A DNA stretch of 61,660 bases. It comes from Bacillota bacterium. Its GTDB lineage: Bacteria > Bacillota > UBA994. Below the pieces are notes generated by a model that had not been told where the DNA came from, did no database searches, and saw only the letters and a program-made list of their open reading frames with translations. This document shows positions 1 to 61,660 of the stretch, one piece after another. A program made the translations under genes and the position numbers. The stretch's first letter is position 1; each line of letters starts with the position of its first letter. The stretch spans positions 1 through 61,660 of the forward strand of contig JAGXTJ010000006.1 of assembly GCA_018333655.1 (NCBI GenBank), given 5' to 3'.

Positions 1-161
1 AAGAGGCAAGAGGCAAGAGGCAAGATGCAAGAAGTAAGAGGCAAGAGGCAAGATGCAAGAGGCAAGAGGCAAGAGGCAAGAGGCAAGAGGCAAGAGGCAA
101 GAAGCAAGAGGCAAGAGGCAAGAAGCAAGAGGCAAGAGGCAAGAGGCAAGAGAGAAGAAGG
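1..161. repeat. Heptanucleotide tandem repeat array
   Basis: The first 161 bases are an uninterrupted run of about 23 units of 7 bp with consensus AAGAGGC. Variants are AAGATGC, AAGAAGC and AAGAAGT, and the last two units are degenerate. The period is exact across the array, so each frame reads as a repeated heptapeptide and stays open. No ribosome binding site or plausible protein is attached. The array probably continues to the left of the window. I read it as non-coding repeat DNA next to the inverted repeat that follows. Confidence 0.93.
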
Positions 162-168
162 CGTGTTT

Positions 169-232
169 GCGACAGCGGGGACGGTTCTTTTTGTCGCGCA
201 ATTCCGACAAAAAGAACCGTCCCCGCTGTCGC
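169..232. repeat. Perfect 28-bp inverted repeat (REP/BIME-like element)
   Basis: Bases 169-196 and 205-232 are exact reverse complements (28 bp each) around an 8-base loop. The arm contains GGGGACGGTTCTTTTTGTCG. From memory, palindromes with this GGGGACGGTTCTTTT core recur between genes in many bacteria and are linked to REP-associated (RAYT, Y1) transposases. No transposase lies nearby here. A transcript from either strand would form a very stable hairpin, but neither arm is followed by a clean T-run, so an ordinary terminator is less likely. Confidence 0.85.
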
Positions 233-263
233 AACGTCCCCTTTGTCGCCCACTGTCGGAAGT

Positions 264-425
264 CTATTTTTTAGATGCTTCGGGGAACAACAAGCCCACG
301 GCCAGACCAAAGAGCAGGCCTACCCCCATACTAGGCAGTATGGCTCCCGACAAAAATCCGTAGCTAGTACCGATGCCAAGGCCAAACATAATGCCCTGAC
401 TAATGCCTACTTGTGGTTTTTTCAT
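264..425 (-). CDS. Small glycine-rich membrane protein
   Basis: This 53-residue protein begins MKKPQVG at an ATG placed about 7 bases after a GGGAGGG ribosome binding site. That site argues against the upstream ATG at 464. Most of the protein is two hydrophobic stretches rich in Gly, with G-x-G and G-x-x-x-G spacings (about residues 8-28 and 31-47), joined by a short Ser/Pro turn and ending in SKK. This suggests two close-packed membrane helices of the glycine-zipper kind. I do not recognise a family. It stands alone on the minus strand, with the inverted repeat just downstream. Confidence 0.6.
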   Translation of the reverse strand: MKKPQVGISQGIMFGLGIGTSYGFLSGAILPSMGVGLLFGLAVGLLFPEASKK

Positions 426-586
426 TTTGCTTCCCTCCCTTTGCTTGCCTTTTGCCAAGGCCATGATTTATGAAATCCCGCGAACTCTAAATTATCTCAC
501 TATCTTTTCGCGCCTCTGCAGGTATTTCATCACAAGAAGTGTAATGAGTACCGTTGTGTCAGAGACAGTGGACGAGGGGTGCGCAA

Positions 587-1720
587 ATGCCGCTAAAGAG
601 AGTATCTACGGATGTGCTAGCTTGTAGCCATAACTCATGCCAATCTAAAGAGCTCAGAACGGCCTTGTGCCTTGCCCACACTGTCATCGACGGCAGCCAC
701 GACGCCATTGCTACCTACGACCTAGAGGGCGCGATCACGAGCTTTAATCCCGCTGCGGAACGCCTGTTCAAGTTGCAGGCCGAGCAAGCTGTGGGGTCTA
801 GTGTGTGGAATCTTGTCCCAGGGCATGTCTTGCCCACTGAGCAGGAAGTCCTCCGCGGCTTAGGGGGCGGCAATGCTCCTACCCCTATGGAAACACAGCG
901 CTTGACGAGTGAGGGGGAGTTGCTTGACGTACTAGCTTCCATCTCCCCCCTCTGCTCCCCAGAGGGGCATCAGATTGGCTTTATTAGCGCGATTAGAGAT
1001 GTTACGGAACAAAAACGCATGATGACGGAGTTTGCGCGCCTAGACCGGCTGTATACATTGAGCGAAATGGCCGCGGGGGTGACCCACGAAGTGCGCAACC
1101 CCTTGACCACCGTAAGGGGCTACTTGCAGCTTTTGCGCCTCAAGGAAGAGTTCGCCATGTATCGGTTCCACTTTGACCTCATGATTCAGGAGCTTGACAG
1201 GATAAATGAGTTGATCACACAGTTTCTCTCGCTAGGCCAACATACGCGGGGTGAGAAGCAACTATGTTCATTGTGTAGCGTGGTAAAATCATTGCTCCCC
1301 CTCATTCAGGCCGAGGCGCTGCTCAGAGACATGACCATCGAGACCCATTTTGAGCCCGACCTTCCCCTGCTTTGGCTTCACGAAAAGGAGATTAAGCAGC
1401 TCTTGCTCAATCTCCTCCAAAACGGTATGGACGCTATGGAAAACGGCGGGCGAGTGCTTAACATTGACATAAGGGGCGAATACGGGGCTGTTGTCCTGTG
1501 TGTCGAGGACCAGGGCTGCGGCATCCCCCTACATGTCATGGAAAGACTCTTTACACCCTTTGTCTCCACGAAAGAACATGGCACGGGCCTAGGTCTGGCG
1601 GTGTGCCGTAAGATTGCCGAACATCATCAGGCGCAAATCAAGGTGCAGACCGACCAGGGGGGCACCAGTATTCAAGTCATTTTCCCAGTGCGCGAGCTTA
1701 ACCTCCCGCCGGTGGGCTAA
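587..1720 (+). CDS. PAS-domain sensor histidine kinase
   Basis: The 377-residue protein has an N-terminal PAS domain (about 24-145), a HisKA dimerisation domain with the phospho-acceptor in THEVRNP (His about 167), and a HATPase domain. The ATPase part shows an N box (NLLQNGMDA, about 275-283), a G1 box (DQGCGIP, about 308) and a G2 box (GTGLGLA, about 332). There is no transmembrane segment, so it should sense a cytoplasmic signal. The layout resembles the Bacillus sporulation kinases (KinA/KinE group). ATG 587 has GAGGGG upstream; a TTG at 554 is less likely. No response regulator is adjacent, which makes it an orphan kinase. Its 3' end overlaps the convergent MoaD-like gene by 23 bp. Confidence 0.9.
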   Translation: MPLKRVSTDVLACSHNSCQSKELRTALCLAHTVIDGSHDAIATYDLEGAITSFNPAAERLFKLQAEQAVGSSVWNLVPGHVLPTEQEVLRGLGGGNAPTPMETQRLTSEGELLDVLASISPLCSPEGHQIGFISAIRDVTEQKRMMTEFARLDRLYTLSEMAAGVTHEVRNPLTTVRGYLQLLRLKEEFAMYRFHFDLMIQELDRINELITQFLSLGQHTRGEKQLCSLCSVVKSLLPLIQAEALLRDMTIETHFEPDLPLLWLHEKEIKQLLLNLLQNGMDAMENGGRVLNIDIRGEYGAVVLCVEDQGCGIPLHVMERLFTPFVSTKEHGTGLGLAVCRKIAEHHQAQIKVQTDQGGTSIQVIFPVRELNLPPVG

Positions 1721-1934
1721 AAAACAATACTTCATCACCAGGGTGAATCAGGCTCGACTTCGGCTCCTTACGTCCATTTACATGAACCATCATAATGAGC
1801 AGGGGGTCTACCTTTAGTTGCCGGAGCAAGTCCACTATAGCCAGAGGCTCTTCTATCGTTACGACAAAGCGCTCCGCCTCCCCTGGAAAGTACTTGACGA
1901 CATGCCCACGTACGCTTACTCGGACCTCCCCCAT
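1698..1934 (-). CDS. MoaD/ThiS-family sulfur carrier protein
   Basis: A 78-residue ubiquitin-fold protein ending in PPAGG. The C-terminal Gly-Gly is the signature of sulfur carriers that are adenylated and thiocarboxylated to donate sulfur, here most likely to the dithiolene of a molybdo- or tungstopterin. It is the last gene of the AOR operon: its ATG overlaps the AOR stop codon (TAATG), which implies translational coupling. MoaD-like genes beside aldehyde:ferredoxin oxidoreductases are common. A ThiS role is less likely because no thiamine gene is near. The 3' end overlaps the convergent kinase gene. Confidence 0.85.
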   Translation of the reverse strand: MGEVRVSVRGHVVKYFPGEAERFVVTIEEPLAIVDLLRQLKVDPLLIMMVHVNGRKEPKSSLIHPGDEVLFFSPPAGG

Positions 1935-3781
1935 TAGTTGCGCAGAGGAGCGATAACCGGCTCCACAAAGGAGAGACCCAACTCCGCCAGCTTGTGCCGC
2001 GAAGGAATTCCCCTCGCGTCCCAGCCGCGCAAGGCGTAGTACTCATCTAGGAGACGGTCGAGAACTTCGCGTGGCATAAACTTGCCCTCGGCCGGACCAT
2101 CTGGAATGGGCTCTTCCATAAAACGCTTAGGCGGGTAGTCAAAATCGCGGCCAAAGCCTTCGATTTCGCGCAGGCTGTAGGAACGTGTGAGGTTCCATAC
2201 GCGTTCTGAGAACTTGAGCAACTCATCAAAGCTCTGCTCCTTGCCGGTAACGGCGGCAAAAATTTGCGGATACCAGTCGAGCTCGAAGCCTAATTCCACC
2301 CACTGCAGGCGGCATAGGCAGAGCATGTCAAAGAGCGGACGAATATGCTGCAACTCGACTACGCGTTTGGCCTTGCCCTCTAACTTGTCGCGGCCGCTGG
2401 CCACGTCAAAAGTGATGGCCCAGGAGCGATTGTGGTGCGCTCCGACATCGGCCGTCATGTACGAGAGCATCATGGCGGGGGCATAGCGGGCCTCATACCC
2501 AGTCCATTCTACGCCCTTCACATGAATGGCGAAACGCTCAGAACCCTGTCCAAAAACTGCCGCCGCTCTTTTCACACCATCGGCTAAAATATTACCTATG
2601 CCTTGACGGTGTGCCATGGCCTGCGCTAGCCAGACAAAGTCGTCAACACTCCCGAAGTTGAGAGTACGGCCATCTAAATCTGCTGTGGTGATGATACCCT
2701 TCTGGTAACATTCCATGGCAAAACCAACGACATTGCCAGCCGATATAGAATCAAGGCCTAGCTCATCCACAATGTAGTTAGCGTAAGCACAGTCTTCAAT
2801 ATTGTCGATCTCGGTATTGCCGCCAATAAGGGCTATGGTCTCGTATTCAGGCCCCTCGACGTGCACGTCATACTGGGGTCTCTTAACGCGTGAGTACTTG
2901 CCGCAAGGAATAGGACAGCCGAAGCAGGCCTTGTCCGTTATCTTAATCCTGTTGACTAAGGCTTCGCCGTTGATGTTTTTGTGCTTGGGGAAAAAACTTG
3001 TTTGGAAATTGCGCGTGGGGAAAGCGCCAACTTCGTTGACCCAATCCGTGACCCCCGCGGTGCCCTGAGGTGTCCACTCTAGAAAGCCCGGTTTGTCAAA
3101 GCAGGCTGCAAACATCTCTTTCCCCTTCTTAAGAACCGCTTCTGGGTCTGCAAGGGGGATGCTCTTCGTGCCGTGCACTGCTATCGCCTTGAGGTTCTTG
3201 CTGCCCATCACCGCAGCAATGCCAGTTCGCCCGGCTTGTCGTCCATAGTCGTGGCTGATGCAGGCAAAGAGAACTAAGTTTTCTCCAGCTGGTCCGATAG
3301 TGCAAATCTGAAATTCTTCGCCAAGCTCGTGTTTAAGGGCAGTCTCTGTCTCAATGGCACCCTTGCCCCAAAGATGACCCGCCTCACGTATGGAAATATT
3401 GAAATCGTCTATCACCAGGTAAACCGGCGATGATGCTTGTCCGGAGAGAATGATGGTGTCAAAGCCAGCCTGCTTGATTTCTGGGGAAATATGCCCGCCG
3501 ACATTCGAGTCGCCGTAGCCACCCGATGCGGGGGACTTCGCGCCAAACTCAAGCTTGCCAGCACCGGGCAGAAAAACACCCGTGAGCGGCCCCGGGGCGA
3601 TAATTATCTTGTTATCTGGACCTAAGGGGTCGGCCCCGGGTGGGATTTCATCCCACATGAGTTTAGCCACGAAACCTCTCCCGCCGATAAAGTTATCGGC
3701 TAATTCTTGCGGCAGCGGTTCGATACGATGCGTCCTAGCGGAAAGATCTACCCGCAGAATATTCCCTGCATAACCGTTCAT
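1934..3781 (-). CDS. Aldehyde:ferredoxin oxidoreductase (tungsten-type AOR family)
   Basis: At 615 residues this is the normal length for the family. It begins MNGYAGNILRVDLS, typical of AOR N-terminal domains. The [4Fe-4S] ligands are visible as C-x2-C-x3-C at Cys286, 289 and 293, with a distal Cys near 488-490. The pterin-binding D-x2-GLD-x-I motif lies near residue 340. Family members oxidise aldehydes to acids with ferredoxin as acceptor, or run in reverse, using a bis-pterin tungsten (sometimes molybdenum) centre in the cytoplasm. The gene sits between a polyferredoxin and a MoaD-like carrier in one operon. The aldehyde substrate cannot be told from sequence; oxidation of amino-acid-derived aldehydes would fit the nearby iorAB. 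Confidence 0.95.
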   Translation of the reverse strand: MNGYAGNILRVDLSARTHRIEPLPQELADNFIGGRGFVAKLMWDEIPPGADPLGPDNKIIIAPGPLTGVFLPGAGKLEFGAKSPASGGYGDSNVGGHISPEIKQAGFDTIILSGQASSPVYLVIDDFNISIREAGHLWGKGAIETETALKHELGEEFQICTIGPAGENLVLFACISHDYGRQAGRTGIAAVMGSKNLKAIAVHGTKSIPLADPEAVLKKGKEMFAACFDKPGFLEWTPQGTAGVTDWVNEVGAFPTRNFQTSFFPKHKNINGEALVNRIKITDKACFGCPIPCGKYSRVKRPQYDVHVEGPEYETIALIGGNTEIDNIEDCAYANYIVDELGLDSISAGNVVGFAMECYQKGIITTADLDGRTLNFGSVDDFVWLAQAMAHRQGIGNILADGVKRAAAVFGQGSERFAIHVKGVEWTGYEARYAPAMMLSYMTADVGAHHNRSWAITFDVASGRDKLEGKAKRVVELQHIRPLFDMLCLCRLQWVELGFELDWYPQIFAAVTGKEQSFDELLKFSERVWNLTRSYSLREIEGFGRDFDYPPKRFMEEPIPDGPAEGKFMPREVLDRLLDEYYALRGWDARGIPSRHKLAELGLSFVEPVIAPLRN

Positions 3782-3793
3782 TTCTAGCCCTCC

Positions 3794-4204
3794 CTATCCA
3801 CCTATACGAGTGAGAACACGTTCTGCATCGACGATAGCCTCGCGCGGACAGTAACGCACACAATCGCCACAATTGTCGCACTTGATAGGAGCGCTCTCGG
3901 AATTATGAACGATAAGAACATTAAAAGGACATACTGGTACGCAGTTCATGCAACTAATGCAATCCTCGCGGTGGAGAATATAGACTCCGTCGCTTTCCCT
4001 GATGGCATCGACCGGACACACTTTAGCACACTCGCCGCATTGATTACATACCGCAACTTCAAACACCCCAGGAACAGGAAATTTGCCTTCTACACGCAGT
4101 GCACCCTTCTTGGGATTGTTCTCGCCGAAATGACTTAGGGCGCAAATCGTCAAACAGACTTTGCATCCTGAGCATCGACTAGATTCTGTAGCCAGACGCA
4201 ACAA
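3794..4204 (-). CDS. Four-motif [4Fe-4S] ferredoxin-like electron carrier of the AOR operon
   Basis: The protein (about 136 residues) holds four Cys-rich motifs: CSGCKVCLTIC, CNQCGECAKVCP, CISCMNCVPVCP and CDNCGDCVRYCP. It could bind up to four [4Fe-4S] clusters, like the HycB/DmsB-type electron-transfer subunits. The frame is open up to 4414, but the upstream part is Cys/Arg-rich with no family resemblance. A GGGGG stretch sits a few bases before two adjacent TTG codons (4204, 4201), so I place the start there; exact choice is uncertain. It is first in the operon, 12 bp before AOR, and probably accepts the electrons released by aldehyde oxidation. Confidence 0.85.
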   Translation of the reverse strand: MLRLATESSRCSGCKVCLTICALSHFGENNPKKGALRVEGKFPVPGVFEVAVCNQCGECAKVCPVDAIRESDGVYILHREDCISCMNCVPVCPFNVLIVHNSESAPIKCDNCGDCVRYCPREAIVDAERVLTRIGG

Positions 4205-4286
4205 ACAAACACCCCCACTAATTATCTTAGAAATTCTACTACAAGTCAGTCTAGTTCGCGATGAAACATCTAAATTCCTGCCTAGT

Positions 4287-4988
4287 CTAGCTGTCTTCCC
4301 CTGGGGGTAGATTCTGCGGTCTAAATGGTGAGCGCAAGGAGGCAATGCGTACTTGGCGCAAAGCTCGCCACCACATAAACAGGGAGAGCGGCACCACGAG
4401 CAAGGCAAACTCACCGCGATTTATCGATAAGAGAAAGTTGTAGAGCCCGTGGAGTAGAGTAGGAAACAAGAGCGCCGCGAACAAATAATGCTTGCTATGA
4501 GCTACAGAGAACTTAGCTCTCCCGGCATAGTAGCCCATAAAGGCCCCAAACAGGGCGTGCGCCGGCACAGAGAGCACCATGCGAGCGAAGCCGACGACTA
4601 AGCCGCCATTTAACACATAGAGAATATTTTCGAGAGCAGCGAAACCAAGAGAGGCGGTGATGGCATAAAGCATGCCGTCATAGGGCTCATTAAAAGCGGG
4701 GTGGCGATAGGCAAGTTGCAGCACTACCAAGAATTTAAGCCCTTCTTCGACCAAGGCAATAACTATAAAATTTTCAATAAGGTCATGGAGCAGCCAACGT
4801 GGATCTACAAGGAAGTTGAGAATGGAGTAGAAGATTTGCCCGAGCAGAATAACCGGCACAACACTTAAAAAGCCTCCGCCAAAAACCAGGAGGAGGAGTA
4901 GGCTCGGCTCTTTCTCGTACTGGTCGCGAACATAAAAATAGGTAAAAAGCGCGAAGATTGGCGCGAGAGCAATGGCCACTAACGGCAT
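4287..4988 (-). CDS. PrsW-family intramembrane metalloprotease
   Basis: A 233-residue polytopic membrane protein with about seven hydrophobic segments. The PrsW motifs are visible: EEGLKF, then HALFGAFMGYYAG and LLHGLYNF, giving the conserved Glu-Glu and His residues of this glutamic/metalloprotease family. Bacillus PrsW cuts the anti-sigma factor RsiW at site 1, but other members have unknown substrates, and no sigma/anti-sigma pair is nearby. ATG 4988 follows AGGCAGGT. Codons between 5105 and 4988 are open but encode a polar leader that does not fit the family, so I exclude them. Confidence 0.82.
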   Translation of the reverse strand: MPLVAIALAPIFALFTYFYVRDQYEKEPSLLLLLVFGGGFLSVVPVILLGQIFYSILNFLVDPRWLLHDLIENFIVIALVEEGLKFLVVLQLAYRHPAFNEPYDGMLYAITASLGFAALENILYVLNGGLVVGFARMVLSVPAHALFGAFMGYYAGRAKFSVAHSKHYLFAALLFPTLLHGLYNFLLSINRGEFALLVVPLSLFMWWRALRQVRIASLRSPFRPQNLPPGEDS

Positions 4989-5128
4989 GACATGACCTGC
5001 CTTTCTCTTACTATGTTCTACCAGCAAGGCGAGAAACCTCTTGCCAGTAGTAATATGTTCTTCACTTCGCCCACAATCATACGACAAGGGCCCCCGCACA
5101 CACAACGGGGACCCTCACTCTGATAGAG

Positions 5129-5407
5129 CTAGTGGCGACTTTGCCAAGCCAAGTTAAGGTGCATAATCTTGCGCTTAGTTCGAGGTAATGCCGTGCTTTT
5201 ACGGTCAACATCGAGAAATGTTCCATCGGTAAAGTAAATACGCATCCTAAGCGGCACGGGAGAAAAATCAGGCGACGCGACCTCGCAGACTTCAACACAG
5301 TCAACCACTTTGCCGTTAAACTCTGCGGACAGGCTTTGGCTATGAATAAACTGGAACTGCGGACCGCTGACATGGGCTTTGCGGGGTGCATGTTTGACGC
5401 TAATCAT
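5129..5407 (-). CDS. Hypothetical protein, 92 residues
   Basis: The gene has a strong ribosome binding site (AGGAGG, then ATG 5407), so it is likely real. The predicted protein is soluble and basic at its C-terminus. The middle part (FNGKVVDCVEVCEVASPDF, then RMRIYFTDGTFLDVDR) reads as beta strands, like a small barrel or DUF-type domain. I do not recognise a family. It is downstream of the repeat-tailed methyltransferase and upstream of the protease on the same strand, but a terminator separates it from the methyltransferase. Confidence 0.6.
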   Translation of the reverse strand: MISVKHAPRKAHVSGPQFQFIHSQSLSAEFNGKVVDCVEVCEVASPDFSPVPLRMRIYFTDGTFLDVDRKSTALPRTKRKIMHLNLAWQSRH

Positions 5408-5537
5408 ACTCACCTCCTAGTTATTACTAGTTGTCAATTGAGACTGGGGCTCGGCAGGTCCTCTTTAATAATTTTATTGGCCACTCTTCGCCAATATCCT
5501 GCCCCAAACAGAATTTTTCGTGAATATTTTTTGGCGA

Positions 5538-5567
5538 GAAAAAACTGCCCAGGTACTGAGGGCAGTT
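5538..5567 (-). terminator. Rho-independent terminator after the methyltransferase gene
   Basis: On the minus strand AACTGCCC (5567-5560) pairs with GGGCAGTT (5550-5543) around a short loop and runs into a T-stretch (5545-5538). It lies 15 bp after the methyltransferase stop. Confidence 0.85.
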
Positions 5568-5581
5568 GCGTCATCAAAGAG

Positions 5582-7015
5582 CTACATTTTGCGGGCACGT
5601 AGAGCTAAAAAGAGAGGTATTTCTTCACGGGCCTTATCCATAGCTGCCTTTTTAGGGCCAGCTTGGTCCACTTTATGGCTAGTCCATTCATCCAGGCGAT
5701 CAACGAAAAGACCGGCATTGCCCAGAGTGTTGATATAGGCCTGTAAAGGTCGATGAAAATGGGTCGTCGTAGAACTACCCAAGCCGCGCGCCGCATCTCC
5801 GGGATGAGTAACAATGCTTACTTCGGCACTGCTTAGGTACTGGGAAACGACACGTTGCTGCTGCAAGGACTTTTCATGCCACATCCAATCAGAGTGGCGC
5901 GGTATCCGAAAACAGGGGTGCATCATAACTATAACGAGTGTTCCTTTTGGTTTAAGCAAGGACCACACCGCATGCCAGACCGGAGATAGCGGCGTCATGT
6001 TCTGGATACTGAGGACGATGGTCACCGCGTCAAAGCTACCAGGCCGCAGTCCATCTGCGGTCTTGCCTATACCCTCGATTAGCTTAGTGGCATCGGCCAC
6101 ACGATAATCTATGGACAAATTGTCTCCACTGTTGCGACGCTTGGCCGCGGCAATAAGTTCTGCAGCAGCGTCTATACCAACAACTTGACAGCCCTCCTTA
6201 GCCAAAGCACGACATAAGACGCCTTGTCCGCAAGCTATATCTAGTAGTCGCGGCTTGCCCGAGGTTATTTTGTCTAAGTTCAACAGGCGGAGGACTCCAG
6301 GCAGGATGACTTCACGATGATATTCGCTACCCTCGTCTCCCACATGCTTGTCATACCACAGTGCCACATCTCCCCAGTGCGTCTCCTCCGGCCGCCGCGG
6401 TGCAGGAGGCGGAGTTGTCTTTGGCAGGGGAGATCTAGGGGCGCGCTTCGTGGCCACCATATCTGCTTGGCGGTAGGCTGCATCAATCCGCTGGCTGCGC
6501 TCCGCTGGTTTGTCGTGGCTTATATTGCGTTGTTCCATTTTGACGTGAGCTTGCGTGCGTTGGTCTGGCCTGTCATACGGTTGTTTGCCTTGGTCTGACC
6601 TGCCATAGGGTTGTTTACCTTGGTCTGGCTTGCCATAGGCTTGTTTACTTTGGTCTGGCTTGCCATAGGCTTGTTTACTTTGGTCTGGCTTGCCATAGGC
6701 TTGTTTACTTTGGTCTGGCTTGCCATAGGCTTGTTTACTTTGACCTTGCTTGCCATAGGGCTGTTGGCGTTGATCCGGCCTTTCGTGGGGCGGTACTCGC
6801 TCGTCGGTTATACCGTAGGCGGGACTGCGCCTTTCGGCTTTTCCGTATGTTTGCTTGTTTTGATCGGGTTTACTATAGGTTTTTTGGCGCGATCTAGACC
6901 TGTCGGTAGATTGCTTTCGCAGAGTGCCAGAAGGAACGCCTCTCTCGGAAACATCCTCGCGCACGGTCTCTTTTCTATCTCCAAATGGCTTTTTAAAAGG
7001 TTTTTTGAATGGCAT
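5582..7015 (-). CDS. SAM-dependent methyltransferase with a long decapeptide-repeat N-terminus
   Basis: The protein has 477 residues. Residues about 41-170 form a strict 10-residue periodic region of the type DQSKQAYGKP, rich in Gln, Lys, Tyr, Gly and Pro and predicted to be disordered. A Pro/Arg linker follows (about 190-212). The class I methyltransferase domain starts near 213, with SAM motif I LLDIACGQG (257-265) and acidic loop GIDAA near 280-284. The fold and C-terminal pattern resemble small-molecule or UbiE-like methyltransferases; the substrate is unknown. ATG 7015 follows GAGGAGG by 7 bases; an upstream ATG at 7057 lacks this. The N-terminal PFKKPFKKPFGDRK resembles the basic tails of RNA-binding proteins, so nucleic-acid or ribosome association is possible but inferred. 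Confidence 0.85.
   Translation of the reverse strand: MPFKKPFKKPFGDRKETVREDVSERGVPSGTLRKQSTDRSRSRQKTYSKPDQNKQTYGKAERRSPAYGITDERVPPHERPDQRQQPYGKQGQSKQAYGKPDQSKQAYGKPDQSKQAYGKPDQSKQAYGKPDQGKQPYGRSDQGKQPYDRPDQRTQAHVKMEQRNISHDKPAERSQRIDAAYRQADMVATKRAPRSPLPKTTPPPAPRRPEETHWGDVALWYDKHVGDEGSEYHREVILPGVLRLLNLDKITSGKPRLLDIACGQGVLCRALAKEGCQVVGIDAAAELIAAAKRRNSGDNLSIDYRVADATKLIEGIGKTADGLRPGSFDAVTIVLSIQNMTPLSPVWHAVWSLLKPKGTLVIVMMHPCFRIPRHSDWMWHEKSLQQQRVVSQYLSSAEVSIVTHPGDAARGLGSSTTTHFHRPLQAYINTLGNAGLFVDRLDEWTSHKVDQAGPKKAAMDKAREEIPLFLALRARKM
6571..6780. repeat. 30-bp tandem repeats inside the methyltransferase gene
   Basis: Seven consecutive 30-bp units start at 6571, 6601, 6631, 6661, 6691, 6721 and 6751. 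The units at 6631, 6661 and 6691 are identical; the outer ones diverge step by step. The unit is a multiple of three, so copy-number change keeps the reading frame. It encodes one decapeptide per unit on the minus strand. Confidence 0.95.
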
Positions 7016-7081
7016 GTGTTGGCCCTCCTCGGCTGTATATATGGTGTAGTCTACCACAGGTAACGATGAATAGCCATTCTC

Positions 7082-7110
7082 TTGACGAACGCACCTAGGC
7101 TCGTTATACT
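7082..7110 (+). promoter_or_regulatory. Sigma-A-type promoter of the asnS T-box transcript
   Basis: TTGACG (7082-7087) and TATACT (7105-7110) are separated by exactly 17 bp, giving a near-consensus housekeeping promoter. Transcription would start near 7117, a few bases before the T-box leader. Confidence 0.85.
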
Positions 7111-7132
7111 CATGCTAATTGAAAAGCAGCAT

Positions 7133-7320
7133 TGAGAGGAAGAGTAACTCTAGACAAGGCTCAAGAGAGCTGGGAATGGTGGGACCCAGTGCGTTAGACT
7201 AGAGCGAAGAACATCCTTGAGCTTCCGCCCGAAAGCAGTTTTGCGAGTAGGCTCGGACGGGTTGCCCGTTACAGCTATGGAGTTGGCCCACTAGGGCAAC
7301 TTGGGTGGCACCGCGAATTA
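7133..7320 (+). promoter_or_regulatory. T-box riboswitch (tRNA-Asn sensing) upstream of asnS
   Basis: The conserved T-box core GGGTGGCACCGCG lies at 7303-7315. Stem I is formed by GCTCAAG/CTTGAGC arms around an AGAGAGC-type lower stem and a GGTG-containing apical loop. A candidate specifier codon AAC (Asn) is at 7210-7212, followed by the usual purine. The variable base in the TGGN contact is C, which pairs with discriminator base G73; tRNA-Asn normally carries G73, so both readouts agree. Uncharged tRNA-Asn should stabilise the antiterminator and allow asnS expression. The exact 5' limit of stem I is approximate. Confidence 0.92.
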
Positions 7321-7360
7321 GCCCTTCGTCCCAAGAGCAATCTTGGAATGAAGGGCTTTT
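7321..7360 (+). terminator. T-box-controlled intrinsic terminator
   Basis: GCCCTTC (7321-7327) pairs with GAAGGGC (7350-7356), extended by an inner CCAAG/CTTGG stem, and is followed by TTTT. This is the terminator that competes with the T-box antiterminator before asnS. Confidence 0.9.
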
Positions 7361-7394
7361 ATAGTTCCACAAATTCAGATAAGGGGGACTGACC

Positions 7395-8783
7395 ATGCCA
7401 ACAACTACCGCCAAGAGCCTCTACCGTGAACTAGCGCACAATGTTGACCAAGAGGTACACCTCGAAGGCTGGGTGCGCACCATACGCGCCTCTAACACAG
7501 TAGGCTTTATCGAGTTCAATGACGGAACCTTTTTTAGGAATGTGCAAATTGTTTTCGACAACACTCTCGCCGACTTCGCCACTATCACGAAGCTTGCCGT
7601 CGCTTCGGCCATAGGCGTACGAGGCGTAGTGGTAGCAACGCCAGGTGCCAAGCAACCCTTCGAAATAAAGGCAAGCGAAATCACCGTAGAGGCGGGCTCG
7701 GACAGTGACTACCCTTTGCAGAAAAAGCGGCACTCTCTAGAATTCTTGCGCGAAATAGCCCACTTGCGCCCTCGCTCTAACCTCTTCTCGGCTGTGTTTC
7801 GCGTGCGTTCCGTTGCGGCCCATGCTATCCATTCTTTCTTTCAAGAGCAAGGCTTCGTCTACATCCACTCCCCCATTATCACTAGCAGTGACGCCGAAGG
7901 CGCCGGAGCAATGTTCAGAGTAACTACTCTCGACCTGCTAAATCCACCGAAAACGGCAGGGCGAGTTGACCATACCCAAGATTTTTTTGGCAAAGAAACC
8001 TTCCTCTCGGTAAGCGGGCAGTTAGAGGCCGAGATTTTCGCCTTAGCGTTTAAGAATGTCTACACCTTTGGGCCTACTTTTCGGGCCGAAAATTCGCATA
8101 CAGCGCGCCATGCCGCTGAGTTCTGGATGATAGAGCCAGAACTCGCCTTCGCCGACCTCGCCGACAACATGGACAATATTGAAGCTCTTGTAAAATATAT
8201 CGTAAAGTATGTACTCCGGGAATGCCCCGAGGAAATGGAGTTTTTCAATCAGTATGTGGAACCTGGCCTGTTAGAGCGGCTAGAAAAGCTGGTGGAATTA
8301 GACTTTGTGCGGCTCGACTACAGCAAAGCGATCGCTATTCTGCAAGAATCGGGGAAGGATTTTGTCTACCCTCCTTCGTGGGAGGACGGCCTGCAGACTG
8401 AACACGAACGCTACCTCTGCGAGGAAGTCTATCAGAGGCCTGTGTTCGTAACCAATTACCCCAAGGGTATTAAATCTTTTTACATGCGCTTAAACGATGA
8501 TGGAATCACTGTGGCCGCCACAGACTTGCTGGTTCCTAGTATAGGTGAGTTAGTCGGCGCGAGCCAGAGGGAAGAGCGCCTAGATGTGCTGGTCGCCCGC
8601 ATGAATGAACTCGGCATGCAGCTAGAACCTTACTGGTGGTACCTGGAGCTACGTAAGTACGGCGGGGTTAAGCATGCAGGTTACGGCCTTGGTTTTGAGC
8701 GCCTGATTATGTACTTGACAGGCGTAAGCAATGTGCGCGATGTCATCCCTTGCCCGCGCACTGTCGGCAATCTCAAGATATAG
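7395..8783 (+). CDS. asnS: Asparaginyl-tRNA synthetase
   Basis: The 462-residue protein charges tRNA-Asn with asparagine in the cytoplasm. It has the N-terminal OB-fold anticodon-binding domain (about 1-110, with GWVRTIR and FIEFNDGT) and a class IIb catalytic domain. Motif 2 is in [19 protein letters not shown], and motif 3 is [13 protein letters not shown] near the C-terminus. The start ATG follows GGGGG by 8 bases. The gene is controlled by the T-box leader with an Asn specifier, which supports AsnRS over the related AspRS and archaeal-type AspRS. It is monocistronic; the convergent permease gene ends 10 bp after its stop. Confidence 0.97.
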
Positions 8784-8793
8784 ACTAGGCCAC

Positions 8794-9890
8794 TTACGAC
8801 AAGAGCCACCCTTTAACCTTGCCGATCAAGCCGACTTCGGCTAAAGCCTTGTATACGACTAGGAGTAGGGGTCCCATGGCTAGGCCGACAAACCCTAGCA
8901 GCACCAGCCCCACATAGCTCGCAATTAGCGTAGGCAGAGGCTCAATGCCAATATTTTCTGAAAGAATATACGGCGAGAGACTATACCGCCCCAGCAGAGT
9001 AAGGGCATATATTATGGCCAAGCCACCTGCCAAGAACATATTGTCGGCCAGCAAGGACCAGACAATCCAAGGCACAAAGATAGCCCCCGGACCAAGCACG
9101 GGCAAGGCATCGACTACGCCGACAGTGACAGCAAGGAGCATGACAAAACGAACTCGTAAGAGAACGAGGCCCACTAAGACAATGATGGACGTCACAACCA
9201 TCATGATTAATTGCGTTTTTGCCCAGCCCAAGGTGGCCTTAGTGAGGCGAGCAAGTACATCGAGCAGTGGCCGTGCTGTCCCGGGTGGAGTCAAACTAAC
9301 TGCGCGGGACTTCAGCCCATCTAAATCCACCGTAATAAAGAAGGCCGCCACTACTAAGACGATTATAAAAACCACAGCTGTAGGGACCAACGAAGCGAAG
9401 CCCACAATGGCGGTAATGATAACCGGAATGGTGGCACTCATTTGTTCAGCCAAGTTGGCAAAATTAAAATCTAAGGCCAAGAGCGCCCTTAGGTCGATGG
9501 GCAAGAAAGCAAAGTATTCTTGTACCAGGGACACAATTGCCTCTCCCTGCTCAGTGAGAAGGGCCTGCCAGTGAGGTAGCTTGCTGACAAAGTAGGTGAG
9601 TTCCGCAATTAACCTGCCTACTATCCACACTGAAAACGCTACTGCGACATAGCACAAGCTTGTTAGCACCAGCAAGGTGGGGAGATATGGCGTGAGAGGC
9701 GAAAATGACGTTGCAAGAGACGCACCGGCGCATCGATGATGAGGGCAATGAGAACCGCCAAAATAAATGGCGCCAACAGCACCATGGACAGTAGCAAAAA
9801 ACGATACCCCAAGTAGATGACGGCAAGTAGCAAGAAAGATTTCCAGGCGATTTTAAGATAAGTCAGGGTGACGCTACGTTCTAAGCCCAT
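8794..9890 (-). pseudogene. YtvI-like AI-2E-family permease, frameshifted
   Basis: Two overlapping frames together encode one protein of about 365 residues. The N-terminal part starts at ATG 9890 after GGGAGG and reads through two hydrophobic helices to DAPVRLLQRHFRL. The continuation, PYLPTLLVLTSLCYVAVAF and onward, lies in another frame down to 8794. The shift falls near 9690-9702. Combined, it is a typical AI-2E transporter-like (UPF0118) protein with about eight membrane helices, closest to the sporulation integral membrane protein YtvI. The 1,097-nt span is one base short of a multiple of three, as expected from a single-base deletion. Either the gene is recently inactivated or this is a sequencing error; the rest of the frame is intact, which favours error or very recent loss. 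Confidence 0.85.
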
Positions 9891-10066
9891 GTTTTCCCTC
9901 CCCTTAGGTGACAACTTATTATACCAAAAAACGAGCACACAGTGATGCAAGGCGTGAGCCAATATACTTTTTATACTACAAACAACCAATGGCGCTACAA
10001 ATCATGGTACCATTGTTCTAGAATCGAATGATGCCGCTAGTGAAAATTTACACAGGAGGTCAGGCT

Positions 10067-11797
10067 ATGAAAGCACTCTTTACGGGCAACGAGGCCATTG
10101 CGCGAGGCGCCTACGAATATGGCGTAGCCGTGGCAACAGCATACCCAGGCACACCAAGTACCGAAATTCTAGAGAATATCAGCAAGTACAAAGAAATCAA
10201 AGCACAGTGGTCACCTAATGAAAAAGTAGCCATGGAAGTTGCAGCAGGTGCCTCCATTGCTGGGGCGCGTACTCTCGTTGCCATGAAGCATGTCGGTGTG
10301 AATGTCGCGGCCGACCCTTTATTCACCATGTCATACGCTGGGGTACAAGGTGGCCTTGTACTCGTTACAGCTGATGACCCAGGCATGCACAGCTCACAAA
10401 ATGAGCAAGATAACCGCTACTATGCCATGTTTAGTAAAATTCCCATGCTGGAGCCTAGCGATAGCCAAGAGGCCAAGGATTTTGTGGGGCACTCCCTCCT
10501 CCTCAGTGAGGAGTTTGATGTGCCAGTGCTCTTGCGCATCACCACGCGCATAGCTCACTCTAAGACTATTGTCTATCTAAACGAACCAATGGAGCGCCTT
10601 GTTAAGCCTTATACTAAGGACATACAAAAAAATGTCATGATACCTGCCCATGCGCGGCAAAAACGCCTCCTGCTTGAAGAACGCCATCGCCAACTCAAAG
10701 AGTATAGCGAAGCCACCCCCTTAAACCGCATTGAATGGCAGGACAAAAAAGTCGGTGTTATTACTTCAGGAATAAGCTATCAATATGTCAAAGAGGCTCT
10801 ACCCATGGCTTCTGTACTCAAACTCGGGTTTACCTGGCCATTACCAGAGAACCTTATCCGTAGCTTTGCCAGAGAAGTAGAGACTCTCTATGTCATTGAA
10901 GAGAATGAGCCTTACCTCGAAGAACAAATAAGAGCGCTCGGCCTGCAAGTGGAAGGAAAAGCCCTCTTCCCCATCATGGGTGAACTTTCCGCTACCATCA
11001 TTCGCCGCGCACTTGGTACTAGCGCCTTAGCAACAACTATTTCCTCGGTCAGGGTGCCCAATCGCCCACCCGTACTCTGCCCAGGCTGCCCACACCGCGC
11101 GGTGTTTTATGTCCTAAAGCAACTGCGCCTAGTTGTTACGGGCGATATTGGTTGCTACACGCTAGGTGCGCTTTCGCCCTTAGATAGCATGGATACGTGT
11201 ATTTGCATGGGGGCCTCCATACCCATGGCGTTAGGCTTCGAAAAAGCTCATCCGGAGCTCGCGGAAAAGACTGTGGCAGTAATTGGTGATTCCACCTTTG
11301 CGCATTCGGGGCTTACTGGTCTTATGGATATAGTCTACAACCAGGGTACCGCAACCGTTCTCATACTAGACAACAGCACGACGGCCATGACTGGGCATCA
11401 AGAGCATCCTGGCACCGGCAAAAGCCTTAGTGGAGAAACTACCCCGCAAATTGATATAGCTGCACTATGCCGTGCCATAGGCGTCAGCCGCACCTTCGTC
11501 GTCGACCCCTTTGAGATGGACGGTCTAAAAGACTTGCTGAAGAGAGAAGTAGCCACGCGGGAGCCCTCGGTCATTGTCGCTAGACGTCCCTGCGCCTTGA
11601 TAGTCAAACAAACAACAGAAGCCCTCGCCGTTGATGCGACAAAGTGCGTGGGCTGCAAGATGTGTGGGCGTATTGGCTGCCCTGCCATAAGCTTCGTCGA
11701 TAAGAAAAGCCATATCAACAGCTCTCTGTGCATAGGCTGTGGTCTATGTGTGGGGCTATGCAAGTTTGGCGCTATAGCGAAGGAGGTCCGCTCATGA
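10067..11797 (+). CDS. iorA: Indolepyruvate:ferredoxin oxidoreductase alpha subunit
   Basis: The 576-residue subunit oxidatively decarboxylates aryl pyruvates to acyl-CoA with ferredoxin as acceptor, during aromatic amino acid fermentation. It shows the N-terminal pyrimidine-binding domain (ALFTGNEAIARGAYEYG), the CPGCPHR motif, the TPP/Mg motif GDSTFAHSGLTGL followed by DNSTTAMTG, and a C-terminal ferredoxin domain with CVGCKMCGRIGCP and CIGCGLCVGLC. ATG 10067 has AGGAGG 8 bases upstream, so the open codons before it are excluded. It overlaps iorB by 4 bp (ATGA). The first C-terminal cluster has the irregular spacing common to IorA. Confidence 0.97.
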   Translation: MKALFTGNEAIARGAYEYGVAVATAYPGTPSTEILENISKYKEIKAQWSPNEKVAMEVAAGASIAGARTLVAMKHVGVNVAADPLFTMSYAGVQGGLVLVTADDPGMHSSQNEQDNRYYAMFSKIPMLEPSDSQEAKDFVGHSLLLSEEFDVPVLLRITTRIAHSKTIVYLNEPMERLVKPYTKDIQKNVMIPAHARQKRLLLEERHRQLKEYSEATPLNRIEWQDKKVGVITSGISYQYVKEALPMASVLKLGFTWPLPENLIRSFAREVETLYVIEENEPYLEEQIRALGLQVEGKALFPIMGELSATIIRRALGTSALATTISSVRVPNRPPVLCPGCPHRAVFYVLKQLRLVVTGDIGCYTLGALSPLDSMDTCICMGASIPMALGFEKAHPELAEKTVAVIGDSTFAHSGLTGLMDIVYNQGTATVLILDNSTTAMTGHQEHPGTGKSLSGETTPQIDIAALCRAIGVSRTFVVDPFEMDGLKDLLKREVATREPSVIVARRPCALIVKQTTEALAVDATKCVGCKMCGRIGCPAISFVDKKSHINSSLCIGCGLCVGLCKFGAIAKEVRS

Positions 11798-12369
11798 AAA
11801 CACTAAACATCCTATTGGTAGGTGTCGGGGGCCAGGGCACCATCCTCGCCTCCAAGATCTTGGCCGAAGTCGCCATGATGCAGGGCTTAGACGTCAAGAT
11901 GTCCGAAATTCACGGCATGGCTCAACGCGGCGGCAGTGTAGTTACACAAGTACGCATGGGCGAGAAGATTTACGGGCCCGTTATCGATGAAGGTGAGGCC
12001 GACTTTATAGTCGCCTTTGAGAAACTCGAAGCACTGCGCTGGATACATTACCTGCGGCCGGGCGGCGTGGTCGTGGTCAACAACCAGCAGATTGACCCCA
12101 TGACAGTGATTACCGGCCAATTTGTTTACCCCCCAGAGATCTTAGATACTCTGCTGGAGCGTGCCGATGATGTCAATATCTTAGACGCGCTACAATTAGC
12201 AAGAGAGGCCGGAAGCGCTAAAACAGTCAATGTGGTGCTACTAGGTGCTCTAGCCCGCAAAATGGAGATCCCCAAGGAGGATTGGCACGAAGCTATTCGC
12301 CGCACAGTAGCACCCGCCTTTCTCGCTCTTAACATGGCGGCTTTTAGCGCCGGTCTAAAAGAGGCGTAA
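11794..12369 (+). CDS. iorB: Indolepyruvate:ferredoxin oxidoreductase beta subunit
   Basis: This 191-residue gamma/beta-type domain protein begins MKTLNILLVGVGGQGTILAS and carries the family signatures VGGQG and SEIHGMAQRGGSV. It pairs with IorA to form the indolepyruvate oxidoreductase. Its ATG overlaps the iorA stop and is preceded by GGAGG, so the two are translationally coupled. The operon ends at the terminator after 12380. Confidence 0.96.
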   Translation: MKTLNILLVGVGGQGTILASKILAEVAMMQGLDVKMSEIHGMAQRGGSVVTQVRMGEKIYGPVIDEGEADFIVAFEKLEALRWIHYLRPGGVVVVNNQQIDPMTVITGQFVYPPEILDTLLERADDVNILDALQLAREAGSAKTVNVVLLGALARKMEIPKEDWHEAIRRTVAPAFLALNMAAFSAGLKEA

Positions 12370-12379
12370 CACAAAATCA

Positions 12380-12420
12380 TCAAAAGGCTGACTAGTGCCT
12401 AGGGCACCAGTCAGCCTTTC
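12380..12420. terminator. Bidirectional terminator between iorB and the membrane-protein cluster
   Basis: AAAGGCTGACTAGTGCC pairs with GGCACCAGTCAGCCTTT (one mismatch) around a 4-base loop. It is flanked by A-rich and T-rich sequence. It sits between two convergent transcription units and can serve both. Confidence 0.88.
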
Positions 12421-12440
12421 TTACTGCTACACTACGATTC

Positions 12441-13079
12441 CTAAATGATACCTAGCCAGGTACTGAGCAACGTGGTTAGTTGACCCAGTAGTAGCGAGAT
12501 ACGTCCGGCAACAACGTTACCGAAAGATACCCCGAAGGTAATCATCATCACCCAACGGCCAGCTTGCGAAATTCTCTTGACTGGACCACTCTGAGGTATG
12601 GAGAAGACAAAGTAGGTCAGGACCACCAAGACACCAAAGACGATGAGGAAATTATCAAATGTCCTGTTGAGCAAGAAGTTACCAGCCGTATCGTGCACTA
12701 TGATGTCAATCATCGTCGCCCTAGCTTGCAGAATAGCTTGCGAGTTCAGCGATGTAAAGAGCGATAATCCCACACCATTACCCACCAAGTAGGCAATCGG
12801 CCAGCGGCTGACCCACGCATAGCCCTTGATAAAGCGCGCGTACAACATCAGACCTAGGACGAACGGAACAATAAAGTGCCACTCGTTCCTAGTCGTCAAC
12901 GGCACATAGCCAAAGCGATGGATGTTGCCGATAGCGGTACCAATAGCGTGACCAGCCGTTGAGCCCACGAAAACGTGTTCTGCAAAGCGATAAATGGGGT
13001 TCTCCTTGTAGATGAAGGAGAATATAGCCAGCATGCATGCTGCCATTACCCAAGTCCAAACACTCATGGAAATATTCAC
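12441..13079 (-). CDS. Uncharacterised polytopic membrane protein (gene 4 of membrane cluster)
   Basis: A 212-residue protein with about five or six hydrophobic segments and conserved-looking polar patches: YRFAEHVFVGSTAGHAIGTAIGNIHRFG and YARFIKGYAWVSRWPIAYLVGNGVGL. The His, Arg and Gly content inside membrane segments is unusual for a simple scaffold and suggests a transport or ligand-binding role, but no known family is recognised. It follows the two-anchor protein at 13133 by 53 bp. It is the last gene of a four-gene operon ended by the terminator at 12380-12420. Confidence 0.85.
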   Translation of the reverse strand: MNISMSVWTWVMAACMLAIFSFIYKENPIYRFAEHVFVGSTAGHAIGTAIGNIHRFGYVPLTTRNEWHFIVPFVLGLMLYARFIKGYAWVSRWPIAYLVGNGVGLSLFTSLNSQAILQARATMIDIIVHDTAGNFLLNRTFDNFLIVFGVLVVLTYFVFSIPQSGPVKRISQAGRWVMMITFGVSFGNVVAGRISLLLGQLTTLLSTWLGII

Positions 13080-13132
13080 TGTTTCACCTCCTCTATAGTG
13101 GTGAGGTATCTATTAAATGATTCTGATCTAAA

Positions 13133-13948
13133 CTAGTTCTTCTTGCTAAAGAAGTAGGCCACGTTACCAACAATGATAAAGGCGACAATGATTAAGTGCC
13201 CTATGGACTGCGCATCCATCATGGCAGCACCCTGTCCGATAATGCCGGTTAGCTGCTCGTATTCGGCTGCACCGCGCAGACCTCCTAAAAGACCCTTCAT
13301 TTGCCCTGAGGATACGAAAGGCATGGCGGCAGGTACACTCACGGTAACGACAGCCGCGGCGAACTTCACGCCCATGGGGTCGACAGCTTGGCGAATGAAG
13401 GCATTGTAGCCAGGGTCGCCAGCAGAGAGACCGATGACGAAGGCGAAGTCATTCATGTCTACTATGCCATCCATCAGGGTGAGAGCATCAATGTTGTTGC
13501 CCCGCACATCTGTTTTAATAACGCGAGAATCCTGAGCGAAGGACATGATGGCGTTCTCGCCACCGGCCATAAAGCCGAGGTCAATGAAATCTTCGCCATA
13601 CGTTAGACCGCGTGCTTCTAAATCGCGCATAATCATTTCCGACATCTGTGGACCTTCCGGCCAGAAAGATACGGCAACCCATCTAATACCACGCGCAGTC
13701 AAATGCTCGACAAGGGCGACAGACGCAGGATGCAGATCGGGAGCGCTCGCCGGAGAATAGTCGAACGACAACAGCACTACATCAGTGGCCGGATCTAGGT
13801 CTTCAATAATATTGTAAATAGAACGAGTGACCTCTTGCGTCGACAACGGAATACCTATCGGCCAGATGAGGGGAACAATCAAGCCAATCATCAAGATAGT
13901 GTAAATAATTCTGCGGTCGATATTCTGTAATTGTTTGGCCCAGTTCAT
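13133..13948 (-). CDS. Uncharacterised membrane-anchored protein with large soluble domain (gene 3)
   Basis: The 271-residue protein has a membrane helix near residues 15-33, a soluble domain of about 200 residues and a second helix near 250-267 followed by FSKKN. The soluble part alternates strands and helices: VVLLSFDYSPASAPDLHP, IRWVAVSFWPEG, FAFVIGLSAGDPGYNAF, KFAAAVVTVSVPAAMPFVSSGQMKGLLGGLRGAAEYE. This looks like a Rossmann-like alpha/beta fold. It may lie outside the membrane between two anchors. Function unknown. The same plan (helix, soluble domain, helix) is seen in gene 1 of the cluster, and both are followed by a multi-helix protein. Confidence 0.85.
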   Translation of the reverse strand: MNWAKQLQNIDRRIIYTILMIGLIVPLIWPIGIPLSTQEVTRSIYNIIEDLDPATDVVLLSFDYSPASAPDLHPASVALVEHLTARGIRWVAVSFWPEGPQMSEMIMRDLEARGLTYGEDFIDLGFMAGGENAIMSFAQDSRVIKTDVRGNNIDALTLMDGIVDMNDFAFVIGLSAGDPGYNAFIRQAVDPMGVKFAAAVVTVSVPAAMPFVSSGQMKGLLGGLRGAAEYEQLTGIIGQGAAMMDAQSIGHLIIVAFIIVGNVAYFFSKKN

Positions 13949-13978
13949 CTAAGGGCACCTCCTTTCTCTAAGAATGGA

Positions 13979-14635
13979 TTACTCGCCACCGAGATATCCG
14001 CGTTCAAGTCCGAAGAGGATGCGCAAGCTCGTGGCAAAGCCGCCGATGGCCGCCCCGATAATAATAGCGCGTTGACCTGCTGTGTTGGGCACTGCCAAGA
14101 GCCAGCGTTGCAAGCTTGGAAAGTAGTCCCAAATAATAGCACCGATAGGAGCTGCGCCCAACATTACCACAATAGCTGCTACCAAGAGCACCGACGCCTC
14201 TAAGCTACGGGCGCGGAAGGCACGGTAGGAAGCTGAGGCAATGTAGAACGCTAGGATGGCGAACATCGCACCCGAAAGAGGAGCAGCGATATTGTCGAAG
14301 ATACGGCTGTAGAAAGCTACTATGTCTGGGTCAGCGGGCCTGAGCTCGCGAATCGTACGAGCCACAGTGAAAAATAGCATTGAGAAAACGAGAGCTGCGC
14401 TGTTAATCCAGCCTGGACGCTTGCGAGCTACATAGTTGCCGTGTAGACGAAGCAGGTTAACCGACGCTAGACCAATGGCGAACGCGGAAATGATAGTCGT
14501 CCACGGGCTCAAGTAAACGCTGACGATCTCACGGAACTGCATCCCCACGAGCGGAACATCACCAGTAGTGATGGGACCAAACAAGAAGATTACACCCACC
14601 AAGAAAGTTATAAAAAGTGGAATTTCTCTACGCAA
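13979..14635 (-). CDS. Uncharacterised polytopic membrane protein (gene 2)
   Basis: A 218-residue protein with about six predicted helices and a C-terminal tail ERGYLGGE. Notable features are the periplasmic-looking loop RELRPADPDIVAFYSRIFDNI and an Arg-rich short loop after helix 2 (RLHGNYVARKRPGW). No known family is recognised. It lies 77 bp after gene 1 and 30 bp before gene 3, in the same direction, with an SD sequence before each. Confidence 0.85.
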   Translation of the reverse strand: MRREIPLFITFLVGVIFLFGPITTGDVPLVGMQFREIVSVYLSPWTTIISAFAIGLASVNLLRLHGNYVARKRPGWINSAALVFSMLFFTVARTIRELRPADPDIVAFYSRIFDNIAAPLSGAMFAILAFYIASASYRAFRARSLEASVLLVAAIVVMLGAAPIGAIIWDYFPSLQRWLLAVPNTAGQRAIIIGAAIGGFATSLRILFGLERGYLGGE

Positions 14636-14712
14636 CTGTTACACCTCCTTTTTGAGGATTATCTATTAGTAACCATAGTTCACACTACTTGACAAGAAGA
14701 ACTCTTATAGTA

Positions 14713-15495
14713 CTACTTAACGAGTAGTACTCGCAGCCAATCGTTACCAGCGGTCATCATGACGGCACCGACAAAAATCACAGCCATCAAGGCGAGCTTA
14801 ATATAGTCTTGAGAGGCAATACTGCCCAGCCTGACCTTATCTTGCGATAGGTAGGCGCCACCGGCGTAAATTTCTTCTCCGATGAGGGTGTAGTCACACG
14901 CGGCGACAAAGAAGGGAATTTGATGCATATTCGCAGTTCCAGCCACCTGAATGGCACCAACTTGGGCACCACCTTCTGCCATCAAGAGAGATTCAGCCCA
15001 GAAGGCACCGATCATCAAGTTAGCAGCCACGCGCTGACGGGCGAAAATACCTAGTACACCGGCGATGTACGCAAACTGCTCGCTAGAGAGAAAGCGCACC
15101 GTGTCCTCTTTGAAAAGGTCTGTCTTTCCGGCAGCCATGTATCCCTGACGCACAACTTCCTGAGCGAGAGGAAAAACGTTAGGAATGCGGATACTGACGA
15201 TGAGCTCTGCGTTGTACTTGGCAGAAAGGCCTGTTACATAGCCGAGCACCTCGAGTGCGGCGAAGGTTTGGGGGGCAGTGTCACCAGTGACGTCGGCAAT
15301 TCCAGGGGAGAAGTGCACCGGCTTGCCCATTTCAGTAGCACGACCGATAGCCTCTTCAATAGCCTCCAGACCAGCGATGCGACGGAGTTTTACTACGAAC
15401 TTACCATCCTTGGCCAACTTTACGATTAACAGAATGCAGATAGAGACAAAAAGCATCGTCCAAAAACCAAAAATATTACCCGGGACTAATTTCAT
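14713..15495 (-). CDS. Uncharacterised two-anchor membrane protein, DUF6754-like (gene 1)
   Basis: The 260-residue protein has an N-terminal helix (about 8-27), a basic soluble domain (about 30-230) and a C-terminal helix (about 236-253). The soluble part includes KPVHFSPGIADVTGDTAPQ, AELIVSIRIPNVFPLAQEVVRQGY and AEGGAQVGAIQVAGTANMHQIPFFVAACDYTLIGEEIYAGGAYLS. I recall this pattern as the DUF6754 family, with no known function; that match is from memory. An AGGGAGGTG ribosome binding site precedes ATG 15495. As the first gene it probably defines the operon. Confidence 0.85.
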   Translation of the reverse strand: MKLVPGNIFGFWTMLFVSICILLIVKLAKDGKFVVKLRRIAGLEAIEEAIGRATEMGKPVHFSPGIADVTGDTAPQTFAALEVLGYVTGLSAKYNAELIVSIRIPNVFPLAQEVVRQGYMAAGKTDLFKEDTVRFLSSEQFAYIAGVLGIFARQRVAANLMIGAFWAESLLMAEGGAQVGAIQVAGTANMHQIPFFVAACDYTLIGEEIYAGGAYLSQDKVRLGSIASQDYIKLALMAVIFVGAVMMTAGNDWLRVLLVK

Positions 15496-15854
15496 TTTTT
15501 CACCTCCCTATTTTTTATATATCAATCCCCTGCCTAGACAAGGGAAAATTAAGCCCCTCACGCATAACTATTTGCCGTGCGCATCGCATATTCCTGCAGC
15601 ATGGGTAAAAATATTTATTGAGGATACTTGCCACACTTCAACGCATATTTCGACAAATTGTGACACCCTCATATTAACAGACAGCTTGGCCAAAGAAAAA
15701 TGCCGCCACTTAAAGCTACCTTCTGCACACTACCCCGCTCTCATTTTACATAGCTTTAACGCTCTATTTCTCAACTACATCTCCGTAAGTGACGTAAATT
15801 TCTGCTGAATTGAAAGAACCTAGCTCAATTAAGGCTAAGTTCTTTCGCGCCTTC
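15496..15854. other. Gene-free region upstream of the membrane cluster
   Basis: About 360 bp with no convincing gene on either strand; a plus-strand frame across it overlaps the cluster's first gene and has no ribosome binding site. It should hold the minus-strand promoter of the cluster, but I see no consensus promoter. An imperfect inverted repeat at 15812-15846 (GAAAGAAC / GTTCTTTC arms, with inner TAGC/GCTA) lies just past the holin stop and may terminate that transcript, though it lacks a clear T-run. Confidence 0.6.
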
Positions 15855-16316
15855 TTACTCGGCCTCACGCCGCGCTGCCCGTCTAAGTTGCGCTAGCAAA
15901 GGTGCCAGATTAGGCAGTCCCGCCGCAACTAGGTTTTCGAGAATGCTTATGCTTTCGACGGTAAAAAGGAAGCCGTAGACCAAGGTCTTGCTCATGACGG
16001 CAACTACTTCTGTACCCGCCACATGTTCTACTTGCGCACAGAGGACACCCAGCGTAAAGTAGGCCACTAGCTTGATAAAAGTACCCCGAAAAGCTTTTTT
16101 GCTTGAAATTTCACCCGCTGTCAGCGCCACCATGAAGCCACCTTTTTGGGCCGAAATCGCCACCAGCTTGCTAACTAGGTCGAGCATAACGGCAATCCAC
16201 ACAGCAAGAAAGGCGGCGTCTGGCTCCACGAGGTAGTAGATGATGGACCATACTAGGCCGAGCAACCTAATTGTGGGCGGACGCAAAGTCTCTCTTAAAC
16301 TCTCGAAAAGCTGCAT
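15855..16316 (-). CDS. Phage-holin-like membrane protein (holin_4 type)
   Basis: The 153-residue protein has three or four hydrophobic segments, with LDLVSKLVAISAQKG and EISSKKAFRGTFIKLVAYF matching the D-x2-(S/T)K ... SSKK-x2-G-x3-K pattern of the toxin-secretion/phage lysis holin family. Many Bacillota carry chromosomal copies unlinked to prophages. No endolysin or phage structural gene is close. It shares orientation with the DUF2922 and DUF1659 genes upstream, an association common in spore-formers. Confidence 0.75.
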   Translation of the reverse strand: MQLFESLRETLRPPTIRLLGLVWSIIYYLVEPDAAFLAVWIAVMLDLVSKLVAISAQKGGFMVALTAGEISSKKAFRGTFIKLVAYFTLGVLCAQVEHVAGTEVVAVMSKTLVYGFLFTVESISILENLVAAGLPNLAPLLAQLRRAARREAE

Positions 16317-16363
16317 GTTTCACCTCCTAAAACTAAGAGGGGTGCCGCGCACCCCTCCGTGGC

Positions 16364-16579
16364 TTAACCGAATATGGTACTAACGCCGCGGCTGACGACT
16401 CGCGCGCCAACTCTATCTACCAACGCGCCCTGCGCACTCACAAAAACATTGCGGGCGATGAGCATGTCCATCGCAGCAGTCACTTCAGTCTCTGTTAAGT
16501 CTTCGCGCGGATCGACCACCGAAATGGTAACCGGCCGGCCGCCTGCATTGGTAAACACCATTTGCAAAGTCTTATTCAT
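16364..16579 (-). CDS. DUF2922 family protein
   Basis: A 71-residue protein beginning MNKTLQMVFTNAGGRPVTISVVDPREDLT, the typical opening of DUF2922, then a helix (EVTAAMDMLIARNVF) and an Ala/Val-rich end. The ATG has AAGGAGG 9 bases upstream, so the longer frame is rejected. The role is unknown. It pairs with the DUF1659 gene, 52 bp upstream, as in many Bacillota. Confidence 0.85.
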   Translation of the reverse strand: MNKTLQMVFTNAGGRPVTISVVDPREDLTETEVTAAMDMLIARNVFVSAQGALVDRVGARVVSRGVSTIFG

Positions 16580-16631
16580 TACTTTTGACCTCCTTTCCTC
16601 ACTACTCAACTAGTTGTGAATCCTGCACTTA

Positions 16632-16850
16632 CTAACCAATTACTCTAGCTTCGTCAATGCGATGGACAAAGAGCACCGGATGTTTCTGCAGACTAGCTAG
16701 CACAGCGGCTATGGCCGCTACATCGGTATCGGAGACAGAATCGCGCAGACGATTGTAGGCCCGGTGACGCAGAATAGCCGCGCCTTCTAAGTCTTGACCT
16801 ACCTGTACGGTGATGCGCAAGCGAGAGAGTAGATTTTCACGAATTGCCAT
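16632..16850 (-). CDS. DUF1659 family protein
   Basis: A 72-residue protein with the DUF1659 outline: a strand with LRITVQVGQDLEGAAILRHRAYNRLRDSVSDTDV, then a helix (AAIAAVLASLQKHPV) and a closing strand. GGGAGGTG precedes the ATG. Function unknown. It is the first gene of the DUF1659-DUF2922-holin set; the spore-protein gene further upstream has its own terminator. Confidence 0.85.
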   Translation of the reverse strand: MAIRENLLSRLRITVQVGQDLEGAAILRHRAYNRLRDSVSDTDVAAIAAVLASLQKHPVLFVHRIDEARVIG

Positions 16851-17031
16851 TTGTTTACACCTCCCTTCCCTTGTTGTAAGTCGGCCGACTCACTGACTAG
16901 ATTGTACGAGGTAAAGATCTACTTGCCGAAGGTGGAGTTTGACCAAACTAGGGCGTAAACTAACGCGAAAAGGCCTAGAAACCCTAATTCTTGCCGCCAT
17001 AAACGACAAAGTACCACCTCAACAGAATAAA

Positions 17032-17055
17032 AAAGGGAGCCGCTTGGCTCCCTTT
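17032..17055 (-). terminator. Terminator after the spore-protein gene
   Basis: AAAGGGAGCC and GGCTCCCTTT form a perfect 10-bp stem with a 4-base loop, followed on the minus strand by a T-rich run. It lies 9 bp after the spore-protein stop. Confidence 0.92.
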
Positions 17056-17064
17056 AAAAGTAAA

Positions 17065-17298
17065 CTAGTACGTTCCCTGCTGCTTCACTAAAGCCCGTTC
17101 CGCCATTTCAATCATTCTGCGCACCATGTGACCGCCGACCGCGCCGCAGTCGCGAGAGGGAATGTGTCCCCAGTAGTCTTCGCTACCCTGGTAAACCGGG
17201 ATCCCTAGTTCTGCCGCGATTTCATACTTCATATTGTCGAGGGCCTTATGGGCTTCTGGCACTACTTTCTTACCGATTTGTGCGCTGCCTTTTGCCAC
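17065..17298 (-). CDS. Alpha/beta-type small acid-soluble spore protein
   Basis: The 77-residue protein carries both family signatures: KYEIAAELGIPV, the site cut by the germination protease GPR, and GAVGGHMVRRMIEMAERAL. These proteins coat and protect DNA in the spore core. The start is GTG 17298, preceded by AAAGGAGATGATG. Expression is expected from SigG, but I could not find a convincing SigG promoter. The gene is monocistronic with its own terminator. It shows that the host forms endospores or descends from one that does. Confidence 0.95.
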   Translation of the reverse strand: MAKGSAQIGKKVVPEAHKALDNMKYEIAAELGIPVYQGSEDYWGHIPSRDCGAVGGHMVRRMIEMAERALVKQQGTY

Positions 17299-17395
17299 GT
17301 GACATCATCTCCTTTCAACTATAGAGTTCCCTCTTTAGCGTGAAGTGATGATGCTAAAAATATTGGTGCTCTTCTATTATTAGTAATTACAGATT

Positions 17396-18739
17396 CTACC
17401 TTGTGGCTTTAAGGGTGCTAATTCCTAGCGCGCATTCAATCCGTTTTTTTTGCAAGACGCAGGCTAAGGCGTCGGGCTTGAGGAAGTTGCCATGAGCATA
17501 GAAGGCAGAAGCATGGCAACCGCCACTGCAGTAGAGTTTAGCCCAGCACGCCAGGCAGTCTGGTTTACGGTAAACATTCACTTGCGCGAGTTCACGCGGC
17601 AAGTCTAGGTTTACCAAGCCCTCAAACACTGTTCCCAATTTAAATGGCTCGTTCCCCACAAATTGATGGCAGGGGTAAATATCACCATCTGGTGTTATTG
17701 CCACATAATCCCACCCGGCACCACAACCTATAATGCGTTTGCCGAAGCACGGCCCGTTATAGGTTGCCACATTGAAATGAAAAAAATTAAAGGGGTCCCC
17801 GTTTTCTTGTTTCTCTAGGTAAAAATCTGTCAAACGATCGTATTCCCGACATAGAGCCTCCTCGTGTTCCCTAGTTAAGGCGAACGATTCACCTGCTCCG
17901 CCCACTACCGGCTCAAGTGAAATCTCCCGCAACCCTAGCTCATAGAGATGCTCTACGTCCCTGGCAAAATCGAGATTGTGAGCGGTATAGGTACCGCGCA
18001 CAAAGTAATTTTTTCCACCACGACTAGCGACGAATTTAAGGATAGCCTCGCTTACTGACGCGTAACTACCGACATCGTCGGCAAAAGGGCGCAAGAAATC
18101 GTTAACTGCGGCCCGCCCGTCTAGGCTCAGCACCACAGACATTTGGTTTTCATTGAGAAAACTTGTTTCCTCCTCCCCGAGCAAGGTGCCGTTCGTCGTC
18201 AGGGTGAAACGGAGAATTTTGTTTTCTTTCTCTGCCTCTTTGCGGCCATAAGCAACTATCTCTTTGACGACAGCAAAGTTTAGCAGTGGTTCACCACCAA
18301 AAAAATCGACCTCGAGATGTTTGCGGCTACCAGACGAACGCAAAAGAAAGTCTATGGCCGCCTTGCCTGTTTCTACATCCATCAAAGTGCGTCCACCGCC
18401 AAAGTTGCCGGTAGCGGCAAAGCAGTACTTACAGCGCAAATTGCAGTCGTGGGCGACATGCAGGCACAAGGCTTTGACCTGCGGGCTGTCCTCGGCGAAC
18501 TCTGGTTCTTGCGGCAGGGCGACATTTAAAAGCCCTTCATCACAAAGGGCTTTCACTTCTTCAAGAGCTACGTCAATGTCAGCGGGAGAAAAACGAGCGC
18601 TGAGTTTCTGCCTTACTTCACTTGGCGAAGCTTGGCCGTAACTTTTAATAACCTCTCCTGCTAGCTCGTCTACGGCAAACAGGGAGCCGGTGATGGGGTC
18701 TAAAACTAAAGTCGTGCCGCGAAAAGTAAATACGTGCAC
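17396..18739 (-). CDS. scfB: SCIFF peptide radical SAM maturase (thioether-forming)
   Basis: The 447-residue radical SAM enzyme has the cluster motif C-x3-C-x2-C (CNLRCKYC), an N-terminal peptide-recognition (RRE-like) domain (about 1-80) and a C-terminal SPASM domain with Cys-rich motifs (CGAGWDYVAITPDGDIYPCHQF and CLACWAKLYCSGGCH). It installs Cys-to-Thr thioether crosslinks in the SCIFF precursor encoded just upstream. I choose GTG 18739, which gives the family's usual opening (HVFTFRGTTLVLDPITG) and lies one base after the scfA stop, suggesting coupling. A TTG at 18772 would overlap scfA. Confidence 0.95.
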   Translation of the reverse strand: MHVFTFRGTTLVLDPITGSLFAVDELAGEVIKSYGQASPSEVRQKLSARFSPADIDVALEEVKALCDEGLLNVALPQEPEFAEDSPQVKALCLHVAHDCNLRCKYCFAATGNFGGGRTLMDVETGKAAIDFLLRSSGSRKHLEVDFFGGEPLLNFAVVKEIVAYGRKEAEKENKILRFTLTTNGTLLGEEETSFLNENQMSVVLSLDGRAAVNDFLRPFADDVGSYASVSEAILKFVASRGGKNYFVRGTYTAHNLDFARDVEHLYELGLREISLEPVVGGAGESFALTREHEEALCREYDRLTDFYLEKQENGDPFNFFHFNVATYNGPCFGKRIIGCGAGWDYVAITPDGDIYPCHQFVGNEPFKLGTVFEGLVNLDLPRELAQVNVYRKPDCLACWAKLYCSGGCHASAFYAHGNFLKPDALACVLQKKRIECALGISTLKATR

Positions 18740-18740
18740 G

Positions 18741-18887
18741 CTAGTTCTTGTTTTGGCAGACCTGATTGCCAACGGTGCAAGAAGTCTTGCAGGCAGATTG
18801 ACATGAAGTTTGGCATTCCCTGCAGGCGGTGTTTTTTTCGGTAGCTATGATGCTGCCTTTTACTAGGGTCTTGATGTGTTTATTCAT
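18741..18887 (-). CDS. scfA: SCIFF ribosomally made peptide precursor
   Basis: A 48-residue peptide starting MNKHIKTLVKGSIIATEKN with exactly six cysteines (22, 25, 29, 33, 37, 44) in its C-terminal half. This is the 'six cysteines in forty-five' signature. The leader motif and Thr/Ser between the cysteines are the thioether acceptors and context expected by the maturase encoded next. The ATG has GGGGGG 8 bases upstream. SCIFF is nearly universal in Clostridia, and its biological role is still unresolved. Confidence 0.95.
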   Translation of the reverse strand: MNKHIKTLVKGSIIATEKNTACRECQTSCQSACKTSCTVGNQVCQNKN

Positions 18888-18952
18888 TGCAAAAGCCCCC
18901 CTTTAGATATCCGACTCATTCTACCACGATAATAGGTGCGGGGGAAGACGCC

Positions 18953-18981
18953 TTGCGTAATGGCTTGGGAGGTGCTATCAT
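18953..18981 (+). promoter_or_regulatory. Sigma-A-type promoter of the DUF6504-dnaE unit
   Basis: TTGCGT (18953-18958) and TATCAT (18976-18981) are 17 bp apart on the plus strand, 37 bp before the DUF6504 start. No LexA-like box was recognised around it. Confidence 0.65.
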
Positions 18982-19017
18982 AAATTTAAATACGAACACT
19001 TGTTTGGGGGAAATGCT

Positions 19018-19275
19018 GTGTCCAAGCGATATAACGAGCCAATTCGTGTCTTTGGCAAGGAGGCGCGTCTAGAGGCCTTTGTGTGGCGACAGAAACTTTA
19101 TCGCGTCGAACAAGTCCTACAATCTTGGAACATGAGCAGCGGGTTATGGCATAAAAACGCCAAAGATCGCCAGTTTTCCCTTGTAGCGGCTAGCCACAAC
19201 CATGCTCGAGGGGTCTTCGAATTGTATTTTGAGTGTCTAGAGAAGCAATGGTTTCTCTTTAAGGTCGTTGATTAA
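19018..19275 (+). CDS. DUF6504 family protein
   Basis: An 85-residue protein beginning (M)SKRYNEPIRVF and containing FVWRQKLYRVEQVLQSW, then SLVAASHNHARGVFELYFE and KQWFLFKVVD. I recognise this as the DUF6504 pattern, often found beside polymerase genes. It looks like a compact, strand-rich fold. GTG 19018 follows GGGGG by about 7 bases. One base separates its stop from the dnaE start, so the two are almost certainly co-translated. A role as accessory factor for the polymerase is inferred only from position. Confidence 0.75.
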   Translation: MSKRYNEPIRVFGKEARLEAFVWRQKLYRVEQVLQSWNMSSGLWHKNAKDRQFSLVAASHNHARGVFELYFECLEKQWFLFKVVD

Positions 19276-19276
19276 T

Positions 19277-22200
19277 ATGTTTGTGCATCTGCATGTTCAC
19301 TCGCATTTTAGTTTTAAAGACGCGACCCCTTCCCCGCTACGACTAGCGCAAAGAGCCAAAGAGCTCGGAATGTCGGCTCTAGCGCTCACCGACCACAACA
19401 CACTAGCCGGTGCTATTCGTTTCTACCAGGCTTGCCGGCGCCATGATGTTAAACCCATCATTGGGTGCGAAATCACCCTCGACACAGGACACCACCTTGT
19501 TTTACTGGCGATGAATATCAAAGGCTACGGCAACCTTTGCCGCCTTGTGACAGCCATGCACCTCTCAAACCCTAGCAAGAAGACGGAAGCCTCCCTCGCC
19601 ATGGTTGAAAAACACAGTATGGATCTAATTTGCCTGACCGCCTGCTCGCAGCGGCAAGTAATTACCCGTGCCTGCCTGATTAATCTCAAAGAAATTTTCG
19701 CTGACCGACTCTACGTGGAGCTAGAGAACCCCCTCACACAGGATAGCCCTCGCGTCCTGCGCCAGCTTGTTCATCTCGCAGAGGAACTAGAGTTGCCGTT
19801 AGTAGCCACCAATAATGTGCACTTTCTTTCTCCCCCTGATCACCGTTGTCGCGATATTTTAGCGGCCATGGGCGAGAACGTTACCGCTCTGCATCTAGGG
19901 TCGACGCGACATCCCAATAGCGAACGCTATTTTAAGAGTGCCACCGAAATGGATTCTCTATTTAAGGAATACCCCGAGGCTGTAAAAAACTGCAGCCAAG
20001 TAGCCGCACGCTGCAACTTAGAGCTCCCGCTAGGGACGTATCGCTTTCCTTACTTCCCTTTACCAGCAGATAAAAGCGATGCCTTTTTGTATTTGCAAGA
20101 GCTCTGCCTAGATGGTCTAGGGCAGCTCTACCCTAAAGACCTTGCGCCGCTCTCCCGTCTCGATTACGAGCTCAGCGTTATTCGCGAGCTAGGTTTTGTG
20201 GAGTACTTTCTCGTGGTGTGGGACATTGTCAATTTCGCCCGCAGCGAAAAAATACGCTGCTCTGGCCGGGGTTCGGCGGGAGATTCGCTGGTTGCCTATG
20301 TACTCGGCATAACCGCGGCAGACCCAGTCGACAACAACCTTATCTTTGAAAGGTTTTTAAACCCTGAGCGCCGCGGCATGCCCGATATTGACCTAGACTT
20401 CGATTCGGCGCGGCGCGACGAAGTGCTCGCCTATGTCTACCACCGTTACAGCGAAAGCAAAGTGGCCATGGTGGGCACAGTCAACACCTATAGTTCGCGC
20501 AGTGCTCTGCGTGAGGTCGCTAAGGCCCTCTCCTTTTCTAGCTCTGAGATTAGCCATCTCGCCGCCTTTATGCCCCGCACCGCGGCCAGTAACATGGAGG
20601 CGGCTATAGAGAAGTTGCCAGAGCTATCCTCCTTTCCTAAGGGGCCACGCTATGATGATCTACTCGCGATTTGTGCCGAACTGGAGGGAGTACCGCGCCA
20701 TTTAAGCGTGCACTTAGGGGGCGTGGTAATTAGCCGCGAACCTCTTACCGACCTAGTACCCCTAGAATGGAGCGCTAAGGGCATTATTGTCACTCAATAC
20801 GACAAGGATGACATCGAGGCCCTCGGCCTTGTTAAGATGGACCTCTTGGGATTAAGAGTGCTTTCGGCTATACAGTATGCCGTGGACTCTCTCGCTCGGG
20901 CTGAAGTTCATATCAGCACCAGTGAAATTCCTTTAGACGACCCAAAGACCTTCGCCCTACTGCAGTCGACCCACACTGTGGGTGTTTTTCAATTAGAGAG
21001 CCCTGGCATGCGCGAGCTCCTAGGGCGACTACAGCCAACTACTTTTAGTGATGTCGTGGCCAATATCGCCCTTTTCCGCCCTGGCCCCATGCAGGCCGAT
21101 ATGATTTCACCCTTTATAGCTCGGCGCCATGGGGAAGAGGAAGTAAGCTACAGCCACGAAAGCTTGCGCCCCATCTTGGGCGAAACTTACGGGGTCATTG
21201 TCTATCAGGAGCAAGTGCTACAAGTCGCGGCAGCACTAGCCGGCTTTAGCCTCGGTCAGGGCGACCTTTTGCGTCGTGCCATGACTAAGAACTGCTCGCC
21301 AGAAGAGCTAGAGACTATTCAGACGGCCTTTTTGGCGGGATGCCGCGAACGCCACGTTGCCAACGAGGTTGCGGAGACGGTGTTTAAGCAGCTGGCGGCC
21401 TTTGCCGCATATGGCTTTAATAAGGGACATGCCGCGAATTTCGGCCTGGTCGCCTACCAGACTGCCTATCTTAAAGCGCACTACCCCGCCCATTTTCTCG
21501 CTGGGGTGCTCAATAACCAACCGATGGGTTTCTACCCGTCGCGCGTTGTCCTAAATGAAGCGCGCCTTTCTGGCATTGCTATTTTGCCTCTCGATCTTGG
21601 CCATAGCAAGTATGACTTTACCGTAGAAGGTAGTGCCCTACGTGTCGGCCTGATGTGCATCCCCTCTTTTACAGCGGCCCACTACGCCCTGCTCGAGGAC
21701 AACCGCACCGCACAAGAACTGCAAAGCTTGTCAGATGCCTTAAGACGCCTCCCCTTCCCAGAGCAGCTATGGCAAAGCCTGCTTCAGGCCGGAGCACTAG
21801 ACTGTTTTGGCGCGCGCAGTAGCTTGGCGAACACCATCTTGCACTCTTTCGCTACCACAAAGAAAGCTACCCGCGGCCAATTTTCTCTCTGGATTGAAGA
21901 GGAGGCCAGCGACTATGGCTCGGCTCCCCCGAGCCTCAAAGAGCGTTTGCGGGGAGAGCTAGCTATTACCGGTCTGACCTACACCATGCATCCCTTGCGC
22001 CTCTATGAGGATTACTACCGCAAACTAAATATAACCTACAGTGCGGATCTGCTAAAACAAACGCATGGCGCACGCCTCAAGGTGGCCGGCTTTATCGTGG
22101 CAAGGCAAACACCCCCTACTCGGAGTAAGCAGCGGGTGATATTTCTCACCATTGAAGACCCCACTGGCCTGATTGATGTCGCCGTGTTTTCCCATGCCCA

Positions 22201-22357
22201 GCAAAAATACGCCGCCTGCGCTTTAGAGGCGACCCTGCTCTACATCGAAGGCACCGTGCGGCGTACAGGCAGACGTAGTGTTAGCATCAACGCCGAAAAA
22301 GTCTTGGATTTAAGGAGTGTCGTTACCTGCGATGGCGCAAAGACTCCCTTGCCTTAG
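19277..22357 (+). CDS. dnaE: DNA polymerase III alpha subunit, short DnaE
   Basis: The 1,026-residue protein synthesises DNA in a PHP-type C-family polymerase. It has an N-terminal PHP domain (HLHVHSHFSF, LTDHNTLAG), the palm motif GSAGDS and the catalytic PDIDLDFD (about 369-376), a third-Asp region near VKMDLLGL, a helix-hairpin-helix region and a C-terminal OB fold (LKVAGFIVARQ, IEDPTGLIDVAVF). The length is shorter than E. coli DnaE and in the range of DnaE3 or error-prone DnaE2/ImuC forms; which one cannot be settled here. It lies one base after a DUF6504 gene. ATG 19277 is chosen over a TTG at 19268. Confidence 0.95.
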   Translation: MFVHLHVHSHFSFKDATPSPLRLAQRAKELGMSALALTDHNTLAGAIRFYQACRRHDVKPIIGCEITLDTGHHLVLLAMNIKGYGNLCRLVTAMHLSNPSKKTEASLAMVEKHSMDLICLTACSQRQVITRACLINLKEIFADRLYVELENPLTQDSPRVLRQLVHLAEELELPLVATNNVHFLSPPDHRCRDILAAMGENVTALHLGSTRHPNSERYFKSATEMDSLFKEYPEAVKNCSQVAARCNLELPLGTYRFPYFPLPADKSDAFLYLQELCLDGLGQLYPKDLAPLSRLDYELSVIRELGFVEYFLVVWDIVNFARSEKIRCSGRGSAGDSLVAYVLGITAADPVDNNLIFERFLNPERRGMPDIDLDFDSARRDEVLAYVYHRYSESKVAMVGTVNTYSSRSALREVAKALSFSSSEISHLAAFMPRTAASNMEAAIEKLPELSSFPKGPRYDDLLAICAELEGVPRHLSVHLGGVVISREPLTDLVPLEWSAKGIIVTQYDKDDIEALGLVKMDLLGLRVLSAIQYAVDSLARAEVHISTSEIPLDDPKTFALLQSTHTVGVFQLESPGMRELLGRLQPTTFSDVVANIALFRPGPMQADMISPFIARRHGEEEVSYSHESLRPILGETYGVIVYQEQVLQVAAALAGFSLGQGDLLRRAMTKNCSPEELETIQTAFLAGCRERHVANEVAETVFKQLAAFAAYGFNKGHAANFGLVAYQTAYLKAHYPAHFLAGVLNNQPMGFYPSRVVLNEARLSGIAILPLDLGHSKYDFTVEGSALRVGLMCIPSFTAAHYALLEDNRTAQELQSLSDALRRLPFPEQLWQSLLQAGALDCFGARSSLANTILHSFATTKKATRGQFSLWIEEEASDYGSAPPSLKERLRGELAITGLTYTMHPLRLYEDYYRKLNITYSADLLKQTHGARLKVAGFIVARQTPPTRSKQRVIFLTIEDPTGLIDVAVFSHAQQKYAACALEATLLYIEGTVRRTGRRSVSINAEKVLDLRSVVTCDGAKTPLP

Positions 22358-22760
22358 GCGCGAGAAGACCACCCACTCCTCCACAGACCACGGCACCGCC
22401 AACGCGCCACAACACTTCTCTGGCTACGGGCTCCGCCAAGACCATAGCGCCAAACGCCAACACCAGCACACTGTACATTAACCCCACTAAACTGCCGTAC
22501 AAAAGGGCACTGCGCCCGCTCTTACGCGCTGCATAACCGCCGCCCCACAGCACACTAGAGACCCCAGCAAGAGTGGCAACCAGCGACATATAGTGCTCGG
22601 GCAGGGCGGTATAGGCGAAGAGAATACTGACGACACCAAAAAGAACAACCGAGAGAAGAATCGCTGCGCCCGTGCCTTTGAGGATAGGCATTACCTGAAA
22701 TGCTGTTTTTGCTGCCTCCGCCCCTCGCACAGCTCTACGCCCTGGCATTACTCGCGCCAT
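22323..22760 (-). CDS. TIGR04086 family membrane protein (YrzE-like)
   Basis: A 145-residue protein with a basic N-terminus and four predicted helices. The Gly-rich segments (VLWGGGYAARKSGRSALLYGSLVGLMY, then VVCGGVGGLLAPK) match the TIGR04086 family seen in Bacillota near tgt/yajC. Function unknown. ATG 22760 follows GGGGGGC. It overlaps the 3' end of the convergent dnaE gene by 35 bp. It lies upstream of tgt in the same direction, with a repeat region between. Confidence 0.8.
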   Translation of the reverse strand: MARVMPGRRAVRGAEAAKTAFQVMPILKGTGAAILLSVVLFGVVSILFAYTALPEHYMSLVATLAGVSSVLWGGGYAARKSGRSALLYGSLVGLMYSVLVLAFGAMVLAEPVAREVLWRVGGAVVCGGVGGLLAPKARESLRHRR

Positions 22761-22820
22761 AACAAAGCCCCCCATCTGTCTTTTGTAAAGACTATTAGCT
22801 GGGGGACCACCGTATAACTA

Positions 22821-22874
22821 GAAGTTAGAAGTTAGAGGTTGGAGGTTGGACGGTTAGAAGTTAGAGGTTGGACG
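22821..22874. repeat. Heptanucleotide repeats (GARGTTR)
   Basis: Units of 7 bp: GAAGTTA, GAAGTTA, GAGGTTG, GAGGTTG, then GACG; after GTTA the block repeats as GAAGTTA, GAGGTTG, GACG. It resembles the longer heptad array at 1-161 in unit length and purine-rich start (GARG). Non-coding, downstream of nothing transcribed toward it except possibly TIGR04086 leader sequence. Confidence 0.85.
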
Positions 22875-22886
22875 AAAGGATCCACG

Positions 22887-22904
22887 CCTCTGTGATCTCT
22901 GTGG
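22887..22904. repeat. CACAGAG direct repeat motif
   Basis: Read on the minus strand, this is CCACAGAG-AT-CACAGAGG, a direct repeat of CACAGAG. Closely similar CCACAGAG...CACAGAG strings recur between genes in many bacteria. It lies next to the heptad block and before the tgt stop. Only one copy is in the window, so its status as a dispersed repeat is from memory. Confidence 0.5.
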
Positions 22905-22952
22905 TTGAAAACGTTTCCCCAAACCCTCTTTGCACTAGTGCCGAAACAATTT

Positions 22953-24080
<1,128 letters not shown>

Positions 24081-24086
24081 TCACTC

Positions 24087-25115
24087 CTAAATTATCAACA
24101 TAGCATCGCCAAAAGAAAAAAATCGGTAGCGTTCGCGAATCGCCGCGTGGTAGGCCTCTAGCACATTCTCTCGCCCGGCTAATGCCGCCACCAACATGAT
24201 GAGTGTGGATTTCGGCAAGTGAAAATTAGTAATTAGCCCGTCGACAATTTTGAACTTAAAGCCCGGGTAAATGAAAATATCCGTCCACCCCGAACTCGCC
24301 ACCACTAGGCCATCTTCCGTGCCAATGGATTCTAGCGTGCGCATAGGGGTTGTGCCAACGCACACTACCCTGCCCCCGCCTTGCTTGGTCTGTGTAATGA
24401 CCTCTGCGGTCTCTGCCGAGACTTCAAAATACTCGCTGTGCATCTTGTGGTCGGCAATGTCGTCCACTTGCACAGGGCGAAAAGTACCCAGGCCAATATG
24501 CAGGGTAAGAAAGACTACCTTAACCCCCCTAGCGCGAACTTCGTCGAGTAGCTCCGCGGTGAAGTGTAGGCCTGCCGTCGGAGCAGCAGCCGAACCTAAG
24601 TGTCGCGAATAGACGGTCTGATACCTCTCCCTATCGAGCAGTTGCTCTTTAATGTAGGGAGGTAAGGGCATCTGCCCAAGTTTATCGAGCATGGCATAAA
24701 AATCCCCGTCAACAGTAAAACGCACTGACTTGCCACCTGCTGCGGTGTCATCTAGGATTTCTGCCGTCAATTCTCCAGCGCCAAATTGCACCACTGTACC
24801 TTTTGACAACCGCTTTCCAGGACGAGCGAGCACCTCCCATTCGAGATGATGCGCCAGTGGTTTAAGCAGGACAAACTCTACCGCCGCCCCACCCCCTACC
24901 TTACGCCCCAAGAGCCGTGCCGGAAGCACCCTCGTATCATTGAGCACGAGGCAGTCGCCGGGGTTTAAAATTTCTAAAACATCAGGAAAACGGCGGTGCT
25001 CAACGGCACCGCTGTTCTTATGGAGCACGAGCAAACGCGAAGCCGTTCGTTCTGCTAAGGGGTGCTGCGCGATTAGTTCCTCGGGTAGTTCAAAATCGTA
25101 ATCAGATACTCGCAA
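24087..25115 (-). CDS. queA: S-adenosylmethionine:tRNA ribosyltransferase-isomerase
   Basis: The 342-residue enzyme transfers the ribosyl part of SAM to preQ1-tRNA to form epoxyqueuosine. It opens [18 protein letters not shown] and contains [21 protein letters not shown] and [15 protein letters not shown], all family hallmarks. The start is TTG 25115: GGAGG lies 6 bases upstream, and this gives the usual N-terminus. The ATG at 25136 would place the ribosome binding site inside the gene. Confidence 0.97.
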
Positions 25116-25160
25116 ATTACCGCCTCCATACTGCATGGTCGCGCCACTTCGGCAAAAAAA

Positions 25161-26993
25161 CTAGTTGACTAAGTTGATAAGGTCAACCCCACGGTAGTAA
25201 TGTAACAAAATGTCGCGGAAAGTATGCCCAGCCGTAGCCATGCCACGTGCGCCCCACTGGCTCATGCCTACACCATGTCCCCAACCACTGCCGCTAAAGA
25301 CAAAACTGGTGGGTACGGCATTGATGCTCCTAGTGCCCGCAGCACCTTGGACAACATAAGTTTCTCTAGCTGGCAAAGCCTGCTGCCCCGCGGCCGTGGC
25401 TACATGCATGTTTTGCAGCGACGACGCTCTACCGACCGACTGGCCCTGGTGAACAAACAACTGCGGGAGTGTGGCTGTTACATTGTACATGGTAGAACGT
25501 AAGGCAAACAACCCTGCACTGCCGTCAAAAAGGCGAGCCTGCTGTCTCGTGTAAGTGACTGAGCCCCTAGTCCCATTGATAACGAGCTCTGCCACCCGGC
25601 CAGACTGGTAGCGCCTCGCCACATGTAGCGAAAGTATCGTCCCCACATCGCCCCTATTATGGCGCACAATACTCTGCATGGTCTCTTGGGTGATTTCATT
25701 ATGCCAGGTGGTATGTGTGCTACCTGCCGCCGCCGGAAAGGGATCGGGCACCCCGACCAGAAAACTCTGCGGCGTACCGCCCCACACATTCTCTACGTTT
25801 TCGGTATGTCCGCCGCTGTCTGAGTGGTAGAAGGTGGCGGCTGGGCGACCGTTAGCTAAGATTATCACTCCCCGCGTCTCGTCCACCGCGCGGCTCGATG
25901 CTTCGTGTTCCCAGGCTACCCCGCCATAGGCTTGACAACAAGTGCTCAGGGTACACAAATCAAAGCCGTCCGCACCATGACGATTACGATTGGCATAAGC
26001 ATAGGTCCTAGCCACCACGGCTTGCGCCTTTAGTGCTTCGAGGGGCCACGAGGCGGGCATCTCGCGCGGCACAACGCCCTTAAGATAATCGTCAACGTCC
26101 ATAATGCCGACCACTAAGAAGCGATGCGCACTATTGACGGCAAACTCAAAAATACCTCGGTGCAGGCGCCCATCTATACTCATGGCTACATCTAGGCCCT
26201 GCACGATCTCCGCGCGCAAAACCCTACGCGGAAGATTGGCAAAAGTAAACAAATGCCTGCCGTCCTGTCGAATCACTTCAATGCGCCGAAAATCTGTGGG
26301 GACTTCGCTAAAAGTAAAGAGAGGCAGAACTACGGCTAGTTCCGCGCGCAGACGGCTAAGCCCTACGGAGTCTAACTCCCTGCCAGCGGCTAGGCGGTAG
26401 GTGCCGTCGAAGAAAAGCGTAGTAGAAATACCGGCAGCAACGAGGCTGACCCTCTGCAACTCGGCTTCAGCACGGGTAGAAAAGGCATGATCAGTGACGA
26501 GGAACATAGCTCCACGCACGTTACCCTCTATACCGGCTTGCCGCAGGGATAGCAAGGCTTCACTCGCCTGCGCAGCTGTGAAAAATAGTCCTCCCACTGC
26601 CAAAAACCCTGCGCCTTCTTGCACCACAAAGCTAGGTTGCAAGCTTGCTGGCCAGCGTCCCAGGGTTGTTTGGGCTTCAGCTAATGTAGAAAAGGGCCCG
26701 ACTTGTAGGCGAATGGCCTCGCGTTCTATGCGCCAAGAGCCTGCGTCGTCGACCATAATTTCAACGGTGTTCTCGAGAAAATCGGCCATAAAGAACCGCA
26801 CCTGCCCACTGTAGCGTAGCGTTGCGGCAGGTAGAGTTAAATTGCCACTGTGCAGACCAATGCGAAATGTACTCGCCAAGAGTGGTCCCCCATCGGCAAA
26901 GAGGGGGCTACCGTACCAGAGAGGCAGGCCCAAGAGCAGGGCGCCAATGAGGCCAATGATGAGTAGGCGAGACTTGGCGTTAAGAAACGACAT
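25161..26993 (-). CDS. SpoIID/LytB-domain protein with SPOR-like region
   Basis: A 610-residue exported protein. An N-terminal membrane or signal segment (about 7-30) is followed by a SPOR-like region (IRLQVGPFSTLAEAQTTLGRWP, then AAQASEALLSLRQAGIEGNV), which may bind denuded peptidoglycan. The C-terminal SpoIID domain (about 285-610) shows DVDDYLKGVVPREMPASWPLEALKAQAVVARTYA, FYHSDSGGHTENVENVWGG and a closing SGSGWGHGVGMSQWGARGMA. SpoIID proteins are lytic transglycosylases that act on peptidoglycan during engulfment. ATG 26993 follows GGAGAGGG. It lies in the queuosine/ruv operon as in many Bacillota; it may be the housekeeping paralogue rather than the engulfment enzyme. Confidence 0.93.
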   Translation of the reverse strand: MSFLNAKSRLLIIGLIGALLLGLPLWYGSPLFADGGPLLASTFRIGLHSGNLTLPAATLRYSGQVRFFMADFLENTVEIMVDDAGSWRIEREAIRLQVGPFSTLAEAQTTLGRWPASLQPSFVVQEGAGFLAVGGLFFTAAQASEALLSLRQAGIEGNVRGAMFLVTDHAFSTRAEAELQRVSLVAAGISTTLFFDGTYRLAAGRELDSVGLSRLRAELAVVLPLFTFSEVPTDFRRIEVIRQDGRHLFTFANLPRRVLRAEIVQGLDVAMSIDGRLHRGIFEFAVNSAHRFLVVGIMDVDDYLKGVVPREMPASWPLEALKAQAVVARTYAYANRNRHGADGFDLCTLSTCCQAYGGVAWEHEASSRAVDETRGVIILANGRPAATFYHSDSGGHTENVENVWGGTPQSFLVGVPDPFPAAAGSTHTTWHNEITQETMQSIVRHNRGDVGTILSLHVARRYQSGRVAELVINGTRGSVTYTRQQARLFDGSAGLFALRSTMYNVTATLPQLFVHQGQSVGRASSLQNMHVATAAGQQALPARETYVVQGAAGTRSINAVPTSFVFSGSGWGHGVGMSQWGARGMATAGHTFRDILLHYYRGVDLINLVN

Positions 26994-27079
26994 GGTGCAT
27001 CCCTCTCCTTCACACAAGGTAAGTGCTGATTTCGACGACTACGCAAAAGTTCCTCTAGGGCTCAACTAGTAAATATTGC

Positions 27080-27637
27080 CTAGGATTTGGGCTTAGGTGG
27101 CACAAGGGCCTTTTCGGCTAGGCGTTCGCGTTCACTCAGAAAACAACCGCAGTATTTCTGTCGATACAGGGCGCGCTCACGGGCGAGTTGGTAAGTGAGC
27201 TTAAAGTAAGAACGCCAGTCGGCATAGTGGAAGGCTACGCCGTAGCGCAGGGCGGCCACCTCCCCCGCTCTCTTAATCTCGTCATGCTGCTGAAAGGGAC
27301 TAATTAGGAGTGTGCTACTAAAAGCGTCATAACCCTCGCGCACGGCGATTTCGGCCACTCTACTTAGTCGCAACCCGTAGCAGAGGTAGCAGCGCTCCGC
27401 GAGATCTGTTAGGGTGGCGGCTTGCCAACTTGCTTGGCTGCATTTTTCGTCAAGGCCTAACTCGAGGCCTACACTCTGGCAAAAAGTCTTTGCGCCAAGG
27501 AGTCGCCGCTCGTACTCTTCGGGCGGATGGATGTTAGGGTTAAAAAAGTACCCAGTCAGCTCATGCCCCGCCTCGCGCAAATGTTTAACAACGTAGGTCG
27601 CACAGGGGCCGCAACAAATGTGGAGTAAAAGGCGCAC
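27080..27637 (-). CDS. queH: Epoxyqueuosine reductase QueH
   Basis: The 185-residue enzyme reduces epoxyqueuosine in tRNA to queuosine. It has the family's Cys sites: LLHICCGPCA at the N-terminus, ERCYLCYGLRL mid-protein and QKYCGCFLS near the C-terminus, plus FSSTLLISPFQ. The start is GTG 27637, whose G is the last base of the ruvB stop codon, with AGAGG about 8 bases upstream; coupling to ruvB is expected. QueH is the cobalamin-independent alternative to QueG, and no queG is in the window. Confidence 0.95.
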   Translation of the reverse strand: MRLLLHICCGPCATYVVKHLREAGHELTGYFFNPNIHPPEEYERRLLGAKTFCQSVGLELGLDEKCSQASWQAATLTDLAERCYLCYGLRLSRVAEIAVREGYDAFSSTLLISPFQQHDEIKRAGEVAALRYGVAFHYADWRSYFKLTYQLARERALYRQKYCGCFLSERERLAEKALVPPKPKS

Positions 27638-28659
27638 TACCACAACCTCTGCTGCCGAGAGGAGTCTGGCGGCTCTTGCTCCAGGTAAGCCCAACCTAGG
27701 CGCGTAACCACCCTGCCGCGGGGGGTGCGCTGAATAAACCCTAGCTGCAAGAGGTACGGCTCGATCACGTCTTCGATGGTCTCCGTGGCTTCGCTAACAG
27801 CCGCGGCCAAGGTGTCTAAGCCCACGGGTCCCCCCTCAAACTTACTGATCATGGTCGCCAGCAGCTTCTTGTCGGTTCCATCTAGCCCTAGGGCGTCAAC
27901 CTCTAGGAGAGCAAGGGCGGAATCGGCCAGCCTCGCCGTTATGCTGCCCTCCCCCTTGACCTGGGCAAAATCACGCACGCGCCTAAGCAGGCGGTTTACT
28001 ACACGAGGTGTACCCCGCGAGCGCTTGGCGATTTCTTGCGCACCAAGATAATCGATTTGGACGTCTAATATACGGGCTGAACGCATCACTATCTCTTCTA
28101 GTTCTTCGTGCGTGTAAAAGTCGAGGCGACTGATGACTCCAAACCTATCCCTGAGAGGGGACGAAAGGGAGCCCGCCCGAGTTGTTGCACCGATAAGAGT
28201 AAATTTGGGCAAATCCAAGCGAATGCTTCTCGCGCTCGGCCCCTTGCCAATAATAATGTCGAGGGCGTAGTCTTCAAGGGCGGGATAAAGCACCTCTTCA
28301 ACCGCGCGACTCAAACGATGTATTTCATCGATGAAAAGGCAGTCGTATTCGGACAAGTTCGTTAATAAGGCCGCCAAATCTCCAGGGCGCTCAATAGCTG
28401 GCCCAGAAGTGATACGCAAATTTACGCCGAGTTCATTAGCGATGACAGTGGCGAGCGTCGTCTTGCCTAAGCCCGGAGGACCGTACAAAAGTACATGGTC
28501 GAGCGCTTCGCGGCGTAGGCGCGCGGCCTCAATAAACACCTGCAAATTGCTCTTTACTTTTGTTTGACCGATATACTCGCGCAAGTAGCGTGGTCTCAGG
28601 CTGCCTTCAATGTTTTCATCCCCCGCCTGCGGAAGGGGGTTTACTACGCGCTCTGCCAT
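27637..28659 (-). CDS. ruvB: Holliday junction branch migration ATPase RuvB
   Basis: The 340-residue AAA+ motor drives branch migration with RuvA. Visible features are the N-terminal [13 protein letters not shown], Walker [10 protein letters not shown], Walker B FIDEIHRL, sensor [18 protein letters not shown], and a C-terminal winged helix with [13 protein letters not shown]. It lies 4 bp after ruvA and shares a base with the queH start. Confidence 0.98.
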
Positions 28660-28663
28660 CTCT

Positions 28664-29281
28664 CTACCGTCCTTCTGCCATGGTTCTCAAAACAGCTTTT
28701 AACAGTTCCTCTACCGTCGCTTCAGCCCCAAAAAGTGCACGCGCCTGCTTGAGGTGCTTGTCCACCTCGTGTTCTTGATACCCTAGGCTCAGGAGCGCAC
28801 CTAAAGCCTGTCCTAGAGCGCCACTTGTACTTAAGGGCTGGGCCCCTGTTGATAGCATGAACCCACCACCATCACCCATGTTGCGGGCGATTTTCTCCTT
28901 TAACTCGAGTATCAAGCGTTCCGCTGTCTTCTTGCCTATGCCCTGCACCTTGGTTAGCCAGCCTACATCGCCCGTGACGATCGCACCATAGATTTCGGCC
29001 GAGCTGCCTGCACCGCATATGTTGAGGGCCGCCTTAGGCCCGATCCCCGTGACAGTCAAAAGCATTTCAAAAAGGGCTAGCGCCTCCATTTCGGGAAAGC
29101 CATAGAGGGATAGCTCGTCTTCTCGAACCAGAAGATAAGTGTAGAACTTAACTGTATCCTCAAGGCGCAAGGGCTCGAGAGCGCGCTGCGCGGTAAAAAT
29201 ACGGTAACCTATGCCATTATTATCAATAATAGCGGCCTGAGCCGTCTTAGCTCTTAGTAGGCCGGAAATATAGCTGTACAC
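28664..29281 (-). CDS. ruvA: Holliday junction DNA-binding subunit RuvA
   Basis: The 205-residue protein recognises four-way junctions and targets RuvB. It has the N-terminal OB fold ([12 protein letters not shown]...NNGIGYRIF), paired helix-hairpin-helix motifs ([40 protein letters not shown]) and a C-terminal RuvB-binding domain after a flexible linker. Its start overlaps the ruvC stop by one base. Confidence 0.97.
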
Positions 29282-29784
29282 TAGCGCTGCCCCCCTTTCC
29301 CTATGGCCTGGGAGAACCGATATGACTGCAAATGACAGAGCGCTATCGCTACAGCGTCGGCAGCATCATCCGGTCTAATGATCTCTTTTAATCCCAGCAT
29401 GGATTGCACCATGCGCTGGATTTGCCCCTTATCCGCTCTGCCAAAGCCCGTCAGTGCCTGCTTGACCTGCAAAGGGGTGTATTCAGCCGTGGGTATGTTC
29501 TGATTGGCCAGCGCTAAGAGTATAACTCCTCTCGCTTGCGCTACCGCTAGCGCTGTGGTCACATTGGTATTAAAAAACAGTTGCTCAACCGCAGCCGTGT
29601 TGATTTTGCCCTCCACAAGAACCGCCGCTAATTCGTTAAAGATGATCTGTAAGCGCTCTGCTGCGGGAAGAGTGGCTGGGGTGCGAATGCAGCCTACGCG
29701 TTGGAGCTGTACTTTGTTGTTTATCTCTTCTACAACGCCAAAGCCGGTCAAAGCTAGGCCTGGGTCTATACCTAGGACCAACAT
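29281..29784 (-). CDS. ruvC: Holliday junction resolvase RuvC
   Basis: The 167-residue endonuclease cleaves Holliday junctions. The acidic active site is visible: Asp in GIDPGLALTGFG, Glu in AAVEQLFFNTN, and a C-terminal Asp pair in RPDDAADAVAIALCH. It is first in the ruvCAB-queH-spoIID-queA-tgt operon. Start: ATG 29784 preceded by a GGGGG stretch. Confidence 0.97.
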   Translation of the reverse strand: MLVLGIDPGLALTGFGVVEEINNKVQLQRVGCIRTPATLPAAERLQIIFNELAAVLVEGKINTAAVEQLFFNTNVTTALAVAQARGVILLALANQNIPTAEYTPLQVKQALTGFGRADKGQIQRMVQSMLGLKEIIRPDDAADAVAIALCHLQSYRFSQAIGKGGQR

Positions 29785-29844
29785 CCCTATCCCCCCTGAA
29801 CATTAGTTCGCCACTTGCCTCGAGATACCTTCATAATTCAAGCC

Positions 29845-29870
29845 AACAAAAGACCGGCTTGCGCCGGGGC
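29845..29870 (-). terminator. Terminator after nadE
   Basis: On the minus strand CCGGC and GCCGG pair around a GCAA loop, and the stem is followed by TCTTTTGTTGG. It lies 16 bp after the nadE stop and before ruvC. Confidence 0.75.
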
Positions 29871-29885
29871 CTCATTAGCTCTAAT

Positions 29886-30617
29886 TTAGAGTCTTGGGAT
29901 GGGTGGCAGGCGTTTCTTATGTGTGCTGGTAGCCGCTAAGCTATCTACCCTTTCTTTTATGTGGGGGGCGGCGTCACCTATGAGTATGTACTCATCTAGC
30001 TCCCTGTATGTAAGCCCCATTTCGCCCTCATCGGTCTGCCCAGCCCACAACCCCGCCGTGGGTGGTTTATCAATTATAACTTGTGGTACACCCAAGTACT
30101 TTGCCAACTCGCGCACTTCAGTCTTGACCAAGCCAGCGAGAGGCATGAGGTCAACTCCGCCATCCCCATACTTGGTAAAGTAGCCGATGGTCAGCTCGCT
30201 ACGGTTACTGGTGCCCAAGACTAGGTAGGCATGGATACTAGCATAGTAGTAGAGAGCTGTCATGCGTAGCCGCGGTTTGACATTAGCTAGGGTTAGCTCT
30301 GGCACCACGGGCCTACCCTGCTGTCCTAGGGCGAGAGTGGACACCAGCTGGTCAAAAGCGGACGACAAATCAACTGTAAGCATTTCGAGGCCAAAGGTCT
30401 CTGCTGTGAGCGCGGCATGCTCACGATCTAGCGGGTTTGAATGGCATGGCAAGCATACCGCTAGAGCCTTGTGGGGGAAGGCGCGCTTCGCGAGCCCTGC
30501 CACCACGGCCGAATCGATACCTCCACTAAGTCCAAAGACGACGCCCTGCATGTTTGCCGACTCAACCTGCTTGGTAAGCCAAGAAACGAGTTTGCTCGCT
30601 ACCGTGGAAGTTTCTAT
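29886..30617 (-). CDS. nadE: NH3-dependent NAD+ synthetase, probable AUA start
   Basis: The 243-residue enzyme amidates deamido-NAD. It has the P-loop SGGIDSAVVAGL, LGTSNRSELTIGYFTKYGDGGVDLMPL and the closing KKRLPPIPRL. No glutaminase domain is present, so it uses ammonia. A clean ribosome binding site (AAGGGGGAA) lies just after the ychF stop, and the only codon at correct spacing in frame is ATA (30617). The nearest in-frame ATG (30668) lies inside ychF with no good binding site and would add 17 residues unlike the family. I therefore list the ATA start; an ATG-started form extending to 30668 cannot be ruled out. Confidence 0.9.
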   Translation of the reverse strand: METSTVASKLVSWLTKQVESANMQGVVFGLSGGIDSAVVAGLAKRAFPHKALAVCLPCHSNPLDREHAALTAETFGLEMLTVDLSSAFDQLVSTLALGQQGRPVVPELTLANVKPRLRMTALYYYASIHAYLVLGTSNRSELTIGYFTKYGDGGVDLMPLAGLVKTEVRELAKYLGVPQVIIDKPPTAGLWAGQTDEGEMGLTYRELDEYILIGDAAPHIKERVDSLAATSTHKKRLPPIPRL

Positions 30618-30633
30618 GAGAAGTTCCCCCTTA

Positions 30634-31725
30634 CTACACGTTAAAGCGAATACTGAGAATATCTCCATCCTGCACGATGTAGTCTTTGCCCTCGAGCGAA
30701 AACAGACCTTTTTCTTTTACTTTGGCAGGCGACCCTAAGGTCTCCATATCTATATAGCGCATCAATTCGGCCCTAATAAAGCCGCGTTCGAGATCGGAAT
30801 GAATTTTACCTGCAGCCTGCTTGGCTGTGCTGTGGCGACGTATGGTCCAGGCTCGTACTTCGTCTTCTCCTACTGTAAAAAATGAGAGCAACCCCAGCAC
30901 GTCATACGAGGCCTTAGCAATGCGGTCAATACCAGGCTCGGTGATACCAAGCTCCCGCAAGAACTCCTGTCTCTCTGATTCTTCAAGTTCAGATAGCTCC
31001 ACTTCCGTGTTAGCAGAAAGGAGGATAATGGGCCACGCGTAGCTAGCAGCATAGGCCATAAGCTCTGCCTTACCCGAGTAATCCATCGTAGACAACTGAC
31101 TCTCGTCGAGATTAATGACCAAGATCATGGGTTTGTCCGTTAAGAAAGTGTACTGCGTGAGTGCATGGCGCTCTAGAGCACTAAGTGAAAGTGTATTTAG
31201 GGGGCGTTCGTTCTCAAGGTGGGTGAGGATTTTTTCGAGTAAGGCGATTTCTTCCTCGGCTTGAGGTGGGCGTTTTTTCCCCTCTTTAAGTCGAGTTAAC
31301 CTCTTGTCAACAAAGGCCATATCAGCCATAAGCAGTTCGTAAGAGACGGTTTGCACGTCTCGCAAGGGAGACACGCTACCTTCGACATGCTCACAGTCAC
31401 TGTTATTAAAGGCCCGCACCACATGTACCAAGGCGTCCACCCTGCGCACCGACTCGAGGAAGGCATTACCAACCCCTTGCCCCTCGGATGCGCCCCTAAC
31501 TAAGCCTGGCATATCCATAAACTCTATTTGAGCATAGGTGGTCTTCTTAGGTCTGTAAAGTGCGGTGAGAAAATCGACCCGGCGATCTGGCACCCTAGCC
31601 ATACCAAGATTGGCCTCTGTCTTACCAGAGAAAAAAGCGCTTGTTTGGGCCCTAGCCCCTGTCAGCAAGTTAAATACTGTCGTTTTTCCGGACATGGGTA
31701 GCCCGATTATACCGCATGATGGCAT
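30634..31725 (-). CDS. ychF: Redox-responsive ATPase/GTPase YchF (OLA1 family)
   Basis: The 363-residue protein binds ATP and associates with ribosomes. It has the G1 loop [12 protein letters not shown], the G3 motif [21 protein letters not shown]4 NLDES in place of NKxD (the family's ATP-preferring change), and a C-terminal TGS domain ([28 protein letters not shown]). Its ATG abuts the ylbF stop. Confidence 0.95.
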
Positions 31726-32094
31726 CTAGTTGTTACCGCCTTCCTGTTCCTCCGTGTAGATTGAGCTGATCTCCTCGATAGAGTCACCGATAATGCGCTG
31801 AATATCATTGTATATAGTGGCAAATTTAGCTTCGGCTTGCAAATACTCTCGCACAATGCTATTGAGTGCGACTATTTCAGATAGCCGTTGCATCGCCTGA
31901 ACTTGCTCTGACTCTGGGGCTTTCCCAGACATGAGCTGTGCCTGATAGGCTATTTCTTTACGCCTGTAATCAACAAACATCTTGTAGGCGGGTTGGTCTT
32001 CTTTGAGCTTGCTTTGCCATTGTTTAAGCGTGTGAAATTCGGGGGTCGCCCTCAGGGCTCGCGCTAATTCGTGTGCTTTGTCATGTATGAGCAT
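31726..32094 (-). CDS. YlbF/YmcA family regulator
   Basis: The 122-residue protein is mostly helical and has the family pattern: KAHELARALRATPEF near the start, YKMFVDYRRKEIAYQAQLMSGK in the middle, and AEAKFATIYNDIQRIIGDSI. In Bacillus, YlbF, YmcA and YaaT form a complex that controls RNase Y and promotes sporulation, competence and biofilm formation. The ATG has GGAGG about 7 bases upstream. It is directly upstream of ychF. Confidence 0.85.
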   Translation of the reverse strand: MLIHDKAHELARALRATPEFHTLKQWQSKLKEDQPAYKMFVDYRRKEIAYQAQLMSGKAPESEQVQAMQRLSEIVALNSIVREYLQAEAKFATIYNDIQRIIGDSIEEISSIYTEEQEGGNN

Positions 32095-32172
32095 AGATCC
32101 ACCTCCAACATTCCTTGCGGATATTATATACTACTTGAAGGTGACTGCACCATCTCTACAGGGAGGAAAGCC

Positions 32173-33114
32173 ATGCCAAAGCACTTTTTCGTCACCGGAG
32201 AAGAAGAGAGTCTGTCGGCCCTCATGAACGCGTGCTGCCAGGGGAAACGTAACTACAGCACCGTCAGTCGTAATGAAATACGCCAAATTCTCGCTCGCGG
32301 CAGGCGCGGAACAGCAGGGAAACTGTTGATGCTTAGTGACGAGCACCGCCCGCTCGGTGCCTGCCATGTTTTTACTCTCGGCAAAGAGCGACAGGGCTAC
32401 CTCGCCTACCTTTTATCTGTGCCAGGTGAAGAACATATGGTCTGGCCTCTGCTTATCGATGCCGCGCACAGTGCGCTGTCTGCTGCTACCAGCATCACTA
32501 TTGGCTCACCTTACACTCCCCTGTATCAAGCTGTCGAGGGGCGCTTCCAACCCCTGTGGGGAGGAACCGAGACTCTCGAAGTAAGTGGCGCGGACACATT
32601 ACTGAAAGAGTTTCTCTGGCAAAGGGGATATGTTGACCGAGAAAACTATGTTACCATGACCAAGCAATTGTCCTTTTTAGAGCAGGACAGCACCCTTAGT
32701 TTAAGATTGCTGCCAGATGGCCTAGTGTTCGAGATTTTGCGAGGGGACGACTGTTGGTACAATGCCTATGACTGGTATGGGCAAAACTCCGCCGGGGAGT
32801 TCGGTCTGCGTAACGAATCACTTTCAGCCTACGTCTTACGAAAAGGCCATCGCATTATCGGTCATACCGCTTGGTATCCCATGCTTCAGGCAGGGAGCGC
32901 GGCATTATGCGATTTTGAGGTGAGGAGGGAGGCTAGGGGACAGGGTATAGGCAAACTACTATTAAGGCATACCCTGCAGCAACTTCGGCGCGACGGCTAC
33001 CGTACTTGTGAGCTCTTCGTCAACCCGCGCCAAAGCCCTGAAGCTCACGCCCTCTACCACCGCGCTAGCTTTCAAGACGAGGCTACTTGGCATGAATTAA
33101 CAAGACCCGGTTAA
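32173..33114 (+). CDS. Two-domain GNAT-family acetyltransferase
   Basis: A 313-residue protein. The C-terminal half (about 185-313) is a normal GNAT domain with the acetyl-CoA loop VRREARGQGIGKLLLRHTL and FVNPRQSPEAHALYHRASF. The N-terminal half (about 1-165) has GNAT-like strands and helices but a weak CoA loop, as in tandem GNAT proteins where one domain is degenerate. Substrate unknown. ATG 32173 follows AGGGAGG. It is divergent from ylbF across an 80-bp AT-rich gap. Confidence 0.8.
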   Translation: MPKHFFVTGEEESLSALMNACCQGKRNYSTVSRNEIRQILARGRRGTAGKLLMLSDEHRPLGACHVFTLGKERQGYLAYLLSVPGEEHMVWPLLIDAAHSALSAATSITIGSPYTPLYQAVEGRFQPLWGGTETLEVSGADTLLKEFLWQRGYVDRENYVTMTKQLSFLEQDSTLSLRLLPDGLVFEILRGDDCWYNAYDWYGQNSAGEFGLRNESLSAYVLRKGHRIIGHTAWYPMLQAGSAALCDFEVRREARGQGIGKLLLRHTLQQLRRDGYRTCELFVNPRQSPEAHALYHRASFQDEATWHELTRPG

Positions 33115-33270
33115 ATATTAATTTAATTTTTTATTGACTGGGAGGAAATATAACTAGTTTAACGAAGTATAATATAAGCGTTAAGGCAAGTTCTTCATTT
33201 GCTTCTGGGGGGAGAGATAGTGATGGACTGCCGAGCAACTCTTAACTTAGCATTCAAGGAGGTCGGTCAA

Positions 33271-34014
33271 GTGAAGAAAATCGCAATTGCCCTTATGGTG
33301 GCTGTCATGGCCATCGTCTTACTCGTAGGCTGCCAGCCCGCCCGAGTTTACAATGATGGTACATTCACAGCCTTTTCTGACGCCACAGACAGAGGCTACA
33401 TGGAAGTAGAACTGACTATTAAGAACGACAAAATTACTGAAGCCCATGTCCGCGGTTTTGACGGTCTAGCCTTAGAAAAGACAGAAACCTACCGCCATCA
33501 ACCCTTCCTCACCGCCAAGGCGGAACTCCCCAAGCGTATCGTAGCGCAAAACAGCTGGGACATCGACTTGGTCTCCGGCGCTACTGCTTCTTCAAACCAA
33601 GTACGCATGGCCGCACTAAGGGCATTGCAAAAAGCGCGCGTCACCCCCTCCACCACCGCGCAGTTCTTTGACGGCACCTACATGGCCATGTCAGACCGCG
33701 GCCAGTTAGGCTGGGCCATCGCTTGGGTCACTATCGGCAACGACAAGATCACGAATGTTGTCATCCATGAAACAACCGCTGCCAGAGATGCTACCGGCGC
33801 AGTTATCCCCGACCAGTTCGTACGCAAGAACGTAGACGCTGCGAGCCCCGATTTCTACGCTTTTGCTCCTTACCATGAGGCTAGGGTTGAACTCCCCAAG
33901 CGTTTTGTGGCTGCGAACAGTGCCACTGTAGACGTCTTTACCGGCGCAACCATCACCTCAACTAACGCCATGGCCGCTGTTGCCCGCGCCCTTGAAAAGG
34001 CCAAGCGCAGATAA
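33271..34014 (+). CDS. Lipoprotein with two FMN-binding domains
   Basis: The 247-residue protein has a lipoprotein signal with lipobox LLVGC (Cys 21) and two repeated FMN_bind domains (about 28-120 and 130-245). Each carries the flavinylation site: SGAT at about 102-105 and TGAT at about 224-227, where FMN is attached to Thr through phosphate by ApbE. Such proteins shuttle electrons outside the membrane. GTG 33271 follows AAGGAGGT by 8 bases. The two domains share motifs (HQPFLTAKAELPKRIVAQNSW and YHEARVELPKRFVAANSA), pointing to internal duplication. No apbE is in the window. Confidence 0.9.
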   Translation: MKKIAIALMVAVMAIVLLVGCQPARVYNDGTFTAFSDATDRGYMEVELTIKNDKITEAHVRGFDGLALEKTETYRHQPFLTAKAELPKRIVAQNSWDIDLVSGATASSNQVRMAALRALQKARVTPSTTAQFFDGTYMAMSDRGQLGWAIAWVTIGNDKITNVVIHETTAARDATGAVIPDQFVRKNVDAASPDFYAFAPYHEARVELPKRFVAANSATVDVFTGATITSTNAMAAVARALEKAKRR

Positions 34015-34040
34015 CTAAAACGCCCACCCTTATCCTCCCA

Positions 34041-34064
34041 AGAGCAGGCGAAAGCCTGCTCTTT
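34041..34064 (+). terminator. Terminator after the FMN-binding lipoprotein
   Basis: AGAGCAGGC and GCCTGCTCT pair around a GAAA tetraloop, followed by TTTTCTCTT. Confidence 0.93.
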
Positions 34065-34136
34065 TCTCTTGGCCAGTAGCCTAGCCGACTGAGTCTCTGC
34101 GAAGTATAATCTTCGTAGTGACAGAGGAGGATGGCT

Positions 34137-35042
34137 ATGAGCTACATGCTAGAAGATCTACTCGCCAAGCTACGCCCTAGGACCGCCGAAGGTCGCGTCG
34201 CACGCTACATTCCGGAGCTTTCTAAAGCCAACCCAGCAAGTCTAGGCGTTGCCATCTGCCATGATGACGGCATGGTCGAGACTTGTGGTGATACGGCCGT
34301 TAAATTTACCCTGCAAAGCGTATCTAAGCCCTTTGCCCTAGCCCTAGCCCTGATGGACAATGGCAGAGAAGCTGTATTCTCACGCATCGGCATGGAGCCT
34401 ACGGGCGATTCTTTTAACTCACTGATGAAGCTTGAGACTTTTTCCTCGCTTAAGCCAGTTAATCCGCTTGTCAACGCAGGGGCCATCGCCACGACGGCCT
34501 TAATAAAGGGCAGTTCCCCCGCGGAGAAATTTGCAAGGATACTCACGTTTATACAGGAGCTCGCCCCTAGTTGCCATGTTGGTTTTAATGCTGACGTCTA
34601 TAAATCGGAAAGCCTAACGGGTGATCGCAACCGCGCTATCGCTTACTTCTTGCGCGACATCAAGGCCATCGACGGCCAAGCCGAGGAATGCTTAGACTTG
34701 TACTTTCGCCAGTGTTCCATCGAGGTGGACTGCGTAACGCTAGCACACCTCGGGCAGAGCCTGTCTGTTATGAGGCCTGGGCAGTGCCGCATCCCCCCTG
34801 CCTATGCTCGCATCATACGTACTTTTATGTTCACTTGTGGGATGTACGATGCCTCGGGCGAGTTCGCCATTAAAGTAGGCATACCCGCTAAGAGTGGTGT
34901 TTCGGGTGCCATTATGGGGGTGGTGCCTGAGAGACTAGGCATAGGCGTCTATGGGCCCGCTCTCGACCCCAAGGGGAACAGCGTGGCCGGTGTAGCTGTG
35001 CTACAGGCTTTAAGTGAACAAAACGCCTGGCCCATACTCTAA
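34137..35042 (+). CDS. glsA: Glutaminase
   Basis: The 301-residue serine-type glutaminase hydrolyses glutamine to glutamate and ammonia. The catalytic S-x2-K is seen in LQSVSKPFALALAL, with NPLVNAGAIATTALI, the Tyr region and SGVSGAIMGVVPERLGIGVYGPALDPKGNS at the C-terminus. ATG 34137 (AGGAGG 6 bases upstream) is preferred to the ATG at 34131. The gene is monocistronic or joined to the following small membrane-protein gene. Confidence 0.96.
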   Translation: MSYMLEDLLAKLRPRTAEGRVARYIPELSKANPASLGVAICHDDGMVETCGDTAVKFTLQSVSKPFALALALMDNGREAVFSRIGMEPTGDSFNSLMKLETFSSLKPVNPLVNAGAIATTALIKGSSPAEKFARILTFIQELAPSCHVGFNADVYKSESLTGDRNRAIAYFLRDIKAIDGQAEECLDLYFRQCSIEVDCVTLAHLGQSLSVMRPGQCRIPPAYARIIRTFMFTCGMYDASGEFAIKVGIPAKSGVSGAIMGVVPERLGIGVYGPALDPKGNSVAGVAVLQALSEQNAWPIL

Positions 35043-35147
35043 AAGGAGGCGAGTGCTAAACAAAAGTTTTCTCGCCTAGCGAAACTTTGGCCAGAGTGTT
35101 GCGTACTACTTTGTAGGTCATACTACGCTTAGGGGAGGTATTTGGCT

Positions 35148-35585
35148 GTGGACCACAGGACTAAACGACTGACCATCATCATCTGCTTGGCGGCAGTCGG
35201 CGTCGTCGCCGCTTTTCTGTTGCTGACACCCCCCACAGTCAGCCTACCGATAGCCCATACGGAGGCCTTAAGACAGGTCGTGCCACTTGAAGTATGGGAG
35301 AACAGCACCCAAGTGGTACGCCGCCACCACGACGGCTACCTGGTTGAATTATCTCCAGCGGGTGATACCACGCGCCCCGTTACCTACACTTACAGAGTAC
35401 GAGATGACTTAACGGTCGTAGATAAACAGGTGGCGGTCGGATATGGCAGCAACTTTCCCCTCAACATGACCCTAGCCCTGTTCTTTGGCTGCATACTGCT
35501 TTTTTACGCGCTATCGGTTTATCGAGTTGAGCGTCGCCGTCGGGCGCAGTGCGGCCCACCTAGAACCACCAAAAACAAAAAATGA
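35148..35585 (+). CDS. Hypothetical protein with two membrane segments
   Basis: A 145-residue protein with an N-terminal helix (about 8-26), an external-looking domain (about 28-105; EALRQVVPLEVWENSTQVVRRHHDGYLVELSP, TYTYRVRDDLTVVDKQVAVGY), a second helix (about 106-125) and a basic tail (YRVERRRR). No family recognised. The soluble part reads like a small PepSY-like strand-helix unit, but this is a guess. GTG 35148 has GGGGAGG about 9 bases upstream; a TTG at 35142 is also possible. Confidence 0.65.
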   Translation: MDHRTKRLTIIICLAAVGVVAAFLLLTPPTVSLPIAHTEALRQVVPLEVWENSTQVVRRHHDGYLVELSPAGDTTRPVTYTYRVRDDLTVVDKQVAVGYGSNFPLNMTLALFFGCILLFYALSVYRVERRRRAQCGPPRTTKNKK

Positions 35586-35600
35586 GACCGCGGCCTCATT
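35581..35600. terminator. Bidirectional terminator
   Basis: AATGAGACCG/CGGCCTCATT forms a near-perfect 10-bp stem. On the minus strand it is followed by TTTTTTG TTTTT, making a strong terminator for the small gene at 35600. On the plus strand it follows the gene ending at 35585. Confidence 0.85.
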
Positions 35601-35773
35601 TAACTTGGGGATAGGTATAGTAGAGCAAGAAGCATAAAGAGCATGCCGGCCCCGAGACCTAAGGCTCCCAAACCTACATGTAGGTAGAGAGGGGTCTTAT
35701 TCTTTTGTGTTAAAGAATACCCAATAAAGGCTACTCCGGCGAGCAGATGGAGTAGGGTAAAAAAATAGAGCAT
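35600..35773 (-). CDS. Small two-helix membrane protein downstream of dGTPase
   Basis: A 57-residue gene, ATG to TAA, with a good ribosome binding site (GGGGAGG, 5 bases before ATG). The protein begins MLYFFTLLHLLAGVAFIGYSL and has a second hydrophobic half (YLHVGLGALGLGAGMLFMLLALLYL) after a short polar turn QKNKTP. Both ends and the turn suggest a helical hairpin. It starts 11 bp after the dGTPase stop and ends at a strong terminator, so it is the last gene of that operon. No family recognised. Confidence 0.75.
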   Translation of the reverse strand: MLYFFTLLHLLAGVAFIGYSLTQKNKTPLYLHVGLGALGLGAGMLFMLLALLYLSPS

Positions 35774-35784
35774 GTTGACCTCCC

Positions 35785-36906
35785 CTAGTGATAAATACTG
35801 ATGTCTACAGGTTCGGGAATGATGATTTGTTTAACGCATTCAATAGCATAGTCGTCAGTCATGCCAGCCACGTAGTCAGCCACTATGCGAACGGGCGTAG
35901 CCTGCTCTGCCCTGTAGTGCGACTCCATTCCTGCTAAGAAACTACCAAATTGGCGCTCTAGACGTATGACCCCGGCTTGATAGAGCGCGATATCCCACTC
36001 ATGGGCCGAGAACAACGCCAGCAGGTAGTCGAAAATACCATCAATAATGCGCTGACAAAACACGCGGTAACGCTCCATGCGCGGGTGGCGGTAAATGCGC
36101 TGCTTGTTAAAGGCATAGAGCCGATGGATGATGTCCATCCGCAGATCGGAAAAGCCAATGTAGTCTTTACCACAGGATTCTGCCACCACATCGGCCACCA
36201 AGGTGCCTATAATCTGACCGTTCGTCGAGCCTAAGGCTTCGCGCACGAGCGGATCAACTTCACCGATGGTGATGAATTTTGCGGTGATGGCGTCTTCGAG
36301 GTCGCGCCCTAGGTAGGCGATTTTGTCGGCGACGCGCACCACACAGCCCTCAAAGGTAGAAGGCATGTGCCCCCGATCCACCAAAGTCGCCAAATCTTTT
36401 TCGGCATGAAGGGGGTACAGTCGTTGCTCAAAACTCTCACCACAGTGCGAAACGAGACCGTCACGCACAGCATAGGTGAGGTTTAAACCTTGGCCCTCCC
36501 TAGCGAGCACGTCGACCACGCGTAGGCCATGTAGTTCATGAATAAACCCGCCCGCGGCGACTGTTCTCTTGTTGAGCACTCGTTCTCCCTCATGGCCGAA
36601 AGGCGCGTGCCCTAGGTCATGAGCGAGCGAGATGGCCTGTGCCATGTCAGAATCTAAGTCTAAGGCCCGACAGATAGTTGCGGCTATGGTGGACACATGC
36701 AGCACATGTTCAATGCGCGTACAAATATGATCGTTTTGCGGAGCATAAAAGGCCTGTGTCTTATGTTTAAGCCGACGAAAGGGCGTGGAATGAATTATGG
36801 CTGTGACGTCGCGAAAGTAATCTCCCCTAAGATCGGTCTCGCGGGGGGTACGGCGCGATTTTAATAGCGCCTCAGGAAGACTGTTCCTCATCTGTGGACC
36901 CTTCAT
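35785..36906 (-). CDS. dgt: dGTP triphosphohydrolase-like HD-domain protein
   Basis: The protein of about 373 residues belongs to the dGTPase family, which splits dNTPs into deoxynucleosides and triphosphate. The metal site is visible as RIEHVLHV and SLAHDLGHAPFGHEGE, with FRRLKHKTQAF and LVSHCGESF typical of the family. The ATG at 36906 has GGAGGGG 9 bases upstream; ATGs at 36933 and 36915 are possible. It lies 34 bp after the RQC-domain gene, forming an operon with that gene and the small membrane protein. Confidence 0.92.
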   Translation of the reverse strand: MKGPQMRNSLPEALLKSRRTPRETDLRGDYFRDVTAIIHSTPFRRLKHKTQAFYAPQNDHICTRIEHVLHVSTIAATICRALDLDSDMAQAISLAHDLGHAPFGHEGERVLNKRTVAAGGFIHELHGLRVVDVLAREGQGLNLTYAVRDGLVSHCGESFEQRLYPLHAEKDLATLVDRGHMPSTFEGCVVRVADKIAYLGRDLEDAITAKFITIGEVDPLVREALGSTNGQIIGTLVADVVAESCGKDYIGFSDLRMDIIHRLYAFNKQRIYRHPRMERYRVFCQRIIDGIFDYLLALFSAHEWDIALYQAGVIRLERQFGSFLAGMESHYRAEQATPVRIVADYVAGMTDDYAIECVKQIIIPEPVDISIYH

Positions 36907-36940
36907 CTCTCGCATCCCCTCCACCCTGCGCATTTGTTTC

Positions 36941-37783
36941 TCATATACCGCTTCTCACTTCTCGCCGCGCATTTAGACCTTCGGCCAGTGCTAAAAAGCT
37001 GAGAACCGAAACCAGCTGACACTTGGCCTGCCACTCCCGTGCGACTAAGCGAGCAGCCGCCTTACGCGCTTGTTCATCGATAGACACTACCCCATAGTAA
37101 TGCAGCAGCTTCGATTTGTCTAGTTGATGCGGCATGCTTAAGTCGACATGGAGACGTAGACATTGGGCCTCGACTTCGCGCAATTCACCAAAGATAAGAG
37201 CAGAGAGACCTTTTTCCAGGGCATCAGCAAAGTGTTGTTGCGAACCTGGTGACAACAGGACTGTTTCCGGGCGCAAGTGAAGAGCTTTACACAGCAGCTC
37301 TAAGTAGTGCTGAAGCTGTTCTCTGGTCAAGCCGACCACAGCGGGCAGTTCTTCCCCTGTTACCTGGCGCAAGGCCTTAATGAGCATGCCTATTCTCTGT
37401 AGAACAAGCAACATGTTATCAGTTGCTCGCTGCTCTATAGTCATGGGCACTGGCAATTTAGCACGATGGAGTTCGAGCTCCGCTAAGCCGCGTGAAGTAA
37501 CAAACACTAAGGGCAGCGACTTATCACCTAGGCTTACGTGGCGCAGTTCAAGCATGCCTAGCTGCTGTAGGGCATTAAAAGACTGCAGTAGCTCTTGTTG
37601 CTCGGCATCTTTTAAGATGGCAAAGAGATTACTTACCCCTTGCTGGGCCGCTAGAGATAATGTGCTCGGGCTTGCTTGACCGAGAAGAAAGTTGACCACA
37701 CCGCTACGGCCACGCCGTCCGGCAAAAGCTTCAGCACAGCGCAGAAGGTACACACGCACTTCTTCCTGGCTCACCTTGTCCAC
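36941..37783 (-). CDS. Stand-alone RQC-type winged-helix protein
   Basis: A 280-residue protein. Residues about 8-105 resemble the RecQ C-terminal (RQC) winged helix: LLRCAEAFAGRRGRSGVVNFLLGQASPSTLSL, then FNALQQLGMLELRHVSLGDKSLPLVFVTSRGLAEL. No helicase motor is present. The second half is helical (LLVLQRIGMLIKALRQVTGEELPAVVGLTREQLQHYLELL) and could be a tetrahelical HRDC-like domain. It should bind DNA or RNA structures; the partner is unknown. The likely start is GTG 37783. It is first in an operon with dGTPase. Confidence 0.7.
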   Translation of the reverse strand: MDKVSQEEVRVYLLRCAEAFAGRRGRSGVVNFLLGQASPSTLSLAAQQGVSNLFAILKDAEQQELLQSFNALQQLGMLELRHVSLGDKSLPLVFVTSRGLAELELHRAKLPVPMTIEQRATDNMLLVLQRIGMLIKALRQVTGEELPAVVGLTREQLQHYLELLCKALHLRPETVLLSPGSQQHFADALEKGLSALIFGELREVEAQCLRLHVDLSMPHQLDKSKLLHYYGVVSIDEQARKAAARLVAREWQAKCQLVSVLSFLALAEGLNARREVRSGI

Positions 37784-37874
37784 CGCCCTAATTTCTTCTT
37801 TAGTGCAAGTTCGGCATCCTTCACCTATTTCCTGCTAGTAACCCTAGACCGAAACCCAAGACGTGCGACAAGGA

Positions 37875-37909
37875 AGAGGAGCTTGCCCAATGTAGGCGCA
37901 AGCTCCTCT
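37875..37909 (-). terminator. Inverted repeat after the F420-ligase homologue
   Basis: A perfect 12-bp stem (AGAGGAGCTTGC / GCAAGCTCCTCT) with an 11-base loop, 3 bp past the stop of the gene at 37912. The T-run that follows on the minus strand is weak (TTCCTTGT). Confidence 0.75.
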
Positions 37910-37911
37910 CT

Positions 37912-38640
37912 TTACAGGGCCTTCTCTGCTTTTTCGGCACGAGATGCCGGTCTAATGAGGATGAGTGGGGTTTGTTCTCCGCCCTGACCAGCGGGGTTGT
38001 CGCGAATGAGGGCCTTGAGCGTGGGTCTAGGGTAGGGGATGCCCGCGGAATGGCCTAGGATTTCTACGTCGAGATCATTGGCATCCACTACCATGCAGTG
38101 AATTCCGAGAGCCGACTGGATTTCGTTACAGACGGCATCAGGTTTATCCGGCACCAACACACCCTTAGTTAAGTAATAGTCAAAAGCATCGGCACAAAAA
38201 CCATCGATGCCAGCGATGCCATGCCCGGCGATGCGGTAGAACATGCCCCTGATGCCAAGGGGTCGGGTAATTGCCGCGACCGCTGCCGCCAGAAGGATGC
38301 GCGGCAAGCCCGCCAAACGAATGGCAATTTGCATCTTGTAAGGATTGCCCACGGATTCACCTGCTGGCGTCATATGGACAAAACGAGAGAGCAAGCGCGC
38401 CCACCAGCCAATCTTAATATCCTCCATGTCTAAGATGCGACCCTGACAGAGGGCCACAATTTTCTCGCTCAACGATAGGATATCTCCCTCTTGGTACAAG
38501 GGGCTGACATATTGACGGACCAGCTCAATGTAACTCTCGCCTGGAGTTACAAAGTGTGTCTTAATGGCATGGCGTAAGTAGGTCGCGCCAAGAACCTCAA
38601 TCGAGACCTTCTTACCTGGGTTCGCGCAAAAATCATTCAC
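37912..38640 (-). CDS. Coenzyme F420-0:L-glutamate ligase-like protein (CofE family)
   Basis: The 242-residue protein has the CofE fold signatures: an early ETPGE-like stretch (FVTPGESYIELVRQYV), EGDILSLSEKIVALCQGR, GHGIAGIDGFCADAFDYYLTKGVLVPDKPDAVC and a late DANDLDVEILGHS. CofE adds glutamate residues to F420-0. No other F420 biosynthesis gene is in the window, and most Bacillota lack F420, so this is probably a homologue acting on another substrate. GTG 38640 follows GGGGCGACG. It is downstream of the TolB-like lipoprotein gene, 35 bp away. Confidence 0.8.
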   Translation of the reverse strand: MNDFCANPGKKVSIEVLGATYLRHAIKTHFVTPGESYIELVRQYVSPLYQEGDILSLSEKIVALCQGRILDMEDIKIGWWARLLSRFVHMTPAGESVGNPYKMQIAIRLAGLPRILLAAAVAAITRPLGIRGMFYRIAGHGIAGIDGFCADAFDYYLTKGVLVPDKPDAVCNEIQSALGIHCMVVDANDLDVEILGHSAGIPYPRPTLKALIRDNPAGQGGEQTPLILIRPASRAEKAEKAL

Positions 38641-38675
38641 AACCGTCGCCCCTTTGCCTAAATCGTCACTATTTT

Positions 38676-40076
38676 CTACTGAGTAGCGAACACTAGCTCC
38701 ATGGTCCGGCGAAGCTCTGTTCCATCGGCATTCATGATGTAGATGACGAAAGACTCACCCTGTCTTTCGATAAATGCTATACGCCGCCCATCGGGAGACC
38801 ATCGCGGAAAGAGCTTCGGTGAAGTGGTAAAGGTCAGCTGTCTAATATCTTCTCCCCGCGCGTTCATGACAAACAAGTCTTGCCCCGAACCCGCCGCCCG
38901 GTCACTGACGAAGACTACGGCCGTGCCGGCAGGCGAAAACTGTGGGCTAGCATTACTGCCCCCGAGGAGAAGCCTCTCATGCACAAAGGGAGACACTTGT
39001 AGCACGTATATGTCGCGCGGATAGAGAACGATGTTGGCCTCTATGTCTCGCGCTTCCCATGTACTGTAAACGAATCGACCATCGCTCGCCGATTGATGCC
39101 CCGCATAAAAATTATGCACTAACCCTCCCTGCGAAAGCTGGCGTTCTTCCCCGGAGACGAGGTCTGCCTCCCAGAGGTCGTAGCGAAAATTATGGGAGTG
39201 AATATACTCCCCAAAAGTACTGAGAAAGTACAAACGGCGCGAATCGGCGCTAAAGCCAAGGAAGCGCACGGAACCTCCCTCAGGACTAACAAGTTGTGCC
39301 TCTTGCGTCGTGAGGTTGTAAACCCACAGACTCTGGTAAATGTCCGAGTGGGCATCCGACCTACCGGTGACGCCATAGAGAGCCAACATATGACCGTCGG
39401 GAGAGAAACTAGGCGAACTAGGCATAAGTCCCTGCATGGGGAGCTCGACCTCTGTCGTAGTGTAGCTAGCTAGGTCAACGAGGTGCAACCTAGGTTCACC
39501 GACACCCCCCACAAAGGCAATGCTCGTCCCGCTCTTGTTAATTGTTGGCTCAAGTTGATAGCCTGGAGCATCACTAAAACTTTCAACCTCCCCACTGTAA
39601 ATGTTCAGCGAGTGCAGTCTAGGCACCCCACCACTTTCGGCAGTAAAAAGCAAACTCCGGCTGTCCGGCATCCACAGGAGTGTCTCCAAATTGTTGTAGG
39701 CCTGCGAAAGTACTTTGGTTCTAAAGACCAGCGAAAAATCTGGGAGCAAGTTCCCTGCTCGATCGCTCGGATGGGTAGCAAAGCTTACGCGATAGAGAGT
39801 GTCCGGTGCAAGAGGTTGCAAAGGCAGGAGTCGCAACTCATTACCTTGCCACTCTAACCGAACTTCGGTCGAAGGGACCACTCGCAGCAATCTTAGTACG
39901 TCTTCTTTGTCCATGGGCTCGGTAAAGGTGATAGAAATAGTGCTCTCAAGCGGCACCCCTTCACTATGGGGCACAGGCGAAACTTTGACAACTGCGGGGG
40001 GCGTGGTATCGCGACTACAGCCAAGCAGTGAGAAAACCAGGACTACCGCAGACAAAGCAAGACCAAGTTTGCGCAT
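38676..40076 (-). CDS. Lipoprotein with Ig-like domain and TolB-like beta propeller
   Basis: The 466-residue protein has a lipobox SLLGC (Cys about 20), an SbsA-type Ig-like domain (TPPAVVKVSPVPHSEGVPLESTISITFTEPM, about 24-125) and a six- or seven-bladed propeller built of PD40/WD40-like repeats (for example SFSPDGHMLALYG, ASPQFSPAGTAVVFVSD, FPRWSPDGRRIAFIE, MNADGTELR). It should be anchored on the outer face of the membrane. Ligand unknown. ATG 40076 follows AAAAGGAGC by 8 bases; upstream codons are not part of it. Confidence 0.88.
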   Translation of the reverse strand: MRKLGLALSAVVLVFSLLGCSRDTTPPAVVKVSPVPHSEGVPLESTISITFTEPMDKEDVLRLLRVVPSTEVRLEWQGNELRLLPLQPLAPDTLYRVSFATHPSDRAGNLLPDFSLVFRTKVLSQAYNNLETLLWMPDSRSLLFTAESGGVPRLHSLNIYSGEVESFSDAPGYQLEPTINKSGTSIAFVGGVGEPRLHLVDLASYTTTEVELPMQGLMPSSPSFSPDGHMLALYGVTGRSDAHSDIYQSLWVYNLTTQEAQLVSPEGGSVRFLGFSADSRRLYFLSTFGEYIHSHNFRYDLWEADLVSGEERQLSQGGLVHNFYAGHQSASDGRFVYSTWEARDIEANIVLYPRDIYVLQVSPFVHERLLLGGSNASPQFSPAGTAVVFVSDRAAGSGQDLFVMNARGEDIRQLTFTTSPKLFPRWSPDGRRIAFIERQGESFVIYIMNADGTELRRTMELVFATQ

Positions 40077-40159
40077 ATTGATGCTCCTTTTCGCGTTTTC
40101 TCTGTGCTTTAGCAAATTTCTCTCTCTAAGAAAAGTATACTTGTCTAGGCAGAGTGACG

Positions 40160-40957
40160 CTAGTAAGTTAACAGATCTCTGTCCTGCCAATCCGTAATAA
40201 ACATGTGCCCGGGCGCGTGAGTTATAACTAGCTGTGGTTTAGCACGCATTATTACAGCTTGCGGTGTGCACCCGCAAGCCCAGAACACAGGGATCTCACC
40301 GGGTAAAACATCAACCGCCTCACCCATATCGGGCTTTGACAGGTCTACGATGCCTAAGCTAAGCGGGTCACCAATATGCACGGGGGCCCCGTGCACAGCG
40401 TGGTAACGCGAAGTTACTTGCACCGCCTTAGCTACCATACTCGGTAACATGGGGCGCATACTCACTACCAGTGGACCCTGCATAATGCCTGCCGTTTGGC
40501 ACGGTCTATTGGTAATATACATAGGCACGTTGCGCTGCATAGTGATATGTCTAACTTCGATGCCCGCTTCCTGCAGGGCTGACTCAAACGTAAAGCTGCA
40601 GCCCAGAAGGAAGCTGACAAAGTCGTTTTGCCAGTACTTACTGATATCAGTCGGCTCATCAATTAGTTCACCATACCGATAAACTCTATACTTGGGCAGG
40701 TCGGTCCGCAAGTCTGAGCCAGGGGCAGTCTCTTTCGCCTCATAGCAGCCCAATTCGGTTACTTCGAGGATGGGACAAGGCTTTGGATTGCGCTGGCAAA
40801 AAAGCAGAAAATCATAGGCCAACTCTTTTCTCAGTATGACCAAGTTAGCTTGTGCCAAGCCAGGGGCGAGACCAGCTGTAGTTGCCACCTCATGCCCCGC
40901 ACGAAACAGCTCACGCCATGCTGCTCCACTCCTGCTCGCCATATTGCTAAAGCTCAA
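40160..40957 (-). CDS. DUF1445 putative hydro-lyase (YcsI family)
   Basis: The 265-residue protein has the family motifs PCPILEVTELGCYEAK, DLRTDLPKYRVYRYGEL, FVSFLLGCSFTFESAL, NVPMYITNRPC and PVFWACGCTPQ. DUF1445 members are putative hydro-lyases related to D-glutamate cyclase, which makes 5-oxoproline from D-glutamate. The context fits: it is the last gene of the 5-oxoprolinase operon, overlapping pxpC by 4 bp. The TTG at 40957 is the likely start; an ATG lies 15 bases further in. In Bacillus subtilis ycsI sits in the same operon as the kip genes. Confidence 0.9.
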   Translation of the reverse strand: MSFSNMASRSGAAWRELFRAGHEVATTAGLAPGLAQANLVILRKELAYDFLLFCQRNPKPCPILEVTELGCYEAKETAPGSDLRTDLPKYRVYRYGELIDEPTDISKYWQNDFVSFLLGCSFTFESALQEAGIEVRHITMQRNVPMYITNRPCQTAGIMQGPLVVSMRPMLPSMVAKAVQVTSRYHAVHGAPVHIGDPLSLGIVDLSKPDMGEAVDVLPGEIPVFWACGCTPQAVIMRAKPQLVITHAPGHMFITDWQDRDLLTY

Positions 40958-41970
40958 ATCTCGCTCACCTCCGCACGGACTCTACTTCCCTGTAGTAAAA
41001 CCTGAAAGATGCGACTAGGAGCGGGGCGCCTTGGCAGGCGAGCCAGCTTGTCTTCGCTGTTAACGAGTGCCTGCACGGCTGCCTCATAGTTTACGGCCAC
41101 AAATTGCACTCTATCCTGTGGCTTCATTTGCCCGAGCAGCGATAAGTCGGCACCAATGACGGTAGCAATTTTAGCGTATCCTCCTGTAGTCTGCCTATCA
41201 GCGAGCATGATCGTCGGTTGTCCATTCCCTGCCACCTGAATACTACCTGGAGCGATACCATCGCTAATTACGTCAGCCATGACTGAGCTAACGAGCACTT
41301 CCCCCGCCAGCCGGTACCCCATGCGGTCTGCCTGATGTGAAATCTGATAACTACCCGCACACAAGGTTTCTAAAGTCGCGGCCGGGAACAAACTGCTTTG
41401 TGGGCCTAGCATCACCCGTATAGGCGTCACAGCTACGGGTAGCACTGACTGATCCTCTTGCAGAGCAAAGTTTCCCACTGTCTTAAGGCGTTCGCGAGTA
41501 GCGGCAACAAGGGGCAAAATATCTCGTGCACGCAGTACTCGTCCGTGAAAACCACCCCAACCGCCACCGAGAAAGGTGGAACGACTGCCCAAAAGAAGCG
41601 GCACGTCAAGGCCCCCCGCCACACAGAGATAGGCTCGCGCACCTCTTTCAACCTCGCCAAGACTTAACTCATCGCCTTCACCGAGGTAGAGCGCCTCCCA
41701 CTGTGGAACACGCTGACCATTCTTAAACACCTTTAACTTCGCACCTGTCACGGCCATAACGGTCTCACCCCTGACTATGAGCCTTGGCCCCTGCAGGGTG
41801 ACCTCAAGCGCGGCCAAGTGATCCTCATTGCCGACCAGGCGGTTGCCAGCTCGCAAAGAATAAGTATCCATCGCGCCCCCGACTGGAACACCAACTTGCT
41901 GGTAGCCCTGCCGCCCTAGATCTTGCACCGTGGTCAGGAAACCTGGGTCGAGGACAGTAAGGCTAGCCAT
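40954..41970 (-). CDS. pxpC: 5-oxoprolinase subunit C (biotin-dependent carboxyltransferase-like, KipA)
   Basis: The 338-residue protein has the allophanate hydrolase subunit 2-like fold: LTVLDPGFLTTVQDLGRQGYQQVGVPVGGAMD at the start, AGGLDVPLLLGSRST, RMGYRLAGEVL and MLADRQTTGGYAKIATVIGADL. With PxpA and PxpB it hydrolyses 5-oxoproline to glutamate with ATP. Its ATG overlaps the pxpB stop by 8 bp and has GGAGG upstream. Confidence 0.95.
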   Translation of the reverse strand: MASLTVLDPGFLTTVQDLGRQGYQQVGVPVGGAMDTYSLRAGNRLVGNEDHLAALEVTLQGPRLIVRGETVMAVTGAKLKVFKNGQRVPQWEALYLGEGDELSLGEVERGARAYLCVAGGLDVPLLLGSRSTFLGGGWGGFHGRVLRARDILPLVAATRERLKTVGNFALQEDQSVLPVAVTPIRVMLGPQSSLFPAATLETLCAGSYQISHQADRMGYRLAGEVLVSSVMADVISDGIAPGSIQVAGNGQPTIMLADRQTTGGYAKIATVIGADLSLLGQMKPQDRVQFVAVNYEAAVQALVNSEDKLARLPRRPAPSRIFQVLLQGSRVRAEVSEI

Positions 41971-42694
41971 GAGACACCTCCATCAGCTCAGTATAGGGAC
42001 TGAACTGCCCCGCCCGGAGAAGAGCGACGATGGTATGATATTCAGATAAGGAAACTGACCTAAACCGCACCCATTGCCCCGCCCGAAGTAGACTTGGTTG
42101 GCTGCGGTGGGGGTCAAAAAGGCAGAGTGGGGTATGCCCTATAATCCGCCACCCGCCTGGGCTAGCGAGCGGGTAAACACCGGTCTGCTGCATGGCGATG
42201 GCGACTGAACCTGCTGGCACCTTGGTGCGTGGCACTTTGAGGCGCGGCAGGGAGAGCCGCGGGTCGAGCCCGCCCAGGTAGGGGTAGCCCGGCAGAAATC
42301 CGATCATGTAGACAGGATAGGGGCGTGACGTATGCAAAAGAATAACCTCGTCAACAGACATCGCTGTTTCTTTGGCCACCTCTAGCATGTCTAGGCCCCA
42401 CTCTCCACCATACAAGACCGGTATTTCGACTACTTCTTGACTCTCACTAGAGCACGAGAGGGACAAAGTGCCCATGCTCTCGCATACCTCCCGTAGCTCA
42501 CTCCGCGTGATAGATAAAGGGCAGTAAGAAATCATAAGAGAGCGATAGGTGGGCAGTACTTCCCGTAGCCAAGGGGCACCGAGGTTTTGCAGCGCTTTTC
42601 CTAGAGCGTGCACCTCACGGTTAATACTCGGGTCAATGGTATCGCCAAATTCAACGATAAGATGGCTTTCACCGGCGTCGAAATAATGTCGCAT
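41963..42694 (-). CDS. pxpB: 5-oxoprolinase subunit B (KipI)
   Basis: The 243-residue protein matches allophanate hydrolase subunit 1/KipI: GESHLIVEFGDTIDPSINREVHAL, EIPVLYGGEWGLDMLEVA, YMIGFLPGYPYLGGLDPRLSLPR and GVYPLASPGGWRIIGHTP. In Bacillus, KipI also inhibits the sporulation kinase KinA. A PAS kinase gene is in this window (587-1720), but no link is shown. It is 4 bp after pxpA. Confidence 0.95.
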   Translation of the reverse strand: MRHYFDAGESHLIVEFGDTIDPSINREVHALGKALQNLGAPWLREVLPTYRSLMISYCPLSITRSELREVCESMGTLSLSCSSESQEVVEIPVLYGGEWGLDMLEVAKETAMSVDEVILLHTSRPYPVYMIGFLPGYPYLGGLDPRLSLPRLKVPRTKVPAGSVAIAMQQTGVYPLASPGGWRIIGHTPLCLFDPHRSQPSLLRAGQWVRFRSVSLSEYHTIVALLRAGQFSPYTELMEVSHG

Positions 42695-42698
42695 ATCC

Positions 42699-43472
42699 TT
42701 AGCCTCGGGTAAGGGGAGAGAGGGCTACGCCTAGCTCAGTCATGAGCGAGCGAAGGCCACTGGCGAACTCGACCGCCGGCGCACTGTCGCCATGCACACA
42801 AATGGTATCTGCCGCAATAGCCACTTTTTCTCCCGTCAGAGACGTGACACAGCCCGTGGTGAGCAGTTCTCGTACCTGTTCCTTGGCCTCAGTAAAACTG
42901 TGATAAAGTGCCAGAGGATGGCTACGCGGCACCAAGCTACCATCTGCATGGTAGCGTCGGTCGGCAAAGGCCTCGCGCGCGACACAGAGCCCTTCGCTGA
43001 GCCCAGCCTCAATAAGTTTGCCACCGGCAAGACCAACTAGAGTCAGCCCCCCGTCAACTGCGCGTACGGCCCGCGCCACGGCAGAGGCTAAGGTTATATC
43101 GGCGGAAGCGGCATTGTAGAGAGCCCCATGAACTTTAACATGAGTACCCTCTATTTTAAGAGACTTTGCTACACCAAGAAATGCCCCCACTTGGTAGACC
43201 ACGGCATCGTAAACCTCACCGGGAGTGAGTTGCATGGGTCGTCGCCCAAACCCGATTAAGTCAGGATACCCAGGGTGAGCCCCAACACTTAGCTCTTTAG
43301 CTTTAGCCAGGGCTATAGTCTCACGCATAGTGCTAGGGTCGCCAGCGTGAAAGCCACAGGCGATACTAATTGACGAGACGTATGGCATGAGCTCGCGCTC
43401 AAAACCTAGCCGATAAACGCCAAAACCCTCACCCATGTCGCAGTTAAGGTCACATGAAGTCATAGGCATCAC
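42699..43472 (-). CDS. pxpA: 5-oxoprolinase subunit A (LamB/YcsF family)
   Basis: The 257-residue protein opens with DLNCDMGEGFG and contains SISIACGFHAGDPSTM, SVGAHPGYPDLIGFGRR and GTHVKVHGALYN, all typical of PxpA. It is the metal-dependent subunit of the ATP-driven 5-oxoprolinase. GTG 43472 overlaps the iclR stop by 1-4 bases, so the regulator and enzyme are co-translated. An ATG lies three bases further in. Confidence 0.95.
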   Translation of the reverse strand: MMPMTSCDLNCDMGEGFGVYRLGFERELMPYVSSISIACGFHAGDPSTMRETIALAKAKELSVGAHPGYPDLIGFGRRPMQLTPGEVYDAVVYQVGAFLGVAKSLKIEGTHVKVHGALYNAASADITLASAVARAVRAVDGGLTLVGLAGGKLIEAGLSEGLCVAREAFADRRYHADGSLVPRSHPLALYHSFTEAKEQVRELLTTGCVTSLTGEKVAIAADTICVHGDSAPAVEFASGLRSLMTELGVALSPLTRG

Positions 43473-44248
43473 AATTTGCTCTCCTTGGCTACGAAGCCTA
43501 GCTCCTGCGACAAGGCCCTCACCGAGCGCTGCAAGGCTCGGACTAAGTAATCGCGCTTTTCGGGGATAAAGCTTCCTAGAGGGCCGGCAATGCTGATACT
43601 AGCAACTACTCTATCGGTATGATCGCGAACTGGCATGGCTATGGCTGCTGTCCCCTCGTGCAGTTCGCCTAGACTAAGAGTATAGCCCTGCTCTCGCTCC
43701 TGCCTCATCACTTCTTCTAGAGCAGAAGCAGTAGCTGGGGTTGTGGCGGTGACAGCGACAAACTTAAGTTGCGCTACAATTTCGGCCCTCTCGCGCTCTG
43801 GCAAGAAGGCAAGCAAAGCGCGAGGGCACGCGCCAGCATAGAGAGGAGCACGGCGGCCGATGCGAGTGTAGAGGCGCACGGGGTGGCTCGTCTCCCTCTT
43901 TTCAATATAAACACCTTCTAAGCCATCGCGTATCACTAGGTTGACGGCCTGGTCTGCCATCACGGACAGCTCTTCCATGTAGGGGATGGCAGCGGCCCGC
44001 ACATCGAGGCGTTCGGCGACCAAGTTACCTAATTCTAAGAGCTTCATGCCCAGACAGTAGGCCTTGCTCTTGTCGCGCATAAGAAAGCCCTTGTCTTCGA
44101 GCGTGTTAAGCAGACGCAAAGCCGTTGGCTTAGAGAGATCCGCGAGCTCGGCAACCTGTCGCAGGGTCAGACGAGGTCTCTCGACGGTGAATAGTTCGAG
44201 CACCATTAGTCCTTTGGCAAAAGTAGTCGCAATCGCCATGGCAGCCAC
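43469..44248 (-). CDS. IclR-family transcriptional regulator of the pxp operon
   Basis: The 259-residue protein has an N-terminal winged helix (VLELFTVERPRLTLRQVAELADLSKPTALRLLNTLEDKGFL) and a C-terminal effector domain (VNLVIRDGLEGVYIEKRE, GRRAPLYAGACPRALLAFL). It is first in the pxp operon, as kipR is near the kip genes in Bacillus, so it likely autoregulates and represses the operon. Just upstream, around 44262-44287, GGAATCCCGTTACCGATAACAA includes a GTTA-N4-TAAC palindrome, a candidate operator. Confidence 0.92.
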   Translation of the reverse strand: MAAMAIATTFAKGLMVLELFTVERPRLTLRQVAELADLSKPTALRLLNTLEDKGFLMRDKSKAYCLGMKLLELGNLVAERLDVRAAAIPYMEELSVMADQAVNLVIRDGLEGVYIEKRETSHPVRLYTRIGRRAPLYAGACPRALLAFLPERERAEIVAQLKFVAVTATTPATASALEEVMRQEREQGYTLSLGELHEGTAAIAMPVRDHTDRVVASISIAGPLGSFIPEKRDYLVRALQRSVRALSQELGFVAKESKL

Positions 44249-44312
44249 CTCATTTCATTTGTTGGAATCCCGTTACCGATAACAACACTTACTTCGTGCC
44301 GCGTGGAAAAAA

Positions 44313-44355
44313 TCCTGCTTTGCTACCGCAAATATAGCGCGACAGCAAAGCAGGA
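44313..44355 (-). terminator. Intrinsic terminator after the DprA-like gene
   Basis: On the minus strand TCCTGCTTTGCT and AGCAAAGCAGGA form a 12-bp stem followed by TTTTTT. It lies between the DprA-like stop and iclR. Confidence 0.93.
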
Positions 44356-44378
44356 GATACGATAATGTCCTAGAATAG

Positions 44379-44936
44379 TCAGCTAGAGATGTGTTGCCCG
44401 ATATGGCTCCTTAGCTCCACCAGCTCTGGTTGCCACCATGTAGTGCGCCGTACTGGCGCTAGCGCACAGTCGATTTCCCGCGCACTATTCAAGCGGTAGA
44501 TAGGCCGCCCTAACTGTTGACAGAATGCTAACATCCAAGCCGTACCTCCCGCGATATGGGTGCTGTCAGAGACGACGATGGCCGCATCACAGTAAAGAGC
44601 CATGAGGAAATTGCGCTCTATGAGTCTTCGCCGCAAACTATTAACATCTTGGCAGGGCGTGGCGAAAGGTGTGACAAGTACTCCGCCCGCCGCTCGCAAC
44701 TCTGCCGCTAGCGCCCAATTGCCACGGGGGTAGACTTGCTCTTGGCGAGAAGTAGGTAAAACGGCCACTGTTTTGCCTTGGGCGCGCACGGCCCCCGTTA
44801 GCGCCGCCGTATCGATCCCCTTGGCTAGGCCAGACATCACCACACAGCCATGGGCGGCCAAACCCTCGCCTAGCTGGTAGGCGATCTCGCTTTCTTTGCT
44901 CGAACATGCTCGACTGCCTATCACTGCAATCAGCAC
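44379..44936 (-). CDS. DprA/Smf-like single-domain protein
   Basis: The 185-residue protein matches the Rossmann (SLOG-type) core of DprA: IAVIGSRACSSKESEIAYQLGEGLAAHGCVVMSGLAKGIDTAALTGAV, then KTVAVLPTSRQEQVYPRGNWAL and LRRRLIERNFLMALYCDAAIVVSDS. It lacks the SAM-like N-terminal and winged C-terminal domains of full DprA (about 360 residues). The expected loop SGxA (SGLA) and RN (ERN) are kept. Full DprA loads RecA on incoming DNA; this short form may have another role such as nucleotide-derivative sensing. The start is uncertain (GTG 44936 or 44945). Confidence 0.8.
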   Translation of the reverse strand: MLIAVIGSRACSSKESEIAYQLGEGLAAHGCVVMSGLAKGIDTAALTGAVRAQGKTVAVLPTSRQEQVYPRGNWALAAELRAAGGVLVTPFATPCQDVNSLRRRLIERNFLMALYCDAAIVVSDSTHIAGGTAWMLAFCQQLGRPIYRLNSAREIDCALAPVRRTTWWQPELVELRSHIGQHISS

Positions 44937-45012
44937 CGTGCACACCCCCTATCCCTGTAACACATATCTTATACCAAACATGCGTTCGTTGCAATTAATC
45001 GGAGGTGTCAAC

Positions 45013-45426
45013 ATGCAAGTAGTTATTCTTGATTTAGGCAAAGACTCATACGCCATTGAAGCCTTGGCCGTCCAAGAAATTCTTCGCAAACCTGCGGTCG
45101 TGACTGTACCCGAGGCGCCGCCCTATGTGCTTGGCATTATAGATTTCCGGGGGCGGAGCATACCCCTTATTCACCTCGGGCGCTTGCTGTCACTGCCTAC
45201 TGCCGGCGAGGGCTTGCGCGCCATTGTCCTAGAAGAAGAGGGGCACACCGCCGCCTTCTTAGTTGATGACGTCAGCGATGTCATCAATATCCCGGATCAC
45301 GCTTTTGACCAAGTGCCGGCAGCCATTGAAGGCATGAGCTCGGTACCAAAAGCCGTAGCCAGACTTAAAGACCGCATGGTTATCGTTATCGACCCCGTGA
45401 AGTTGCTGCTCAATCTGCGCCGTTAA
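45013..45426 (+). CDS. CheW-like protein
   Basis: A 137-residue single CheW domain: VVILDLGKDSYAIEALAVQEILRKPAVVTVPEAPPYVLGIIDFRGRSIPLIHLGRLL, then FLVDDVSDVINI and RLKDRMVIVIDPVKLL. CheW links chemoreceptors to CheA. No CheA, receptor or flagellar gene is near, so it may be an orphan coupling protein. ATG 45013 follows GGAGG by 8 bases. It is divergent from the DprA-like gene. Confidence 0.93.
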   Translation: MQVVILDLGKDSYAIEALAVQEILRKPAVVTVPEAPPYVLGIIDFRGRSIPLIHLGRLLSLPTAGEGLRAIVLEEEGHTAAFLVDDVSDVINIPDHAFDQVPAAIEGMSSVPKAVARLKDRMVIVIDPVKLLLNLRR

Positions 45427-45468
45427 CGAATAGTAGCAAGCACTTTCTACAACGGCGCCCGCTTCTCT

Positions 45469-46587
45469 TTACAAGCTACTTTTTAGACCGTCTTTCTCGC
45501 AGATAAGCCCCCTGATCTCAGCCAAGACTTGCTCCCGCCGTGCGTCAACTTGCGAAAAATCCATGTGCGGCACATAGTAAGTCTCTAGTTCATCATGCAG
45601 CGCCTTTGCCCGAGCCAAGAATGCGATGGCTTGAGCTAGGGCGCGTTTGCTTTCCGCGTCGACGTAAGCCATATCGGCACGCAGGGCTGCTAGACGAGTG
45701 GACTCCACTACTGCTCCTAGAACTTCATGACCACCTGATGGAGCTTGGTAAGAATGAGCTTCTCTGCTGGTAACTATAGCTAAGGATAGTTGCGGTATGA
45801 CTAAATGTTCGACCACATCAGGCCGCATCACACAGTGGTAAGACTCCACGGTTAAACCGCTGCACAGTGCTCTACGACGCAGTAAATCAACTACGTATTC
45901 CGCACCTGTGCCAGGTTCGCCTAGAAGAACGACATGACGATTACAGTTTGCGGTGACCGAGGGCAGAAAATTGATCGGTCCGATGGGGGTGAGGGCGGTA
46001 GCAAAAAGATGCCGCTCTCTAGACCCCTGTACAAAGACCCTCTGCGGAAAGTGCTCGGCCTGTATAGTCGCCGCCACCTCGTTTAGTCGCGCTATATTAA
46101 TAGCGCCTGTGTCCACAAAGTAACTCTGATAGTCATCATAGTAGTTGCGTGCTACCCTTAAAAAACTATAGGCTTTGCGAAATGACCGAGAAATCTCAGT
46201 AGTTATGCCCGTAATATTGTCACGGTGTTTGCGCAGTGAGGGTGTATGCCAGTACTCACCTAAATTGATGATTTCATCGACCACCCCTGGTAGTTTGGGG
46301 TCTACGACATGCGGCGATGTCCCGTCTAGAACACTGATGCCGTAGGCCGGGAAAGAAATCCCATCAAGGGAGTGGTAGTCGGCAGAACAATGGTGAAACT
46401 CCGTCTCAGAAATCTCATACTGTAACTCGGCCGCAATTCGCTTCATAAAGCTGCTTTTTCCCGAGCCAGGACCACCCTTAAGGACAAAAGTTTTGGTATT
46501 GTGCCCGCCACCAACGTAGTCGTAAAACGAAAAAAACCCACTAGGAGTGTTTCCCCCCGGGAAAAAATGCCTACCCACCAGTGTCAT
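45469..46587 (-). CDS. Tandem P-loop NTPase of unknown function (PRK06851-like)
   Basis: The 372-residue protein has an N-terminal NTPase domain with Walker A GGPGSGKSSFM (about 38-48) and a second, degenerate half with GEPGTGAEYVVDLL (about 220-233). Between them lies RVFVQGSRERHLFATALTPIGPINFLPS, and the C-terminus is helical. This is the outline of the PRK06851 group common in spore-forming Bacillota, with no assigned function. Substrate unknown. ATG 46587 with GGAGG 7 bases upstream is preferred. Convergent with cheW. Confidence 0.8.
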   Translation of the reverse strand: MTLVGRHFFPGGNTPSGFFSFYDYVGGGHNTKTFVLKGGPGSGKSSFMKRIAAELQYEISETEFHHCSADYHSLDGISFPAYGISVLDGTSPHVVDPKLPGVVDEIINLGEYWHTPSLRKHRDNITGITTEISRSFRKAYSFLRVARNYYDDYQSYFVDTGAINIARLNEVAATIQAEHFPQRVFVQGSRERHLFATALTPIGPINFLPSVTANCNRHVVLLGEPGTGAEYVVDLLRRRALCSGLTVESYHCVMRPDVVEHLVIPQLSLAIVTSREAHSYQAPSGGHEVLGAVVESTRLAALRADMAYVDAESKRALAQAIAFLARAKALHDELETYYVPHMDFSQVDARREQVLAEIRGLICEKDGLKSSL

Positions 46588-46679
46588 CCCCTCGCCTCCC
46601 ATGCTCAATCTTACTCATATTATGTGCAAGACGAGGAGGACGCCACTAACTAGTAGACAGTGCGCCGAGCCCTACTGCC

Positions 46680-47306
46680 TCAGTGATGCAGGTGGCAGGT
46701 GGAGTTGACCGTCCGGACTTGCCATCTACGTGAACCGTGCAGGTATTCCAGGAGCGAAAAAGATGTATTGCCCACCATGAGAGCCGAATTGAAAGCAAAA
46801 AGCTCTGGCGGAGCCGACATAGCGTGCGCAATTATGGTACGCACACAGCCGCCATGCGTAAACAAGGCGATAGTGCCCCTAGTGTGCTCTTTAACTACAT
46901 GCTCAAGGGCTGCTGAAGTACGTTGGTATAGGTCCCAGTAGGATTCCCCCTGGGGTCGGCGCGTATGGAGGCCATCTTCGCGCAACTGCTGACAGAGCTC
47001 TGGGTCTGCTAACTTGCACTGTTCGCTCGTCAAACCCTGCCACGTACCCACATTTATCTCCATCAAGCCAGGCAGCAGGGTCAGCCTGGCTGGCTGCTTC
47101 TCGGCTACTAACTCGGCCGTTTTTAGCGCACGAGCGAGCGGACTGCTGTAGATATGGTCAATAGTGTAGCGCTGGCTGAGCCAAGTGCCGAGCTGCTCTG
47201 CTTGCTTTACGCCAGTTTCATTCAAGGGAATATCCAGATGTCCCTGCAAGATATTGTTTTTATTGTGATCGGTTTCTCCATGTCTGACGACAATAATTCT
47301 TAGCAT
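46680..47306 (-). CDS. Histidine phosphatase family protein
   Basis: The 208-residue protein opens with the catalytic RHGE motif (IIVVRHGETDHNKNNILQGHLDIPLNETG), has SSPLARALKTAE, EINVGTWQG and the second His in LFTHGGCVRTII. It is a phosphoglycerate mutase-like phosphatase; GpmB-, CobC- or broad-range activity cannot be told apart. It is a single gene between the NTPase and the peptidase. Confidence 0.93.
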   Translation of the reverse strand: MLRIIVVRHGETDHNKNNILQGHLDIPLNETGVKQAEQLGTWLSQRYTIDHIYSSPLARALKTAELVAEKQPARLTLLPGLMEINVGTWQGLTSEQCKLADPELCQQLREDGLHTRRPQGESYWDLYQRTSAALEHVVKEHTRGTIALFTHGGCVRTIIAHAMSAPPELFAFNSALMVGNTSFSLLEYLHGSRRWQVRTVNSTCHLHH

Positions 47307-47378
47307 TGTGCACCTCCGCCGTAACTTGAACCACTACCTACTCTAGCAGATTTGCACATGAAGATAAAGACAAGCTCA

Positions 47379-48515
47379 CTACTGCCCAATTTGTTCTAAG
47401 AGACCAATGAGCAAAGCCGTTCTCTCGGCCAAATGGGGAATGGATACCTGCTCATAGAGTGCATGCGCCCCGTCGCCAACTGCTCCGAGGCCATCAAGAG
47501 TTGGTATGCCGAGGGCCGCCGTAAAGTTGCCATCGCTGCCGCCACCGGCGCTCCCCTCAGACAGGGTTATGCCTAATGACGTAGCGACCGACTGGGCTGC
47601 GGCATAGAGCATGGCAATGCCTACACTTCTATCCATGGGTGGACGATTGAGACCGCCCGTAATGGTGACTGTAGTGCCCGGGGTATCGGCTACACGCCCC
47701 AAAATTTGGGGGATAACTCTCTCTGCTTCCGCCATAGTAGAAACACGGAGATCAACATGGGCCTCGGCTAAAGCGGCCACCACATTAGCGCGCGTTCCAC
47801 CGGACACGACACCCACGTTGACCGTGGTGCCCTGTGCCATATCGGTCATAGCGTGTAGGGCGATTACTTGCTTGGCTAGCTCTAGAACAGCCGAGGCGCC
47901 TTTCTCTGGGGCAGAGCCAGAATGAGCGGCGACGCCCTCTATTCTGATGTGAAAATCACCCACGCCTTTCCGTGCCGTCTTTAGTGCACCACTTACGGCC
48001 ATGGCAGGCTCAAGAACTAGCACAGCGGTGCTCTTCTTAGCCTCTCGCTCAATTATGGGCCGCGAGACGGGGCTGCCGACTTCTTCATCAGACGTAAAGA
48101 GGGCGACTACTTTTTTCTGCAGTGGCCAACCTTGCCAGAAGAGATGAGAAAGGGCAAAGAGAGTGATTACTGCTCCCGCCTTCATGTCGTAAATACCTGG
48201 CCCAAAAGCTAGGTCACCTTGAACGCGAAAGGGCCGGCGGGCGATTTCGCCCTTGTCCCACACTGTATCGAGGTGGCAGAGGATGAGAATTTGCTGCTCT
48301 CCACTCCCCCATGTCGCGCGCAGTTGATTACCACTCCCCTCACTGTGCATGACTTCTGCCAACCCGCCCCGCTCTGTCACAACCCCCCTGAGCCACTCTA
48401 CCAGGGCGTCACAGGCTTCCTTGTCGTGTGAGGGAGACTCGTATTCCACCATGGTTTTTAGCAACTCTAACATCTCGGGCAACTGCGACTTAATTTGCGA
48501 AAGCATAGCCATCAT
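47379..48515 (-). CDS. M20-family metallopeptidase (glutamate carboxypeptidase-like)
   Basis: The 378-residue protein binds two zinc ions: LCHLDTVWD, GPGIYDMKAG, FTSDEEVGSP with the catalytic Glu-Glu, and the later His in GDGAHALYE. The dimerisation domain lies in the middle (about 180-290). The pattern is closest to carboxypeptidase G2-type enzymes that release C-terminal glutamate, which would suit the glutamate-related genes nearby. Several in-frame starts exist (48515, 48512, 48506) with AGAAGGG before them. Confidence 0.93.
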   Translation of the reverse strand: MMAMLSQIKSQLPEMLELLKTMVEYESPSHDKEACDALVEWLRGVVTERGGLAEVMHSEGSGNQLRATWGSGEQQILILCHLDTVWDKGEIARRPFRVQGDLAFGPGIYDMKAGAVITLFALSHLFWQGWPLQKKVVALFTSDEEVGSPVSRPIIEREAKKSTAVLVLEPAMAVSGALKTARKGVGDFHIRIEGVAAHSGSAPEKGASAVLELAKQVIALHAMTDMAQGTTVNVGVVSGGTRANVVAALAEAHVDLRVSTMAEAERVIPQILGRVADTPGTTVTITGGLNRPPMDRSVGIAMLYAAAQSVATSLGITLSEGSAGGGSDGNFTAALGIPTLDGLGAVGDGAHALYEQVSIPHLAERTALLIGLLEQIGQ

Positions 48516-48689
48516 CCCTTCTACTTGATGTAGTACAAACTTCCCCTAATCTACACTCTAGGGGCGATAAAAATTGCCAACTCGAGTTTGTGAAGTAAGA
48601 TTGCTAGGACGGGCAGGATATCGCTTCCCCACAGCGAATTTTTGCAACGATAGCATTACAGTCGAATTCGGGAAACGAGGGATTGTTTT

Positions 48690-49934
48690 TTGAAAGTCAG
48701 AATATTTATCGTCCTCATGGCCGTAGCATTCTTAGCTGGATACCTGACTCTCAAGCAGAAGCAAAGCCACGATACTAGAGCGGACATTGAGTTTGCGGCC
48801 GGTGTCGAGGCAACCGTTACAACGGTTATGCAGAGCAAAGAGGAAGTGAGCATCTGGAGGCACGGCGATAGACTGGCCTATGAGGCTAACGGTCGAGTAG
48901 GCCTAGTCGCGCCGAGGGGCAAAGGGCAGCGCATCTATACTGCCAGTCAAGGGCAATTTGTGAGCGGGTCTTTGTCCTATGTCATCACTCGCGATGGCGG
49001 CGGTATCTATGTGCACACTCGCCGCGGTTCTTTTCTCTTGCCTAATTCTGCTGGCGAGAAACCCCCCTTTGGACACTTATGGTCTAACGGCCTCTTGTAC
49101 TACACACTTTCTACCGAGGAAGCTGCCCATGAGGCCTTCCTTGGGCTGTTCGTTTACAATCCCGAGACCCAGACTAACACGGAACTTTTGGCTGGACAGG
49201 AGGGGTACAGCGCCACTTCCCTTGCTATGTCGCCCGCCGAAAATGAGCTTATGTTAATCTTGCGCCCGAGTTTTAGGACAGGGGAATTACCTCTGCCGTC
49301 ACATGTTTGGATTTACGACCTCGTTCTGCAGAAGGGCGAGCGCGTAGAAGTCCCGCTTTCTTCGAGCGACGAGGCCGGCAGGCCCAACTTAAGCGGCCCC
49401 TTAACTTGGGCGAGCGATAGCCTTGTAGCTGTAGGTCTAAGGAGCACCACAGATGATTCCTTTGCGGGGACGGCAGTGTATAGCTACAACGACGGCGAAC
49501 TACGCTTAGCACGCGTTTTGCCCGACAAGCTGACCGTCATGGCTGTGATACAAGGAAGCAATCTCTTAGTACTTACTGAACTGCTGGGTATTGCGGGTGA
49601 TGGCTCCTTCATAGAGCGTCAAATTTGGCTGTACGACCCTGCGACCGACCAGCTGACCACACTGATAGACCCGCCAAGTGGGCATAGTGTGGCGAGCGCC
49701 GCTTATCATGAGGCGAGCGGCTCCCTATTTCTGCTGCGGCAGACACTGCAGGAGGGCGAGGAACTAAGCCTAACCATCGGCTCTTTTGTCGACGCTAGCG
49801 GGAGGGAGACTCCCCTCTTCACGGCCCACGGCAAAGTCACCGAGGCTGTGTGGGTAGGCCACACCCTCTATGTCGTGATGGTAAAGCCCGAAGAGGGTTA
49901 CAGATTAAAACGCATCACCTTCCCACGGCCTTAG
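48690..49934 (+). CDS. Exported or membrane-anchored beta-propeller-like hypothetical protein
   Basis: The 414-residue protein has an N-terminal helix (KVRIFIVLMAVAFLAGYLTL) and a long strand-rich part with repeated motifs ending in W-x-Y-D or L-x-Y elements (HVWIYDLVLQKGERVEV, TAVYSYNDGELRLARV, QIWLYDPATDQLTTL). This looks like a beta propeller related to the lipoprotein at 38676, but without a lipobox. Start is TTG 48690 with GAGGGA upstream. Function unknown. It is divergent from the M20 peptidase. Confidence 0.7.
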   Translation: MKVRIFIVLMAVAFLAGYLTLKQKQSHDTRADIEFAAGVEATVTTVMQSKEEVSIWRHGDRLAYEANGRVGLVAPRGKGQRIYTASQGQFVSGSLSYVITRDGGGIYVHTRRGSFLLPNSAGEKPPFGHLWSNGLLYYTLSTEEAAHEAFLGLFVYNPETQTNTELLAGQEGYSATSLAMSPAENELMLILRPSFRTGELPLPSHVWIYDLVLQKGERVEVPLSSSDEAGRPNLSGPLTWASDSLVAVGLRSTTDDSFAGTAVYSYNDGELRLARVLPDKLTVMAVIQGSNLLVLTELLGIAGDGSFIERQIWLYDPATDQLTTLIDPPSGHSVASAAYHEASGSLFLLRQTLQEGEELSLTIGSFVDASGRETPLFTAHGKVTEAVWVGHTLYVVMVKPEEGYRLKRITFPRP

Positions 49935-49954
49935 GGCGTCAGGCTAGACCGGCC

Positions 49955-50986
49955 CTAACGCTGCAGACCCCGCGCCATGTGCGCTGGAACGGGCAGGACC
50001 GCATTAAGAGCGGCAGCGGCCTTTATCGCCCAGTGGGGGTCAGAGAGCAAGGCACGACCTACAGCAACCAAATCACAGTAGCCTTCCCGCAGGGCGAACT
50101 CCGCGAAATCTGGTGACTTGAGCAGTCCCACTCCAATAACTGGCAAGGGTACTGCTTTTTTTACAGCTTGTGCGAAGGGCAGTTGATAACCCGGCCACAC
50201 TTCAGGCTGTGCAGGCAAATTGCCACCACTGCTAATATGTAGCAAGCTGATGCCTGCCTGGTACAAATCGTGACATACCTCGCCGAGTTCGCCTAGAGAA
50301 TAGCCAAGGTCACTGTATTCACTCCCCGATAGCCGCACCGCCAAAACTACCTCTGGGGGGATAGAAGCACGGCAGGCGGCCACTACTTCTAACAAGAAGC
50401 GCCTGCGATTTTCGGCACTTCCTCCATACTGGTCATCCCTTAAATTAGATAGCGGCGACAAAAATTCGTGTATCAAGTAGCCATGTGCACCATGAATCTC
50501 AAGCACTTTGAAGCCCGCGTCGACAGCTCGCCGAGCCGCCTCGGCGAAAGCATGCACTATGTCCTTGATTTCCTCTGTAGACAGCTCCTCTGGCAGGCCC
50601 ATCTCCGCAGAAAAGGCTAGACGTGTTGGCGCGACTCGACGTTGTACTCCTTTGCCCGCCTTGCGGCCAGCATGCGCCAATTGAATACCGGGCACCGCAC
50701 CGTGCTCACTTACGGCCTGCGCCAGCCTTGTTAAGCCTGCCACCTGGTCGTCTGCCCACAGGCCAAGATCCGCGAGCGAAATACGTCCGTCCGCCAAAAT
50801 GGCCGTCGCTTCGACAATTACGAGTCCCACACCACCTAGGGAGCGAGCTCCATAATGGGCTAAGTGGTAGGCTTTGACCTGCCCACATTCGTCAGACGCA
50901 TACTGACACATGGGCGGCATCACCACCCGGTTGCGCAATGAGACGCCTTGAATAGCTAGGGGGCTAAACAAGAGAGAAGTGTTCAT
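49955..50986 (-). CDS. Old yellow enzyme family NADH:flavin oxidoreductase (YqjM-like)
   Basis: The 343-residue FMN-dependent TIM barrel reduces activated alkenes with NAD(P)H. It opens FSPLAIQGVSLRNRVVMPPMCQYAS, with the YqjM-type Cys in PPMCQY, QLAHAGRKAG (substrate-binding His), EIHGAHGYLIHEFLSPLSNLRDDQYGGS and VGRALLSDPHW. No [4Fe-4S] extension, so it is the short class. It stands alone between divergent and co-directional genes. Confidence 0.95.
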   Translation of the reverse strand: MNTSLLFSPLAIQGVSLRNRVVMPPMCQYASDECGQVKAYHLAHYGARSLGGVGLVIVEATAILADGRISLADLGLWADDQVAGLTRLAQAVSEHGAVPGIQLAHAGRKAGKGVQRRVAPTRLAFSAEMGLPEELSTEEIKDIVHAFAEAARRAVDAGFKVLEIHGAHGYLIHEFLSPLSNLRDDQYGGSAENRRRFLLEVVAACRASIPPEVVLAVRLSGSEYSDLGYSLGELGEVCHDLYQAGISLLHISSGGNLPAQPEVWPGYQLPFAQAVKKAVPLPVIGVGLLKSPDFAEFALREGYCDLVAVGRALLSDPHWAIKAAAALNAVLPVPAHMARGLQR

Positions 50987-51072
50987 TTGACGCCCACCCT
51001 TCCTATCAAAATAGATATGCGGAATAATTCAACAAGCAAGCGGTAAATCCTGCAAGCCACAAGAGCCCTGTT

Positions 51073-51119
51073 AGTGCAAAAGGGCCGGCACCGCGACGCG
51101 CGGCACCGACCCTAGCACT
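51073..51119 (-). terminator. Long hairpin after gltS
   Basis: AGTGC/GCACT, GGG/CCC, CGG/CCG and CCGCG/CGCGG pair in register to form a long interrupted stem. It lies 23 bp after the gltS stop on the minus strand and follows with TTTTGCACT on that strand. I read it as a terminator, though the T-run is inside the stem. Confidence 0.65.
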
Positions 51120-51142
51120 TTCTTGCGTGCAGATGATAGTTT

Positions 51143-52270
51143 CTAGAAAAATAGCCTGATAATATAGGGGTTAATGACATTGATTAGCCACGCGCCGACA
51201 GGCGGGACGATGAAAATCGCTAATGGTAACGCACCATGGTTCTCTTTAATGCACTGCAAAGTAGCCATAGTAGATGCAGGATTCCCTAAGCTAAAGCCCG
51301 GCAGACCAGCAGCCACATAGGTCGCCAAAGTATTTCTCCCCATAATCCTGCCAACGCCATATACCGCTACGACCACGAGAAGGATCGAGTTGAACAATAC
51401 CAGCAGTACACCTGTAAGTGTGATGTCGTGCAGCCCTTGCCAGGGGAGGGTGGCGAAAACAAAGGTCAAAAATAGCGACAAGCTGACATTGCCAAGCAAA
51501 TTTACAGGAGGCAGGCTGACTTCCATCCACTTTGTTCTATCGAGAATCATCCGTAGTGCTAGACCCGCCACGAAAGCGCCGCCCACTGGTGAGAACCATT
51601 GCCCGAGCCCATGCTGGCTGGGCAGAAACCCTATCGCCATGGCCAGTGCAAAAATGAAGAGATAGCGTAGTAGATCGAGCGGTGTGAAAGCAGGTGCCGG
51701 CGGTTTCAGTGTCCCGGACAAATCGACCTTGCTCTTTAAAGCGACAAACACCTGGCCTCCGAGGAGAGTACCTACTAAAACGGCCAGCAGCGAAACCGCG
51801 TTAAGCTCAGGCAGTAAGTTTGCCGTACCACCTAGCTGCTGAAAGAGTGGGGCTAGGGTAGCATCGCCCATAAAGACGAGGGATCCATGCAGCAGTGTTT
51901 CTGCGGCAGACAAACCAAGAATGCCTCCGACAAGCAAAGCCAGTATGTTTTGCGCCACAGCAATTCCAACCACAAGCAGCAAGAAGCAGACTTGCTGCCT
52001 CACACCCTGCGCTAACAGGGCGCGATTAATGCGCAGCCCAATTGAGGCAAAGAACGCGGTGGAGAAAATGACGACTAAGGATGAATCTAAAGTTATGTCC
52101 AGTATAGGCCTAGTTAAGGCCATGGCGAGGTAGAGAGCTACTCCCCCCAAAAACGGCGCAGGCACATAATTGTTTTTAAGCAGGGGAATGTGCCGCTGCA
52201 GGGCATAGCCAATCAAGAGAAAGGCGAGTACCGCCGCGACGCTTTGTGCAGCGTTTAGAGTAAATTGCAT
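51143..52270 (-). CDS. gltS: Sodium/glutamate symporter
   Basis: The 375-residue protein has about ten to twelve helices and the GltS outline: YVPAPFLGGVALYLAM early, FFASIGLRIN, HGSLVFMGDATLAPLFQQLGG, and AAGLPGFSLGNPASTMATLQCIKENHGALPLAIFIVPPVGAW in the second half. It imports glutamate with sodium. It overlaps no gene and follows the C-GCAxxG gene by 6 bp in the same direction, so the two may be co-transcribed. Confidence 0.92.
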   Translation of the reverse strand: MQFTLNAAQSVAAVLAFLLIGYALQRHIPLLKNNYVPAPFLGGVALYLAMALTRPILDITLDSSLVVIFSTAFFASIGLRINRALLAQGVRQQVCFLLLVVGIAVAQNILALLVGGILGLSAAETLLHGSLVFMGDATLAPLFQQLGGTANLLPELNAVSLLAVLVGTLLGGQVFVALKSKVDLSGTLKPPAPAFTPLDLLRYLFIFALAMAIGFLPSQHGLGQWFSPVGGAFVAGLALRMILDRTKWMEVSLPPVNLLGNVSLSLFLTFVFATLPWQGLHDITLTGVLLVLFNSILLVVVAVYGVGRIMGRNTLATYVAAGLPGFSLGNPASTMATLQCIKENHGALPLAIFIVPPVGAWLINVINPYIIRLFF

Positions 52271-52276
52271 AACTGT

Positions 52277-52750
52277 CTACTCCCCTACTGCTGTCAGTTT
52301 AGCCGCTAGCGTGGAATCTTTTTGCATCTGCTCTGCCACAAATGCAGCAACTTCACCGGTGATATTTACACAGTGAGCTTTGCGCTCCGGCGAAGTAAAG
52401 ACATAACCCTTGACTAGCACGCGACAACAAGTAGAGCCATAAACTTCCTTAACGTGGTCGTGCAATTTCGCGGCCTCGCGGAACATCCCCTCTGGCATCG
52501 GTTCACCATGTTTGCGCCCATAGGCCATGCCGAGCGCCATCGCGCCACCGCTGACAGCACCACATAGACAGCCTGACTTGCCAAGACCTATGGGGAATGC
52601 CGACGAGAGCTTAGTTATCTCGGCTGGAAAAGGCCAACCCAGTGCCTCGTTGATGGTATGGACCACAGCCTCTGAACAAAAGAATTCTCCCCGGGAAAAA
52701 TACCCCTCTGCCTTGGCGCGAATGCTCTGCACTACGTCCTGACTATTCAC
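52277..52750 (-). CDS. C_GCAxxG_C_C family redox protein
   Basis: The protein (about 157 residues) has the named pattern: EFFCSEAVV with a Cys, SGCLCGAVSGGAMALGMAYGR (GCLCGAxxGG) and STCCRVLV, plus a late Cys in KAHCVN. Such proteins are helical, often placed with oxidoreductases, and may carry redox-active thiols or a metal. AAAGGGG precedes a TTG/GTG pair at 52753/52750; an ATG at 52768 lacks a good site. It is upstream of gltS. Confidence 0.85.
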   Translation of the reverse strand: MNSQDVVQSIRAKAEGYFSRGEFFCSEAVVHTINEALGWPFPAEITKLSSAFPIGLGKSGCLCGAVSGGAMALGMAYGRKHGEPMPEGMFREAAKLHDHVKEVYGSTCCRVLVKGYVFTSPERKAHCVNITGEVAAFVAEQMQKDSTLAAKLTAVGE

Positions 52751-52893
52751 CAAAAAATCCCCTTTCATTTTGAGGCGCCCGGCCTCTTCTCTGGAAGCAC
52801 TAGAATTATACTGAAGGGCAACGTATATTAGCAATGTTTATTGAGAACATAAGAAATAATATGAGATGTGCTTAACATTCTGTCATAGAGGCA

Positions 52894-52918
52894 AAAAAAG
52901 AAGGCCCTGCAAGGCCCG
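52894..52918 (-). terminator. Terminator after the DUF2325 gene
   Basis: On the minus strand GGGCCTTGCAGGGCC folds into a short hairpin with GGCC/GGCC arms, followed by TTCTTTTTTT. It lies about 65 bp after the DUF2325 stop. Confidence 0.7.
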
Positions 52919-52982
52919 TCCGCAAAAATACGCTTTCCGCGCGGTATGTTAGTGAAATAGTCCCCCTTACCCCAGGCTAACT

Positions 52983-53270
52983 CTACTCGGGGAGCCCAAA
53001 TGAACTAAGTGCTACAGTTAAAGCCTCTTTGCTGCTGTTATGTGTCTTAATAAGAGGAATATTCTTCTTGCGCGCCGTCTTAACGGCGACCGTGACCATG
53101 GAGTGTGAAACTGTAGAGGTAAAGACCACTATGGCCCCCGGACAGCCAATACACTTCTCTAAGTTCGCAGTCATATGGGTAAATACTTTGACATCATGAC
53201 CTAGAGAGCGCCCTAGGCTGCGGTAGTGCTCATGCATGCGAGAGTGACCCCCGATAAGGACAATGGACAT
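52983..53270 (-). CDS. DUF2325 domain protein
   Basis: A 95-residue Rossmann-like protein: MSIVLIGGHSRMHEHYRSLGRSLGHDVKVFTH, then CIGCPGAIVVFTSTVSHSMVTVAVKTARKKNIPLIKTHNSS. This is the DUF2325 pattern, often seen near metal-transport genes. The cysteine pair CIGC could bind metal. ATG 53270 has GGAGG 8 bases upstream. A palindromic operator and promoter lie directly upstream. Confidence 0.88.
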   Translation of the reverse strand: MSIVLIGGHSRMHEHYRSLGRSLGHDVKVFTHMTANLEKCIGCPGAIVVFTSTVSHSMVTVAVKTARKKNIPLIKTHNSSKEALTVALSSFGLPE

Positions 53271-53283
53271 TGCCGCTACCTCC

Positions 53284-53308
53284 AATGATATTGATTCTTA
53301 ATATCATT
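53284..53308. promoter_or_regulatory. Palindromic operator (Fur/metalloregulator-like) at the DUF2325 start
   Basis: AATGATATT (53284-53292) and AATATCATT (53300-53308) are a perfect 9-bp inverted repeat with a 7-base spacer. The AT-rich GATATT/AATATC content resembles Fur-family boxes. It overlaps the transcription start region predicted from the adjacent promoter, a position suited to repression. Confidence 0.75.
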
Positions 53309-53309
53309 A

Positions 53310-53338
53310 AAGTTATCACACATTTTACTCCTTGACAA
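53310..53338 (-). promoter_or_regulatory. Promoter of the DUF2325 gene
   Basis: On the minus strand TTGTCA (53338-53333) and TAACTT (53315-53310) are 17 bp apart. The operator at 53284-53308 is immediately downstream. Confidence 0.6.
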
Positions 53339-53471
53339 GTACCCTGCTGGCTGAGACTAGAGCGATATTTCGTGGGCCAGGCAGGAGAAGATTGCCCTTT
53401 CCTAGAATAGAACTTGGTTGTATACATGCAAACTACATAGATAGAATTTGCGCATGATAAGGGAGGGCATT

Positions 53472-54047
53472 GTGTCAATTTTTACACTGATGTCTAGTCG
53501 CAGAAGCATCCGTAAGTTTCTCGCCACACCCGTTTCCGCAGAGGTTATCGAGAGTCTCATCACGGCGGCGAGCCTTGCTCCTTCGGGCAAGAACAGGCAA
53601 CCATGGCACTTTACAGTGCTGCAAGGTGACAACAAGGAACAGCTCGTTGATCTCTTAGAGTCTGGAGTACAGGCTCTAAAGGAACGTGGGCAGGCCACAG
53701 GGAGTGCTGAATTTACCGCAAAAGTTATGCGCCAAGCCCCGGTATGCATTGTCGTTCATAATCCTCACTTCTCCCCTGACGAGGACCATAACGGAGTGAA
53801 TCGCTATCGCTCGCTTGTCGACACGCAAAGCATAGGTGCCGCCATCCAAAACATGCTCCTCAGGGCAGAAGAATTAGGGCTTGGGACGCTGTGGATTTGC
53901 GATGTGTTCTATGCGGAGACGGCCATAAATGTGTTTCTGGGGCGTAGCGACGAGTTAGTAGCGGCCATTGCGCTCGGCTACCCAGATGAGGCGCCGTCCG
54001 CGCGCCCGCGAAAGACCTTAGACCAAGTAACGACATGGTTTGCGTAG
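53472..54047 (+). CDS. Nitroreductase-family protein
   Basis: The 191-residue FMN-dependent protein has SSRRSIRKFLATPVSAEVIESLITAASLAPSGKNRQPWHF, the usual N-terminal FMN site, SIGAAIQNMLLRAEELGLGTLWICDVF and AAIALGYPDE. Likely cytosolic and NAD(P)H-dependent, substrate unknown. GTG 53472 follows GGGAGG by 6 bases. A hairpin after its stop separates it from purA. Confidence 0.93.
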   Translation: MSIFTLMSSRRSIRKFLATPVSAEVIESLITAASLAPSGKNRQPWHFTVLQGDNKEQLVDLLESGVQALKERGQATGSAEFTAKVMRQAPVCIVVHNPHFSPDEDHNGVNRYRSLVDTQSIGAAIQNMLLRAEELGLGTLWICDVFYAETAINVFLGRSDELVAAIALGYPDEAPSARPRKTLDQVTTWFA

Positions 54048-54061
54048 GAGAGTTAAAATTC

Positions 54062-54089
54062 AAGCAGTAGGCTCCGTCCCTACTGCTTT
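54062..54089 (+). terminator. Hairpin between the nitroreductase gene and purA
   Basis: AAGCAGTAGG and CCTACTGCTT form a 10-bp stem with a 7-base loop, followed by TTT then G-run. It may be a terminator or a purA leader structure. The G-run just after it is the purA ribosome binding site. Confidence 0.75.
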
Positions 54090-54103
54090 TGGGGGGTTTT
54101 CCA

Positions 54104-55372
54104 GTGGCAGTTACAGCAGTAGTCGGCGCCCAGTGGGGCGACGAAGGAAAAGGCAAAATCGTTGATCTGTTGGCACAAGAGGCAGATGTAGTCGTGCGCT
54201 ACCAAGGGGGGGCCAATGCGGGGCACACGGTAGTGAACGAAAAGGGCAAATTTGCCTTACACTTAATTCCGTGCGGCATATTTAACCCTAGTACAGTCAA
54301 CATCATCGGCACCGGCACGGTCGTAGACGTGGAGGAGCTCATCAAAGAGATGGACATGCTAGAGCAAAGCGGCATCGACACTACGAACCTCCTCATAAGC
54401 GAACGCGCCCATATGTCTTTGCCCATTTATCCTCTCTTTGAGAGCCTTTTAGAGACGGCGCGCGGTGTTCGTAAGCATGGTTCGACCCTGCGCGGCATTT
54501 CTCCGGCCTACGCCGCCAAGGCCTTGCGCGTGGGGCTGCAAATGGGCGAGTACAAAAACACCGCTCAACTCGCCGCTTCCCTGCGAGAAATTCTTAGCTT
54601 TGGCAATCAAGTGCTGGTCAATAATTTCGGCGCTGAGCCAATTGACGTACCAAAAACGATTGACCGCTTAGTAAGCCACGCCGCGAGACTAGCGCCACAT
54701 ATCGGCGACACTTTGGCCCTATTGCAAAAGAGTATGCGCCACAACAAGCGCATACTCTTAGAGGGACAACTAGGTACTATGCGTGACTTAGATTGGGGCA
54801 TCTACCCCTATGTCACCTCATCAAATCCCCTGCCAGGTGGCGCCGCGGCAGGTGCGGGCATACCGCCCCATAAAATAAACCATGTCCTCGGCGTAGTAAA
54901 AGCTTTCTCAACTTGCGTTGGCGCCGGCCCCTTCCCTACCGAGCTGCATGATGAAACCGGTAAGTACTTGCGCGAAATTGGGCAGGAATTCGGTGCAACC
55001 ACCGGACGCCCTCGCCGCTGCGGCTGGCTAGACGCTGTCGCCTTGAGGTACGCCGCCATGTTAAATGGCTTCACGGAAATTGCTATCACGAAGCTAGACA
55101 CTTTGGATGGCTTAGAAGCTCTCAAAATTTGTACAGGATACTTGCTAGATGGGGAGCCCATAGACTACATGCCTCTGGCGTCAGAGCTGTACAGAGTGAC
55201 ACCGCTCTATACAGAGGTGCCTGGCTGGAAAAAACCCACCGCCAAGGCCAGAAGCTTTGCGGAAATGCCCAGTGAGGCGCAAAACTACGTCACACTCATC
55301 GAGGGCTACCTAGAGGCAAAAGCTACCCTCATCTCTGTGGGGCCGGAGCGGGCTGCCACCTTCACCAAGTAA
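54104..55372 (+). CDS. purA: Adenylosuccinate synthetase
   Basis: The 422-residue enzyme makes adenylosuccinate from IMP, aspartate and GTP. It has the GTP loop GAQWGDEGKGK, GGANAGHTV, EGQLGTMRDLDWGIYPYVTSS, GATTGRPRRCGWLDAVALRYA and ITKLDTLDGLE. Length is standard. Start is GTG 54104, preceded by GGGGGG 7 bases upstream. The sequence just before it is the hairpin that follows the nitroreductase gene. Confidence 0.97.
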   Translation: MAVTAVVGAQWGDEGKGKIVDLLAQEADVVVRYQGGANAGHTVVNEKGKFALHLIPCGIFNPSTVNIIGTGTVVDVEELIKEMDMLEQSGIDTTNLLISERAHMSLPIYPLFESLLETARGVRKHGSTLRGISPAYAAKALRVGLQMGEYKNTAQLAASLREILSFGNQVLVNNFGAEPIDVPKTIDRLVSHAARLAPHIGDTLALLQKSMRHNKRILLEGQLGTMRDLDWGIYPYVTSSNPLPGGAAAGAGIPPHKINHVLGVVKAFSTCVGAGPFPTELHDETGKYLREIGQEFGATTGRPRRCGWLDAVALRYAAMLNGFTEIAITKLDTLDGLEALKICTGYLLDGEPIDYMPLASELYRVTPLYTEVPGWKKPTAKARSFAEMPSEAQNYVTLIEGYLEAKATLISVGPERAATFTK

Positions 55373-55376
55373 AAAG

Positions 55377-55868
55377 TCAAACACTGAGCGTCTTCTCCAT
55401 AATGTAACTCTGATATGTCTTACCCTCCCAGCGCGCTGTATCCACAATGATATAGTTCTCGCTCTCGTAAAACCGCACCAAATGTATCGCTGGCACCGCC
55501 GTATCCAACTGGATACGGCGGATGCCTATTTCTTTCGCCCTTTTTTCCGCTAGTCGCAGCAGCACACGCCCCAAGCCATGACCTTGCCAGGCGGGTAGCA
55601 CTGCCAACTGACCAAGGTAGAGAACTCTTTCCCCATCGTCATCTACCGTGTCCTCTAAAGAGACAGTGCCGACCAGCTCGTCGGCCAAGTATGCCAAATG
55701 CACTTCTTTGCCCTGCATGCGCTCCTGCGTCAACGCCTCATCCTGGTAGGTCCCCGTGAAATTAAGTCCCATCATAGCTAAACCCTGATAGGCTGTGTTC
55801 ACCAAGCGACGGAGTTCTGCGACATGTGAATTGTCAGCTAAGACCAAGCGCAGCAATGTAAAATCCAA
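55377..55868 (-). CDS. GNAT-family N-acetyltransferase
   Basis: A 163-residue single GNAT domain with the acetyl-CoA loop LAVLPAWQGHGLGRVLLRLAEKRAKEIGI and LDTAVPAIHLVRFYESENY. Substrate not predictable. The TTG at 55868 follows GGGGG by 8 bases. Convergent with purA (4 bp between stops) and 23 bp after glnS on its own strand. Confidence 0.9.
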   Translation of the reverse strand: MDFTLLRLVLADNSHVAELRRLVNTAYQGLAMMGLNFTGTYQDEALTQERMQGKEVHLAYLADELVGTVSLEDTVDDDGERVLYLGQLAVLPAWQGHGLGRVLLRLAEKRAKEIGIRRIQLDTAVPAIHLVRFYESENYIIVDTARWEGKTYQSYIMEKTLSV

Positions 55869-55891
55869 GTTTCTGACCCCCGTCCTTGCTC

Positions 55892-57616
55892 CTACTCGCC
55901 CGACACGGCGTCACTCTGCTTTTGTACTTTCGCCCAAGCATCTTTAAGGCCGACTATTCGGTTAAAAACTAAACTGCCGTCTGTCTCCTGCTCTGTGGCT
56001 ATGACGAAGTATCCCTGACGCAAGAACTGCACTCTCTCGCCCGGGCTTAGCTGCCCCGCAAAGGGCTCGACACGGGCATGGGTCAGCGTGACTAGGGAGT
56101 GCGGATTAATATTGGTGGTAAAGTCCGCGCCCTCGGCCACATCCTCTGGGTTTTCACACAAGAAGAGGGTGTCGTAGAGCTTGACAGTAGCGCCTAGGGC
56201 GTGACTTGCCGAAACCCAGTGCGAAGTGCCCTTTACTTTGCGTCCAGAAGAAACTCCCCCGCTCTTGGTGTCCCTGTCGTAGGTGCAAATTAACTCCACT
56301 ACCTCCCCCGTCACGGGGTCTTTAACAACATCTTCGCACTTGATTATGTAGGCCCCTTTTAGCCTAATCTCCCCACCGGGAGAAAGGCGGTGAAACTTCT
56401 TAGGTGGATTCTCCATAAAATCTTCTTGTTCAATGTAGATTTCGCGTGAAAAGGGAACTTGGCGCACCCCACTCGCCGGGTTTTCGGGGTTATTTTCGAG
56501 CGTCAGCCACTCCACTTGACCAGCGGGATAGTTAGCGAGAGTTATCTTAAGTGGTCGCAGCACCGCCATTATTCTTGTCGCCGTGGCGTTCTGCTCCTCG
56601 CGAATACAGTGCTCAAGCAGAGCTAGATCGGCGACCATGTTTTTGCGCCCCACTCCACATTTTTCTGCGAAGACACGCAGGGCAGAGGGAGTGTAGCCGC
56701 GACGCCGCAAGCCGGCGATAGTAGGCATGCGCGGATCATCCCAGCCTGCGACAAAGCCCTCTTCAACCAGTTTGCGCAACTTGCGTTTACTCATAATGGT
56801 GTGACTTACGCCCACGCGACCAAATTCGATCTGCTTGGGGCGACCTGGCAGCCGCGGCACATAGTCAATATTGTCGATCACCCAGTCGTACAAAGGCCGA
56901 TGGTCGGCGTATTCTAACGTGCAGATGGAGTGGGTGATGTCTTCTAGGGCATCGCCAATGGGATGGGAGTAATCGTACATAGGATAAATACACCATGCGG
57001 TACCAGTGCGATGATGGTAGGCATGGCGAATGCGGTAGATCACCGGGTCGCGCATATTAATGTTGGGGCTGGCCATATCAATTTTAGCGCGCAACACCTT
57101 AGCACCGTCTGGGTACTCCCCATTCTTCATACGTGCGAAAAGATCGAGGCTCTCGGCGATGGGGCGATCGCGGTACGGACTAGGACGTCCGGGCTCGGTA
57201 AGAGTACCCCTAAAGTTACGAATCTCTTCTGCCGTAAGGTCGTCGACATAGGCTAAATCTTTCTTGATCAAGCCAACGGCGAAATCATACTTCTCCTGAA
57301 AGTAATCCGACGCAAAAAACAGCCTGTCCTCCCAATCTGCGCCTAGCCACTTCATGTCGTCCATGATGGCATCGACAAATTCCTGCTCCTCTTTAAGCGG
57401 ATTAGTATCGTCGAAGCGTAGGTTAAACTTGCCACCATTCGCAACTGCCAAGCCGTAGTCTAGGCAAATGGCAATGGCATGACCAATGTGAAGCCAGCCA
57501 TTAGGCTCTGGTGGGAAGCGTGTGTGCACCCTGCCACCGTTTTGGCCTTCTGCCAAATCCGCCGCGATTATATCCTGGATGAAATTACTTGGCAACTTAT
57601 TCTCAGCAAACTCCAT
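55892..57616 (-). CDS. glnS: Glutaminyl-tRNA synthetase
   Basis: The 574-residue class I synthetase has FPPEPNGWLHIGHAIAICLDYG (HIGH), the glutamine-specific middle region (YDYSHPIGDALEDITHSICTLEY), a KMSKS-like loop SHTIMSKRKLRKL and C-terminal anticodon-binding barrels. ATG 57616 has GAGGAGG upstream. Length and the N-terminal motif match GlnRS rather than GluRS. Together with asnS it implies direct charging of both amide amino acids; many Bacillota instead use GatCAB. Confidence 0.96.
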   Translation of the reverse strand: MEFAENKLPSNFIQDIIAADLAEGQNGGRVHTRFPPEPNGWLHIGHAIAICLDYGLAVANGGKFNLRFDDTNPLKEEQEFVDAIMDDMKWLGADWEDRLFFASDYFQEKYDFAVGLIKKDLAYVDDLTAEEIRNFRGTLTEPGRPSPYRDRPIAESLDLFARMKNGEYPDGAKVLRAKIDMASPNINMRDPVIYRIRHAYHHRTGTAWCIYPMYDYSHPIGDALEDITHSICTLEYADHRPLYDWVIDNIDYVPRLPGRPKQIEFGRVGVSHTIMSKRKLRKLVEEGFVAGWDDPRMPTIAGLRRRGYTPSALRVFAEKCGVGRKNMVADLALLEHCIREEQNATATRIMAVLRPLKITLANYPAGQVEWLTLENNPENPASGVRQVPFSREIYIEQEDFMENPPKKFHRLSPGGEIRLKGAYIIKCEDVVKDPVTGEVVELICTYDRDTKSGGVSSGRKVKGTSHWVSASHALGATVKLYDTLFLCENPEDVAEGADFTTNINPHSLVTLTHARVEPFAGQLSPGERVQFLRQGYFVIATEQETDGSLVFNRIVGLKDAWAKVQKQSDAVSGE

Positions 57617-57707
57617 ACTGGGGCCTCCTCTGTTTCTCCTGCAAAGCTCTTTTATAGCCACGCAGCAAAGCTATTAACGGAATAATACCACAAGAGTGGG
57701 GCAAATG

Positions 57708-59117
57708 TTAGGCCTGCACGATACTACAGGAAGGTCGCGCCGCGACCACGCGTGCCACGTGAACACCACTAGCTGCGGCTTGGGACAAACCCCTAGTCAC
57801 ACCAGCCCCGTCACCAATAGCAAAGAGTCGTGGCACAGGGGTTTCTAATTCTGAAGTTAGTTTGAGACGAGAACTGTAGAACTTCACTTCGACACCGTAG
57901 AGCAAGGTATCATCATTGGCTATGCCTGGGGCAATCCCGTTTAAGGCGTAAATCATTTCGACAATATTGTCTAGGTGTCGTTTAGGCAAGACCAAGCTGA
58001 GGTCTCCTGGCGTCGCTTCTAAGGTGGGTCGGGTAAAACTTTGCCCGAGGCGATGCGCATTGGTCCTTCTACCTTTAATGAGGTCGCCAAATCTCTGCAC
58101 GAGTACGCCACCCCCTAGGAGGTTCGAGAATGAGGCAATGCGCTTACCATATTGGTGGGGCTCGTTAAAGGGTTGCGTAAAACGGTTGCTGACCAGCAGG
58201 GCAAAGTTAGTGTTCTTGCTGTGTCGCTCCTTATCTCTATAGCTGTGACCATTGACAGTAATGATGCCATCGGTATTTTCCGTCACCACATAGCCGTGGG
58301 GATTCATGCAAAAGGTGCGTACGAGGTCGCCGTACTGCTTAGTGCGGTAGACGAGCTTCGCCTCATACACTTCATCGGTGATGTGTTGCATGACCTCAAA
58401 GGGTATTTCGACGCGCACCCCGACGTCCACCTGATTATTGTAGAGATCAAGCCCTAGCGTCTTGCACTCTTTGGCAAACCACTCGGCCCCAGCACGCCCT
58501 GGCGCGGCAATGACAAACTCAGCCTTGATTTCTCTCGGGCAGGCCTTGTCTTGCGAGCGAATTGTAATAGCATGTTCTTTTTCCCGCGGCTCAATTTTCT
58601 CGACGGTAGCGTTAAAAAACATCGCAACGCGGGACTGCAGCACTGTATAGAGTTCCTTCAAGATGCGCAGATTGTTCTCTGTGCCAAGGTGACGCACTTT
58701 GGCGCCCAACAAGTGCAGGTCGCGCGAGAGGGCGAGCTTCTTAAGGCCGCTACTTTCTGATGAATAGGTCTCTTGCGGAGCGCCAAAGCTTAAGTTAATG
58801 TCATCAATATAATGGATTAACTTCATGACCTCTTGTGGGGGTAAGTAGTCTTGTAGCCAACCGCCATACTCGGTAGTAAAGTTATACTTACCGTCTGAAT
58901 ATGCTCCGGCCCCACCAAAGCCTCTCATAATACCGCAAGGAATGCAGTGCGGACATTGAGTTGTGCGAAGTTCAACTAGTGGACAGACGCGCCGATAGAT
59001 GTCTTGCCCTGCTTCGACCATGACAATTTTTAGTTCTGGCCTTAGTTTACTTAGCTCTAGTGCGGCAAAAATCCCTGCCGGCCCTGCGCCAATGATGGCC
59101 ACGTCGTAATTTTGCAT
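57708..59117 (-). CDS. FAD-dependent oxidoreductase (COG2509-like)
   Basis: The 469-residue flavoprotein has the N-terminal FAD fold YDVAIIGAGPAGIFAALELSK, a Cys-rich segment CPHCIPCGIMRGFGGAGAYSDGKYN and a C-terminal flavin motif LFAIGDGAGVTRGLSQAAASGVHVA. The pattern matches uncharacterised FAD-dependent dehydrogenases (COG2509). Substrate unknown. ATG 59117 follows GGAGGG; upstream codons to 59165 are not needed. The Cys set could bind a metal or act in redox. Confidence 0.9.
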   Translation of the reverse strand: MQNYDVAIIGAGPAGIFAALELSKLRPELKIVMVEAGQDIYRRVCPLVELRTTQCPHCIPCGIMRGFGGAGAYSDGKYNFTTEYGGWLQDYLPPQEVMKLIHYIDDINLSFGAPQETYSSESSGLKKLALSRDLHLLGAKVRHLGTENNLRILKELYTVLQSRVAMFFNATVEKIEPREKEHAITIRSQDKACPREIKAEFVIAAPGRAGAEWFAKECKTLGLDLYNNQVDVGVRVEIPFEVMQHITDEVYEAKLVYRTKQYGDLVRTFCMNPHGYVVTENTDGIITVNGHSYRDKERHSKNTNFALLVSNRFTQPFNEPHQYGKRIASFSNLLGGGVLVQRFGDLIKGRRTNAHRLGQSFTRPTLEATPGDLSLVLPKRHLDNIVEMIYALNGIAPGIANDDTLLYGVEVKFYSSRLKLTSELETPVPRLFAIGDGAGVTRGLSQAAASGVHVARVVAARPSCSIVQA

Positions 59118-59270
59118 GTCTCGCCCTCCTTGATCACTTGAGATAGTTACAATATCCTTTCCCATTATGACTCATTGCAGACTTGGTAACAATACTTAGG
59201 CGTCCCCTCGGCAGGAAGCAACTGCACCGACGAAGAAAGTAGTAAGCAGGCAAACAAAGGGGGTTTACGA

Positions 59271-60443
59271 ATGCAGTACAGGCCTTTTGGCAAACTAGGC
59301 TTCAAAGTATCTACCTTAGGATTGGGGTGCATGCGCTTGCCGCTTGCACAGCAGGCGGAAAATGCTCACGGCAATGTTCTGGCCGAGAGCATAGTGGACG
59401 AAGCGCAATCGATTGACCTCATTAGGGCGGCTGTAGATGTAGGCGTTAATTACATAGATACCGCCTATGACTACCACAAAGGTAAGAGCGAACTTATCGT
59501 GGGGCAAGCGCTCAGTGGCTCTTCCGACTACCGCAAGAAAGTTAAACTAGCCACCAAGCTCCCTCCCTGGCACATCAAGGAAGCCAAAGATTTTAATCGT
59601 TTACTCGATGAGCAGCTAAAGAGACTTAACACTAACTACATTGACTTCTACCTCTTGCACGCTTTACGCAAAGAGTACTGGGAAAAGATGAAGGGACTTG
59701 GCGTGCTCGATTTCCTCCAGACGGCCATGTCTGACGGTCGCATCAGATACCCTGCTTTTTCTATTCACGACTCCTTTGCCGTATTCAAAGAGATAGTTGA
59801 CTCTTACGACTGGGCTATGTGCCAGATTCAGCTCAACTACATGAACGAGGATTACCAAGCGGGCCTTGCGGGCTTTCAGTATGCGGCGCACCGTGACATC
59901 CCCATAGTGATTATGGAGCCGCTCTTAGGCGGCAAACTCGCCAAGCAACCACCTGCCGAAATTCAGGCCGTCTGGAACAAAGCACAGAAGAAAAAATCAC
60001 CGGTGGAGTGGGCACTGCGGTGGGTTTGTAACTTCCCTGAAACGACTGTGGTATTAAGCGGCATGAGCTCTACTGCCCAATTAAGCGAAAATGCACACGT
60101 CATAAAAAAAGCTCTACCTAACAGCCTAACAGTGGATGAACTTGCGCTAGTAGACCAAGTAAAGCAACTCTACCGTGCGCGCACCGCGACCGCCTGCACC
60201 GAATGCCATTACTGCCTACCCTGTCCAGAGAAAGTGAACATCCCTGGCGTCTTTAGTCTCTACAACGATCTGTGCACCTACGGCACGACAGACGGCGGCT
60301 TCACCACCTACAAGAGCTTACTGAACGCGAAGACCGATGCTTCACGCTGTGTGGAGTGCGGCAAGTGCGAACCGCTCTGTCCGCAGGGGATACCCATCAT
60401 AGATTCACTCAAAATCGCCCACCATAAATTGCTCGACCAGTAA
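59271..60443 (+). CDS. Aldo/keto reductase with C-terminal [4Fe-4S] domain
   Basis: A 390-residue fusion: an aldo/keto reductase barrel (about 1-285; GLGCMRLPLAQ, VNYIDTAYDYHKGKSE, LLHALRKEYWEKM) with a ferredoxin-like C-terminus carrying CTECHYCLPCP (about 308-318) and CVECGKCEPLCPQ (about 363-375). Such fusions are common in anaerobes and may pass electrons between NAD(P)H or ferredoxin and a carbonyl. AAAGGGGG precedes the ATG. Convergent with the ATPase remnant. Confidence 0.95.
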   Translation: MQYRPFGKLGFKVSTLGLGCMRLPLAQQAENAHGNVLAESIVDEAQSIDLIRAAVDVGVNYIDTAYDYHKGKSELIVGQALSGSSDYRKKVKLATKLPPWHIKEAKDFNRLLDEQLKRLNTNYIDFYLLHALRKEYWEKMKGLGVLDFLQTAMSDGRIRYPAFSIHDSFAVFKEIVDSYDWAMCQIQLNYMNEDYQAGLAGFQYAAHRDIPIVIMEPLLGGKLAKQPPAEIQAVWNKAQKKKSPVEWALRWVCNFPETTVVLSGMSSTAQLSENAHVIKKALPNSLTVDELALVDQVKQLYRARTATACTECHYCLPCPEKVNIPGVFSLYNDLCTYGTTDGGFTTYKSLLNAKTDASRCVECGKCEPLCPQGIPIIDSLKIAHHKLLDQ

Positions 60444-60458
60444 GCGCACGCCTTCGTC

Positions 60459-61532
60459 TTACCCTTCAAAGCGTAAGGCGCGCATGGCGTTGGCGATGGC
60501 CAAGAGGGTCACACCAACATCAGCGAAGACCGCACCCCAGATTGTGGTCAAGCCAAGTGCGCCGAGCAACATAAAGGCGAGTTTTACCCCGAGAGAAAGC
60601 GCCACATTCTGCCGCACTATGGCCGTAGTATAGCGGCTCAGTCTTATGGCTGTAGCTACTTTACTAGGTGCGTCTTGCATGATGACCACATCGGCGGCCT
60701 CAATAGCGGCATCACTACCTAGGCCCCCCATCGCCACGCCGATATCTGCGCGCGCGATGACGGGGGCATCATTTATGCCATCACCGACAAAAACGAGTTT
60801 TTGCTTTCCCTTCCACAAGGCTTGCTGCATAGCCTCCACCGCAGACACTTTTTGGTGTGGCAGCAGCTCCGCTTGGTAACTATCTAGCCCGAGCTGCTTC
60901 GCAACCTGCATAGCGGGTTGCTTGTAATCTCCAGTGAGCATAGAGATGTGGCGAACCCCAAGCTCGCGCAAGTCACTTACCGCCTTGACTCCATCGGGTT
61001 TAAGTTCGTCAGCTACGCGTATCTCGCCAACCAAGTGACCGTCTAAGGCCACAAACACGCTGGTACCACCTTGTGCTTGCCCTGCCTGTAGCCTCACGCT
61101 GTAATTTGCCATTAGTCGGTCGTTGCCGACAAGGAGCAGTTTTTCGCCTAGACGTGCGGTCATGCCGAGGCCTGCCAGTTCACTGATCGCGGTGAGAGCT
61201 GCCTTGGCGTCCGCTGTGCTAGCCTGACAGATGGCTTTGGCTACCGGATGCGTAGAGTGTCTCTCGAGCGTCGCGGCCAAGGAAAGAACTTCTTCGCTAC
61301 TATGTCCGGCCTGCGGCACTACTTCGGCCACCGCAAACACACCACGCGTAAGGGTGCCGGTCTTATCAAAAACCACGGTGTGTAGTTTGGACAATGCATC
61401 GAGATAGTTTGCGCCTTTGAATAAAATACCTTGCCGGCTAGCCGCCCCGATGCCGCCAAAATAACTTAAGGGCACCGAAACGACTAAAGCACAGGGACAT
61501 GAGATGACGAGCATGACTAGGGCGCGGTACAC
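60459..61532 (-). pseudogene. Heavy-metal P1B-type ATPase, 5' truncated (ZntA/CadA-like)
   Basis: The 357 codons hold the C-terminal two thirds: membrane motif ISCPCALVVSVPL, phosphorylation site DKTGTLTRG, HP motif THPVAK, GDGINDAPVI hinge and the last two helices. A full enzyme has about 620-750 residues; the metal-binding domain, first helices and actuator domain are missing. The coding match begins near 61545 (WVYRALV); upstream the frame soon meets a stop (about 61586) in unrelated AT-rich sequence. So this is a remnant from insertion or recombination unless the window abuts an assembly junction. It could be translated from GTG 61532 but lacks essential parts. Confidence 0.85.
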
Positions 61533-61660
61533 CCACGTTAGTTTGACAGGTCCTTTTTTACGGCAAGTCTGAAGACCCTTGAGCTACAAGGCTGCAGGGG
61601 TATATTTTTTTTAGTTTTTCTTTCATTTTTCAGTAGCATAAATTGGCATAATATGTTATG
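61533..61660. other. AT-rich flank at the truncation, possible mobile-element end
   Basis: About 128 bp much richer in A and T than the rest of the window (long T-runs at 61606-61632). No gene is seen. It starts where homology to the ATPase stops. It may be the end of an insertion element whose transposase lies beyond the window; no terminal repeat can be shown from one end alone. Confidence 0.4.

Follow-up and report, generated by a model that had tools for sequence, protein, structure and literature searches.

A conserved four-gene envelope unit with a DUF6754 protein and a co-occurring GlmL/MutL-type ATPase module: a putative uptake system in bacteria and archaea

Introduction

The window analysed in this study, the whole 61,660-nucleotide stretch of contig JAGXTJ010000006.1 (assembly GCA_018333655.1), comes from an anaerobic bacterium fermenting amino acids and belonging to the phylum Bacillota. 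It contains four consecutive genes for membrane proteins, designated A, B, C, and D, and raises the question of whether their products form one complex in the cell envelope and what such a complex does. A first-pass annotation, made from the letters of the DNA, had proposed an envelope complex of two paired modules, perhaps a transporter or sensor, with the soluble domains of A and C on the same side of the membrane.

Gene organization in the window

Transcription runs from A through B and C to D, and the three intergenic gaps measure 77, 30, and 53 bp. At 5–10 bp upstream of every start lies a strong Shine–Dalgarno sequence, AGGAGGTG or GGGAGGTG on the coding strand, as read from the sequence. 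The features of the unit are as follows.

15501-15508, minus strand: ribosome binding site of A, GGGAGGTG on the coding strand, read from the sequence
14713-15495, minus strand: gene A, 260 aa, start ATG, DUF6754 protein
14642-14649, minus strand: ribosome binding site of B, AGGAGGTG, read from the sequence
13979-14635, minus strand: gene B, 218 aa, start TTG, no known family
13956-13964, minus strand: ribosome binding site of C, AAGGAGGTG, read from the sequence
13133-13948, minus strand: gene C, 271 aa, start ATG, no known family
13085-13092, minus strand: ribosome binding site of D, AGGAGGTG, read from the sequence
12441-13079, minus strand: gene D, 212 aa, start GTG, no known family
12382-12420, minus strand: intrinsic terminator closing the ABCD unit, 18 pairs, 9 of them G-C, loop of 3

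The terminator-like site just 3′ of D (12420-12382) is the strongest of the region. The first-pass description of four co-directional genes, each with its own ribosome binding site and closed by a shared terminator, agrees with the four minus-strand ORFs, the four Shine–Dalgarno sites, and the 18-pair terminator directly after D. This terminator is an inverted repeat, and a convergent gene on the other strand may use it too. An iorAB-like gene pair lies downstream of ABCD in convergent orientation and is a local feature. A holin-like gene upstream of A (15855-16316) was left out of the system, since only the closest relatives share it.

A clearly belongs to DUF6754 (PF20539 in Pfam), the family that had been suggested for one of the four proteins: residues 11-254 match the model with E=2.6e-90 and 302.5 bits against a gathering score of 27. 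DUF6754 is a domain label to which no function is attached, and B, C, and D, like the proteins F and S described below, fall outside this family. For B, C, and D, no Pfam or NCBIfam model scored above its cut-off. Profile searches of A–D gave no match to a described complex, and DUF6754 was the only family assigned. No mention of DUF6754 was found in the literature searched.

Conservation and copy number of the ABCD unit

ORFs were called mechanically in approximately 100 loci, and profiles were built for the four proteins. The bacillotal and archaeal loci that were read contain 68 intact A-B-C-D quartets, and no other gene order was seen. A few of the 68 represent one genomic place reached twice; by sequence, 64 differ from one another. 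Where the string is incomplete, a contig edge or a gene missed by the crude ORF caller is the apparent cause. The pairwise distances of A, B, C, and D correlate at 0.85–0.89, and the four proteins therefore travel together. A-B-C-D is thus one conserved envelope unit. The neighborhood survey suggested with the first-pass annotation has accordingly confirmed the four-gene order, and the proposal of a single uncharacterised envelope complex, plausibly a transporter, is strengthened by this conservation and by the lack of a matching described complex in the profile searches.

Of 299 genomes sampled from the phylum of the window, 25 carry PF20539, as do all 15 searched genomes of the window's own class. 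The family extends to archaea under the labels Bathyarchaeota, Culexarchaeum, Thermococci, and Methanosarcinales; none of 14 well-studied control genomes has it, which would explain why the system has gone unnoticed. The copy number, taken as the number of matches to A and thus possibly including a few fragments, reaches nine per genome (G289 and G507), and G289 has seven tandem ABCD units within 23 kb. A is the best conserved of the four proteins, with a mean identity of 44% vs 35–36% for B, C, and D.

Predicted topology and structure

Hydropathy averaged over homologs gives two transmembrane (TM) segments each for A and C and approximately six each for B and D. The alternation of two-anchor and multi-helix proteins that had been noticed earlier is therefore present, with the two anchors of A and C flanking a domain of approximately 200 residues. 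Sidedness was assigned by the positive-inside rule, counting K and R on both sides in every homolog; the TM boundaries were set by hand on the window proteins, and the homologs are non-independent observations. For A, 70 of 76 homologs vote for N-out, with six ties and none for N-in, while all 70 homologs of B vote for N-in. C is N-in in 70 of 71 homologs (one tie, none N-out), and D is N-out in 73 homologs (two ties, none N-in). By these votes, the domain between the two TM helices of A is predicted to be cytosolic and that of C to lie outside, and B and D are predicted to be N-in/C-in and N-out/C-out, respectively. The charge bias therefore implies that A and C, and likewise B and D, are oppositely oriented. 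The placement of both soluble domains on the same side is contradicted by this result, with no opposing homolog.

AlphaFold2 models of A and C, computed from alignments of 22–23 sequences, are confident, with pLDDT values of 87 and 91, respectively. Both show an alternating α/β domain between two TM helices, and the order of helices and strands is identical. Foldseek searches of the PDB with the two models gave low TM-scores and no match at E<=1e-3; matches of the C model to GPCR entries were dismissed as most likely crystallisation fusions. A/C and B/D were also compared as profiles from small and deep alignments, with reversed decoys, and neither pair showed significant homology. A and C align in register (54-146 with 51-136) with P=0.003 and a probability of only 10%, and the B/D score fell below that of a reversed decoy. 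Profile comparison thus does not support the duplicated architecture claimed earlier for B/D and leaves a weak hint for A/C. The comparison of the soluble domains, as proposed earlier, gave the same order of elements in the models and no significant profile homology.

An ATPase module that co-occurs with ABCD

Clustering of neighboring genes revealed a recurrent pair beside ABCD in both bacteria and archaea: E, a GlmL/MutL-type ASKHA ATPase (PF13941), and F, a protein of approximately 370 aa. They are often accompanied by S, a small protein whose sequence has a single, moderately hydrophobic segment. In several bacterial genomes, E-F comes immediately after ABCD (loci L056-L060 and L064), and in archaeal loci L113, L115, L116, and L120, E or E-F adjoins ABCD. 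In the host genome, the three genes form an operon apart from ABCD, on contig C53 (locus L108).

10112-10417, minus strand: S, in an operon with E and F
8111-9940, minus strand: E, in an operon with S and F
6975-8093, minus strand: F, in an operon with S and E

The reading of the locus as a four-gene complex hence holds for the envelope part but had overlooked E, F, and S, the half that is encoded elsewhere.

E matches the full Pfam model of MutL (PF13941) with 429.8 bits against a cut-off of 27 (1.6e-128), and the E of the host genome itself matches with E=4.0e-125. ASKHA-type motifs are retained. However, E is longer than typical members of the GlmL/MutL family (approximately 610 vs 460 aa), with approximately 120 extra residues at the C-terminus, and it stays below all the NCBIfam cut-offs compared: 235.8 vs 475 for GlmL, 218.1 vs 600 for OR-4, and 175.9 vs 204 for the GlmL subfamily. 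Unlike that family, E is encoded with F, S, and ABCD. No GlmS/GlmE-type B12 mutase was recognized by eye in the E neighborhoods read, of which part of the neighbors were profiled. The literature searched contained no paper that mentions PF13941 or a 'GlmL family', or that links GlmL with ASKHA proteins.

F is soluble; its N-terminal region is barrel-sandwich-like and its C-terminal stretch KOW-like. The N-terminal region weakly resembles RnfC_N and Biotin_lipoyl, and thereby the RnfC/NqrA and biotinyl-type barrel-sandwich proteins; the best copy reaches 7.7e-06 for RnfC_N, but the other copies tested are below the Pfam cut-off. The KOW-like end, which sets F apart from those proteins, is seen as a weak NusG match (E=0.028). 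Profile searches against the PDB gave no significant match for any of A–F, so F matches no solved protein significantly.

The ABCD unit co-occurs with the E-F module, usually together with S. A was found in 25 of the 299 genomes and F in 24, with an overlap of 23 (hypergeometric p of 5e-31 by genome and 1e-13 by family, the latter using 119 as a lower bound for the number of families). The exceptions are a genome that is 78% complete (G019), one with a divergent A (G095), and one with F only (G009). In an archaeal phylum, A and F were both found in the same four of 200 genomes, two of these carriers having been known beforehand, and every one of the ten ABCD genomes to which the locus search led has F. 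Archaeal genomes G370, G441, and G300 have seven, six, and seven copies of A, respectively, with one E and one F each. Because six or seven copies of A face a single E and a single F, it is probable, as judged from gene counts and at least for these archaea, that several ABCD units share one E-F module. Bacteria with many ABCD units have additional, more divergent copies of E and F.

Divergence of C within a tandem array

In the array of G289, counting units from 0 along the contig, unit 1 and unit 6 share 97–98% identity in A, B, and D, with dS values of 0.10–0.21. The C proteins of the same units are 82% identical with a dS of 0.88, and the differences are spread along the whole of C. The raised dS indicates that C alone was exchanged or not homogenised, rather than that its amino acids changed fast. 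This divergence of C, a single case, suits a recognition subunit, and C is a candidate for substrate recognition. The high conservation of A fits contact with a shared partner.

Genes beside ABCD and E-F

The neighbors of ABCD are often genes of amino acid, peptide, or amide catabolism. Among the products of the genes beside ABCD are γ-glutamyltranspeptidase, a PALP enzyme, CoA transferase, amidohydrolases, BKACE, amidase, CN hydrolase, M20, PmbA/TldD, DUF885, C26, and M14 proteins, and several aminotransferases. In the host genome, E-F adjoins genes for a C26 peptidase and a PALP enzyme. As a control, approximately three of the 23 most distal genes of similar loci look like amino acid metabolism; this control is small and non-blind, and the enrichment of neighbors was judged by eye.

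Discussion

We propose that ABCD and E-F constitute an uptake system in which exchangeable ABCD units share one E-F ATPase module, a model to which we assign about an even chance. The overall architecture is well supported, while the chances that it transports, and that the substrates are those named here, are likewise close to balanced. B and D, with approximately six TM helices each, would form the path through the membrane, and the external domain of C would recognize the substrate. The latter may be a small organic nutrient, probably an amino acid, a peptide- or amide-derived compound, or an organic acid. The cytosolic domain of A would couple the membrane part to the shared E-F, which would bind and hydrolyse ATP and drive or gate the cycle, E supplying the ATP-driven motion. 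A genome could widen its substrate range through additional ABCD units, with a single E-F module retained.

A similar logic, one shared energizing module for many membrane units, is found in group II ECF transporters; for the present system it is read from gene counts. The energy module of ECF transporters is an ABC ATPase, whereas here it would be an ASKHA protein, and the parts are unrelated: neither A–F nor S matched EcfA, EcfT, or an S-component in Pfam and NCBIfam. ABC importers with a substrate-binding protein also combine two multi-TM proteins, an external α/β domain, and a cytosolic ATPase. However, the external domain of ABCD is anchored by TM helices at both ends and has no match to a binding-protein fold. 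Moreover, ABC_tran has no match in A–F (Pfam and NCBIfam), nor has the BPD_transp permease domain in B or D (Pfam). To our knowledge, no known transporter uses an ASKHA ATPase, a point that weighs against the uptake model. A bolder version of the uptake model, an unrecognised class of primary transporters in bacteria and archaea, powered by an ASKHA ATPase and built of two opposed ABCD halves with one shared E-F motor, appears possible but rather unlikely.

Several other observations speak against the uptake model. No transporter fold was recognized, in keeping with the Foldseek results for A and C; the enrichment of catabolic neighbors was judged by eye in organisms that ferment amino acids anyway; the divergence of C alone was seen once; and the host genome has a single ABCD unit alongside plentiful ABC-type importers. 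Furthermore, E could maintain ABCD rather than power it, since the published description of its characterized relative GlmL is that of a chaperone reactivating a B12 enzyme (PMC4682846). We therefore rank as the main rival, although an unlikely one, a membrane-bound enzyme complex of amino acid or organic acid breakdown that E-F keeps active, with E as an ATP-driven reactivating chaperone, the role attributed to its relatives GlmL and OR-4. Such a complex would agree with the clear MutL match of E, the catabolic genes around ABCD, and the many invariant polar residues of A (R52, E55, C200-D201, and E208). On the other hand, no cofactor-binding or catalytic family was detected in A–D by Pfam, NCBIfam, and PDB profile searches, the variable subunit C has a predicted external position, and six or seven divergent copies per single E-F are more readily understood as interchangeable importers than as so many different enzymes. 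Receptor families likewise show variable external domains and tandem copies that use a common cytosolic module, and ABCD could be a sensory array that reports through A to a cytosolic ATPase or kinase-like E-F. We consider this quite improbable, as approximately 16 TM helices per unit (2+6+2+6) far exceed the needs of a receptor, Pfam and NCBIfam reveal no output domain in E or F, and the units adjoin catabolic genes.

The remaining alternatives concern structure. A+B and C+D could be distant homologs in opposite orientation that form a pseudo-symmetric antiparallel machine, as in alternating access, a structural reading compatible with the transporter model. The exactly opposite predicted orientations within A/C and B/D, the matching TM numbers of each pair, and the A/C profile hint all point this way, but B and D have no detectable similarity, and an alternating α/β order is common and hence weak evidence of homology; the chance of such an inverted repeat is slim, marginally below that of the sensory array. 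The arrangement proposed by the first-pass annotation, homologous modules with both soluble domains on one side, draws on the common two-anchor architecture of A and C, the shared order of their structural elements, and their weak in-register match. It is nevertheless very improbable in view of the unanimously opposite predicted topologies of A and C and of a B/D score below the decoy.

We rate the ABCD-EFS system as categorically new in composition. Should the uptake model hold, anaerobic amino acid fermenters among both bacteria and archaea would possess a transporter that belongs to none of the known classes and is driven by a type of ATPase for which no such role is known; DUF6754 and the long GlmL-like proteins would gain a function. 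Even if ABCD is not a transporter, a seven-gene system without a described function shows near-perfect co-occurrence across two domains of life and makes a tangible target for experiments.

A minor observation concerns the nutrition of the carriers. The scarcity of peptide/LIV ABC importers was considered as an argument on the substrate and was dropped: two archaeal genomes have 0–1 SBP_bac_5 genes, whereas such genes are numerous in G000 and G289. Among the archaeal carriers, Culexarchaeia have been credited with a capacity for peptide and amino acid fermentation (PMC9723716).

Genes neighboring the ABCD unit

Genes upstream of A, the DUF6754 protein gene of the four-gene ABCD membrane-protein unit, include the following.

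15855-16316, minus strand: Phage_holin_4_1 family protein (profile match, PF05105, 2.7e-10)
16364-16609, minus strand: DUF2922 protein (profile match, PF11148, 2.5e-23)
17396-18772, minus strand: radical-SAM peptide maturase-like protein, 458 aa (by eye)

The holin-like gene, which the DUF2922 gene adjoins and which may encode a domesticated holin, lies immediately upstream of A, and the closest relatives (loci L032, L068, and L092) likewise have a Phage_holin_4_1 gene in this position. The maturase-like gene is also found near ABCD in same-family relatives, where it is conserved; by eye, the C-terminal end of its product is cysteine-rich.

Genome G289 carries seven tandem ABCD units (L070/L071, G289:C1:2074364-2096929). 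A, B, and D are near-identical between two of these units while C is not, suggesting from sequence comparison that C was exchanged alone.

Loci encoding E and F

In many bacteria, a membrane protein of 174-243 aa, possibly a further subunit, is encoded upstream of the ATPase gene E, as in the E-F-S operon of the window's genome (L108) and two other loci.

L108, 10462-10986, minus strand: membrane protein upstream of E
L111, 4501-5163, plus strand: membrane protein upstream of E
L112, 4129-4860, plus strand: membrane protein upstream of E

The small membrane proteins near E in archaea (L115, L037, and L117) differ from this bacterial protein. In Fermentithermobacillaceae (L112, L118, and L119), E-F is duplicated in tandem in the order E2-F2-E-F; F2 is longer (about 475 aa), and S is placed between the copies in L112 and L119.

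L109 (G000:C13), 7961-9343, plus strand: second MutL-family protein, 460 aa

Judged by eye, this protein is apparently of the ordinary OR-4 type (an NCBIfam family) and a useful contrast to E. Its gene lies within an apparent ornithine aminomutase cluster (by eye).

Other genes in the window

Four further features were noted, the first three assigned by eye.

10028-12369, plus strand: indolepyruvate:ferredoxin oxidoreductase-like gene pair
40954-43472, minus strand: 5-oxoprolinase pxpA/B/C-like cluster
43469-44248, upstream of that cluster: IclR-type regulator gene
5582-7057, minus strand: 491-aa ORF with decapeptide repeats and a methyltransferase-like domain

The oxidoreductase-like pair is convergent with ABCD and fits amino-acid fermentation. 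In the 491-aa ORF, a domain resembling a SAM-dependent methyltransferase comes after a long stretch of near-identical KPDQSKQAYG-type repeats.
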